From: Hydractinia symbiolongicarpus
Taxonomy: Eukaryota > Cnidaria > Hydrozoa > Anthoathecata > Hydractiniidae
Reading direction: 5' to 3'
Length of the DNA: 64,000 nt
Assembly: GCF_029227915.1 (NCBI RefSeq)
Contig: NC_079882.1
Location: forward strand, 25,301,001 to 25,365,000
In this document: piece after piece, positions 1 through 64,000 of the stretch
Layout of the letters: every line of letters starts with the position of its first letter
Position numbering within the stretch: the stretch's first letter is position 1
Program-made: the position numbers and the translations under genes
Notes under the pieces: generated by a model
Told to the model about the DNA's origin: nothing
The model's input: only the letters and a program-made list of their open reading frames with translations
Database searches by the model: none

Positions 1-608
1 TGTGTTACTGTTTCGTTTTCGAAGAAATCATTTGCTGACTTTTAAAAGTGTGTCAGTTTTGATTGACAGTCTTCTCAACATAAAATTTTTTAGCGGAATT
101 CTTGGTTTTAGGCAACCTCATCCCAGTTTTTTTAAAAGGGGATTTTGATTGATACATTGCAGTATATAACTCCATGATTCCCGGAACATTTCTGTTGTGT
201 TTTTTGTGATAACAGAGCTCTTTACGTAATTTTTGACTAAAATACATAACAATAACATCAGACAATTTTAACTCCGGAAAAACCATTTCTGTAAAATGTA
301 AAGTGTCCGTTATATCATGGCTATATGGAAGTTATGTTGAGAGATGAACGTGTCCGTTGTAAGGAGGTGTCCACTATGAAGAAGTGTAACTGTATGTGTC
401 AAAAATTTCATTTGTGGAGAAATTTTTTTTTGTGGTTTTCGCTGCCTATAATGGATTTTCGAACCAATCACTAATGATTTATATCAAGCTTCTGCAAAAT
501 AACTTGCAACGACGTCATCTGTATGCCACATGACCAGACATAGGGGAGAGGGTGCCAATATTAGTACCGTAATAATGCACAAAAAGAATTAGCCAGACGC
601 AGCTAGTG

Positions 609-702
609 GTGCACAACCTCGTCCCAGGACTCCTTAGGTTTTCCTTTTATATTCAGACGGTATAAATCTAACAAGCCCTTGCATCTAGGTTGAGTTGTGC
701 AC
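609..702. mobile_element. Short inverted-repeat (MITE-like) element
   Basis: The left end reads GTGCACAACCTCGTCCC and the right end AGGTTGAGTTGTGCAC, so the ends are imperfect inverted copies about 90 bp apart. The CAACCTCGTC end recurs at 17575, 20107, 25313 and 60308, which marks a dispersed family. There is no coding capacity, so any movement would depend on a transposase elsewhere. Confidence 0.5.
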
Positions 703-2893
703 AAACAAGAAAGTAAATGCACTTTTTTGAAATTCTTTTCCCTGTTCTTGAACTTTTTTGCTTTTCAAATAACAAAACCTTATGTCATTTCTGCTTTACT
801 TTACCTTGTAAATTATTTTATTGCACCCCCGTTTTTTTACAATTACAGTTGTATCGTAATAACCAAAGAGAGGTTATTCAAGTACAATTTTTTCACAAAG
901 CATGACAAAATATTTTTTTTGTGAAAAGAAGTTTCCAAAGAAGATGACATAACAAACGTAGAATTTGAAGTTTATTTGCATTGACACGATATTAAGTTTC
1001 AGTGGGAACAAAAATTTGATGAATTTAACCATTTTTCATGTTCATCGACGTAGGGATAACATAAACACGGCGTGCCTAGGTCTTTTAGGGTAAGATTAGA
1101 TTTCGAAATTTGTTTGTTATACCTTATTCGCGAAGAAGATGAACTCTCTACCCTTGGATTCCCCCACCCTCTTTAGATAAAAAAACATGATTTAGCTTGG
1201 ATTCCGGATAATTATCAACCTTGTTTCCTCGCCTGTTGTCTTTTTTATGTCGGGATAAGTAGAGGTGTTCTTATAGCTGCATCACCGTCCGGATGTCAGA
1301 AAAGATACAAGATACCCTAGGGACGAAGGTGGATAAGTTGGACTTTCGTGCATTTTTGTGTATTTAGAATAGCACAAAAAATAGATTTCGTTTGAGGATG
1401 TCACATCTAGCAGTGGTGGATCAAATCATGCTTACCGCCCGGCATATGATGTACAGGGCAAAACCACTCATATCATGATATGCGTCATGATATAAGTTTT
1501 AATCGGGGTAAACTATTCTTAAGTTAGAATGACTAGATTGATTTGCCATGATAAACTTTTAATTTTCAAGCATCGATATTGTTTTTTTAGGAAGGAACTG
1601 GTTGTTGCATTCATGATTGCGATAATCCAAACTTTTATAAGCATTTAGTAGCCTTGTGGTGGAAGGAGGTCAACATTCTAAGCGGAGTTTTATAGTGTCT
1701 CTGGATGTCCCTGCTCCTTTCTGCTGCTTTAATCTGGTTATTTTTAAATCTTCATCTTCCAAAGTCATTTTCACTCGAAAAAGGTCGTAATCACAACAAC
1801 CATGAGAAACATCAATTGTTTTGTGGAGACTCGGTGTTTAACAAGGTTTTCCAAATAGTAGCGCAAATATTATTTTGGATATATTCTCTAAAAATTGATG
1901 CGGTAGGGTTAGTTTTTATGTTCCTATCGAATCAGGGAAAATGCTGAGACATTAATCAAACATTTATATTAGCAACAACTTTATCCAAAATTTTCGCTTA
2001 GCAAAAATGTTTTTTCCGGATAATTGTACTAAGGTGGCGTTAATGTCGCATTTGAGAGTGGTTCATAAGAGGGCGGCGCAAATTTATCCATTTTAAACAA
2101 AAGTTTACGGAAAATCATATCATGGTCAAGTAGTTTTAGGGTTAGTAGCCAAAATTATCTATTATTGTAGCAAAAAAGTAGAGGATATAACACAATGTTT
2201 CGTGTCAATATTTGGCGAAAAAAGCAAAGCGAAGGAGAGGCTAATACAAACAAACAGTTTGTTTACAGAAAGATATTTAGGACTGTGGTAAATTAAAAAA
2301 ATATTAAAGATAACAAGAAATTGAATAAGAAAAACAATTTAAAAACACAAAAATACCAAAGGATTGCAAAACTAGCCACTTTGTTTTCCCCAATCAGTGA
2401 GCCACAAAATTGATAAAAAAAACTCAACGGGGTAAGCTTTTTACGAATACCCGCATTCAATCATTTATTCACCAATAGAGGTGCAGAATTTATTGTTGAC
2501 AAAATCTCGTCTGACTGCGTGCAGCAATATGGAAATCAAACAGGGAAAAAGGGTCAGTTTCTGAGTTAAGCTAGACGATTTAAATGACTAACCTATAGCT
2601 AAATTAGTTGTCATAATTATTAGGTGTACCAACTTGTTAGCAATGTAACCAGTTATATGCCATGCCCAACTTGTATTTTTTACTAAGTAAGACAAGCTTG
2701 ATATGCTAGCTAGATGTAAGAGCTTGACTTGTATCAGGGTGAAGGTTAAGTTGACTATTGCCAATATATTGATTTGTTTTGGAGATAATTGGTAGTAACA
2801 GTTTTCCAGTTTAATACGCAATAGGTATATATTATATTGTAATAAACATTAATTTATTGTTTCTGATTTTTAGGCAATTAATCTTTCCTATAG

Positions 2894-3306
2894 CTAGGGC
2901 CTTCATCAAAAATATGTTGTGTTCGCGTCCTCCGACCGACTCACTTTGGTAATAAAAACCCGAGTCGGTAAGTCGGAAAAAGACCGGGAAAAAATTTCGT
3001 GAAATATTTTTTAAAAAAAAAATTTTTTTTCGACAGAATTAATTTATTTAAAATTGACAAAAACTCGTTAAAATTAATTTCGGTAAAAATTAATTTCTTT
3101 AGGCACTCCTGTGGCTACTGACAGTTTACAGGACGGCGAAAAATGGTCTACAAACGATGTCAAGTGGCGCTATAATGTCTTTGCCCTGGGAACAAATTTG
3201 CTTGCTCCGATCTGAAAATCCCGGGGAAAAATACGCCCGACCACCCGACCAACTCATTTTTGCGGGGTCTTCAGGACGCGAACACAACATTTTTGATGGT
3301 GGCCTA
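2894..3306. mobile_element. MITE or foldback element with about 40-bp terminal inverted repeats
   Basis: The left end (CTAGGGCCTTCATCAAAAAT, then GTTGTGTTCGCGTCCT) is matched in reverse complement by the right end (CTAGGCCACCATCAAAAAT, then GTTGTGTTCGCGTCCT). The subterminal part also pairs loosely, around the CCGACCGACTC and GGTCGGGTGG-type segments. The interior is AT-rich and carries no reading frame, as expected of a non-autonomous DNA element of about 410 bp. I could not define the target-site duplication. Confidence 0.7.
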
Positions 3307-4044
3307 GTTCTTAATTAGGCTATCAACATGTTTTTTTGCTGTTCTATTGCATTGTCACAATGATTTTATTAGCTAAAAATATTCTATCAAGCCTCCTTTG
3401 ATGATCCAAATATATATTTTTTATTATTTGTGCTGTCATATTGTGCTGTATAGTGTTTATAGTTTGTTTTGATTTTAGAATGCATGCCAGAGGTTAGCTA
3501 CATCTCCTTTGTTTTATGAAGTGACAAAAAAGGGCTAAATTTCCTGTAAAAAAATTTTAATATGACTTCGCATAGCCTGAATAGTCTATTCCTAGCATAA
3601 TTACTTTTGACAATTTTTATTTTTGCAAAGCAAATTACTCTTGATTGGTTCTTTAGAATTTGGACTAAGAAAATTCACGAACTATGCATGATGTCATGAG
3701 TATGCTGTGCAAGCGTGTTAGGTATATTTAACATCTTTGACAAGCCATATAGAGTTAAAAATGTTTTCAGGCTGTTTTCTTTCACGCATTTTGAACAATT
3801 TACATAAATTTGAATATTTAATTACCATAATTATGCTTAATGCTAACTCATGATGTCATAATTTCCCATAATTAGTGCAACTTTTAAGACAAATATCTCG
3901 AGAACGGATAAATATTTTTCAAAAAAATAAGATTTCTAGAGAACTTTCAAAGATCTTTTATATGAGGTCAACTTGATTTTTCGCAGGAGGTAACCTTTAA
4001 GGAGCAACCAAACTTTAAAAAAAAAGACAGCATGATAAATAGAT

Positions 4045-4325
4045 AGAGCCATAGCTTCGATGGGGAGTCCTAGAGCATTTAATACTCTTTTTGAGCTACG
4101 CAGACCCAATTAGGTTTGCGCTCTACCATACAACTCCCTGCAACATTAAAGAGCCCTCACATTGTACCCTCTCCCCAATTTCCCTCACATGGCTTGTGTT
4201 GGGCTATGGTAACATTTAGTCGCTCATATTGAATCACCACCAAGGGGAATCAAACCCTGGTTTCCCACATAAAGTATGAGAGTTATAACCAAGCTACTGC
4301 TTCCGCTCTATGGGGACAAAAAGCA
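4045..4325 (-). mobile_element. tRNA-derived SINE, copy 1
   Basis: Read on the minus strand from about 4320, the sequence starts with a tRNA-like head: TAGCTTGGTTATAACTC resembles box A and GGGTTTGATTCCCC resembles box B. It continues into a tail ending near the GAGCCATAGCTTCGATGGGG segment. A second copy of the tail (GGCCATGGCTTAGATGGAGAG, then AGTCCTAGAG and TTTGAGCTACGCAGACC) lies at about 42670-42830. Confidence 0.6.
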
Positions 4326-4794
4326 TAAAATTATTTCTTGTCACTATGGTTTTAAGATTCTGAATGTTAAAAAAACGACTTCCATATGATTTTTTACATC
4401 GTTTTATAATTGTATCATGAAACGAATTTATATTTTATTTTCAAAACGATTTTGTATAAACTATGTAAAAATGAAACGATTGTGAAACTATTTTGAAACG
4501 ATTAGAAAAAATTCTGAAACGATTCGATACGATTGTCAAAATATTATTTGTTATACGATGTAAAAGTCTTTGAAGTTATTGAAACGAATTTTGAAATGAT
4601 ATTGAACTAATTAAAAACCAATTAAACTTGTGTATAAATGTAAAATTATTGTTCCTCTTTTATTCAACACAACATTGACATCATCAACAACATCTTTTAT
4701 CGTAAATATTGTAAAACAGTTTTTCAAAACTAAAAATAGACAGTTTTTCTTAAAACTAAAACAATTTTCTTTAAAATGGAAAATATTGCGATGA

Positions 4795-5400
4795 AAAAAA
4801 TTTAAGAACGAAGAACGGCGATAGAAAAGCTTTGTTAGAGCGCATTTTAAAAATTTAAGAACGAAGAACGGTGATAGAAAAGCTTTTTGAGATTGTATTT
4901 TAAAATGTAAGAACGAAATGCGGCAATAAAAATGCATTTTCAGATCGCATTTTAAAAATTTAAGAACGAAGAGCGGCGATAGAAAAGCTTTTTCAGATTG
5001 CATTTTAAAAGTTTAAGAACGAAAAGCAGTGATAGAAATGCTTTTTTAGACCGCATTTTAAAAATTTAAGAATGAAGAACGGCGATAGAAAAGTTTCGTT
5101 AGTTCGTATTTTAAAAGTTTAAGAACAAAAAGCGGTGATAGGAATGCTTTTTTGAGATCGCATTTTGAAAGTTTAAGAACAAAAAGCGGCGATAGAAATG
5201 CCTTTTTACATCCCATTTTTAAAATGTAAGAACAAAATGCGGCGATAAAAATGCTTTTTCAGATCGCATTTTAAAAATTTAAGAACAAAATGCGGCGATA
5301 AAAATGCTTTTTCAGATCGCATTTTAAAAATTTAAGAACGAAAAGTGGCAATAGAAATGCTTTTTTAGATCGCATTTTAAAAATTTAAGAACAATCTCGG
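4795..5400. repeat. 53-bp tandem (minisatellite) array, about 11 units
   Basis: The core AAGAACGAAGAACGGCGATA recurs at 4804, 4857, 4909 and onward at 52-53-bp spacing to about 5395, each unit ending in a GATCGCATTTTAAAAATTT-like segment. Units have drifted by point changes (ACGAAG versus ACAAAA, GGCGATA versus GGTGATA). Reading frames across the array are by-products of the repeat. The sequence just upstream (4380-4600) is rich in a looser GAAACGATT motif. Confidence 0.85.
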
Positions 5401-6358
5401 AGACGATCCCTAGGGGAGCTACTATATTTTACAGTTTATGCTGATTTTATTGATATTTAACGGGTATTGAGTGATGGTTTATATTTAAGGCTCTGGGAAT
5501 TTTGAAACGTAAAAAATTGAGGCTTGTTTAATAAATTAATGAAAATAAAAGTATAAAAGTTATTTTGACTCGTTATTTTAAATTACAGTAGAATGCAGTG
5601 GTCGTTTTTTTTATATTTTCTCCAGCACAAAATTAAAACAGTCACATGGAAAGGGGTCAGCTATAGGTGTTGGTTTTTTCGGTGAAAAAGACCCGGCCAT
5701 GAATGACAGAATGATACTTGCCAGGGGCTATTTTGTGGATATCTAAATAGGGTGCCAAAAATAGAGATTAAAATGCCTGAGAATTGCATTATTTCTTATT
5801 TTGAGCTAACTAGACTAAATAGTCTGACTTTCTGATTTTCCAGGTCTGGTCTGGCCATTTTTAAAAAAGTTTTTAAAATTTCTTTCTTCTTGTCCGAGCT
5901 TAAAAACGTTAAGGAAACATTATATGATACAAACAACATTTTGGTCAATAATGGTACTAAGCCGGGTTATTTTCTTAGTTGCTTGCATAACAAATTTATC
6001 AAGGTATTTCTATTATTATTACTTTTTTTAATTATTGTTACTGCATTGCCTCATAATTACTGTTATCCAAATTCACCTCAGAAATAGACATGTTAGATAC
6101 ATTGTATAAAATATTATCAAGGTCTGCATTATTTAACTATCTTTTTATTGTTTTATTGTTTTATTTTGTAATCATTGTTTAAACAGTTTTCTGAAAATAA
6201 TTTTTTTTGTGGTGTGCATTTAAATGGATTGCAATTGATTTAAATATAGTCATACTGGGATAAACCAAGTTTTAAATCTTTATATCATCAAATAATAAGG
6301 GTTTACAAATATTTATATTTTGCATATCTTGTAGTGCTTATAAAATAGAAAAATAAAC

Positions 6359-9300
6359 ATGACAATGACAGAAGTTGAAAGAACATCTTTACATGCAGAA
6401 GATGATGGGGAAGAAGATGATGATGAACTTCTCACTCCAAGGGTAAATAGTGTATTCTTCTAATAATCTGGTAGCCAGGGGTTCAATCATAGGTGTTGTA
6501 CTAAATTCTAACATAATTAGTATAGGCATTTGCCTGAAGTTTTCAAACGAAAAGGTTAGGTATCTAAAATTGTTTTGTGCATTTTTCAAAACTTGTTACA
6601 CGTCTTTTTATGTACCTCGTAGATTGATTTATGCACATTAAAACCTTGTGTGCACACGCGTGTACGCAATTCGTGCACCTCACCGTACGCCTCAATATCA
6701 GTTGTATTAATTTTTGTCTGTAATAAAACGAATATAGGAATATATGAATTAAATTTTGATTAATGATATAAGCACAAGATAAGGAAACAGTTTCACAATT
6801 TTTTGTCTAGGGTAAATTGACCAAGGAATTTTTTTCAAGTTATTGACTTCACGTTATAGGCTTTTTCATAGTCTGGTGCCTGCCCTTGAGTTTACATGTT
6901 GTTTACATACAATCCCTTTTGAAAATGGGAATTACGCACATTTCAGTGGAAGTTTATATCTGGTTTATCAATGATGAGAAGACAAGAAAAGATACAGGAT
7001 CATGAATAAATAGAAATCTGATTTAACCATTGAACTTTGTAAAATTCACTTTTATTTTTACCGTCACAGATTTCCATGCACCTTGAGCAAAGTTTAGGTG
7101 CACACTTACGAGCGTGTATCTAATTTTTAAAGCCCTGTTTGTGCTTTACGGACTACAGTAGGAAAAATTTAATTCATGTATCAGCAAATTTGGCAATGCT
7201 GTCGTAATTTCTGTCATATGTCAACAAGGCAATGCCAATAAAGTTGCCAACATGAAAAAACTACCCAGCAATGTATGTTGTTGAATGGAATACACTCACT
7301 GGGTTTGTCTGAAGATATATTAGATAGCAGAGTGACCACTCCTCCTTAAATAACCTTAGAAAAAGAAAATCTCCTTAAAAGTACTTAAATATACTTAAAA
7401 AAATTGAAATTTTAGCTATTCTCCTTAATTTCTCCCTATTTATTATTTTTTTTATCGTAACTTTTTTGGAAATGTGTTCATGGATTGTTCATTACCAGTA
7501 AAATAAGACATATTCTCTGTTACCTGAAATCCTATATTTTCTATCGTTTAGGGCATATAATATGTATCTATATAATAATACGCTAAGTGTGTGTGTGTGT
7601 CTGTGTGTCTGTAACAGGCAGAGTGGATTATATTTTTCACAATTTGCTTTAAAAGCGTCTATAATGTATCCCCTATAAAAAGGTTCTGTTTTTATAAACG
7701 TTTTGTTGATGATTTTGGTTAGCTAAAACAAATCATGTGATAAAATAAATGATTTCATTTAGTTCAGAATTTTATTGCACATGCTAATTTAAATTTAATG
7801 TGACGAATTAATTAATGTGGTTGTTGTTGTGGTCCATTTCGTTTAAAAGTTTTAATTTATTGTTTATGTCTTTCAAATGAAATTCACAACAAATCATTTC
7901 GCGATAAGTTTTGGAGCGGAAAAACTCCAGAGGATTCTGCTTAGTTAAAATGTTTTTTAGCCTCCTTTTTAATGAATTATTCACAAACCTTTTCTGATAA
8001 AAAGCAGAATAAATTTAAGTGGATTCTCCACAATTTTAAATAACTAGTAATATTTAATTTAAAGGTTTCCTGCTGCTTCTTTTCTAGGAGTTGTTAGATT
8101 AGATGTGGAAGGTAACCAGGGATTTCAATAATTTTGTCTGCCATACTATCTCAACATTCACTAGACACAAATCTGTTTCAGCGTTGCACAAATCGCCTAC
8201 ATAAACGAAGTTTAATCCAAACTCGTTCCCAGGGTCTTTTATTTCTTGTATTTCTATAATATGTATCATAGAACATAGTATGATGTAACATTAAAGATAG
8301 AGAACTAAAATTGGTTTTCTCCTTAATTATCCTTATTTTTTTATTTTTTTATTCTCGTTCGTAGCAAAATATCCTTAAAAAATGTCAATTTGTCTCCTTA
8401 AATCTCCTTAATATCCTTACTTTTCTTCTCATCATCCCTGGATAGGTTATACCACTATTACTAAGTGAAACTAAAAAAATAGAAACGCAAATCTATCATT
8501 GTATGTGGTATCATAAAGAGGTCCAGGATGATATACTCCCTAAAATTGGAAATGTGTTCTTAACTACCTTTTTTATATACAACATTGCTAAACAACTGCC
8601 ATGTCTTTTAACAGAAAGGTACGTTTTATATAGTGAAAAAAAGGCTTTGATTTTTTTTTTTGGTGTTGCAACTATTATTTTGCTGACACAAATCAAATTC
8701 ACAGTAGCAATTTCTGAAAACCAAACACTGTTGCTAAATTTTCTAGATTCCCTACAAAATAGTGTGGAAAAAAGGGGACATTTAGTGCTATAAAAAGTTA
8801 CTTGGATTTTAAATGTGTTATATATTGTAGGAAAAGCATTCTCGGCTTGACAGTGAGAGTATTGATGATGTATTTACCAATGCATAGTAAGGTTTTTCAA
8901 TGATTTGTTTTTGTTTACTTTTTATAAGCCTCGCCTACATATCCAATTGAGTGTGTGTAATATTTAAACCAACTAAAATCCTATAACCTAATGCAAAGTT
9001 TATCTCTATTTTAGTCATAAATCTTCTTCAAGTGAATCTATATCTCAAAGCATTTCACCTAAAAAGAGCGGCTCAGAAAACAGTGCAGGATATCACGAAA
9101 CTAATGTAAAAGGACTGATCGGTGGACTAAACACAGCTCCAAATATGGCAGTAACAACTAGCAGTTCAATAGTATTACCATCTTTTATCAACGGCGGACA
9201 GCACAGCTATTCACTGGATGCATTTGATCCATGTAGCAGTTTAACAAAACAATACCATAACGCAAGTAGCTTGTTGCAAAATTTTTCAGCCAGTCGAGCA

Positions 9301-12300
9301 TACTTTGACAATGCAGGAAAATACATTGATAATACTGGGAAGTATTTTGACAATAAATATTTTACTGGACAGGCATCTGATTTTAGTAGTCTCCTAACAA
9401 AAAATTCTGTATCAACATCTAGTTACCCATTTATTCCCAACAATATATCTGGATTTGCACCTCCACAAAACATTATTGGTTCGAAATCATCTTTTCAACA
9501 ATTCTCTGCTGGGTTTCAGACATTAACAACAAGTTCTTTTTCAACGTTAGGTTCAAACAGTTATTCTTCTGCTTTTAATGTACCATATTTCAATTCGAAA
9601 CTTACTACATCAGACACTGTAAACAACAACTATTTATATCCTGCAAGTTTGTTCAACAACAGCAAGTTGCCACCATATACACAATCTCAAAGTTCAACTC
9701 AAATTTATCCTCCTTATGGAAACAATAGTTTATTTCAAACAGGTGTTGTTAACTCGCCTTTGTTAGGCTCTACCGTAACAGAACCTGATAACAATGTGTC
9801 AAATTATAACCAATCACCAATGTTACACAGTAGTGGGAACAATACACAAAGTGCAAACACAACTGAATCAATTCCAGTTGGATTACATTCTCCAAGTAAG
9901 TGCATATATTTTATTGAGGGCTATAATTCATGTAATTTATTTATATACTTCAGTTCCATACTAGTTGTCAATCCAAGTAAAAATCCACAGGAATTCACTT
10001 GATTTACAAATTTCCCGGATATATTTATATACATGTGCATTCTGTACCACATCTGGTTTTTTAATGCAATGTGCAACAATCAAATTGGTTTATTGATTGA
10101 GTTTTCAAAATATAGTTTCAGTTTGTTCAGGGAATTTGTTGTTATAGTTCACTCTGGTGATCTACCATTAATAGCTGTTGATATTGGCAGGTTTTTTTTG
10201 CAATCATCTCCAAAGTAGAGGTTAAATTATTTAGCTTCCCCCAAATAAAATCTGTGTGAATTATTTTTAATTTGTATGTATTGGGAAGTGTAATTTAACT
10301 TCTTTTAGCTTCGCCATTTTCCCCAACAATTCCGTTGATGGGTTCTTCAGCTAATGCAATGCCATCAAATCAAAATTCTGGTTTTGATGCACGACTGAAT
10401 TACCAAGTATGCATCATCGTAAAGTTTAAATGAATTTTTCTTCCAATTTTTTCTATACATGAATGCAAAAGGCTTTTTTTTTAATCTGCTAGCAGTTGTT
10501 ACTCACTTTTATCTAGTCATACTTCCATGCCAAAACCTCTCCATCTGTTAAAAACTATTTGTCTAATGGTGATGATTTATTATTCTTTTTTTTTCAGAAT
10601 GACTCTGCTTATAATAATGTTTACTGTGATATAAATCAACAACAACAAAATATTTCGTACGATAATCCTGAAAAGTATGGACGCAGAAAACATAAATTAC
10701 CACAAAATGTGAAGAAAGTTACTACAAAGTCCAAAAAGTCTTTACAACTTGAACCTGATCATGGTCTAGAAGTAAGAGTTCAAATCTCAATAGTATCACT
10801 TGGATTGTTTGACAGCATTATTTTATCTGTTTTCTTATATTCCCTCTTTTTGATTTGGTGCCTAAGAAAAAAATATTTAACACTTAATTTTATGGGACTT
10901 TTTTTTGTTATTTTGGACCTTATTCGCAAAATTTAGTTTCGCAAAATTGCATTATTTAGAGAAAATTGCAAGAATGCGATTGGCAAAAGTTATTTTCAAC
11001 CCTTTTCGCAAAATTTAGTTTCGCAAAATTGCATTATTTAGAGCAAATTGCAAGAATACGATTGGCAAAATCAATCGCAAAAACAAGTTTCACAAAAATC
11101 TCAGTAGCTTAAAATAAAGAAAAATTGATCTATTAAAATGACTTTCTTGTTAATTTTAGAGAATCTTCATTTGGGATTTAGACGAGACAATTATAATTTT
11201 TCATTCTTTGATCACTGGAGAGTATGCTTCCAAATTTGGAAAGGTATTCTGTTTATTAATTTTACATTCTAAACTTTTTATGTATATTTTTTTAAGTTAA
11301 TATTTTTTTTTAGGATGTCCCTTCCACCGCTTCACTAGGTTTGCGAATCGAAGAACTTGTTTACCATATAGCTGCATCACATTTGTTTTTCTCTGATTTA
11401 GAGGTTATTTTTACTCGTCATTATTTATGGCATTATCATTTTTGTTACATTGTGGTCGTTTTTAGCATTGATGCCGTTGTTTTTACTTGTCGGCATTTAT
11501 GTTGCCGTTTTGTCCGTTATAGTCGTTGTTTTTAGCATTGCTGTTGCCTTTTTTGCCTTGTTGCCATTTCTCTGTTGTGGTCGTTGTTCTTAATAATGAT
11601 GTCGTCATTTTAACATTAACATTTCTGTTAGTACATGATATATACTTCTGCTCAGGAGTATATCCAAATTCACATCGATGATGTTTCTGCTGATGACAAC
11701 GGACAAGATTTGAGGTACGTTAACTTTTCTCCACCAATTTAATAATCCTTGTTATTATTTCTTGCATCACAAACCTTTACTTTTTCAGCGACTACAACTT
11801 TGAGTCTGATGGTTTTAATAGTGGCTCTTCTTCTAACATGTTACACTTTCCCGCTGCTGGTAGGCGGGGTGTTGATTGGATGCGCAAACTAGCTTTCAGA
11901 TATCGACGTGTGAAGGAACTGTACAGCTTGTATCGCAGCAATGTTGATGGTACAATGTTTTTTGTTTTGTTAGTGCACATAATGCTGTGCTCTTGGTAAA
12001 CTAATTGTAGCAGGGTACAACAGGCTATTTCGAGAAATGTTACCACCAGTGTCAATTTGTTAACACTCTGATATTTTTATTGAATTTATTTTTAACATGA
12101 TTTATATTTTTTAGAATTTCTTGGAACCAGCAAAAAAGACCAATGGATTTCACTGCAGGTTGAGCTGGAACAACTTTCTGATTCATGGCACACGTTGGCT
12201 AACAAGTGTTTAAGTGCTATTAATCGACGGTATTGAGATATTCTCTCCTATTGTTAGGGTTGCCATTTTTTTAGGGGCAAATTTGTAAAGATTTAAGGAC

Positions 12301-13750
12301 TTTTGAGGAGAATTTTCAACTATTTTTAAATAAATCAATGTAATTTGCTAAAAAATTACACTCCGATTTCAGGAGATATTTCTATTTTTTTAAGGAAATC
12401 AAGAAAAAGAAAGATTTTTAAACTAATACCCTGAGAGAAGAGAAAACTAATGTTATTTTTTATAAAGTATAATGGATGCAACCTAAAAGATTAAACAAGC
12501 TTGACTACTGTGTTTCAAGTATTAATCTTAAAATAGCTCTGCAAAATTAAATTTTAGTCCTAAAAATGCTTCTTTTAGAGGAGATTTACGAAAGACTTTC
12601 TAAATTGAGAATTTTTGAAAACACGTGGCATCCTTTTTTATATTTTATAGTTTAAAAATTGTAAGATGGTGTTAATTAATAGTAAGTTTTTTTAACTTTT
12701 AGAAGTAACTGCGTGAATATTTTGGTCTCATCAAGTCATCTAATTCCTACGCTTGCGAAGAGCATGCTGTATGGTCTTGGTAGCTTATTTCCCATCGAAA
12801 ATATTTATTCAGCTGCAAAAGTTGGTAAGAACCTTTTATTTATCTTAGAGAAACATGCAATGAAAATTTGGTGTGTTTAGGTGGTCTCAATAATAGAGAA
12901 ATTGGAATACAATGCTGAACAAGGGGCGATTTACTAAAATGTTAGTAATATAGTGGACTGTTAAGATCAGTGAGGTGGTTTAGTAAAATTTGTGGGGTGA
13001 TTAAGTAGTATTTGTGGGGTGGTTAAGTAACATTTGTGGGGTGATTTAGTAATATTTGTGGGGCGGTTTAGTAGCATTTGTGGGGTGGTTAAGTAACATT
13101 TGTGGGGCGGTTTAGTAGCATTTGTGGGGCGGTTTAGTAGCATTTGTTGGGTGGTTTAGTAGCATTTGTGGGCGGTTTAGTAGCATTTGTTGGGTGGTTT
13201 AGTAGCATTTGTGGGGCAGTTTAGTAACATTTGTGGGGCGGTTTGATAACATTTTGTGGGTGGTTTTGTAACATTTGTGAGTGCTTAAGTAACATTTTTG
13301 GGGCGGTTTACTAACATTTCGGGGTGGGGTTTTGTAACATCCGGAAGGCAGATTAGTAACAAGAAGGAACAACAGGAAATAGGGCTTCGCAAAAAAACAA
13401 ACTAAAAGCCCGTTCTTGTATGAAGCACCTAGCTGTACGAAGTTAAGACATCTAGTAGCAGGATTTCTGTTGCATTTATTCTCTTGCAATTCTGTAGGAA
13501 AAGAATCGTGCTTTCAACGTGTGCAAAGTAGATTTGGTCGAAAGTGTACCTATGTTGTCGTTGGGAATGGAAGGGAGGAAGAAGTATCAAGCAAGCAGGT
13601 GATTTTTAGTTTCTTTTCTCACATCTATCTGTCTTTCTGTCTGTCTAAAAATACAGAAAATGTTTTTAGCTTGGCTTCCCGTTTTGGAGGATAACAAACC
13701 ACGGAGATTTAATAAATTTGCAACAAGCTTTAGAATTAGGTCACTTATGA
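6359..13750 (+). CDS. EYA: Eyes absent (EYA) homologue, complete, 13 exons
   Basis: EYA proteins are nuclear HAD-family phosphatases and co-activators of SIX factors. Exons: 6359-6442, 8831-8886, 9015-9895, 10309-10406, 10598-10771, 11160-11243, 11314-11403, 11656-11714, 11789-11949, 12115-12229, 12703-12824, 13498-13598, 13670-13750. All phases join, giving 701 residues and a stop. Residues 1-430 form a Ser/Thr/Asn/Tyr-rich region, as in EYA transactivation domains. From about residue 432 the EYA domain is clear: [17 protein letters not shown] holds the HAD motif-I DxDxT nucleophile, followed by [62 protein letters not shown] and the terminal [11 protein letters not shown]. The start ATG is followed by an acidic stretch; a second ATG lies two codons on. 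The 11403 donor (GTTATT) is weak, but the joined protein matches the family. The second exon junction is less certain than the rest. Confidence 0.95.
10923..11070. repeat. 82-bp tandem duplication inside an EYA intron
   Basis: A segment beginning TTCGCAAAATTTAGTTTCGC is present at 10923 and again at 11005, with few differences (AGAATGCG versus AGAATACG). It ends just before the exon carrying the catalytic DxDxT motif. The CGCAAAATTT motif also occurs near 25100-25200 and 26500, so this may be a local duplication of a dispersed element. Confidence 0.7.
12950..13330. repeat. 22-bp minisatellite in an EYA intron
   Basis: The unit GTGGGGCGGTTTAGTAGCAT plus TT repeats about 17 times at 22-bp spacing (for example 13102 and 13124), with GGTGG/GGCGG and AGTAGC/AGTAAC variants that look interleaved. 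It lies between the exons ending 12824 and starting 13498. The minus-strand reading frame over it is a repeat by-product. Confidence 0.85.
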
Positions 13751-14919
13751 TAAAACAATGAAGATTGTTATTGGTTCATTATGTTGATCAGCAATTTCAG
13801 GTGGCACCGCTTTGGTTTCCTTGTGAAGACAAGAATATATTATTTTAAAAATGATAGACGAGTTGTTTTTTTACTCTATGATAATAATTTTAGTTTGAGA
13901 ATCTGTATTCTTTAGTTTTTAACATCTTATAGAGAGTTTATAAAGTACTTCATCCTGCTCTTATTATTGCTTCTTATTCGACATGACATTGAAATAGTAA
14001 ATAGTATATTTTGTATATTGGAGATAATGATTATATTATAAATTTTTTGATTTGTTTGTTTGTTTATTTTTTTGTTTATTAATCATACGAATGTTTTTCA
14101 TGTTATCATGGAAACATATACACAATTGTGTCTAAAGGATAATTTAAAAATTTTTTTTTTATTACAGATATATGAATTATATGGAACTTTTATATCAGAT
14201 ACGCATTTTTATAAAGATAGATTACTGTATATTTTTTTAATATCTCTTTTGCGAATGTAGAACGAGTTGAACGAATGTCATAAATGAGCTGTTCTGAAAA
14301 TTTTAAACATTTTACTATATTAGAGAAGCATTATCCGTATCTAGGTTATTAGGTTGTTCCTTGGATGAGTAAAAAACAGTTTTTCTTTCCTCCGAAGTTT
14401 ATTTTAGTAACGTGCTTTAGTGAAAATTGAAGGAAAGTTGAAACCTTAGGTAAAAGCTTCGTAAATTTGAACTAGAGGCCAGTATTGATTGGTGGAGATT
14501 TTCAAGAATAATGTTGTAGCTAAGAGTAACACTTGACAGAGGTATCCACTCTGTCAGGAAAGTGAAGAATTGTCGGAAATTTTCAACATTGTTAAAGGGT
14601 CTACAAAACGAGCTATTGATTTTTTACTTCAGTGACTTACACAAAAGTCTTTTGGCAGGAAAAATCTTTACGAGCAATGAAAACTTCTTAAATCTTCAGG
14701 GATGTCATATTGACGCCTAAATATAACTGCAAACGACAAAAAGTACTATACAAATATTCAATATCCATAAGCCTTGCTTTTAAATCAAGTGTTGTGGTCA
14801 AAGAAACTTTCAACTTCTTTTACCATCGCATATATAACTAGTCAAATCAACAACAATGATTTTAAAATATTGTTAGAGGTATTAATTACCTTCTGAAGGC
14901 TATCATATTTAAATCTACA

Positions 14920-14978
14920 TTTATCTACATGTCAGGAATTCTAGTTAAAATAACTAGAATTCCTGACATGTAGATAAA
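14920..14978. repeat. Perfect 28-bp inverted repeat with a 3-base loop
   Basis: The left arm (14920-14947) starts TTTATCTACATGTCAGG and ends TTCTAGTTA. The right arm (14951-14978) is its exact reverse complement, separated only by AAA. There are no mismatches over 28 pairs. The loop is too short for a typical microRNA precursor; a recent foldback or replication-slip palindrome is more likely. Confidence 0.9.
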
Positions 14979-15364
14979 ATATAGGAAAAATAAAGAGTTA
15001 ACATTAAGTGGACAGCCTGGATGTTTAAAATGTTGATTTTTTTGTCATCGCCAGGTTAAATTCACCCACAGTGATAATAATTGATAAATAACAAGATAAT
15101 GAAGAACGTTTTTTAGGTACAATAATATACAATATATATATTATATGTATATGGTATTATATTTAGTACTTCGATATATTTTTCGTTTCTGATGAGAAGT
15201 AACTCGTTCTACTTTTTACTTTTTTATATTCGAATGATTTCTAACTGTAAGAATATTTTTTTATAAGCATAGGAGCTTTATAAAAAGAGAAAATATATGT
15301 AAATGTTAGGTAATTTATTTGTTTGTTTCGTTCGAGACGTTATTTTAATGTAAATCAACAAATA

Positions 15365-15560
15365 TCCTAGTTGCCTGATAGCCTAGTGGTAGAGCGTTCG
15401 CTTACAGTGCAGGTGGTCTTAGGTTCAAACCCTAGTCGAGTCATACCAAAGACTATAAAAGTGTGATTTAGCCTTCCTGCTTAGCGTTCAGCATGATAAT
15501 AGGATTGATATCTTAGGCTGTTGTATACTTAAGCGATTTCCGTATTTGCCTCTTTGCAGC
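15365..15560 (+). mobile_element. tRNA-derived SINE, second family
   Basis: The head contains a box A-like TAGCCTAGTGGTAGAGCG at about 15379 and a box B-like GGTTCAAACCC at about 15422, spaced as in a tRNA gene. The head lacks a clean acceptor stem and runs on into a non-tRNA body (CATACCAAAGACTATAAAAG, then a segment around CTTCCTGCTTAGCGTTCAGC). This arrangement is typical of SINEs with an internal RNA polymerase III promoter. The 3' boundary is approximate. Confidence 0.7.
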
Positions 15561-16392
15561 ACCTTCGTTGATAGCAGCACTAATAGAAACTGAGAAGGCT
15601 ACACTGGGTAAACGATTTCAATAATTCAGTAAAGCCTAGGTTTCTTAATTATTTCATGATTTTAGTATCAAAAGTTTCTTCTGTGGTTTCTTAAGAACAA
15701 AGAGGTAATTTATCAAACATTAATATTGAGCCTTCCAGTGTTATATTTTTAAAAATTTGTGCGATCTCACAAACAAGTAGTGAACAACTGAAATTCTCCG
15801 TACATGTTAACATGCGTCGTAAGAAAATTGCGGTATTAGACAGTTTATAATCTATATATAAAAACAAATCTAGTTTTTCTTAAAATAATATAGCTCGTAG
15901 TATCGAGTCTGTTATAAACAGGTTTTGTATAAAAAAACATGTGCATTCTTTCTAACAGAAAGTTAGTTAAACCCTTACAATTAAAAGTATGTATTGCCCC
16001 ATGGTATGTTAAAAAAAGTCTCTGCGGTATGTTACTTCACCCCGCTGGATTTCAATCGACCCCCATTGAGTTTAAATTAAACATACAAATAAAAGATTTT
16101 AATCAAAATGACAACAAAACAAAAAAGAAAGAATACGTGATAGGTTGTTGTGGGTAAAAAATGTTTTGGTACGTGAACAAAAAAACATGTGAATTTGTAA
16201 CGCGTGACTGGATATGACGTCATCAGTTTTAATCTAATTTTCCATGAAAAATATATCAACAAAGGACCTCACTTCCTTGTTGTTGCGAATGTTTTCAACA
16301 CTCTGCAGTGTATAGAAGATATTGAGTTAGAAAACATTCTACAGTGAAATTAAAGCTGTTGAAGACGTGATTTCTAAAGCGTGTTTGAAAAG

Positions 16393-16989
16393 ATGAGAGG
16401 AGCGACATATATGAAAGTAGCCTTACTTATTTTTGCCATATTGCAACTATCTTACGCCTTTACAGGAGCTGGCATTGGAGATTTTACAAGAATCGGAAAA
16501 AGGAGTTACGGCCAGGTTCGTATTTTTAAATTTTTAAAGAATACGTTTTTTATAAGAACCTAGTTTATAAGCCTGAATTTATTCGTAGCTAAATAAAAAG
16601 CAATGTCAGTCTAGATTTCTAAGAAAAATATTTTTGAACAGTTTTTCCTCTTTCCCTCTTTAAAATTCATGTGTCTGTTTATAATAGGATAATTTGTTTT
16701 AATTTTATAAAAAATTTATTGCAATCCATAATCTGATCATATGCTTCCCTATTGTGGAAAAATCTAAATTCATAACTAACTGTGGAAAAACGCAGATAAG
16801 AAAGAGGCAAAAAGGTACGGACATGAGGATATCCAGTCTCTGAATTTTAGACGCACCCATAGAATAACCGTGAAGTTTTACAAAATTTAATATTTCTTTT
16901 TTTCTTCTTAATTTTAGGAACATCCAATCCAACGTACATGTAGACAAGTCTTAGAAATTTGCATGGAGTACAGAAAAAAAAGAAAATGA
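16393..16989 (+). CDS. Putative secreted peptide-hormone precursor, two exons
   Basis: Exons 16393-16515 and 16918-16989 join in phase 0 to give 64 residues. A hydrophobic signal peptide (MKVALLIFAILQLSYA core) is followed directly by FTGAGIGDFTRI and then GKR, a classical signal for dibasic cleavage plus C-terminal amidation. The rest (SYGQEHPIQRT, then CRQVLEIC and MEYRKKRK) has one pair of cysteines and a basic end. Signal peptide, one peptide, GKR and a short two-cysteine tail is the layout of AKH/corazonin-type and luqin/RYamide precursors, but I see no sequence identity to those. The start could instead be the ATG at 16411, which would sit closer to the hydrophobic core. AATAAA motifs overlap and follow the stop. 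Function is inferred only from architecture. Confidence 0.65.
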
Positions 16990-17222
16990 ATAAATAAATA
17001 AATTTTATCATCAAAATAAAACTTATAATAGTAAATAATGTTGCTTTTATCTTCCCGGTAACTGTTAATGATAAAACTTCGTTTTTAACTTGAGTGTGTG
17101 TGGCCTTTTCCTCAAATACTCGTACAAATTCGGTGGAGATGAAATGTTTCTTAACTTTCTCAAATTATTTCGAGAAAGATTAATTAACGAACTGAAAATC
17201 TACATACATAACTGAAAACCAT

Positions 17223-17340
17223 CAACCTCGCCTCAAAGCGTCTTCTACGTCTATGATAATCTGACGGGATGACTTCGTAATATTACGAGCCGATCCGTCC
17301 AGAATAGCATAGGCGTAGAAGAGACATTGGGATGAGGTTG
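17223..17340. mobile_element. 118-bp foldback (MITE-like) element
   Basis: The left end CAACCTCGCCTC plus CGTCTTCTACGTCTATG pairs with the right end CATAGGCGTAGAAGAG plus GATGAGGTTG in reverse complement. The inner part also pairs (CTGACGGGAT with ATCCGTCCAG). It has no coding capacity. Confidence 0.65.
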
Positions 17341-17574
17341 CTAAATGACGTGACGTAATCATGGGCGGTAAAATTACATTACAAAAAGGATTATGAGATT
17401 AAGATTGTGTTTTTCTATTTTTGCTCTATGAGGATGAAACGTTCTATGGGAAATAGACTGCACGCTTTTTTGTACAGGCGGAAATTTTATCTAACCCAAT
17501 TAAAAGTCTCTCCAGTTTTTTGAAAATTAATCAATCTGAGACTTGAAATGTAAGGCGCTGGGAACGAGTTTGTA

Positions 17575-17654
17575 CAACCTCGTCTTTATCGGTTTTTGCC
17601 TTTTCTAACCGCTAGCGGCTTGACATCAGGTAACAAACCCTAAGGACGAAGATG
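17575..17654. mobile_element. 80-bp foldback element of the CAACCTCGTC family
   Basis: It begins CAACCTCGTCTTTATCGG and ends CCCTAAGGACGAAGATG, an imperfect inverted match. The interior contains CGCTAGCGGCTTGACATCAGG, nearly identical to the interior of the element at 25313-25394. Confidence 0.6.
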
Positions 17655-18310
17655 CCTGCAGCTATCTGCTAAACAAGGTCAGCCTTCAGCATCAGAATAT
17701 TTGATTTTTGTGGGAGAGAGTTAAAAAAGGTGAATTTTGGCTGGTAAATCTGAAAAAAACTGCCAAACATTCACTTTTATGAGATGTCCAGATTCTAATT
17801 AGGGCAGGCGTCTATTAAAACAGCAATTTTATAAGGTTCCTTTATACAGATCAACAAACGCTAATGAAATCCATGTTCCTAGATATAACTTCTTAAAGGT
17901 GAATTTCCACCCAAAAACGAAATGGAACGGAACAGACTGTTGTGGTTTCTGGAGTCTAATTGGTCAAAGAACTTTTCCGCTCAAAACTGTTTCAGTCTAA
18001 ACTGAAAATTGAAATCATTTCAACCTTTCTTGCAGGCATGAACGGAAAAAAACTTATAAACAAAAGAATAATTTGCAAATAGTCAATCAAATCTAAATTT
18101 TTCTTGTTCTGTTCCATTTTATGTTGCTGTTGAATATAAATTAAGCTTTACTAGGCCGCCGTTGTGTCAAAAAGAGGAGAAAGTCCTTGGTACGAAGTTA
18201 CTATAGATCTTTTGATATTATTTGTTTTCCAAATTTAGAACTTATTTAGCACTGCCCTTTTAATGGTGCCCATTTTGAAAAAAATATATAAAGAAAAGAA
18301 ATACGCTATT

Positions 18311-18388
18311 ATATCATTCTCGCTCCCAGAGCTCTTTAAGATTAACCAAGAGGTTTATTAAAAAGAGCTCTGGGGACGAAAATGATAT
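18311..18388. mobile_element. 78-bp foldback element with CAGAGCTCTT arms
   Basis: The left arm ATATCATTCTCGCTCCCAGA plus GCTCTTTA pairs with the right arm TAAAAAGAGCTCTGGGGACG plus AAAATGATAT, leaving a loop of about 20 bases. It differs in sequence from the CAACCTCGTC family. Confidence 0.65.
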
Positions 18389-19247
18389 TATGCCTGTATA
18401 TAGATCTGCATGTAATTAAGATTTTACCTCGCCTATTCAATTTATCGTTTAAAAATGTTGGATACATGCAATCTAGGTGACAAGGGCTGCTATCTATATC
18501 AGTTGGGTTGGGCGAGATAAAAAGCGCTGTAAGTTTTATACCCGTAATATTATATCGGCAAAAAAACAGTAAATACACTAAAATAGTAAATTCACACTTT
18601 TATAAAGCTACCTTGAAGAGTAAGCGAAAACAAAATATCGTGCGAAAAATATTAAGCACGTACAAGAGTTTGGTGTAAGTGAAAATACCCTATTCAATAA
18701 AAGACGACCCATTTCAATCCTGTATTGAATCTGTTCACTTGGAAACGCAAACAATAATAACATTCAACACAAAATGAAACGATAAACACGAATATAGAAT
18801 TTTTGACCGTACCTTCGTAAAAGATAAATTATTGAATAAAATGAAACTCAGCGAAATAATGGATGGAGGTATACCGGTTGTAATAAAATAAAAAATAAAA
18901 AGACGGAAGAGGAGAATTTTATATGTATCGTAAAAAAATTTCGCAAATATATTTTAAGTATTTTCTGTCGTCCAATCAACTTATTTGAAGGACGTGATAC
19001 ATTTTCTACAGCTGTAGTCGTAGAAAAGTAATTTTTAAAACGAACCCCCCTGTTCGCTACATTTCGCTTTTTAATATTTTATTTATCGTTTCAATTCCAA
19101 TATAATTTTCCTCATTTTGTAACAATGCTTCATGAGAATATTAAATTTTCTCCAAGTTAAAAATAAAATTTAAATTCACAAGGTCTCTATCTCGTCGAGT
19201 TTTCTCCCTTCTGAAAAATTACACCAAAACAGAATCAAGAAAACGTA

Positions 19248-22200
19248 ATGATCTGTGCACAGTTCTTTATTTACGTAAGTTATTTTCTTTTTACTTTACC
19301 AAAATCTTGGCGGGAAATTTAGTTAGGAAATCGTATCCTTTATGTTATATTTTTGCTGACAAAAAAATGCTGACGTCATTTCCTTACTAACTTTTGTTTT
19401 AGATTCTGCATGTGGTCAGTTTTGTGTCTGTCTGCAATGGTAAGAATTGTTTCGTAATATTTTGAAAAATATATAGTCACATGAGTTGGTCGCGAATTTT
19501 TTTTATTACTTTTTCATTTAGGAGGCATCGTCGCGAACTTCACCGTAATATACGATTATGTATCAAGCGATGAGATTGTTATTCTGCAAAATGCTATCGA
19601 GGATATTGGTGCCATCTCATCTATGCCCGTTGTACCGTACAGCATACACAGTCCAGACGGTAAGATATAGATCTCTAACAGTTTTTAATGAAATCTTATA
19701 AAGTAAATTTTTTGGTATTTTTGACTATTTTCGCGAAATGTCGCTAAGGATATTACATTCTGTAAATTGCGAAAAAATAAAACATCCGAGGTTAATAATT
19801 CCTAAAATTAAAATGCTATTTAAGTTGAAGCTTGCTGTAATGATGTAGCGTTAGTAGAACGACTTCATACAAACACATTAAAAAAAATGGAAGAATGACG
19901 TCATCAGTGCCACTAATGACGCCATACACGTGATCTGCAAAATGGAATATTCTGATTCCGATAATATAACAACCTTGGTCTGCATTATATACATTTACTG
20001 TTATGTATTGGCAATAAAATGGCGGGAAATCCCAGGAAATTATAAAATTCGTTTTTTTTAATCAGAATGCATGCTAAAAGTTAAAAGAATTCAAAATCAA
20101 AAAGACAACCTCGTCCCAAGGCCTTTTCTTTTCTTTCTGACGACAAGAAGAAATATTTCTTGGTATAACAGAGTATCTTAAAAACCAACTTTTGAAAAGG
20201 CCAGTTAAACAATCCAGTAACATGGTTTGCTACTAAACTTTAATTTTTGCATTTAACATTTGTATTTTGCATCTTATTCCGTCATTCCCCAAATTTGACC
20301 TAACGTCACTCACAGTCGAGCCTTAAAAAAAATTAACAATCAATATCATTTGCATTATATTTTCTATTTCAGAAATATATTACTTCTTCTGTTGCATCTT
20401 CTTCTCTTTCAACTTCTTCTGTTACATCTTCTTCTCTTTCAACTTCTTCTGTTGCATCTTCTTCTCTTTCAACTTCTTCTGTTGCATCTTCTTCTCTTTT
20501 AACTTCTTCTGTTGCATCTTCTTCTCTTTCAACTTCTTCTGTTCCATCTTCTTCTCTTTCAACTTCTTCTGTTGCATCTTCTTCTCTTTCAACTTCTTCT
20601 GTTGCATCTTCTTCTCTTTCAACTTCTTCTGTTGCATCTTCTTCTCTTTCAACTTCTTCTGTTGCATCTTCTTCTTCAACTTTGTCTGTTGTTTCATTGT
20701 CTTCTTCTTTTATACTGTTCTATTGCATCTTTTTTTTCTTCTACATCATTTTTTACATCTTCTTCTTCTTTTATATCGTTTTCTCCTTATATACTTTTAT
20801 TTCCTATGAACTCTCCAAAATTAACTACTATGTTTTCAAATTATAAGTTACGCAAAATTCAGTAAAAATTTATGGGTTGACTACTGTTTTTAAAATGTAT
20901 AGTCGTCCAGAGATGCCATTAGAAAAAAATTACAATAAAAACATTTCACGATATAGATAATAAAAATGACTATTGAATTATTTTATTTAAATTGACTTTT
21001 TTTACAGTTCCTCCTCCACCGTTAAATGTGTCAGCAACAGCTTTGTCAAAGTCGGAAATCAAGGTTACATGGACTCCAGTTAATTTTACCTCACCAAACT
21101 TGACTATTGTTGGATACACAGCATTCTACAAGCGCGTTCTTGACCCGGGTGATACATGGCAGAGATTGACAACAATGGTATAGTTATTTTTTTCAAATTT
21201 TCCTAAAGTTTCTAATTCGATAATTCTTTTCATGGAAGCGGAATAAATTCATGAACAAAATTTTCACCTGAGAAATTTTTCTCTTTCATGATTATGTTTT
21301 TAGCATTGGAACAGATCGTTAATATTGGTTAACTTGATGCCACATACAACTTACACAATCCGAGTGGTGGCTTTTCACCGTCAAGGAAATGGAATTGCGT
21401 CTCAATTTTTCGACGAGAAAACGTTGGAAGGAGGTATATTATTTTAAGTTGTTGTCTCTCTGTCACCTTGGAGGAAAGAATACGGATCCTTCAACCGAAG
21501 ATTTTACCTTTTTATCATAGACTAAATTTATCTCGATCAAATTATCCTTGATTCTATTATATTTTAGAAATCATTCAACTCAGACTTTTAATTTTTATAC
21601 GACCTAGGGCAAAAGTTGTTACTTTGTGACGTCTCAATTGTTTTTATTCTTCATATCATCTTTAGTTCCTGAATCTAAACCGGAGAAATTCACCTGCGTG
21701 TCTGAAAATCCATCAACGATTAGCTTATCGTGGCTTATTTATAACAGCACAGCGTGGAATGGTGATGCAAAAGGATACATAGCTTGGTATAGGGTGTACA
21801 ACTCCGGGACAGAGCTTAACAATATTACATTTTCAGCATCAGCTCGAACGGGTGTGCTAGATGAACTGAAGCAATACACTAAGTATGAAATATATCTTGC
21901 AGCACAAACGCGAGTGGGGAGTGGACCAAAAGCCTGGTGCGTTATTGATACGGCAGAAGGAGGTAGGTCACGTGACAAAAATAAATCATCCATAAAACTG
22001 TTGTTGCATTATTGTATTATTTTTTTATATATATAGTACCGTCTGTTGGACCTAAAATAATTTACTGGGAACTTACTCCAACCCGACCATTAGAGGCGCT
22101 GGTTCGATGGGATCCTATTCCTGAGGAGAAAATTAACGGTCGACTTAGTGGATACAAGATTTACTACGGTGTATCAAGAAATGGAAAAATTAGAATTGAA

Positions 22201-25200
22201 TATCCTGACATGAAATTTATAAAAGTAAGTATGTAGAAAAGAGCACTAACATAAAAAATATTTTTCAAAACAAACAAACAAATAATTTCGTTTTTTATTA
22301 TTATTATTGTTAAGGTTGACCAATTCACATTTGAAGTTGTATTAAAAGAAAACTTGGAACCATCAATGGAGTTAACAGTGGAAATAGCTGGCTTGACAAA
22401 AATTGGAGAAGGAGAGCGAAGTAGACCTGTTTATGTCGGTTCGTAAAATCTCAAAGTTTACTAGGAAAACGATTAACGTTATGACATATTTGCACTTCCT
22501 CGCAGAGATTTTGTTTTCAAAGACAAGCAATTATTTTTTACATTGTCTTTAGAAACATGCACATGTCCGATTTCTATCTATACAGCATGGTTTTCTAACA
22601 AGCCTTACGTTTACAAAAATCAGGATGAGAATGATACCATTGGTATCTTTCCCGATTACTTAAACAAAATGGTCAACCAACTATGCGCAGGGTGCCATGG
22701 TCTTAGACGCCACAACTCTCAGACACCGTCCACGCTCTATTGGGACAGGACCAAAGATGGTAAAAACCCGAAAAGAAAAGGTGAAGTACCAAAAAATATT
22801 TGTGTTGATACCACTTAACAAAAAACCAATAATATTTATTTATATTCTTGTGTTTTAGATGAGAAAGATTTGAAAGAAAAAGTAGGAAACAACGTTCACT
22901 TTCACGTCGCCATGTTTGGTCGTTCAGAGATCGAGAATTTCCAATCCAGTTACAAATTTGTTTCAATTATTAACAGTCCTGGGTCAGCATTTATAGTGCG
23001 CGACCCGATGGGTGAACTGGATAAAACTGCCGCCATTATGTCTTCTTTGTTTAGTTGTTGGCCAGCTGTTATTATCATCATAGTTTTATCCATGGTGGCA
23101 GGAATTGTTGTCTGGTTATTGGTACATCTTCTAACATTTTTCCTCACTATTTAATACGATCTTTTTAAAACAAACTCATTGTTGGTGCATGTTCTGATAT
23201 TTTTGTAGTAAAGACCTTCTACACAACATAATTAAGACAAAATTTTTCAAGTCAATAGACCTTTCCCGAATTTCCTAATTATGCCAAACTCAATGAAAGC
23301 GGTCGATACTAAAAATGATTCTTTTCCCTAAGTTCCTTAGCAAAATATAGAACAAATTACCTAATTTCGTAGATGTTTCTGTTCGTTAAGTGCCTCAATT
23401 CCGAGCTGAAAGTTACGGTCAAACCCTTTATATAGCCGAGTTTTCTAAGAATAGCCTCGTTTTTCAAAGTAATTATTTTCCTCAAATCTAAATAAAATCC
23501 AACCAGAATATTATATTGCTCTAAACACTACATTTTTTCATATTTAATATTCTATCTGACTATTCTTATTTAAAGAGAATAGAACCATCATAAAATTTTG
23601 GATGAAGTCATAATTATTATAATTTATGAAATTCGGGAAAGGTGTATTGGTATTCTTGATTTCAGGAAAATTTTGCCCAAAATATACTAATAAGCGTCGT
23701 ACTTTCTATAAATATTTTACGAAATGAAAAATCAATCTTTGCCCGCGAAATCAGCAGTGATTTCAATACCCTTTTTTATACACAGGAGCATATATTTTAA
23801 TCTACTTAAATAATTTTATCCACTGGCACTGCTAAATTTCAATTTCGATGAAATTTACGAACTTAAATCAACAGATTTGTAAGCCTGTAAAATAGATAAC
23901 AACAGCGATATGATATTTTTAGATGATCACAATAAAAAAGAAGAATAAAAATTTTTCTTACTTTAAAATTCTTGATGTTAATATTTTATCTAATGTATGA
24001 GAGTTGTTCTGATTCATGTGCAGGATTGTGAGAGTAACGCGGAGGATTTTCCAAACGAAAGCTTTATCAGAGGCATCTACCACGGTACATACTGGGCCTT
24101 TGTTAGCATGACAACGATTGGGTAAGTGTTACTCCCTACTAGTCATAGATTCTTATTTAATATCAGTAAAAAATTTGTTTGCTGATGACTATAATTATTC
24201 AGGTACGGTGACAAAACCCCACGAAGTTGTATGGCACAGTCAGTTGCGATTGTTTGGATGCTGATGGGACCCATCATCAACGGTATTGTTATCGGCGCCA
24301 TAACAACCTCCTTGACAACGATCAACCTGGAAAGTGATCCAAAGATTTACGGGAGCGTGGTAATAAAAACTCTTCATTGTGTGTTATGAAAAACGCTGCA
24401 TGGTTATTTGCTGATTTGTTTTTTTTCAAAATTTCTTAGGTGGGTGCTCTTGCAGGGTCGTTCGAATACAACCTGGGTGTCCGAAGAAACGCTAAAATGA
24501 ATACGACAGGTGGGTATCATTAAAATCACAGTGTGAACTTAATCGTTCGTACTGTTTAGAAATAGAGCAACCTACTTCTCGGGGCTTTTAAGGTATTTTT
24601 TAAAGAGGTTGTAAATTGAGCTTCAATTTTTTTTAGGAAAAAATTATTTGAACACATCCGAGTTATTTGATGATATCGTGGCTAGAAAGATTGATGGAAT
24701 TTTAATAGATTCCTTGGTAGCTGCTGATAAAGCTGACGAAATGGGCAAGCGAAATCTAAAACTGTCCAAGATTATTCCAGAAGCTTCAGGGTGGGGTGTC
24801 ATACTCTCTGCAGAAATGATCAAATTAGAACCAGATATTCGGACATATGTAAAAGCACACGAGAGCGAAATGAAGGAATTGGTAGCCAACCGAACGGAGG
24901 GTAAATTAACGGTACGTTTTTAATTTTAATAAGTAATTGCAGGTTTCTCCAGAGTACAGTGAAGTCAGGCGAAACCAGTTCTAAATATGTTGCTAGTAAG
25001 CACAGGTTAAATTTAGACTATATTCGAGATAAAAAAGAAACAATGCATGCAATTTTTTGTATTCTCTTGTCACCTTTTACCTCTTTTTTCCCCATCTACT
25101 CTAAGGGCAGAAACTTTTGCGGGCAAAAACTTTCGCGTAAGACGATATCTGGAACAAATTTCACGGAAAAACTTTCGCAAAAGGTCAACATCGCAGAAAT

Positions 25201-27660
25201 TATTTAATTAAAGTTTGCATCCATTACTGTTTTAAGGAAAAGGGACATCGAGAAATGTTCATAGCACAAAAGAAGAATGAAAACACCAAATGTTATTGAT
25301 GATTAAAGAATACAACCTCGTCCCCATGGGTTCTTGCCTTTTTGACGCGCTAGCGGCTTTAACATCAGGAAACAAACTCTGGGCACAAGGGGCGCTTTCA
25401 AACGTGCCAGCATATTTCTGCACTTAAAACAAGATTTCGAGGAATTACTTTCAATATTTAGGTAAAATCCAAACCACCATCTAACCTCACCACTGGTATC
25501 GTGGATCCAAATTCTAAAATATTCAAAGATTTCGTTTATTATGGTTTGGTAGCACTTATCGTTCTCTCCATTTTCGGATTAACATACTCATATGGTTACT
25601 TGAAAATGCGCCGAAGAAAAATTGTTCCATTTAGTGAGTAGCCATTTTATGTATCTTAACTCGGGAATACTTTCGTCAATTTTCCCGCCAAAAATTTTCC
25701 CTGCCTTTTTTTAAATTTTTTGTTATACTAATTAGTTTAATCATTAGGAAAAGTCAAGGCCGGTGAAACCATGGTTACTTTTTTGTTATAAATGAATTTA
25801 GAAATGTTTGCTATAGAAGGACAAAAATGGCAACGACGATGATTGACGATCTGGAACCATATTTTAAATGTTGTCCCCTCCCCCTTTCCTTCCACAATTT
25901 TTGTCAGAGAATAAGGTATAGTCAGTGGGGAAATCATTCATTCTCGTTACATTCCTCAATGAATTTTTCCTTGATAAGGTATCTCTTTTTCGTTATTTTC
26001 TTTCATTTGTAAGAACATGTAGGAAAAGTTTCTTATCAAAAATAACCAGCTGCTAAGAACAGAGAAATGAACAATCGGAGATAAATTTTAAAATTATTTA
26101 AAAGGTACGTAGCGCAGAAAAATTTGTTCGAATTGAACATTGTAATTATTCCTACAGACTCGCCTAACCTTTCGTAAACCACACACAGAAAATTACTTGT
26201 TGAAACAATTTCGGACTTTTTCCATAGGTCAAGAGCATCGTGAGTTGCTTGAAAACGACTTGTCCGGTATGATGCAAAAGTTCTGTTTGCAGACAATGAA
26301 GATGATCAAAGACACAAGCGCTAATCATGAGTCTGAACTCAAAAGATTTTTTTGGAAAAAAGGTAAACACAGCTGAATTCTTTTAAAACTTTTTTCTTAC
26401 TCTTTGCTTTCTAAAAAAAAGCGGGTTAGAATAAACGGTGGATGGAAAATGTTTTTACAAAATTAATAGCCGGGGGTTGGGAAAATGGAATAAATTTTTG
26501 CGAGAATTAAATTTTGCGATTTCGCAAATTTTTGTTTGTTTCGCGAATTGCTTTGATTGCATCTATCACCATTTACGAAATTAAATTCTCGCGAAATCTA
26601 ACATTTTCAAAAATTTGATTAAATCTTGAAATTAAATTCCGTTAAGGTATATATTTTTTAGACGTTGAAAATCAATCACAAAGGATTTTTACTAGTAGTG
26701 ACGGATCTCTTATGTTAATACGAAAAGTTTTGTTTTGTACTGAAAATACTGTACTAGGTCATAATTCGGCTTTCCAAAGAAGATGTTTCTTTTCCCTGCA
26801 AAATGCCCAGATGCGAAAAATAAGTCTAATTTGTTTATCGCATATTTAAACATTGCGTAATTGTCGTCAATGATATTATTAAAGTTGGTGAACCATTACA
26901 GTGCAAATTTAAGTTGGAGGCCAAATAACTTGACAACTAGTAGAAAATACTGACTTTATCTCCTGCGTGGGTAACGAAAAACTAAAATAAGACCAATTTC
27001 CTAAAGTTTGGTCAACCCACCCGTTTTGGAAGAGGCGGGTTGTTGATGTCATCAAAAAAGCCTTTTAAACTTCAATAACTTTTTAACGGTTTGTCAAAAG
27101 CACATGTTCAAGTACATTTTCTTGGTCTGCGCTTCAACCTCTACACAATAGAGATGAGTAAACAAATTGTTAAAAAAAATATCTTGTGTTACAATGATTC
27201 ATTGCTGATGTCATCAAAATTCTTAACACCTATTTTTTCTTTTGTCCTTCTTGCCAAGTGGATTTTTCCACGAGCTCTTTTTAACTAATTTGATATTAGT
27301 GCAAGCCACCAGGCTAATAAAAATATTCGAGGGACCTAATAAATAAAGGTTGGAAATTCACCTCCAAAAGTTTATAGCCATTGGGGTAAGAATGTTTAAG
27401 GTTGAAAATAAAACGAGTACACGTGTCTAACAACTGACAATACGATAGGTTATTCATTTGGTATCGATGCCTGGTTTAAACAGAAAACCATGACAGAGGA
27501 GATTTTGAAGAAAGATATTCGTTACCAAGAAATCATGTTTCACGACCTGCAAAAAGAAAATGCATTAAATAGAATGAGTACCGTCACAAAATGGAAAAGA
27601 GGCAAGAAAATTATTTCGAGAGCTATCAGAGTGATGCCATCAAAATCTTCCACTGTCTAA
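19248..27660 (+). CDS. FN3-domain, glutamate-receptor-like, K+-selective receptor channel
   Basis: Predicted plasma-membrane ligand-gated K+ channel. Exons: 19248-19274, 19403-19439, 19522-19659, 21008-21177, 21304-21433, 21666-21962, 22037-22224, 22315-22438, 22553-22780, 22859-23121, 24024-24121, 24203-24359, 24440-24509, 24637-24911, 25462-25633, 26228-26362, 27449-27660; phases agree throughout (906 residues). MICAQFFIY joins ILHVVSFVSVCNG as a signal peptide. FN3 domains lie at about 68-167, 168-266 and 267-370, each starting near a PP/VP segment and divided by introns. A degenerate ligand-binding lobe S1 spans about 371-505 (PYVYKNQDENDTIGIFPDYL). M1 is about 508-534, the pore SMTTIGYGDKTPRS 562-575, M2 about 577-605, lobe S2 about 620-740 (KIDGILIDSL, EASGWGVILS), a fourth-helix-like segment about 758-781, and a basic cytoplasmic tail follows. 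The topology resembles GluR0-type receptors with an added last helix. Alternative donor: 22758 instead of 22780. Confidence 0.88.
20381..20680. repeat. 30-bp minisatellite in intron 3 of the channel gene
   Basis: CTTCTTCTGTTGCATCTTCT plus TCTCTTTCAA repeats about 10 times with almost no divergence (single GTTACATC and GTTCCATC variants). The period is divisible by three, so it stays open in several frames on both strands, including a minus-strand KKLKEKKMQQ repeat. No splice phase joins it to the flanking exons as a plausible extracellular segment, so I treat it as non-coding. Confidence 0.88.
25313..25394. mobile_element. 82-bp foldback element of the CAACCTCGTC family
   Basis: It starts CAACCTCGTCCCCATGGG and ends CTCTGGGCACAAGGGGCG, with an interior GCGCTAGCGGCTTTAACATC shared with 17575-17654. 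It lies in the intron between the exons ending 24911 and starting 25462 of the channel gene. Confidence 0.6.
26495..26600. mobile_element. Palindromic TTCGCGAA-type element in a channel intron
   Basis: TTTTTGCGAGAATTAAATTT on the left pairs with AAATTAAATTCTCGCGAAAT on the right in reverse complement. Further TTTCGC and GCGAAT motifs lie between. Related TTTCGC/GCAAAA-rich sequence occurs at 25100-25200 and 10923-11070, which suggests a dispersed short family. Confidence 0.5.
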
Positions 27661-29261
27661 AATTTGGAACATGTAATTAATTAACCGGCTATTCATCGTT
27701 GATTTGTGCCGAACACGTGTGGTAATGTTATTTTTTGTTGAAATTTCTTTGAACACATTTGTAAATAACTCACACTTATTGTTCTACGGTTTTAGCCAAT
27801 AGAACTTTAATATGGGCTCCTTTTTTTGTAGCCGTTTTTAGTACCGAGAATAGTGTAGCACGGCAGGATATCAGTCTAGTGTAGCGTTACGGAAATTATT
27901 AGTTTTTGAGTGTTACACCAGACTACTTTGTTGCACAAGGTACAAAAACCTGGTTATTCATTTTGCATTATTGTTTATGTACAGTTGGTTTCGCTAGTAC
28001 CTAGAATTTTTAAGAAGCTACAATCACCCACATAAATATTGAGAATTTTCGATTTTTGACAAAAAAAATTTCACAAACTCGCACCACAAGTCTTCTCAAA
28101 CTCCACGTACTGCCTGCAGGCTCACGGAACTTTAGCTTTAGCTTCGACTTAAGAAAAGTTCACTAGAACGAAGCCTTACAGTGCTGCTATAGGCTAGTTA
28201 TAGCTTTTTACATGTTTAAACCGTGTCAGTTTGAAAAATGGACATTTGCGTCAACGGCCATTTCTGGTTTTTTGATAGAATTTCTAGTTTGTCTCAAAGA
28301 TTATGTGGATGGTTGTAGATTTGTATTTCGTACGAGTTCCACCAGGCCAAAATTCGTTTTGAAAAACGAAATAAATCAAAAGTAGTTGTTTTTACCGCTT
28401 TTTAAGTCTAGGTTTTAACAAAGCAGTGTTTACAAATTTGAACTCATTTTTCTACTTTCATATTTTTCATTCTTCTTTTGCTGCGCCAGTTGAAATTAAT
28501 TAATTATTAATACCGTGAGTATTTTTCTGCACAATTAACTAAAGCAAATACTCCCCCGTAGAAAACCACTAAATCAGTAATACGCCGTAGACTTTCCTGC
28601 CAAAAACGGCTGGTTTATATTTAAATTTAATACTGTTCCGCAAACGAATGTTTTTTTTTTATAAGAAAGACTACAAAGAATTTTATAAATCCTCTTCTCT
28701 TGTCTTTAATCACTAGGCTACACAGTTGAACAACAAGGCCCATTCTTATGACGAACATAACAAAAGCACATAATGTATATTATATAATATATAATAAAAT
28801 AATATTAACGATTTTATAATTACAATGATATAATTGTAATAAATTTTTAAAGAAACAAAAATTTAAAAAAAAATCTGATCGTAATAAAATAACAATTTAA
28901 TCTGACTCCTATATATTACACCTTCGCTTGTTGGTAAAGTAATTACACTATAAGTTGCGCGAAACGCAGATGTCCAAGCCTGCATGCTATGAAGTTGCGC
29001 GAAACGCAGATGTCCAAGCCTGCATGCTATGAAGTTGCGCGAAACGCAGATGTCCAAGCCTGTATCCTATGAAGTTGCGCGAAACGCAGATGTCCAAGCC
29101 TGCATCCTATGAAGTTGCGCGAAACGCACATGTTCAAGCCTGCATCCTATGAATTTGCGCGAAACGCACATGTCCAAGCCTGTATCCTATGAAGTTGCGC
29201 GAAACGCAGATGTCCAAGCCCTCATGAAACAAACGTTTGAAGAAAAACACAACATGAAATA
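27661..29261. other. Gap between convergent genes
   Basis: The FN3 channel ends at 27660 on the plus strand and the methyltransferase-HECT gene ends at 29262 on the minus strand. The gap holds 3' untranslated sequence of both, AT-rich runs near 28770-28860, and the 40-bp array. No gene is supported. I saw no AATAAA between the HECT stop codon and the array on the minus strand, so the array may be transcribed in the 3' UTR. Confidence 0.55.
28952..29225. repeat. 40-bp GC-rich tandem array, 7 units
   Basis: The unit AAGTTGCGCGAAACGCAGAT plus GTCCAAGCCTGCATGCTATG repeats at exactly 40-bp spacing (28952, 28992, 29032, 29072 and on). Variants are few (GCAGAT/GCACAT, CATGC/CATCC/TATCC). It stands out as GC-rich, with TGCGCG in each unit, in an AT-rich setting. 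Confidence 0.92.
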
Positions 29262-32200
29262 TTACCACGGGCTTGTATCTGTATCTATGGAAACACAATT
29301 GTAAATGGCGTATCTAAACAGAAAGAAAGAGTACTTCCCATTAATCATTGATCAGTAACAGTAAGCTCAGGGTCTTTATTGAGAAAAGATAGATATCACT
29401 TTTTTCTATACTGTGATATAAAAAACTGGAAAGAAAGCCATTTAAAAAACCCGCCATCAACTGATATATCAGACTCAGCGCGGTAAAGGTATGTTTTTAA
29501 CAAGTCAGCGCTTGCTTCTTGTTTTTGAATCAGCCCACCTCCAGCAAAAGAGCAAGTTCTCGTTTAAAGAAGGCGCCTCTCCACATGAACAGATACGAAT
29601 AGAGCAGCAAATAAACAATGAGAGTTTTACCTTAATTTTTCCTTCGCTATTTGACTACTTGAATAGTCTGGTAAGAATAAATTGCTACCACACGTCGTTG
29701 CACTTGGTAGGCTGTCTTTATCAACAGATGAGCGCGACACAACAAACGCACTTGGAAGGCGTTTACGACCAGTCACAAATCGGATAAATCTACTCCTTTC
29801 TTCATCTGTAAAACTAGCCAACGCAGTCCACATGTGTAAAACGCATTGACTCGAAGACTGCAAGTTGTCACCATAACGACCTAACAATGACGTTATGATT
29901 TAAAATGGAGATAAAAACTTTTTAAAAAATATCGAGACAATATCGCATACTTACAGTTTGCTTTTAGGTCAGCAACACTAATTAAATTGTCACCGCAAAT
30001 TCCTCTTTCTAAATTTCTCCACGTCAAACATGAAAGCACCGCTTCTGGAATTACAAGCAACAATCCATTGCGTAACGCCTTCACCTGCAACAGATAATTT
30101 TTTTCTAGAGTTTAAGGTGGCAGCAACCCTTTTAAAAATCGGAAATTTCTTTTTTACATAATGAGTTTACGAAAGGTTTATTTCAGACTATATATCCATA
30201 CTTTTTCTGTTGTAACACACTCATGATTTTTTGACTAAAATACTATTATCTTTTACCAAAAATATTCACCCTCGAAAATTCCTCCTTAAATAAAATTCAT
30301 GAATAATTAATTAGTTATGCCGAATATAGTTTAAGTCTACATGCTTGCGAAATTGTACAGAAAGAAATGACGTAATTATTAAAAAGAAAACAACAAAGAT
30401 GGCGCATTATGTATAAATTTAAGACGATCTTCATCATGCTACACTGCACGAGCTTTAACTTGCGATAGAATTTTCGTTTTACTTAAAAATTTTCAGACAT
30501 GCTTGGTGAACCATGCAGCCATGATACGGTGTGCAGCAGGGGATCCTAACAAAGAATCTTTTGAAAAAAACAAAAGGCTATTGTTAAAAAAATAAGAACG
30601 AACAAAAAAAATCCGCACAACGTTTTAAAAGGGTTAACCCAAGGTTCATTTAAAAACAGAAGCTGATGAAAAATAACGAGATTGTAAAAAGTTGGAGCTT
30701 GTAGAAGCCGATATTTTTCTTGTTTATGATACATTTTTAAATAGAAGTTTCTGCTGACTCAGCAATTTTAGTGTTAAGTTAAAATCATTTTATTATTTAT
30801 TAAGGTCTATATTTTCAGGAAATAGTAAAAAAATGGAATAAATAAAACACTGAGTAAATAATTCAGCTATTTGGACAGCTAAAAAAGGGTTACTGCCACC
30901 TTAACTCAGATAAAATATGTCATCTTTTACTCTGCAATAAATTCAAACCTCCATCAATCTCTGCGTTTCAATCACATTTGCGTTTCCAACGCGTATGAGA
31001 TTGAAACCAACTCATTTCCTTAAAAGCACATTTCTACGATTCAGTCGATTTACATTTTTATTTTCAAATTTTTACTTATTTGCTACGAGTAAAAAACGAA
31101 GTATGCAATAAAATGTAATCAAATTCGGGATAATTTGAGGTAGCGATCAAATTCAACTTAATACACTGCAACCTGAAATCAAAAACTGAACATAGCCTAA
31201 AAGATGAGAATTGCCCACCTGTTCACAGCATTCCATCAATCTTGCTTTTCGAACCAACAGCGAATATTTAGCGCGTTCATCACACTTGACCACGATGTTC
31301 GACCCACCCTCAATTAATTCAACTTGTGAAGAATCACTAAGTACAGTGGAGTATGTTTGCTCAACATTTAAACCCATGTATGCATCAGGATCCAAATTTT
31401 CCAAACCATCTAAAGAAAAATTCACTGATGTTTTCTTAAAAAAAATTAAAATGGCAAAAAAGCACGAAGGCATGATGTATAAAAACAAACCGATATTTCT
31501 GACAGCTACTTCATCAATTTGAATGAAATCTTTCTTCCAGTAGACTTGTTCGCCAACTAACATCTTCCAGATTAGCGGAGACAGAGATAGAGGTAAAGTT
31601 TCATCTGTCCGAAAGCAAGCTCCCATGAGTTGACCTAACCTGAAAGATACACTAGTTTCACAGTATAACGCCAACCGAATATACCCAACCGTCACAAAGA
31701 GCTCTAATGACAGACAATTTCAGTTTGACATTCTTATAAAGCACATTCTTATATAAAAAAATCATGTAGTTTGCTTGGTGGACACTACTGTAATTTTTAG
31801 AAGTCTGGACAGCCATTTTGCCATTTATTGTGTCTATTGATAAGTAAAAATAACTCTTCTCTGCTACTGAGCTAAATTGATTCATGATATTATTTTATTC
31901 ATGCACATGCACAGGGACCTGCTGTAATATAAAGCTGTTGGTAAATCGAGCACGTGTTAGCCAAGTATACTTTTCGCGAAAAGTGAAAAAAATTACAGAC
32001 CATGGGTGTAAAATTGCGGACTAGATTTTTAAATGTAGTTGTAAAAAGAAAGTTTCAGGAAGTGTCAAGTGCAGAAAAGAATTGTCAAAATACAAAAAAG
32101 AATTGTTTGAATAATAGAACGGAAGTGCTTTTAAATTGGAAGAGAAGTGAGCCATAGGAGTCATCGCAGTTTTTTAATATCGAATTTTTCATATAAAAAC

Positions 32201-35200
32201 AAACGTCTTTTAAAAGACGCATTTTAGATCACTTCTGGAAGTACGGAAAAACGTTTTTTAAAAAACGCGTTTTAAATGCGTTATAACAAGAAGAGAAAGA
32301 CGTCCTTAGAAAAGATATATTTTAATCAGATATCTTTTAAAAAACTCATTCTAAAGATTTTCTAAATTCAAATAAATTCAAATTTATTAACTTCTAAAAG
32401 ACGTATAAAAGATGTCTTTGAAAGACGTTTTTAAGATGATGTATTTCAGACATCTTACGAGCATCTTTAACAGAAGATTTAAAAAAATGTCTTAAAGACG
32501 TCTTGTGCCGGCTCATTTTCAATGATTCGCACTTACCAGTGATAAAGATAAAAGTCTTTGCATTGAGGGTTCAAGGTATAACAGTCCAGGTATTCTCCAA
32601 TTTTTGTTTTTTGATTTGGTGTCTTGATAAACAAATGTAGACAGTCTTTTACGCTTGAATCTGCAGGACAGAGTTCATCTGACATTTCTGTCAGACTGTC
32701 TCGAAATCCTCCACCTTGGTCAATTATACCCTCGCCTATGAACTTCACTTCCCACCACTGCTCATATGACTTTTTATTCCATCTAAAAAATAAATTAGTA
32801 AACAATAAATAATTAATCTTCACCTACGAAGTTTTTGAAGATTTGAGGATGCTAATATCACTACCAAAATAAAGCAGAGCTATTCAGACGAACTGCGAGA
32901 ACATTCCCGTCAACTCCTTTCGACTCAACTTGTAAATACGACTTCTAAGCTCGACTACAGTTTTGTTTGGACAGATTTTTTCACAAAGCATATTTGAAAA
33001 TGAATGTAGAAGCAAAATTTGGAATAGTTTGGGAATGTGCTTCGAATTCGTAAATCTTGTAACGTTCATATCATTATTTAACAAGAAAACATTTGTTTCG
33101 CAAATACCTATCGTGAAATCTAAAAATTGAACTTTATATGTGTTTCTACCTTTGGCGACTTGTTTCATGTCGGTATTTTATAATATTTCGCTATGGCACG
33201 CTTCCATACACGAACAACAGTTAAATGAAGAGAGGAGAGCAGAACGGTTGTAAGTTCAGCAACAGTTAAATCAACTTCGGCAAAAACATGACAATGTGAA
33301 TCAAGAATTGTTGCACGTCGACATTCGCCACCGCAATTTCCGACTGACGACATGAATAAGAAAGTCTGTCTTGTGCCATATTGGCATGGTTATCAGTTTG
33401 AAATTTTTTATAGGTTTATTTTGATTTCTACGCTACTTATAAAAAAGGGCGAAGTTAAACGCGATTTACATTGGTGATATGTTTTTCTGTCCTTTTGTAT
33501 GTCCAAACATCGGACGTCTTTAAAAAGTAATCTTGATGAAAATCAACTTGTAAGAAGGTTTAAAGTAAAACAATAAAGTATTTGAAGTCTAAACATACCT
33601 ATAATGAAGATCTTTCTTCTTCAAGCCATGATAAACTTGCATGAACACAGTGTCGTCGATGTCATGTGCATTTCGTTCTGATAGTGGAGTTCGTCGATCT
33701 ACACTGATGACGGGCATATGACGTGGAGATGGACGTTCCGTCGTCCTCAACATTTCCTTGATGTAAGCGTACCTCTTTTTTGATAGGGGCAGTAAAAATC
33801 GACACCTTGGAAGGATTGTTTCAGGTTGATATCTAAACAGCAGAACGGGAGAAAATGGAATATATTACAACGTTAGTAAATGTTACAAAGTTCGAATGGA
33901 ATCGAATCAAAGATAATTGAATGTGTAGTTGCTATGTTTGAGTGAAATCTTATGTCGGGAAAATAACCAACCTGGAAAATGTCTTATTTTTATCGTCTAT
34001 AGGTTTTTCAGTGTCAATTGTATCTTTATTGTTCATAATATTGTTCATATTCGAGTTGGTAGCTTTTAATCGCTGCAAGATGCTTTCAGCTCTTCGTACA
34101 AATGAAGAAAAATGGGACAGTTCACTCCCGTGCCCACGCAAATATCCCATTCCTTTTTTGCCCAACATCTGAAGTTCATTCTTTAGTCTAAATACGTAGA
34201 ACAGTAACAACCTTCTCTATTGCACTACTACAACAAAAATTTATTTCTTTGCTAGGAAAGAAAGTACCAAAAAAAACGTCAAATCCTTTACCTTGTTTCT
34301 AAAGATAAAAGTTGCTCCAGCATGCTTAGCAGTTCTTTTCTTTCTGCTAATTGAAAGGACCTATCCGTAGATATTTTGTCTCGTTTAGCCAGCAGCGATT
34401 GTCGTTGCTGCTTTCGTTCAGCTACAATTTGTTGTGAACGAGAAAGTTGATTAGAAATATGCTCGTTACAACTGATATTCACCTCAAACAAAAGTCTTTG
34501 TTGTTCTTCTATCAAATCAACCTGAAGGAAAAGAAATTATTAGAAAACTAAAATTAACAGAGTTTATATTTCAGATGTATAGAGGCATTCCTTTCTTCTT
34601 TCCTCCCTTAACCATCAATTGCAGTAATCGCAGTACGACAACAGCGTCAAATCGGCACAGCAAGCAAAAAAGTCAGCTTTAAGTCTACTTCCAATTAATG
34701 TCGTAGGGTTAATTTGCAGTCCGCTGCCAACAAATAGTATCATATCTTTCACAAGAACTCGTGTTTAAAACTTTAAATTATGATTAATCCCTTTATCTTG
34801 ACAAAAAACGGATATGAAAGTGCAAAATACACCTCAACATGCAAAAATTGGTTTGGTACTATCATCTCCAGACACAAAAAAGCTCACACAAAACTCACCT
34901 GCTGATTCAGCAGTTTTATTTGTTCTTTGTACTGTTCATCAATATTATCAATCAATTCAAGTTTACGAGTTAGTATCAATTGTTGGTCTTTAATGTTGCT
35001 CATTTCGTAACAGATCATGGAATTCACTTCTTTTAACAACTCTAAAAACATTACTCAAGTCTTCACAACTTGTTTAATTTTCATCTTTTAAAATGTCGGT
35101 ACAAACAAACCTTCGTCTTGTGAAGTTTTTGCCTTCAAGTACACTATCTCGTCATCTTCGTCTTCTTTCAAAGAAGCTGCCTTTTTGTAGCTTTGCGCTT

Positions 35201-38200
35201 CCAATACATTCAACTGACTGTCAGACACTTCAAACGACGCGGCAGTGAAGGAAGGCAGTGGATAACGTTCCTGAAAAAAACGTAAGCAAGAAAATTAAGT
35301 TGTGAATAACATATTGCAAATCATGTTTAAAAAAGGTGTTCCAGTTTATCAGTGTTCTCATCATAAAGATTTGTCATGCCTTTTAGTTGGGATAGCGTCA
35401 CTTCCAATGCAGAAAGTCACAGGTTCAAACCTCCTCTGATTCTGTATGATAGCTGCCCTATATAGTCGTCTTGTTGCGATTGCACTAACTGGAGCAAAAG
35501 CCTCAAATGCACACACAAAAACTTAACACAAAAAAATTTAACACACAAAAAGATTATTACGAAATAAAGACGATACCTAGTTACGAAATAGCTATGAATA
35601 AACTGGAAAGAAAAAAAGTCGTCAAAGGTCGTCTGAAAAAACACAATAAAATGAACACAACTTTAAAATGTCGTTTTTAAAAATTACATTACCGTGATAA
35701 TTTACTTACTACAAAAGGATTGTGGAACTGATTTCTCTCCAGCGTAGGCCCAACTAACGCATCTAAAACATTGTCCAGTATTTTGGCGACTCTAAGGAGT
35801 GCTATACTTCGGTATCCAAGTGTCGTTGGTTGAAATGATGAAAGAAGAGGAAATTTTAGCAATTTCCCTTTTTCAAAAATATCCAAGGTGATAACTTTTG
35901 GTACACAATCCCTCTAAAAATAGACATGGGGAATCCTTACAATTATGAAATCTGGGTAAAAATGTTGGCCCCACCCCTCTCTTCCATCATTCCTCCTCCT
36001 CCCCAACACCCCGCTTTTTTTTCTTTTCCACTTCTTTGATTTTATGAAATTTAGAGCCTTTTTTATATTAATGCTCCAATTTGAAGTATTTCATGAATTA
36101 TTTAATATTTTTTCTGTTGCACAAATTTTATCAATCAAATCTTAAAAAAAGAGGGACAATATGAGGCTGCATTTTCCATAGAAGATAATGAAAAACAACT
36201 ACAAACCAGTGATAAATTTTCTTTTTCTTTATCATAGCTTACTAAGAACGAAATTAACTGAACATCGTGATCAATTGTCCAATCTTTACTTCCAACATGA
36301 GATAAAAGACTTGACGTTTCGTCATCAGTTTGGATATCAACATATCGACTTGATTTATTTTCACATGAAGATTTCAATGGTGAACTTTGCAAAGAGTCAT
36401 CAAAAGTTGTATCTTCCAAACTGGTGGAAGAAGAATATATGTTATCAGTACTCCCACTTAAAGTATGTACCGAATTATCACAATTTTCTTCTGTTGCACA
36501 AATTTTATCAATCAAACCGTCCACACATTTCTTGACATCTTCACAAATAGACGCTTCCGTGCTAATAACGTACTTTTCAATTTGATTCTTACACATTTTT
36601 TCATCCGCAGGAATGTTTAATTGACAACCTCCCAATACTTCTGGAAATATGTTTATATTATTGTCATTTGTATTCAATGTATCATGCTTTTTATTAATTT
36701 TAACCTTTTTCGTTTTCAACTTAAACATCTTTACAAGTTTTTTAGCAGCATTAGGATTTACAATTTCCACACCTTTTAGCTCAAAGCACTTTTTTCGACG
36801 CTCATTTGTCGTCGAACAAACAGAATAATAATAATCCACAACACTCTCCCAAAGTTTGTCAAAACATAAATGCTCCCAAATATTATTGGCAATTTTTTCA
36901 CCAATTTCAAATTCATTAATATGCATTTTATCTCTGGCTGAAGGTATTGCTTGCTGAGATAAAATATCCAAGACACTTTCATTTAACCTTGCAGTGTGGT
37001 CTAAATTATGATCTCTTGAAGTCAATCTAGGACCTAGAAATGTTCCCTCCTCTCTGTTCTCATTGCGAGTCGATGACTCAGTTCGTGACATTCCAAAGAG
37101 TTCGTTAAACACGGTAGGTGGGGATGCAGCTAAAAGAAACTCTTGTATTGTCATAAGTGGGTTTGGAGCAGTTCTTGATAAAGAAGATAAAAGTTGTGTT
37201 GATTCCTCAATAGTTTGAACAGGAGAAATAGGGTTTGAGGCTGAAACATTTGTTTTGTTTGGGCTTTCATTTTCAGTAGGAATCATCGCAAGAGTTTGAC
37301 AGTCTATAACTCTCTTGTACTGTTTGTATGCATTTATTTGATCACGCTGTGGAACATAACATAAAGCAGGAGGTATATGGCCGTCTTCTTCTAAACAGTC
37401 TAAAAACAGTCAAAACAGATTAAGTAGTTGCATTTTAATGTTGAAAGCTTGTAATAAATAGAAAAAAAACAGGTTTGAAGCATGAAATATTTTAACAGGT
37501 ATAAAAAATATGTTGTCTTTCATTTTGTTTTTACTATAGTTACACATTACAAACAAAGCCATCAGTAATGGTTATTGAAGGTGTCAATTATTGTAAAATT
37601 TACAAACACAAATTCTCATCAACTCAACAGGGCAAAGCATTTTTTCTTGATACCTGGAAAAAACAAAAGAAATACCCAGTATGTGCTGAATTGCTCTTAG
37701 TCGCGACAATTTCTTCCTAGCAGGGCTATTGCTCACTGAGAAATTCGGTTTTAAAAATATTGTTTTCTAGAGATAAAAAAATTAATTGCAATTAAACTTT
37801 TTAAAAATTAGAAGACTTATTTGAGACCTAATTAAAACCACAAACATTTTAGAACTGACCTTAGTTTTTGGTTTTTTCAGCTTAATAGGGAACTGGATAA
37901 GTGGTAACAGTCCATGTCGAAGTTTGGTTACATCCTTTGGCTCCATGCGAGTCAAATACGCAAAACATACATCACTTATGACAGTTTTTACGCCTTCCTT
38001 ATGAGAAACACGTTCCAGTTTGATTAACTGAAAAATATTAAAAATAAAGTTATATCCAAAATATACCACCAAATACAGTTTTACTTCCATGTGAGAATAT
38101 ATTTTTTTTACCTTTGTCCCAACTGGTGCTATTAAGAAACCTCCAACTTTCAAAAATTCCAGAAAAAAAGTTATTGTTGATTGAGAACAAGCCCCTCCAC

Positions 38201-41200
38201 AGTACAGTCTAAAGAGTAACATTAAATATGATAACTGGCGTGGAAATAATAAAGTCATATTAAATTAGATAAGACTGGTCAGTTTAAATTTTGTTCTATA
38301 CAGCTCTAAACATGCACCAGAAATACTGCAACTTCTTTTTGTCTACAACAGGAATAATTAACTAAACTATGCAAGTTGTAGTGGGCAATAACAACTAATA
38401 CAAAAGATAGTCTATATTTTAAGAATTATAGAAAGCAGTATTTTTTATCTTCCTTAAAAAACATCAAAACAAAAAATTATTACCTGTCATATTTAAGTTG
38501 ACCAGGATCAAGCTGGAAACAATTTCCAGTAAGAAGAACAGGAGGGCAAATTTCCTTGGCATCCACTGGACCATTTGATAAAAAATCGTTGATGCGTTCC
38601 TTTGAAAACTCGAAAAGGTCTTCATGCAATTCAATACCATGGTTTATGCCATGATGTTTAATTATGTATCCAGCGAGACAAGAAAAATAACCTGTACCAC
38701 TTCCAATGTTCAAAAACGACATGCCTTAAAAAAACACATAATAGCCTTAAAAAATAATATCTGACTTGAATTTTTATTCGTGTGAATTTGGTGTTCTCTG
38801 CCAAATTGAATCCACACAAAAAATTATATTATGTAAAAAAATATATAAAACAGTACATATCCAATGTAGTGAAATGCATAAAGTTTACTATGAAGAATGT
38901 TAAAATGTTACTAACTCCTCTAAATCCAATCTTTGTGGTAGCGAAATTTCTGATGCATGGGCCAAAATTTGTTTTGTTTGCTTTCTTTATTGTAAATAAG
39001 TTTAACAGCCCTCGAAATTAGCATCGGCAATCGGCAATTGCCGTCGCAATTGCTGACGCGGTTTCATTTCGTGACGGCAAAAAACTGCCGAGGCTAATCT
39101 TTGCTGTGCGCTAATTTTGTGGTAGAAAAGTGGGGGACATTTTGATTCGTGAACCCCAAATACAATGATCGAGCGTCTACGTATAGCGACTCTCTCAATC
39201 TTAACTTCCTTTTCTACATATCCAAAACAGTATGCATGACTATACTGTCATTTTTATAAACTTAATGTTTTCAAATTACAAAAAATCTTTATCCATCAGC
39301 TACATTTTAACAACACTTGCAAACAAATGTTTTTACCGCACATGGGTTTCGTTTTTAAAGTTGCTTAAATAACAATTGCGGCATAAAGAAAATCCACTAA
39401 ATTCGGACCAGCTATGGTTTCCAATTGCATTGTCAAATGAAGAAATTATCTACAATTAAATCCACGATAAAATGTCTGTTCCGCCTGTAAGTCCAGTTTT
39501 GCAAACTTAATTCATCCGTGCTCCGTCAGGGTTCACCTCCGCATTAGTTAAGGACCGCATGGCTGGATTTCTTGTGTAAGACCTGGTTACCAACGACGAA
39601 GGGGCCAGGTCACAGAGATTTAGGTCTACGTAGTTCTTTTAACTAACTCAGGAGTCGGTGAATTAGCTAGGATGGTCAGGTTGGCTATGAATAGGCTTGC
39701 TCGTGGATTAAAAGGACAGGACTATTCAATAATTCAAAGACAAAACGTTTTCGACCAAGACGAAAATCTATCGGACGTTTTGTCCGACGAAATGTGGCGG
39801 AAATTTTGTTTGACGAGTCTCCAAAAATTATTTCGAGGCCATCTCACGCTACAAAATGGATTTTATAGGTTGATTTTAAAAACTCTATTTTTCAGGCGTG
39901 CAATTAATCACACGCCTGAAACGATTTAGGAGTGTGCAAGGAGTGTATATTGATATTGAGGAAATTCGTAATATATTGGATCTAGTTTTATATTTTGCTG
40001 ATTGTATAGACATTAAATGCAATTTCATTTAATTTAATGATAGTCCAGGAGCTCATAACAGAACTTTATGTCCCATTTTCTACAAAAGGTTTGACCCTCT
40101 AAATAGGTTGGTAGTATCATGGACAATAAAAATCACATGGTCAGCTGACCCAATTTGGGGGTGTTTGGGTCCCTAATTCGAGACTCCTATTTGGTCCGAT
40201 AATTCTCAAAGCTTAAAAGTTGGCAACATGTGTCATTAAATGAGAGAATCTGAAAAATGATAAAACTTACCGAAAAATTGGGTCTTAAGACTGGGCCACA
40301 CACCCCCTCAAAGACCATATTTAGGACTTTAATTTGTTCCCATAAGCTACAAACTCCATAAGTTAAGAGAAACAATTGAAGTAAAAACGTGAATAAATTA
40401 ATGGGATATTTGCATATTCATAGACTATAAGAAATAGAAAATTAGAAACTGTAGATACGATGTGATAGATTGAAGACATGACAGGTAAAGATATATGTAA
40501 TTATTTCAAGTTTTTAGTTACTGCATGTTGTAGTCAGTTTCGGCTGATACGTCAGAAAAAGTTTTAATAGTCTTTTGTTAAACTAAATTTTTTAAACATA
40601 TATTTTGTCAATTTTTACTTAATTGATTTAATTTCTCATTTCGTAGAATTTTCGAACAAAGGAATATTCAATAAGATCAATGGTAAGAGAAAAACATAAT
40701 TAATTAGAATATATTAATTTAAGATAACCAATAGCAAGTTACTGTGATATTTTGCAGATGTTGTAGCTACTGTAGATGACAATTTAAATGCAAATGGAAA
40801 TACTGACAGTGATGGTAAGTTATAAAGATGCTTTAATGTAAATGAGACCCTCTTTGATTTACAAACCTGTTAGATTATATTGAAGCCTTGTAAATGTTAA
40901 TTCCTTTGTACATTTTTACATTTTAATTATATTACCTGATATTTTACGCTATTTAAGGAAGAATTACAATAATCTTCATTTTAACGTTTTGTTGTTTTGT
41001 ATATTATATTTATGTGACATGACGTATTGTATATTTATACAATATATTTAATGTTTCTGAAATCACCACTTAATCAGGACACCTAAATTTCTGTAAAACC
41101 TTCTTTTCATGACAATGAAAACTGTTTTTGTCAATTTTGTAACTTTTAGAACGATGTTGTGTGCTGCATGTTGGTGATGGATACAAAGTTGGCAAAATAA

Positions 41201-42575
41201 ATCTCTTTAATATGGAATCCCTAGGAAAGTGTAAATCTATCATAGTTACACCTAAAAATGGAAATCAAAAGTACAAGGATACGCAACTTCTTGATTTTAT
41301 GAATAAAATACCAGGATTCCATTTAAATTGTTACAAAAGATTTAGACAATGCAAAAGATAGCATTGTCTGAAACACAGAGAAGAAATCACCCCAACGATA
41401 ACAAAGTAACTAAAGCTGTCCCTTTAACCCGTTCAAAAATTCATGATTATTAGATGGTATCAGAACATTTCTTTTTTAATTTGATACTGCTAACTATTGT
41501 CTGACCCGATCGAGAGACCCTAATTTTTGGTTTGCTTTTTGCCAAATCACAACAGTCTTACAAAATTTTACGTTTGTACCTTATGAGGTCTAATTTGAGT
41601 CCCTGTTCAGATCTTTGTCTGACCTGCTGATAGGACCACATTTTTTGGTAAGCTAGACCATTTATGTATTACACAGTTAGTGTAGAACACAAATATTGAA
41701 TTTGGGATTTGTAATTATTAGGGTTTTTTTTACTGTCTAAAAGTTGTTTAAAATAGGGATTTATGGCATGACACGGTCTGACTAGGCCAAAAGACCAGTG
41801 ACATTACACTATGTTAAGAAATTTTTGTGCAAAATTTGGAGTTTTATAGCTTATGGGGACAAATTAAAGTCCTAAATACGGTCTTTGAAGGATACTACCA
41901 ACGTATTTAGAGGGTCAAACCTCTTGTAGAAAATAGGACCCAAAGTTCTGTTATGAGCTCCTGGACTATGATAATGTTGCCCCAAATATAATTCAATTTT
42001 AGTTAAAAAACAACAAAAGAAATTAGAGCTCATAACAAACCATCACAAAGCAAAACTTGAAAGATAACCGGTTGCTTTCACAATAGCATATTTGATAATT
42101 TGCGTAAATAACTATAATTGATGTATTCACCCAAGAGAGAAATGAAAACCTATGTTGTGCAGTTGTTTGTACGCCAAACTAATTCCAAAATAATTTGGCT
42201 TGTCAAGAAGTGGCAAGTGGTTGTATTTTTTTGCTACTTCTGTGTCATTATTTATTTTTTACAAGTGGGGAAAGCCTAAAATTTGAAACCCCAAACACAA
42301 GAACTAAGCACCTAAGCTAGCGACTTATTTAGTCTTAACTTCCTTGTTTCCGATAGCCAAAATAATGTTCAAATGAAAATAACTTATATCTTGATCTTAT
42401 TGTAAATAATCTTTCTAAACACAAGTCAACTATCTTACCTTTCAACATATGTAAATAAAAAAATAGTTTTATTCACTATCTGCTGGAAGCATTGTAAAAA
42501 AAACACCAGCAGGAAAGTTTCTGAACTTTTCATGAAATAAAATTAAAAACAAAAGCCACATGTGTGTTTAACTTT

Positions 42576-42608
<33 letters not shown>

Positions 42609-43631
42609 GTGCATATTTTACATGGCTAGCCTCACAAATATCGAGGGATATACCCTGTCTATTATTTCCAGGAGGGGCCATGGCTTAGATGGAGAGTCCT
42701 AGAGTATTTAATGCTCATTTTGAGCTACGCAGACCTAATTAGTAGGGCCCACGCTCTACTAGACAACTCCCGGCAACATCCAACGGCCCACACAGTGTGC
42801 CATCTCCATCTGTGCCATCTTTATTTTATTTTACTACCCATGTGGGTAATTTTAAAATATGTTTTAGGTTAATATAAAGTATAATATAATCTTAAAAGTA
42901 CAACCATTTTTTTATTTTTCGATTTATTAAAATCCAAGCAAAGTTTTTTTTTCCGAAGTGATACGAGCTTGAAGTAGGTTCATGATCTTTTAATTACACA
43001 GTCCTAGATATTCTTAAAAAAATCAATATGGTAAATGTGACACATGTTAAAAAATGTTGTGGATTAATGGATAGGTTCAGACTAGCTTTATTTGCTAACC
43101 ACGAATTAAATCATTTTCGGAACTACTAGCTAGAAACCTTTATCAGAAATATACTTAATTTATAGAATTAATTTTCAGTTTTTATGGGTGGTATTTTACG
43201 GATGTTTTTGCGTGCAAATTGAGTGCACATTTCTGGTGAGGCCTGTGTCTGTATAATTACCTTACATTAAAGTAATGTTTATATAATATTACAACTTTTG
43301 AAATTGATGATGAATAAAAATATAAAAAAATTCTAATAACTTGAATTTATTATCATTCTTTTTTGAAAAAAAGTAAAATAAGAATACCTGGTTCAAGTTC
43401 AAGATCTTCCAGAACAGCTGCATACATATGAGGTGCAGACATGTGGATATGTGGTACACCCCGTATTGGAGCATCCACAAATGCTTCTGCAAGCATACCT
43501 TTTGAAACAAAAGCAGCACGACTGACACAACGAAAGGCATTTTCTACTTCCTTGGATGTAATGATGGCTAGCCTTGTAAATTTATCAACCATTTCTTGGT
43601 TTTGATTATTGTAATTTTGCCAAGATGACAT
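29262..43631 (-). CDS. PCMTD-like methyltransferase fused to HECTD3-type HECT E3 ubiquitin ligase
   Basis: Exons in order: 43631-43388, 38724-38484, 38208-38112, 38027-37860, 37399-36243, 35913-35710, 35270-35111, 35041-34899, 34521-34292, 34187-33972, 33832-33599, 32782-32537, 31639-31510, 31434-31219, 30084-29955, 29880-29631, 29313-29262. Phases agree except at 37860/37399, where a small exon or other splice site is missing. About 1,370 residues. Residues 1-250 match PCMTD proteins (HIHMSAPHMYAAVLEDLELE; SAM-site LNIGSGTGYFS; GINHGIELH; CGGACSQ; LKVGGFLIAPVG). A 385-residue Ser/Asn-rich exon ends in DWTIDHDVQLISFL, matching the WTYECDEDLIHFL segment of HECTD3; the next exon continues with LLSSFQPTTLGYRSIALLR. 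A Gln/Glu-rich coiled coil (705-882) follows, then a full HECT domain (QWWEVKFIGEGIIDQGGGF; GQLMGACF; STVLSD; catalytic Cys in TTCGSNLFLP; end RYAIYNCVSIDTDTSPW). The alternative is two tandem genes, but no separate HECT start is seen. Confidence 0.8.
32190..32510. repeat. Palindromic AAGACGTCTT-rich cluster in a HECT-gene intron
   Basis: Between the exons at 32537 and 31639, many self-complementary short motifs occur: CGTCTTTTAAAAGACG, AACGTTTTTTAAAAAACG, GATATCTTTTAAAA, AAAGACGTTTTT and AAAGACGTCTTG. Together they would allow several nested hairpins. No unit length is constant, so this is not a simple tandem array. I cannot assign it to a known element. Confidence 0.55.
40040..41972. mobile_element. 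Degenerate DNA element with long, interrupted inverted arms
   Basis: The left arm (40040-40122: AGTCCAGGAGCTCATAACAG, TTTGACCCTCTAAATA, TTGGTAGTATC) reappears in reverse complement at about 41891-41972. A second arm segment (TCAAAGACCATATTTAGGAC plus TTTAATTTGT near 40302-40355) pairs with about 41838-41890, directly next to the first on the right side. On the left the two are separated by about 180 bp, probably an insertion. The element lies in the 4.7-kb first intron of the methyltransferase-HECT gene. A related arm-like sequence is at 54835-55110. Confidence 0.65.
40647..41361 (+). pseudogene. Fragment of a split reading frame inside the inverted-arm element
   Basis: Three segments join in consistent phase 1: 40647-40682 (FSNKGIFNKIN), 40758-40814 (DVVATVDDNLNANGNTDSD) and 41150-41361 (ERCCVLHVGDGYKVGKINLF onward, ending at a stop). 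The last part has a C-x(n)-H-x3-C-Y pattern (KCKSII, then GFHLNCYKRF) that could bind zinc, as in N-terminal parts of transposon-linked proteins in cnidarian genomes. I see no start codon or transposase core, so it is probably the remnant of a carried gene. The family name is unknown to me. Confidence 0.4.
42570..42609. repeat. (AGAT)n microsatellite
   Basis: An uninterrupted TAGA/AGAT tetranucleotide run of about eight units lies just before the second SINE-like copy, in the first intron of the methyltransferase-HECT gene. Confidence 0.9.
42670..42830 (-). mobile_element. tRNA-derived SINE, copy 2 (tail only)
   Basis: This matches the plus-strand sequence at 4050-4160: AGTCCTAGAGTATTTAATGC, TTTGAGCTACGCAGACC, CTCCCGGCAACAT and CACACAGTGTGCC. 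The tRNA-like head seen in the 4045-4325 copy is missing, so the copy is truncated, as is common for SINEs. Confidence 0.6.
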
Positions 43632-46279
43632 ATTGATTTAATAATAGTTGGATCACATGTGTTTTTTGTTAACAATTGTTGGTCTAAAAAAATTTAAAAA
43701 GTTAGCCCTTTACAGCTTTGAGTAGGATACTGACTGAAAATCACATCTACTTTGAGGTGGCAAAGTTTGTATAACAATAAAATAATCTTCTTGTCAGAGA
43801 TTGCCATATCATATTGTTAAACCAACACCAGTTGGCAATATTTTCTGTACCAGGAGATTTCTGATGGTCTTGAAGAGTAGAGCAACTTATCCCTAATCAG
43901 AAAGCACCCTGATTAGATTGGGAGGGTTCACATGCTTTATATTCTATGTTTATATTTAGATTGGATACATGTACTAACACATTGTATGAGCTGGTTGGGT
44001 TTGTTCGTTTGTTCTAAATATATTCTATTGAAAAAAACAGGATTGAGATGTTTGTTGAATGTGCCTTATGATTTATCACACAGATAACAGTTTTATTCAC
44101 TACCATTGACAAGATACAGTGTGACGTATATTGTCCCCTAATATGGAGATTCGGCAGCAATTCTGGTCTTCATAATAAAGGGATGATTCAGAATCTGCAT
44201 ATCCGTTTGCTATCAAATTTTGTGAGTAAACATAAATTTGATATTACTTAAAAAAATTTGATATTACTTAAATATTACATGTTCTATGCAGCATAATTAA
44301 ATCTGAATTTTTTTAAACTTGAATATCTTGAGAACGAAAGGAGCTTTTTAAAGTATACCTTGGATTCCCTTTAAGGGAGAGTCTCCACATTAGGAGACAA
44401 TGACTATCGTTATAAATCTAATGGTAATATACATAAAATTTGTGATAACAAAACAGAGATTCATTTAATAATTGCTTAGCCACAAATGATTTACTTTATT
44501 TTAAATATATTTTAAAACAAGCCATATTAGCTGCCTTTTAGATGTTAAAAAAATGTATACTAACAATACTGTCTGTGAATCTACTATAATCCAGTCCAAA
44601 TGCCTTAAAATGCTGTCAGTATACCATATTTTAACACTAATATTCCTGTTATAGGGTTAGCGTTTTAACCAGGCAGGCAGCTTTAAGAAAGAAGCTGAAA
44701 TATAAGAGAGGCAGAATGACTTTTTCAAAGCATTGAAATTTGTTTAGTAATCAATTTTAATGAAAAATTTTAAAAAATTATGAGGCATAAAAACACAAAT
44801 AAATTTAGAACAAATCAAACTCATTGAAATTCTAACTTGTAATGATTCAAAATTGTTGTACATTGCTATTACACTATCAGTCGCCCAAATATTGGGGAAC
44901 ATACAGATTCAATAGAAATTACAGCAATTCCAGTATGCAGGATTATTTTTTCAACTTGTGCTAAAAAGGCGGGTTTACTAGAGGATTCGGAATAGTAGAG
45001 ATGCAGGAATAATAGAGTAAATACAGTTAACGCTTTCCAGCTACCCTAATATGGTCTCTGGATGTAAATTGTATGGTCTCATATTGCCCTTTAAGTTTCA
45101 ATTGCACACAATGCCACAGGCCATTTACCTTATCTTTATGCCACTAGAACGTCAGCAACTAATGCTGTAACTTGGCTTCCTTCTACACCCTAATAAGGCT
45201 CCATAAACGTAAATCACTTAAATTTCCAATTCTCTTTAATATTGACTGTAGTTTAGGCCATTCTCATGTTTTTCACACCCAGTATAATTTTTTGTTAAAA
45301 TATACAATGCAAAGCTATGTAGTGCCAGCAAATTTGATATGATGCTAGTTACCTAGCCCTTTTATCAGTTTAAACAGTTAATACATTCCTTGCAGATGGG
45401 TTTAGACAAGCTCTCTTTCTCTTTACTGAAATATGTGCTAAATCTAAACTACATACAAACTATATTTTAATTTCAGGACCAAAAGATGCTTTTACCTGAA
45501 AATAAAGTGTGAGGGCTCATTATTTTGGCTGTTGATTTGCGTTAGAGGTCTGGGATTATAAACAACATGCTTCAAAATGAAACTCGTTTATGAAGATTTT
45601 AGTAAATGCAGTATAACGTCATATGAGCAGCTTTAATTATACTGTATGTTTCATATAATTTTGCTGTAATCAGCTGACTATCCTTCCCCCTGTACACAAC
45701 GTCCACAGAAATCTACAAACTTTTGTGTCAAAATAAAGAGAAATTCAGTCAAGTAAAAAAACTTGCATTGAAATCCACTTTTCCAATTTTTTTTTCAATC
45801 TTGTTGGCAAAATCTTGTTTTGATGTCAAACATTTGTCATGCTGTATGGGATAAGTGAGTCAAAAAGTTCTATTGTATATTCTTATTTATTGGTTATTTT
45901 AAATTAGTATTTTTTTTAACTGGGACCAATATTTCTTGTGATGATGACAAAAGAAAATTATTTGTAAGAACATTTTATTTCGACATTGTGGCTATATAAT
46001 GATTCTATTTTCTATTTTCATTTTGTGCAAAAATATCTATCTTGCATTAAGCGCTAATTTTTTGTCTATTGTTCTTCGTCACGATGCTTTTTGTTAACAA
46101 ACATAACTTTTCTATATAAAGTATGCATGTACCCAAAAGAACCCATGGTTGAGAACTCATCCACAGTCCTCTATTTTGCGCGTCCACTGTAAATACTGTT
46201 TCCGCGCCAAAACTTTAATAACAACAACTGCTCGTTCCGTTGTCAACTTCTTAATTGTAGATCTTTACTTTGAGAAATA
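43632..46279. other. Divergent intergenic region between the HECT and RRM1 genes
   Basis: The two genes point away from each other over 2.65 kb. I found no exon in either orientation. E2F-like sites cluster close to the RRM1 start (see 46174-46212), and a TATA-like TCTATATAAA lies at 46111-46120. The middle of the interval (43900-45900) is AT-rich and I see no structure in it. Confidence 0.55.
46174..46212 (+). promoter_or_regulatory. Paired E2F-like sites upstream of RRM1
   Basis: TTTTGCGCG at 46174-46182 and TTTCCGCGCCAAAA at 46199-46212 both fit the E2F consensus TTTSSCGC; the second can be read on either strand. They lie 68-106 bases before the RRM1 start codon. E2F control of ribonucleotide reductase at the G1/S transition is well established in animals and plants, so an S-phase promoter is the natural reading. 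Binding is not shown by sequence alone. Confidence 0.65.
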
Positions 46280-49200
46280 ATGGCTAATACTCAAGCACCA
46301 CCAAGTCCCGAACTCGATGGAAACATGTTTGTGTTGAAAAGAGGTTTGTTATTACGTAGCTCTATATTAGCCATACCACTTATCAACCAAGAAATTTATT
46401 TTCTGGTTTATTTGATCCAAAAAATCACAAAATATAAAGCTAAGAAAATAACATCCAGGCCACCATGAAGCGTTTGTACTTACATAAAACAAAACAATGT
46501 ATAAATAAGTGGGGCAAATTTGCTGTGGATCACTGCCAAACGCACCATAACATTTACGAAAATAATACTTCTACATCCGAGAGATGTTTGTTAGATCATT
46601 TTAACCTTAAAGATCGGTGCGACCACCGACCAGAAGGCTGTAATAAGCAAATTTAATGTTGACAGCCTAGATAAATGTTGTCTAATTTGTCTATCATAGC
46701 CTATTTATTAGTTGTCCCTAACTGAATAACTTTATTGTAAATTGTCGGTTTCTGCTGCTGATGTTTGATCTTCAAAATAAACCATAACTGGGCAACATAA
46801 ATCTTCAAAATAAGCCATAACTGGGCAACGTAATGCAAAACGCAAGGTAAATACTAAGTTTTCTTAAAATGTGGTAAAATTGTACCATTGTAAGGTATAA
46901 AAGACAAAATACAAAAAAATACAAAAATATATGCTTATAACTTAGCATAATCAACTTAATTTGTGTGATCTGATTGCATAATTCTTATTAATTTCAATCC
47001 TCTGATTTTTTGTTCAATAAAATTTACATTTTTTTTCAGGTGGTCGGAAAGAGGAATGTCATTTTGACAAGATAACATCAAGGATTAAAAAACTGTGTTT
47101 TGGATTGGATCTAAAATATGTTTCTCCGGTATGACATTTTCATTTGGAGAAGCTGAAAACATGTAAGTGTATGAATATTGTATTATGTCTTTTTTTTTTT
47201 TAGTATGCTATTACCAAAAAAGTAATCCATGGCATGTATGCAGGAATTACAACAGTTGAGTTAGATACCCTGGCTGCTGAGATAGCAGCAGCAATGACAA
47301 CAAAGCATTGTGATTATGGAATACTTGCAGCAAGAATTGCTATTTCAAATTTGCACAAGGAGACTAAGAAGAAATTTAGTGGTAAGATTCAATCCCTTAT
47401 ATTAATTTTTTTTGGCCAGGGGGTGGTTTTAGAACTTTGCTATAGACCAAATGACATGCCTCAGGGTTTGCAGAACTTGCATTTTTCTCTTAAAAACTTT
47501 GACAACCTTGAAATTTAAATGTTTCCAAAAGGATTCCTGTTTAGTTATGAAACTTTGACTTGCTGTTTCCACTAACTTAACTTATAGGTTTAATGTTCAA
47601 CACAAACTATTTTTGGGTATTAACATTACCTTATTTTGTACCAATATATCTTTTTTATGTGCTTTAAACCCGTGAAGTATTTAAAAATAGTAGTGAAAAA
47701 CTTCAAAAAGGCTCCCAAATTGGAGGAAAATAACTTTGTCTCACAAAGAAATGATAATTCAATTTTATTTCAATTTAGATGTTATCGAAGATTTATTTCA
47801 GTATATTAATCCAGAAATAAACAAATGTTGTCCAATGGTTTCTCAAGAAACTTATGATATTGTAATGGCAAACAAGGAGGTAAAATTAATTAAGTTAAAC
47901 AAGAAGCCCTGGGTGCTCTAAGAATTTCTGCTTGCTACCAAAATATTTGATGACAACCTGCTAATTTGTTGTGTTATCGTGCCAAACATTCAAAGAGGTT
48001 TGGTGCATGAAGCTCTGAAGATAAAGCACACAAGTGACATTATATCTTACAACAAACGCAACCAAAACGAAACGTGTCATAATAAACTCACATTTTAAAA
48101 GAAATTGCTAACAAAAATACAGCTTATCATTCATGGTTGAAAGTCTTGCGATTGAAACGTTTATGGTCTTAAATGACATTTAGGTGACAAAAATCAAAAT
48201 TTTGATGTCTCCATTATGTTCAGCATGCGTTTTTTGTTAACTGTGCCAAATTTTCTTGAAAATAGAGTAGTTTTAAATTTTGGACCAATTTTGACCTAAA
48301 ATGACATTTAAGGTGGAACAATATCAAATTTTAATGTCACTATCATGTTCAGCATACTTTTTTTGTGATCTGTGCCAAATTTTGTCGAAAATAAAGTAGT
48401 TTTAATTTTTGGACCAATTTTGGCCTAAAATGACATTCAGGTGGCAAAAAATCAAAATTTCAATGTTGCCGTCATGTTCAACATACTTTTTTTGTTAACT
48501 GTACCAAATTTGGTCGAAAACAAATCCAATTTTGGCCTGCAATTGACCATTTGGGACAGGGTTAGTTAGTTAATCAGTTAGCAGTTGGAAACCAATATTA
48601 TCCTCCTCTCAGAGGAACGTGAGATCCCAGGGTTGATTTTTCTCAAAAAATGCTCCAAAAGAAGAAAACGGTGGTTTTAAAGAATTTCCTACGCCTTCGG
48701 GCGCGGAAATTCAATGAGGAAACTCTGTCGAATGTATTAAGAAACTTCTCTCTTTTTTTGATGTCATAGACTTTTCACTTTTTATCTAGCACATCTAATA
48801 ATTCACATAACCTGGATCTTTTTTGTCCATATGGCAGCTGTAGATAAGATAATCCCTTTGCATTAATCCTTTGCTGATGATTATTTTGTTGCAACAACAT
48901 AAAAAAACCAGATGCAAATGATCGTTGAAAAAATTGGATTCAAAAACGACATTTTGGACCTGATAATTCGAACCCTAAAATGTGTATAATTGCATGCATT
49001 GTGAAATTCCTGTGCAAACTAATTTAATTGTATTCATCATAGAGACTTGATGGGGCCATTATTTCTGGTCGGGATTTTGAGTATAATTTTTTTGGATTCA
49101 AGGTAAGAAGCTCTTATGAGTAGCTGCACATAATGTGAAAATAACTCTGAATTAGAACTGTCAATTTTTTATTTCATTAATAGACTTTAGAACGCTCCTA

Positions 49201-52200
49201 TCTTTTGAAAATTAATGGAAAGACTGCTGAGAGACCTCAACACATGTTAATGAGAGTAGCTGTTGGTATACATGGTGATGATATTGATGCTGTTGTTGAA
49301 ACATACAACCTATTGTCAGAAAAATGGTTCACGCATGCCTCTCCTACCCTGTTTAATTCAGGTACTCCTCGTCCTCAAATGTCAAGCTGTTTCCTGCTAG
49401 CAATGCAATCAGATAGCATTGAGGGTATTTTTGATACACTTAAGCAATGTGCTGTTATTTCCAAATGGGCTGGTGGCATAGGCTTGCATGTTCATTGTAT
49501 CAGATGTTCCGGTAGTTATATCGCTGGGGTAAGTATCAACATATCATATTTGTTAAAATGTATCTCAATTCATCTTTATTATAACTAATAATTGTCTTTA
49601 CACAGACAAATGGCCACTCCAATGGAATTATACCTATGCTGCGTGTTTTCAATAATGCTGCTCGTTATGTTGACCAAGGAGGTAATAAAAGACCAGGTTC
49701 AATTGCTGTATATCTTGAGCCATGGCATGCTGATATCTTTGACTTTTTGGACCTCAAAAAAAATACTGGTAAAGAAGAACAGGTATTTAATATATAAATA
49801 AAATAGCATTAAATGTAGTTTGCCAAAAAGGAAATGAAAAGCTTTTTTGCATATTTATTTGCAGCTCCTAATATTTGTTTCAAATTTACATAGGCTTTAG
49901 ATTTGTAAATCTCTTATAAAATATACATTAAGCCGTAAAAGAAAATTTTATATTTTGTTCTGTACCAAGCTAGTTTCTGACTGTTAATAAATTAATTTCA
50001 CATTGCTTAACATTAATGTGTAATCTTATAGCGTGCTCGAGATCTTTTTTACGCATTGTGGGTTCCTGATCTGTTTATGAAACGTGTTGAGCAGAAGGGA
50101 GTCTGGAGTTTAATGTGCCCTCATGAATGCCCTGGTCTATCTGACTGCTGGGGAGATGATTTTGAAGCCTTGTACACCCGTTATGAATCAGAAGGAAAGT
50201 TCCGAAAGCAAATACCAGCACACAAACTTTGGTTTGCAATTTTAGAATCTCAAACTGAAACTGGTACACCATACATGCTTTACAAGGATGCATGCAACAG
50301 AAAAAGCAACCAACAGGTAAAATTTTGACTGCTAAAATTGAAACCTGGATGTGTTTTATTGGAAATATTGATTTTTTGACTCCTTTTACCTTCCTTGTGT
50401 TCCTACTCCTTTGTGTTTTCATATTTTTATATATATGCTATTGTGAATTATTAATACAGGGCAAGGTGTTGAGAGTAATAACAATATTTTTATTTAGAAT
50501 TTAGGTACTATTAAATGTAGCAACTTATGTACAGAAATTATGGAATATACTGCTCCTGATGAGGTAAGCTGCTGCTATTGTACAATCCTATTTTTTTATA
50601 AAAAGTTGTTTTTTCAAAACAGCTTTGAATTGTGATGTCACATTTTTTCAGGTTGCTGTTTGTAACTTAGCATCAATTGCAATGAACAAATTTGTCACTG
50701 TGGATGAGGAAAATATAACATTGCCCAGTGGAGAGACTGAAGTACAAAAGAAATATGGTTTCGATTTCAAAAGATTAAAAGAGATTGCAAAGGTGTGCAC
50801 CAGAAATTTAAATAAAGTTATTGATCGGAACTTTTATCCATGTGAGGAAGCAAAGAATTCAAATATGAGACATCGACCAATAGGAATTGGTATCCAGGTA
50901 GGGGCATTTTATTTGTTTTTTGATGTTTGTTATGGTTGCTTGTTGACAGATGATGATTTTGTGCGACTTAACAGATTTTACTTTCATTTCAAAATTTGTT
51001 GCAATTCCTTGTTGTTCTTATCTTGGTCGTTACATCTAGCAACTTGTAATGGCTGTAAAGGGGAACATATAGTAGTGTACTACTTGCAAATTTAAGTGAT
51101 TATTGAAGGTACTGATATATCACATTTTAAAGTAGTGTCCAGTCAGCTAATATTCACAAGGGCATTGCAACAAAAGATGATTATAGTATGCTGTTTGTGA
51201 TGTAAATTTTAGTAATCTGATGTCATTGATCTAGACAATTATAATTTTATTTGACCTGCAATATGTACAATACTAACTTAAATGGCTATTCCCTTTAGGG
51301 TCTTGCTGATGCATTTATTCTCATGCGATATCCCTTTGAATCAGACGAAGCGATTCTATTAAACAAACAAGTTTTCGAAACCATATATTATGGTGCTTTA
51401 GAGGCCTCTTGTGAACTGGCAGAGGTAAATGGTCCATATTCAACTTACGAGGGTTCACCTGTAAGTAAGAACATCCTGCAATATGATATGTGGGGAGTCA
51501 CACCAACAGACCTGTGGGATTGGAGCGCCTTAAAAGAAAAAATTGCCAAGTATGTTAAATTTTCAATTCTCTACTTTTACTCTACATTATCTAATAAAAC
51601 ATCGAATTTTATCCACTTTTTCTTTTAGGCATGGTATTCGAAATAGCCTACTGCTGGCGCCTATGCCTACAGCTTCAACTGCCCAAATTCTTGGCAATAA
51701 CGAATCTTTCGAGCCTTATACTAGCAACATTTACTCAAGGAGGGTTCTTTCCGGTGAATTCCAAGTTGTAAATAAGCATTTGCTGAAAGATTTAACTGCT
51801 TTAAATTTATGGGACGAAAACATGAAAAATACACTCATAGCTCACAAAGGATCCGTTCAGGTATGTTTGTTGTCGACTACTTCAACCGCAATGTTACGCG
51901 AATATGTCTGTTTTATAAAAACGAATTATTTTTAGAATATTGATGGAATTCCTAACGATATCAAAATTTTATACAAAACTGCCTGGGAAATTAAGCAGAA
52001 AGTTTTGATCAATATGGCTGCAGACCGAGGTGCTTTTATTGATCAAAGTCAGTCTTTCAATGTATTTATGGGAGAACCAAACTTTGCCAAACTTACTACC
52101 GTTCATTTCTACGGGTGGAAAAAGGTATGTAGTTTATTAATTTATCCATTTGTTACTGACTCTGTAGGACCATCGCGGTGTTCATTTTCTGGATATTAGG

Positions 52201-52386
52201 GTTGACATTCTAGCTTAATTGTTTTAGGGTTTGAAGACGGGTATGTATTATCTGCGTACTAAACCAGCTGCAGACGCCATTCAATTTACTGTCGATCAAA
52301 ACAAATTAAAGAATAACTCGAAAAATGAATCCGATATGATGTGTTCACTCGATAACAAAGAAGCTTGTCTCTCCTGTTCTGGCTGA
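46280..52386 (+). CDS. RRM1: Ribonucleoside-diphosphate reductase large subunit, complete, 14 exons
   Basis: Class Ia large subunit; reduces ribonucleoside diphosphates to deoxy forms in the cytosol with the radical-bearing small subunit. Exons: 46280-46343, 47040-47128, 47204-47381, 47779-47879, 49043-49102, 49184-49528, 49606-49782, 50032-50316, 50498-50563, 50652-50897, 51299-51549, 51629-51860, 51936-52124, 52228-52386. Phases all agree: 813 residues, against 792 in human. The N-terminal ATP cone is present ([18 protein letters not shown]). Active-site residues are all there: redox Cys233 (QMSSCFLL), Asn442/Cys444/Glu446 (SNLCTE), Cys459 (VAVCNLAS), radical-path Tyr768-Tyr769 (GMYYLR) and the C-terminal CLSC shuttle pair ending CLSCSG. 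Oddities: an extension of about 15 residues before the ATP cone, and Trp259 in SKWAGGIG where vertebrate and yeast enzymes have Ser or Thr. E2F-like sites lie upstream. Confidence 0.97.
48174..48545. repeat. Three tandem copies of a 128-bp unit in an RRM1 intron
   Basis: Units begin near 48174, 48302 and 48431 with GACATTTAGGTGACAAAAAT-like sequence. They continue through a TTCAGCATGC..TTTTTTGTTAACTGTGCC-type middle and end TTTTGGACCAATTTTG. Copies differ at 10-20 percent of sites by eye, so the triplication is not recent. It lies between the exons ending 47879 and starting 49043. Confidence 0.8.
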
Positions 52387-54520
52387 AGTCAAAGTACGCT
52401 ATTTTGAGCGTGTACCTGTAACATTGTATATACATTTTAACAAGTAATACGATGCGGATGCTACGGCTATGCAATGTCTTTTTCAAGAAAATACAATACT
52501 CTTATTCAGTTTCAGTTTATATTTTCTGTGGCAAACAATTTTTTAAACCTTGCTTGAAATGTTAGATTATAAATATGTGTATGGACTTAATTTATTTTAC
52601 TTTGAATATAACTTTACAAAAAAACTCTTTGTTTTTTATCTATTAACAAATAATTTCACGTTAAATCTTTGCACAGACAGCAACAAGATTCGTTGAATTT
52701 CGAGTGAAACTATTGGTAAAATTTTAGGAAAATATAGCTTTTTATGAAAATGTCAGAAATATAAACTTTCAAAATAGTTTTTACATTCAAAATATATAAA
52801 ATGAAAGCAATTCTGAATATATGCATGTCTTCTCAAACTTAAAATCAAAGTCAAAAGAAGATAACATGTAATTTTTTATAAGTCAGTATTTCAATTTATT
52901 ACTAAATCATCAAGACACAGTAAAATGAAAAGCCTAAAATAAAGCTTATATACGATTTGAAACGTATAAGGTAATTGTTTATTACACAAAGGATAAAAGA
53001 ACAGTATTGAAAGAAGCATAATGCCGTTATCAATCCATTCATAATAACGGCATTATGGGATCGAGGGAAGAAACATCTTTAAAAAGTGTGCTAGAAAAAA
53101 CACATCTCTTTCGCAAAAAATAAAATTGAAATAAAGATTTGACACTTGGTATGACATATTTTTAGGCTGGTTTGATAAAATTAATTCACAAAATATTTTC
53201 ACTACCATAGTTCCTCACTTCCTAATTTTAACCGTTTACGGCACACCGATAAACGGTTTTTGAAAGTGCATATTTATCAATTTTGACAAAACTACATTTG
53301 CAAAAAACAGAGTGTAATGGTTATGTTAGGGTCTAAATAAATATGTCATGTTTGCTTGGGGCAATCCAGTTTTTATATTTGCTATTATTTTAAACGCAAG
53401 GAACCAAAGTGCAATAAAAAAATCTTCCATAATCGTGTTGTAAAATTTTGTTGCAGGATACCCATAAAAGAAAAGTCAACAAATGTCAATTTGAATAGTC
53501 CAATTTTTAACATGCAATGTTTAAACGGCGGGCAGGTTGATTTTGCCCGCGCCTGCATGAATACGGTAAGGTATTTATTCTCAGAGACACTAAATTACCC
53601 CTTCCCCAAGTTTTATCAATTACATTCTCTTTTCTTAAATAAATTGATCAATTTTAAGTTAATATTTGGTAAATTCTTGCAAATAGGGTCCCAAAGTAAA
53701 CGTATTTGTGAGATTTATTCTTGTAAATCCGATCTCATTAAACAAATATTGCAAGTCTTTGAGAGAAATTTCATTGAGGAATAAAGAAACAAAATTTTAC
53801 TTTGCAAATTTTACTTTGAAAAAGTTAAGCTACCTAGGCGATAGCTAAATGTAAACAAAATACCAAGCTAAAATATATAAAGCTAGCTGTCATCAACACG
53901 TCTACATTAGGGTTTTAATAACCTACCACGTGCTTAATCACCTACCACGTGCTCAACACAAACTATCTTGTTAGCTAGCTAGTTAAGTAACACTTTTCAT
54001 ATTTTAGCAGTCTACTTTTTTATGCCGCTATCTTCTTTCTTTATGTACAACGCGACACTATGACCGAGTCAGTGATATTTTAATAAATCTAACAAAGTAA
54101 CACCAAACGTTTTTTTTTATAAATTTGGCTATAACAAAGTTTGTTAAAACTGTGCAGACTAGAAAAGAAAAGTTTAGTAATAACAGTACAATTTTTATTC
54201 ACGCCAAAAATATGTTAGATTTTAAAACCAGACCCCTGAGTAAGCATATTTTTGAAAAAAGTATGAAAATTTCCACCCCTTTATATTTTCACTAAATATT
54301 TATCCAATCACATTTTTTCTTCATCCAGATGCGGTTACTTTTAACAATGTCATTCGAACTTTTCTTGATTTGTTGTTATTATGTTAATTTTACATTTCGT
54401 GTTTATATTGTTCTTGTTGTTTTAGCTGTTCAACTGAACTATCAACATTTTGTTTTCTGTTGCGTTCTGACTAAACTGTTTTCTTGTTAGCTTTTGAAAA
54501 ATTTCGAAAGTGAAGAAAGC
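52387..54520. other. Intergenic region between RRM1 and the PLAT gene
   Basis: This holds the RRM1 3' untranslated region and a hairpin at 53017-53057. A 142-codon open frame at 53356-53784 starts at TTG, lacks recognisable motifs and has no supporting splice structure, so I do not call it a gene. A regulatory role is possible but unseen. Confidence 0.55.
53017..53057. repeat. 14-bp perfect inverted repeat with a 13-base loop
   Basis: CATAATGCCGTTAT (53017-53030) pairs perfectly with ATAACGGCATTATG (53044-53057). It lies about 630 bases downstream of the RRM1 stop codon. It could be a foldback element end or a structured 3' RNA; nothing decides between these. Confidence 0.75.
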
Positions 54521-57500
54521 ATGGAAAAAATAACTTTTTTAGTATCTTTTTACTTTCTCGTCGCTGGATTAGCAGCAAAAAACACCACCACCGTTGGTAA
54601 GTATAAACCATCCTTTTTTTGCAATCACCAATTCTAAGCTTCATGTTCGGTCAATTTCATTCATCTCATCCCATAACTCTGTGCAAGTGGGGATGCGGAT
54701 CTACCACCCCGCAGTTTTGCCAAAGTTTCATTCTTAAATCTTTTTTATCTCGAAAACTCTCCATCCCGAAAAAAAAAATTCACTCCAGCACTATATAACA
54801 GAATTTTAGGACTCAAAAGGTTGCAAAATATGTTGGGTCGACTAGCCCAGATTTGGGCCATGAATCTCTCAAACAGTTCCTAGTTTGAGACTCCTATTCA
54901 AAGGCATATCTGGACCCTGAACCCCTAAAATGACTGTAATTTGGAACTTCTATTTAGTCCCATAACTCTCAAATCTCAGAGAGAGCAGAGAGAAAGAGAG
55001 AACTTGAAAATGGTTAACGTCTATGAAAAATTGACTTTTAAAACTAAGTCAGACTCCTCCTAAAGGCCATATTTAAATAAGCGAATCATGGAAGCCCTCA
55101 TAAAGTGGTAAACTCTAAATTTACACTTAAATAAAAGTTAATTGGTTTAAGATTTTCCGTTTTCGTTTTTTCTTTTAAATAACTTAACAATCTTTGACGT
55201 TTTCTTTCGCCGAATTTTGACTACTTGAAAAGTCTGATAAAACCCTCTTAATTCCGTAAAATTGAAATTCCGTAAAATTGCAAGTTGGTTCGTCTGTGAA
55301 ATTTAGAAGTCTAGAAGGTCAATCTAATTTGTGAATTTTGACAAGTTCTTTCTACTAAGTTCTTTATGATTATAAGTATAAATTATATTTTCATGATATG
55401 TACTCACGTCGAACACAATTACTGTTTTCTTTGATAAAAGCCAAGGGCGAAACTACACTACCCATAAAAGAATAAAGATAAGAACAAGGCAGGATATGTG
55501 ACTAAAAACTATTGCAAGGAGTCAACGAAACAACGCGCTAGTGGTTTACTGCATCTGTGTAGTTTAAGAAATAGTCGTAATTGTTTTTCTCTGGGATAAA
55601 TTTTGAACAATAACATTATATTTTTCAAAATTTTAGTATTTTACAACATCGCCCCCCCCCCAGGCCTTTTCTAAGCCTATAATATTCGGACGGGACGTAG
55701 TTCCAGAAATCGAAATAAAGGGTAATGTTTGGAGTTCTGCTCTTTCAGAAATTTTACACTTATTGCCTCAAAAAAACCATATAAAGAAATGTTAAGAAAT
55801 TAAAATTGCATCGCAGGCACGTAATTTAGCAGAGTCTAATTTTTATCATCAGTTGTTCAAATATAACATTTTTTGTCACATCGTAAGTTGTTAGAAAGAC
55901 ATTTCCGAAAAATTGAATGGATTCTTGAACACGCCCAAGATATTATCTTGCACGTATTTGCTTATAGAGGACATTGTAGACGACGGGTTGGTCCTGCAGT
56001 TCTGTATTCAACGATATCAACTTGTAAGTCTTCATACCTTAACCCTATTTTGGTGGGATGGAGGGGTAGTTTTCATCTGTTTAATCTCAATAAATTTTGT
56101 TCAAAATAAAATAAAAGTTAGAAATTTTGTGATTTCTAGCGGGAAATAAATACCCGTTGGTACCGTGAAGGTATGTACAAAAGGCATTGTAATGGCGGAC
56201 CAGAAGACAAACATCTCAACAATATCAAACTTTTAAATTATCTATGAATTCCAATTTATAGAATATCATAATGAAAATTAAAACCTTTATTCCTTAACAA
56301 GACCAATTCAAACTAACTACTCTCGTCAATATTTTCTTGAGATCGTACATTTTTTCTCGAAATCAGCCATCTTGGACGACTAGTTAGACTGACGCCATCA
56401 TAGCTAGCCTCACAAAGTATGTTATATAACGTATTCTCGACAACCTCTTCGATGACATGACATAATTCGTTATTTTGTTTTAAATTTTGTCTGTCGGTTA
56501 AGAGTTGTTTTGAAGTCAGAGCAATCTCGTTTGTTTCAGCGGTGCATCTAAACGTTTCAAAATATGGAATTGGTTCGTGTTTCATATCATCAAGAGAATG
56601 GAAAAAGTTTTTGTCGATAAGTTGGTCTTTAATAAGCATTTGCAAGACATCCTTGACGATGTTTAATTCGTCACGTGTAGCAAGCTTCGTCGATGTTCTT
56701 TCTTGACTTTGAAAGGAGTGCTTTTGAATAAAATAAGAATAAAATCGGTCAGGATAATTTTCTTCAAAGTTTTGAATATAATGAGTTTCGACAAAAACTT
56801 CAAGCGTCTTGCACATTAAAGACGGGGGTATGGGTTTGTCTTCGCCGATATTTGATGGCCGCTCTTCGATTATAACACGCTTCTTTTTACTGTTATTTAT
56901 AGGTGGTAGTGTGTCATACTTAAAAGAAGTTGTTTTCATTTTCGACTTCTTAGAAGTCGAATCCGAAATACCTTTATTAAATAATATTTCAGGGACGTCC
57001 CTGATAGTAAACAACTGCTTTAACTCTTCTTGTTTGAGTTCCCATATTCGCAAATCTTCTTCGAACTTCCTCATTAGTGTTTCGTCAATTATCTGGCAGC
57101 TAATTTGAAATTCATGCTTAGATGGCTTCACCTTCGAGAAAGCTTTGACTTTGCATGCGATTTTTTCGTTAGGTTGTAACTCCCCAAACGCAGGTTGTAT
57201 GGATATAATAGATTCTGTTGATTCAAGCTGCCAGCGAAAAGACGCCACATGTTCTGTTGAAGTATTCGTCAAAAAAATTACTTTACGACTATCGCTGTAC
57301 AAAGGTATATTATCAAATATAAGTTTCTCAGTGGAAAAGTTTATTAAAATTTCGGCAATACCTTTCTCAGAAGACGGATCTTCCTTCGCTAGTAAACCCA
57401 TTATGTTTTGTGTTTTCTTTTTAATATTTTGTTCGGAATACTTTTAAAAGATTCGAACGAAGTTAGTAGCCATGCAAGGGTTTCATCTTTCTTTTTTTAC

Positions 57501-60500
57501 TTTTACATCTGCCATATTTTTAAAACTACTTTTGTGTTCATTTTTTTAATTATTGTTGCTAAGGTTATTGTTATTATGTAAATAGTTTTTTTTGAATACA
57601 CACGAGAATAAAGTATTGTAATTTGATCATCGAATATTACAAATTTAAGTTAAAAAAATGGCGGTCAGATGTGAGCTAGATTTGTTAAAATTTTGTTTTA
57701 TAAACTATTGAATATTATTATAAAATACTCAAATTAATTTTTTTATCCTCGCACATTTTTTCTTCCCCTGCCCTCTTCTTAACAAGCGCAACCCGCAATC
57801 CCAGGCGTTAAAGCCACTATGGTACCATAAAAGCTTGTTTCCACTGGACTGCATTTTTTTATTTTGTCAAGTGCGCACTCACTTATAAATAAGCTCGTGA
57901 GTTCTTTCTGTTATAACAAAAAATGCAATCGAATCAAAACGAGTCCTTAACGCTTTTCGTAATGCGCCCTGCGTAACAAAACGCGTAACAAAAATGGTGA
58001 CCGCAAAACGAGAGGCGAACAAAAATTAATGAACTTCTACAACAGCACAGAAATAACTATGATTTTTTCATAAGTAAATATCCATATTCCATCCTCTAGC
58101 AACATTTTTATAAAGTTTTCATGGCTGTGTGGGGCAAAAAAAATAAATTTGAGATGCACTTTCGAATAATTATCAAAACAAGATCTTCAACTCAATTTAA
58201 GCGCAAATATTATCGTAGTGCCATCATTTTGTAACCTTCGTTAACATTTCATGAAACACCAGTCGCGGTTAATAAAAGTTTTTTTTTTTTAATTTGGTTC
58301 TGTCTTGCACACATTACGAAACCTACCTACATGCGGGATTTCAGTCTTAATATTTGGTGTTGCTTATAAAAACATGTGTACGGCGAGCTGTTCTTCTAAA
58401 TGTTGTTGAACTTCTGTAAATTTGTAGAGCATTTATTGTTCTTTGCGCAAATAAAACAGAGCTTTTTATATTTAGGGTCTGTTACAGCGGCGAGGATCAG
58501 TGTTTTTATTATGGTAAAGCACAATTTTCAGTGCAAGTTCATCCAATATATTGTTGTTATATAAATACCAGTGTCTTTCTAACAACACAAAATTTGATCT
58601 TGGTTGCATCTAATTTAGTCCCTTCATTTCTTTTCTTATAAGATATATTTCGCCGCTAAAATAAGAATAAAAGTAAAAGGCTACTAAAAGTTAAAAATAC
58701 ATTGGCCAGAGGAAGTAGAAGACGCAAATTGTCTTATCATCAAGTCCCGTTAATAGTTGAGCTATTTACAGTTTAATTATTTTGTTAAGAACGTGAAAAT
58801 GTAAAATCACACTAAGTTATAATGTTTACAAATCGAGTAACGTCATTGTCAGGGTGTTACCTATAAAAGCAGATAATACGCTTGGAACGTGGCCATTTAA
58901 TTTTTTTTTATTATTATTATTTTTTTTTATCTGACGATAAAATTTAAACAGAAAAAGAAAACCTTTCGAATTTGATTCTCTCAAATACTTGAATTCCAGA
59001 AACTTGAAGTTGATTGATTTGTGTGAAATGTTACCTCCATATATCTTCTCAGCCAAAGAAAGAAAGAAGCTCCCTCTGACCCTCTGAGGTTTCATATCCC
59101 TAATAAGGTTTTATCAGATTTGATTGAGGAGGGTGTCACTGGTCTAAGGTATCAAAAGAAATGCGAGAAATAAAACAATACTGCATGCAAAGTTTTTACT
59201 TGATAATCACTTGTTCACGTTTTCTTTTTTTATACCGCCTAATCAATCTTATGTACTTTTAGACGGGCGCGTAATGTTCAACCTCGTTTTTAAGGCATCT
59301 TGAATCTTTGAATGTCGAGACGGCAATACTTTGGTAAAGAAGTTGTAATGGGGGACACTGCAGAGAAGTTTCCGTTCTAATTATGAATAATTTAACGTGT
59401 TTTAGAGTACAATATACGTGTTAAAACTGGTAATGGAGCAGGATGTGGAACAGACTCTTCATTTAACTTAACTTTCATTGGCGCTGATGGAGAAAATGTA
59501 ACTTTTTTGTTGGATGGTGAGGGAGAGAAGCTGGAAACATCAAAGTATGCAAAATTTTGTAGAATTTAGAACATCCATAATTAATTAAACGCCCGGGGTG
59601 AAAATTTGTAACTTTTGTGTTTATTTGAGGAAGGCGTTATTAGGGGTGTAATTTTTTAGATTATAAATTGTTTAATATTTATATGTATGATAAGAACCGC
59701 GATAGTCAATATAAATTCTTCTGCTAACTTTCAAATAGTTCCTCACTAAGAGAGACTATGATTTCAAATAAATGCTCCCTATTGGGCGTGTTTAAAAGAA
59801 AAAGGGCGTTAAATTGAAGCATCACGGTACGCAATATCTTTTTTGCGTCACCAAAATAATGAACAAAAGATACTTTTTTGTTTTTTTTAGAAGGGACGAT
59901 TTCATCTTTAATGGCGATAAAGTTTATTCAATAGATCGAATGAACTTACAACGTGTGCAGAAAAAAGGATGGAGCGCGGATTGGTACATTCATTGGGTAA
60001 AATTTTGAATAATTACACGACTGTTATTCATCGTTTTGTTGATATGAGACCGCATGACATAAATAAAAAAAAATAAGGCGCTCGGTGGACTAAAGTAGGG
60101 ACGTTTAAGTGTTGACAAATTTTATTACATTCTTGTCAATGTTTTTAAAGAGCGCCCCGAAATGATTTATACCTTTAAGATATTTGTTTCTCCACAACTA
60201 CTAGTTGCAGTTACAAAGGTAACATTATCAAACATCAAAATTCTGCCGGATCCAACCTTGTTCCCAGGGCATTTTGCCTTGTTGATGAAGTTGATAGCGG
60301 CGAAATTGCAACCTCGTCTTCAGGGTTTTTTGCCTTTTTGACAACGAGGCGGGCGGCGATCATATCGATAAAATAGATATAAGAAATAAAGGTTGCTAAG
60401 CATTATGTTAATTTTGACCCAAATTTAAATCTAATATTTTCAAATGGGTTTTCAGCTAGCTAACGTTTACAAGACATTGGAAGCATATTTTATGCTTAGC

Positions 60501-60762
60501 TAGACATATATCTAAGCTAGCTTTAATTTTGTTTCCTATTATTGAACATATAACTAGATACATGCCACAATCTAAGACTTTTTAAGATAAAGTTTTGTGG
60601 TTTATCTCAAAGAGATCTTGAAACAAAATAAATCCTTTTGTAAAACACTTTTTCTCTGTGTATCTTTTTAGTTAACTGTAGAAGTCGACGACACGTTGTA
60701 CGTCTTTCGAATAAACCGATGGATTCGAAATGACGTTGTTCATCATTATTATGGAACACTAG
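54521..60762 (+). CDS. Secreted PLAT/LH2-domain protein, 3' end unresolved
   Basis: Exons 54521-54596, 59406-59544, 59891-59996 and 60672-60762 join in phase to give a signal peptide (MEKITFLVSFYFLVAGLAA) followed at once by one PLAT (polycystin-1, lipoxygenase, alpha-toxin) beta-sandwich: YNIRVKTGNGAGCGTDSSFN, DGEGEKLETSK, DDFIFNGDKVYSIDRM, WSADWYIHW and LYVFRINRWI. PLAT domains bind lipids or partner proteins; after a signal peptide the protein should be extracellular. The last exon either splices at GTACGT (60763) to a further exon not identified, or reads through to a stop at 60897-60899, adding a hydrophobic tail of about 45 residues. A longer multi-PLAT protein therefore remains possible. 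Its 4.8-kb first intron holds an antisense gene. Confidence 0.75.
54835..55110. repeat. Relative of the 40040-41972 element arms
   Basis: Segments such as TTTGAGACTCCTATT, TTTAGTCCCATAACTCTCAAA and CCATATTTA match the 40140-40320 stretch in order, with many changes. I take it as another diverged copy of the same repeat family. It lies in the first intron of the PLAT gene. Confidence 0.45.
56286..56291 (-). terminator. Polyadenylation signal AATAAA
   Basis: On the minus strand AATAAA lies about 20 bases beyond the stop codon of the intronless MSP-like frame, a usual distance from a cleavage site. It supports that frame being a transcribed unit. Confidence 0.5.
56313..57401 (-). CDS. Intronless MSP/ASH-domain protein, axonemal (CFAP65-like) type
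   Basis: A single open frame of 362 codons starts at an ATG that follows an in-frame stop, so the start is firm. Residues 15-105 fit a major-sperm-protein/ASH-type beta domain (IPLYSDSRKVIFLTNTSTEH, FRWQLEST, FGELQPNEKIACKVKAF). A charged stretch (RKFEEDLRIWELKQEELKQL) and a basic linker with KKSKMK and NNSKKKRVI follow. The C-terminal half is helical, ending in VVENTLYNILCEA and VSLTSRPRW. The order resembles the C-terminal end of CFAP65 (CCDC108), a cilium/flagellum protein usually near 1,900 residues; I rate that identity as moderate. It is nested antisense in the first intron of the PLAT gene and has no introns of its own although its neighbours have many, so a retrocopy or a split gene is possible. 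Confidence 0.7.
   Translation of the reverse strand: MGLLAKEDPSSEKGIAEILINFSTEKLIFDNIPLYSDSRKVIFLTNTSTEHVASFRWQLESTESIISIQPAFGELQPNEKIACKVKAFSKVKPSKHEFQISCQIIDETLMRKFEEDLRIWELKQEELKQLFTIRDVPEILFNKGISDSTSKKSKMKTTSFKYDTLPPINNSKKKRVIIEERPSNIGEDKPIPPSLMCKTLEVFVETHYIQNFEENYPDRFYSYFIQKHSFQSQERTSTKLATRDELNIVKDVLQMLIKDQLIDKNFFHSLDDMKHEPIPYFETFRCTAETNEIALTSKQLLTDRQNLKQNNELCHVIEEVVENTLYNILCEASYDGVSLTSRPRWLISRKNVRSQENIDESS
60252..60350. mobile_element. CAACCTCGTC-family foldback element(s) in a PLAT intron
   Basis: CCAACCTTGTTCCCAGGGC (60252) and CAACCTCGTCTTCAGGG (60308) are two same-strand left-end motifs 56 bases apart. The second is followed by TTTTTGACAACGAGGCGGG. The pair may be two truncated copies side by side. 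Confidence 0.45.
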
Positions 60763-60899
60763 GTACGTTGAATTTTAACAGGATAAAAGAAACATTGCTT
60801 GTGTATTTAGATTTTTATTATACAGGAGGAATTTCGATAGTACACAGAAAGGGTACAAACATTTTTCTCCAATCATGTTTTTTCTTTCGCTCAGCCTAA

Positions 60900-63800
60900 T
60901 CTCTGGTAGTTTTTTCTCAATGGGAGTTTTCACTGTGCAGTTCTATTAAAACCATACAGACTCCGAGGACGAGATTTTATGCACCAAATATGTGTGCACT
61001 AAAAACGTTAAGCCTAATTTCCATTCATTGAAATCCCACTGGCGATTGATAGTTGCTGATTTCCACCACATCGCGCGATTTGATGGATAATGAAAAACAA
61101 ACATGGCACCCTCGACTAAGAGAAAGTTGGTCCTAGCATTTCAACAAACTAACTTGAAATTATTATTGTTATTGCGCTTGAGAAGAAGAACAGTGCGAAG
61201 GAAATTTAAGTTGGATCAGAAGGTTGTTTCAGGAAAAAGAAAAGATGGGTGAATTTCATCTGCTGGTAAAGGATATCCAGCTCTTTGACGGGTTAGCTTC
61301 ATCCCTAACGAAGTCAATAAATATTTCTGTATCAAAATTTAATGTTTCCTTTTCTTTTTCTTTATCTTTATTGTGCTCAGAATTACTGAGATTTAAGATT
61401 TGTTTACTTTTCCTTAAAAAAAAGAAAATCTGGTATATTGTTTCTTTGGTAAAATGATGACGTTTGCAAAAAAATCAGGAAATCCGTGTTCTGATTGGCT
61501 TAGCAATCTAGCGCTCGATATACAAGATTTAAACGGTCATAACTTTTTTGCAATCGTCGGCAATTTCCCCCGATTAAAACATTTACAATTCGCACAAAAA
61601 CCTCAAAACTTATCAAAAAATATCAAGCGCTGGAGGAAATTAGGCTTTACTTTAGCAAGCCTTTTTCCAACCCACACGTATCTAGAAAGATATAATGTGT
61701 TTTTACTAGTAAAGTTTAGTTTTTGAAACTGGTTTATCGAATTGCACAATAATAATAATGAAGTAATTTTTCTAATCCTTACTATAGTTACTGAACCTAT
61801 TATATTATTATTAATACTCATTTAGGGATGTGTAAAGATGGATTCAAAAGAATACAAGAATGCCGGAAAGAAAAATAGAAAATTGCATATATCTTATTGA
61901 TTTTGTATTTTTGTGGAATACACGTTTTGATTGGCGCGCGTTCACCCTTGCTGGAGTATTTTTCTTGACCATTTTGGATTTCTTTTGTTTATGCATGCCT
62001 GATTGGTTGGGCTAAAAGATCGGACCATATGCTCAAAAATTAAATTAGTAAAACAGGTTTTTCTCATCTTTCTCTCCAGAGTGGCGAAAATAAGAAATCA
62101 GAAAGTTCGTTTACGTTTTTGCGAACAATTTTTGAACACATTTTCTTCGTTATTTTGATTTGCATGCTCTCCGCCGGTAGTCAAATTTACAGTTTTTTAA
62201 CTTTTAACATGCCCTTAGGCGCCATGTTTATAAAAAAGTCAACTTAAAGTTTTTAATTCAATTTTTGCATTCCTTCTTAATGCTGTTATTTAACTTTTTT
62301 CCCCTTAAGAGATTGATTGAGAGTTGTTCCACAGTTCTTTAGCCGCTAGCTTTCTTTTTTTTTTCTCCGCAATTCGTATGTAAACACTCTATTTATTAAT
62401 TCCTAAAGTTTCCTTTTAAACCCTTTTAAGACACGTGTTTAAGTCAGACAATCATGTAAACATTACACACAAAGTTTAATTGAAAGTACACAAGCTGTGT
62501 TTTGCAACAACGAGGAAGAGATAAATTCTATAGTGCTAACCAAACACTGTGGAGGAGTTCATATATTATTTATTTGAGTAATTTTGAACCGATTGTTCCT
62601 CTGTCTAAAAGCTGGAACTACGTCGTGTTGTGCAGAAAAAAGGTAGTTGGATTTGTTTTGTTTTTTAAATTTTCTACAAGAAAGTGTTTAGTTTCTATAT
62701 CCAAAAATTATTTCCGACAATTTAACTTTAAGTGATGACAATATACCTACCAGACTATGTAGATGTGTTTGATTTCCGTGTTTGCGACAAATGTTGAGCG
62801 CAGATCTTTTTTTAAAGTACACGAGATGGCGAAAACACATGCGGATGTATGTGTCAAAAATTTCCGTAACTGTAAAACCTTTTGATATTTGTGATTTTGA
62901 ACCAAGTATTTATTTATCACAGAAATTTGACCTGTCAGGGCGGATACAGAAATTTAAGCAAATTAGTCCATTGTTTTTACAAAGTCGGTAAGAAATTAGC
63001 GTTCAAACTACACAAGACGTTAAAGGGCCCATCAGGGCTAGTTATATATATTAGCCACTTTTATACTGAGATTTAGGTAGACTTTACATAAAGTTTTAAT
63101 TCAGGGGTGAAATGAAAATTACACTTCGGTCTTTTGTGTGGTCTTAAAAAATGTTTAAATGATTTCATCAGGTCTGAAAAAACAAAATAAATTTTATTTC
63201 CTCCTAAAAATACTCTGTAAACACGATTTGCCCGAAATGAAACTATTGCGCATGTTTATAAAGCTATTGTGCATGCACAAATAGCTATCGCGCATGTGTA
63301 CAACATTATGGAGCATGTGCAGCTCACACAACTCCGATATGAAAAACTTCATGTGAACACTTCTGTGTCTTTGTTTATACGCAATATACGCGTTTGAAAT
63401 CGCAAAAACAAGACTTTTGGTGAAAAATTAAGTACGTCCACCCGACTAGCTTGACATACCCTAAATCCGCCACTGCATTTCCTACTGATACTGATATCAA
63501 CAAAGGTACTACGAATAGGGTCTCCCCAGCCCCACACGCGTCATGAAAGAAAATTTGTTTTTGTGAAAAACAACCCAAGGCTTCATTTTCCTTTTCTGAA
63601 ATTCAAAATGATATTGGGGATATGACGCCATTTTCACCTTTCCTGCAACGCGAAAGAATTCCTCCTTGTTTATATACTTAGAATAAATGAAACCATCCCT
63701 CATTAATTTTTACGTAAAGCGAAAAAAACAAGCATTTTTTTACCTATATAGAAAAGATTGCTTGTGAAAGCGCTGATTTCGTTGAAGTATCCACTGCAGT

Positions 63801-64000
63801 TCATTTATCAACTGATCGTGTAAAAAGTGAAATGCTGAAGAGCTGCGGATAACCCTCTCTACCGGTTTGCGCGCGCTATTTGAGGTCCAAATCTTACATT
63901 TACAGTTCCTTATGAGTTTATGTGTCGACCTCAAGAAACCTAAATTTACAATTTCTCTTGCTGCATTGCACACATTGACACGATATTTTCGTTATTTTTC
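60900..64000. other. No supported gene; downstream of the PLAT gene
   Basis: No open frame here shows a recognisable domain or consistent splice phases. A stretch with repeated ATTGCGCATGT-like motifs lies at 63240-63310. CCTAAATCCGCCACTGC at 63459-63475 resembles sequence often found at ends of repeats. Further exons of the PLAT gene could be hidden here but I cannot identify one. Confidence 0.5.

Follow-up and report, generated by a model that had tools for sequence, protein, structure and literature searches.

A PCMT domain joined to a HECTD3-type ubiquitin ligase without DOC in Hydractinia and other cnidarians: a possible reader of isoaspartyl damage

One protein of Hydractinia symbiolongicarpus carries both a PCMTD-type PCMT domain and a HECTD3-type HECT domain, as a sequence-only reading of this DNA had proposed: the coding sequence keeps a single frame, and Pfam matches both domains in the spliced product (PCMT, 1.6e-24; HECT, 7.9e-55). 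Judged by its sequence, the gene is a HECTD3 paralogue that has no DOC and no SOCS box; PCMT stands at the N terminus of its product, which also contains a long helical insert. The PCMT domain most likely replaces DOC as the substrate reader of the HECT ligase, and isoaspartyl recognition by it is plausible. Our main reading, to which we assign a probability of roughly 0.45, is that the PCMT domain, in the place of DOC, would read isoaspartyl or related lesions for the ligase.

The gene occupies 43631..29262 (14.4 kb) on the minus strand of the window, i.e., the whole 64,000-nucleotide stretch that was analyzed. A splice model of the genomic sequence, with one donor placed by the protein of a relative, gives 18 exons in one unbroken frame, with GT-AG borders at all 17 introns, a start codon at 43631 with an in-frame TAA just 5' of it, and a stop codon at 29262 (Table 1). 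The encoded domains follow one another in the order PCMT, HECTD3-like body, and HECT with its catalytic Cys. The in-phase continuation from exon 6 to exon 7 seen in the sequence-only reading holds, but its donor at 36243 is probably too early: in the nearest relative, P0001, another 12 residues, VSYDKEKENLSL, separate the exon end proposed earlier, ...WTIDHDVQLISFL, from RDCVP, which places the donor probably at 36207, 12 codons further on. The reading frame is unchanged with either donor. With donor 36207 the product has 1412 residues, 1351 of which are identical in P0001 (96%); P0001 bridges all 17 junctions without a gap, and the sole length difference is five additional residues of P0001 inside exon 6. 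Since the 4549-nt source contig of P0001 cannot hold the introns, this protein is presumably cDNA-derived. The stop near 36135 falls within intron 6.

Table 1. Features of the PCMT-HECT gene (positions within the window)
Feature	Position	Strand	Evidence
Exon 1: start codon, first part of PCMT, substrate loop HMSAPHMY	43388..43631	-	Splice model, Pfam, P0001
Codon of Ser65, the counterpart of human PCMT1 Ser60	43437..43439	-	Alignments
Exon 2: PCMT, AdoMet motif FLNIGSGTGY and NHGIEL	38484..38724	-	
Exon 3: PCMT, YDRLYCGGA motif	38112..38208	-	
Exon 4: end of PCMT domain	37860..38027	-	Splice model, Pfam, P0001
Exon 5: join; homology to HECTD3 N terminus begins at NSPARKKLSRLRAI	37676..37766	-	Alignment, hhalign 3.6e-12
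Exon 6	36207..37399	-	Donor 36207 as in P0001
Exon 6 contents: remainder of the N-terminal block of HECTD3 (IPPALCYVP), a long stretch of poor conservation, blocks LWESVVDYYYS and DWTIDHDVQLISFL			
Exon 7: post-DOC HECTD3 block IFEKGKLLKFPLLSSFQ...RVAKILDNVLDALV; the DOC that precedes it in HECTD3 is absent	35710..35913	-	
Exons 8-11: insert relative to HECTD3	33972..35270	-	hhalign alignment
Exons 8-11 individually	35270-35111, 35041-34899, 34521-34292, 34187-33972	-	
Exon 12: pre-HECT block RCRFLLPLSKKRYAYIKEMLRTTE	33599..33832	-	
Exons 13-18: HECTD3-type HECT domain up to stop codon	29262..32782	-	
Exons 13-18 individually	32782-32537, 31639-31491, 31409-31219, 30084-29955, 29880-29631, 29313-29262	-	
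Codon of Cys1376, catalytic in HECT, the counterpart of Cys823 in mammalian HECTD3	29690..29692	-	

A database search returned 15 matches, 12 of which carry both Pfam domains, PCMT and HECT. Five of these fusions are from named species (Hydra, two stony corals, and two soft corals), where the records are annotated as "uncharacterized" or "hypothetical." The E-values, together with the 12 two-domain proteins, exclude a chance association, and in the relatives PCMT and HECT are apparently transcribed as one. Comparison of the Hydractinia protein with that of Xenia gave identical residues at 114/225 positions in PCMT, 170/342 in HECT, and 59/345 in the middle region; the two end domains are thus kept about equally well. 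The occurrence of this join in Hydra as well as in stony and soft corals suggests that it is ancient and has been conserved. With 13 sequences supplied, AlphaFold modelled P0008, a coral protein, at a mean pLDDT of 42, too poor for use.

When searched against solved structures with phmmer, the HECT domain matched HECTD3 at 7.2e-119, the next being HUWE1 at 3e-18. The domain (PF00632) was found in 13 of 13 relatives tested. Cys1376 sits in TTCGSNLFLP; this C-lobe motif is present in the Hydractinia protein and in 10 of the 12 fusions, while P0008 and P0012, both from the named cnidarians, have a shortened HECT end and stop before it. Likeness to HECTD3 extends through the middle region (hhalign, 1.5e-45, N-terminal and pre-HECT blocks). 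The segment right after PCMT aligns with the HECTD3 N terminus (hhalign E 3.6e-12, probability 97.9) and not with a PCMTD tail (0.89); the earlier suggestion that HECT replaced a Cullin-recruiting tail is therefore not supported in that form. The SOCS box (PF07525) was found neither in the 13 relatives nor in the Hydractinia fusion protein. We also considered the linker as a relic of such a box and rejected this, given its absence from the relatives and the E-value of 0.89 when the linker was aligned with seven PCMTD tails. DOC (PF03256), described as the substrate-binding part of human HECTD3 (PMC5489699), was absent from all 13 relatives at E up to 1 and from the Hydractinia protein; it is annotated in 105 of 110 proteins without the PCMT fusion among the matches listed (120 of 266). 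The insert encoded by exons 8-11 appears helical and is a probable coiled coil.

Separate PCMT1-like genes, a PCMTD gene, and a DOC-type HECTD3 gene are found in the same Hydractinia genome. Because the separate PCMTD and PCMT1-like genes persist, the fusion is an addition to the gene set. Eight loci (L001-L008) were considered as the DOC-type HECTD3 gene and rejected, with weak or short matches only; the right locus is a different one. A survey of HECT ligases (Marin 2010, PMC2837046), which describes HECTD3 as a DOC protein, credits the ancestor of cnidarians in its Table 1 with two genes of the HECTD3 subfamily, and one of the two is probably the PCMT-HECT gene. The main text of that survey mentions neither PCMT nor isoaspartate.

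The fused PCMT domain matches PCMTD1 best (8.9e-46; next PCMT, 3.1e-14) and is of the FLN-GSGTG type. Its substrate loop reads SAPHMY in Hydractinia and in 11 of the 12 fusions, the Hydra protein having SAPQIY instead. In solved structures the loop is SAPHM in five PCMTs and SAPC in PCMTD1; SAPC also occurs in 8 of 51 other PCMT proteins, all eight PCMTD-like and three of them from named animals. The S60A variant of PCMT1 is described as inactive (PMC11974815). Two other positions depart from the solved PCMTs: motif I has Asn (FLNIGSG) where these have Asp or Glu (LDVGSG, LEVGTG), and GNC stands in place of GDG. Both changes are common to the fused domain and PCMTD1. The AdoMet motif GSGTG does not vary in 10 aligned proteins.

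PCMTD proteins have been described as resembling damage readers and as belonging to CUL5 ligases. In the mechanism that we propose, a PCMTD-type domain joined in cnidarians to the N terminus of a HECTD3 paralogue, with DOC missing, would bring in the substrate; E2 would pass ubiquitin to Cys1376 of the HECT domain, and ubiquitination of the bound protein would ensue. Since the SAPHM loop of the repair enzymes is retained, the substrate would most likely carry an isoaspartyl lesion or one of related chemistry at an aspartyl or asparaginyl residue. A stronger version has the PCMT domain recognize, and perhaps methylate, isoaspartyl/aspartimide-type lesions, with HECT ubiquitinating the same molecule, so that triage would take place within a single protein. 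This would make the protein the first known HECT ligase to read spontaneous ageing damage itself, kept by Cnidaria since before the hydrozoan-coral split; we regard this version as rather doubtful.

A serious alternative, though short of even odds, is that the ligase is real and its PCMT part is an AdoMet-bound docking domain for particular unmodified proteins, isoaspartyl damage being irrelevant. For PCMTD1, the closest relative with functional data, AdoMet binding is reported but no isoaspartyl methyltransferase activity was detected, and PCMTD2 is reported to bind the receptor tails IL2RB and CD247 (PMC10798966); simple protein binding is thus within the reach of PCMTD-type domains. These reports, together with the PCMTD1-type Asn and GNC of the fused domain and the Hydra loop, speak for docking and against an isoaspartyl reader. 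Yet a scaffold would not need SAPHM, which nearly all fusions have where the animal PCMTDs compared here have SAPC. It is unlikely that the protein is a repair-and-dispose enzyme, in which PCMT methylates isoaspartyl residues and HECT ubiquitinates proteins that are recurrently damaged or also misfolded: the loop Ser and the invariant AdoMet motif would suit it, but motif I has lost its acidic residue and GD has changed, both as in PCMTD1, and PCMT1-like genes are present in the genome for repair. Finally, two adjoining genes, or an assembly chimera, taken for one are very unlikely and were rejected in view of the 12 two-domain relatives and the P0001 junctions. Retention of intron 6 would meet the stop near 36135, but contigs of only 4.4 to 5.4 kb encode six proteins that extend from PCMT to the end of HECT, and in each of the five named cnidarians a single predicted protein contains both domains (with HECT shortened in two). 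Moreover, exon 5, with its HECTD3 homology, lacks an ATG, and no Met is encoded in exons 7 and 8.

Trees were built for both halves. The HECT tree (35 selected rows, no outgroup; P0008 and P0012 omitted on account of their truncated HECT) grouped the 12 fusion rows at 100/100. The free tree placed coral-like DOC-type HECTD3 among bilaterian HECTD3; constraining it and the fusions to one clade was not rejected (p-AU 0.401). The PCMT tree contained 36 rows, of which 13 are fusions and 23 come from the set of 51 other PCMT proteins, and retains a few very long branches (P0169, P0142). Here the fusions form their own group (98/96), on the side of algal and other rows (100/98), and joining them with animal PCMTDs was not rejected (p-AU 0.28). 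As neither constrained topology is rejected, an origin of the fusion in Cnidaria or earlier is compatible with the trees.

Our literature search found no published description of a PCMT-HECT fusion, nor a PCMT-type substrate module on record for HECT ligases; the fusion would add one. In it, a domain of the PCMTD kind is combined with a ligase engine of quite another type, one that lacks its usual substrate domain. This is independent evidence, of the Rosetta-stone kind, for the ability of PCMT-type domains to act as substrate receptors in ubiquitination. Repair and degradation pathways are known to meet elsewhere, as a preprint ties PCMT1 chemistry to a cereblon degron (PMC11974815). One purified fusion protein would suffice for testing isoaspartyl damage as a degradation signal.

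The fusion protein can be set beside three known systems. With human HECTD3 (PDB 9r85, 9r8t, 9r94) it has in common the HECT domain, the N-terminal and pre-HECT blocks, the catalytic Cys, and the C-terminal DTDxSPW, but it lacks DOC and adds PCMT in front, the helical insert, and the long poorly conserved stretch. With PCMTD1 (PDB 9oma, 9omf) and PCMTD2 it shares a PCMT domain of the FLN-GSGTG type; unlike them, it has no SOCS box, has SAPHM rather than SAPC, and has its own HECT engine where they serve CUL5-Elongin. PCMT1/PIMT (PDB 1i1n, 1r18, 1jg1) belongs to the same fold family and has the same SAPHM loop, including the Ser on which PCMT1 activity depends, whereas in the fusion the Asp/Glu of motif I is replaced by Asn, GD is replaced by GN, and a ligase is attached.

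The fusion gene, read on the minus strand (43631 to 29262), consists of 18 exons that, when joined via GT-AG sites, give a single open frame; all 17 introns are GT-AG and their phases are all consistent. Pfam analysis of the spliced protein revealed a PCMT domain at residues 10-212 (1.6e-24) and a HECT domain (7.9e-55), with no further domain up to E 1. In comparisons with solved structures, the front part matched PCMTD1 best (8.9e-46), ahead of a PCMT (3.1e-14), and the back part matched HECTD3 best (7.2e-119), ahead of HUWE1 (3e-18). With one open frame and both Pfam domains, the sequence-only reading that PCMTD-type and HECTD3-type exons on one strand encode one protein is borne out, and we are close to certain that the fusion gene is real.

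The nearest relative, database protein P0001 (1417 aa), is identical to the window protein at 1351/1412 residues and bridges all 17 junctions without a gap. It comes from a contig of 4549 bases, compared with the 14.4 kb spanned by the window gene, and the contig is therefore almost surely a cDNA. The sole change to the earlier exon model concerns the end of exon 6: its donor, proposed at 36243, is probably at 36207 judging from P0001, which adds 12 residues. An independent HECT transcript is unlikely, because exon 5, although homologous to HECTD3, contains no ATG, and Met is absent from exons 7 and 8.

When the PCMT part was used as a query, limited to proteins of similar whole length, 15 matches were obtained, 12 of which carry PF01135 and PF00632 together. 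Five of the 12 have named carriers, Hydra vulgaris (a hydrozoan), Orbicella faveolata and Oculina patagonica (stony corals), and Xenia sp. and Dendronephthya gigantea (soft corals); all five are titled "uncharacterized protein" or "hypothetical protein." Besides P0001, five further fusions lie on contigs of 4.4 to 5.4 kb. In P0008 and P0012, the HECT domain lacks its end. The matches without HECT were P0013, P0014, and P0015, P0014 (Scortum barcoo) being unrelated domains run together. A search with the HECT end gave 266 matches. Among the best 120, a PCMT domain was precomputed in 10, all belonging to the 12 fusions, and in none of the other 110, of which 105 have DOC by our own count. No PCMT-HECT protein with a non-cnidarian name was present among the matches listed. 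PCMT is unmentioned in the available main text of the Marin 2010 HECT survey (PMC2837046) and in the available portion of a 2026 HECT-structure review (PMC13196369). We found no description of a PCMT-HECT, HECTD3-PCMTD1, or isoaspartate-methyltransferase-HECT fusion in the open-licence literature, which does not prove its absence.

The architecture was compared by alignment with DOC-type HECTD3 proteins and by profile comparison. The stretch directly after PCMT (exons 5-6) corresponds to the HECTD3 N terminus (profile E 3.6e-12, probability 97.9), which in Montipora reads PARRRLARIRCL...LPLCFVP. The WESVVDYYYS and WTIDHDVQLISFL blocks come next, nearly adjoined in the fusion by the HECTD3 post-DOC block (IFEKGKLLKFPLL...ILDNVLDALV). 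Exons 8-11 form an insert not found in HECTD3, probably a coiled coil by its look. HECT is present in 13/13 relatives and PCMT in 12/13, the remaining one, P0016, lacking its N terminus; neither DOC (PF03256, E up to 1) nor the SOCS box was matched by any of the 13. The earlier proposal that HECT takes the place of the Cullin-recruiting tail of PCMTD is not supported as worded, since comparison of the linker with PCMTD tails, SOCS part included, gave no match (E 0.89). Taken together, the HECTD3 N terminus in the linker, the missing DOC, and the unmatched PCMTD tails identify the gene as a HECTD3 paralogue that carries an N-terminal PCMT domain and lacks DOC.

We also searched the window's genome assembly (480.9 Mb, 76 contigs; the window is C8:25301001-25365000). 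A PCMT search gave 17 matches: two loci on contig C4 recognizable as PCMT1 (VGVIYVPLTDK..., both being strictly MGVIYVPLTDKNRQW), a PCMTD separate from the fusion (C8, 12.47 Mb; loop HMSAPCIY), window exon 1, and weaker matches. Montipora HECTD3 gave 35 matches, the top ones being two near-equal places on C2, at 15.90 and 16.52 Mb. The 15.90 Mb locus matches Montipora HECTD3 exon-wise and collinearly from residue 1 to 831, and segments 196-261, 260-299, 303-327, and 328-362 cover the DOC region (about 207-354). By homology, then, this genome carries the repair enzyme, a PCMTD, a DOC-type HECTD3, and the fusion side by side. The near-equal pairs (HECTD3 on C2; PCMT1-like on C4 at 1.94 and 10.52 Mb; loci L009-L012, L021, L022, L029, and L030) represent either recent duplications or unmerged haplotypes. 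Marin 2010 (PMC2837046) assigns two HECTD3 genes to the cnidarian ancestor, compared with a single one for the protostome-deuterostome ancestor.

In a phylogeny of 35 HECT-end sequences, the 12 fusion rows form one group (100/100), with the window protein close to Hydra, which marks its organism as a hydrozoan. Five DOC-type rows, Montipora and four Montipora-like, are also grouped (100/100), within bilaterian HECTD3 rows; sisterhood of these five and the fusions was not rejected (p-AU 0.401). A tree of PCMT domains (36 rows) likewise places the fusions in one group (98/96), apart from animal PCMTDs and adjoining algal and other rows, and their union with animal PCMTDs was not rejected (p-AU 0.28).

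Other features of the window are collected in the table. The first ribonucleotide reductase exon seen lies ~5.5 kb upstream of the fusion-gene start, on the opposite strand, and the 376-aa open frame perhaps encodes a cilium protein.

Features surrounding the fusion gene in the window
Feature	Position	Strand	Remarks
53-bp tandem array, 11.3 copies	4796..5392		
22-bp tandem array, 16.9 copies	12970..13340		
30-bp unit x9.8, 97%	20382..20675		open on minus strand, acidic EEVEREEDAT repeat
Open frame with fibronectin type III domain	21608..22033	+	
40-bp unit x6.8, 95%	28948..29220		directly downstream of fusion-gene stop codon
Ribonucleotide reductase large-subunit exons	49184..51932	+	PF00317, PF02867
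376-aa open frame	56316..57443	-	weak sub-cut-off matches to CFAP74/CFAP65 Ig-like and MSP domains

Cys1376 of the window protein (TTCGSNLFLP) aligns with Cys823, the catalytic Cys, of a mammalian HECTD3 (P0045). At the PCMT end, the substrate loop reads SAPHMY in the window and in 11/12 fusions. Solved PCMTs have SAPHM (1jg1, 4o29, 1r18, 1i1n, and 2pbf) or SAIHM (2yxe), and PCMTD1 has SAPCI. Among 51 other PCMT proteins, from the PCMT-part search and a further PCMT search, 26 carry SAPHMY/SAPHIY, 8 SAPCIY/SAPCVY (three being named animals), and 7 another SAPxxY, and 10 have no such loop. PCMTD-type proteins outside animals (for example P0136, P0142, P0154-P0156; several algae or dinoflagellates by name) often keep SAPHMY/SAPHIY, which suggests that the SAPC loop of animal PCMTDs is a derived state. 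The sole fusion with an altered loop is P0002 from Hydra vulgaris, with SAPQIY, also seen in 2/51 of the other proteins. Hydra is noted for slow ageing. The loop Ser corresponds to Ser60 of PCMT1 (Met counted as 1); the S60A variant is described as catalytically inactive, reported for cyclic imide formation, in PMC11974815.

Identity between the window and Xenia proteins is 114/225 in PCMT and 170/342 in HECT, compared with 59/345 in the middle, and selection thus appears to maintain both domains. Substrate binding by human HECTD3 resides in DOC, according to PMC5489699. As DOC is absent from the fusion while a PCMT fold is present, the simplest reading is that this fold would act as substrate reader of a ligase without DOC, probably for isoaspartyl-type lesions; we tentatively give it a probability of about 0.45. 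PCMT may instead be a docking domain without damage recognition, which we consider possible but somewhat less likely. That the fusion is an active repair-and-dispose enzyme is unlikely, as Asn for Asp/Glu in motif I and GN for GD, both as in PCMTD1, speak against full PCMT activity. PCMTD1 is reported to bind AdoMet but to lack isoaspartyl activity (PMC10798966 and PMC11514484).

The putative reader-ligase differs from two known systems that it resembles. It has the N-terminal and post-DOC blocks in common with HECTD3, but HECTD3 possesses DOC and is without the insert of exons 8-11. PCMTD, in contrast, continues into a SOCS-bearing tail, which the linker of the fusion does not resemble.
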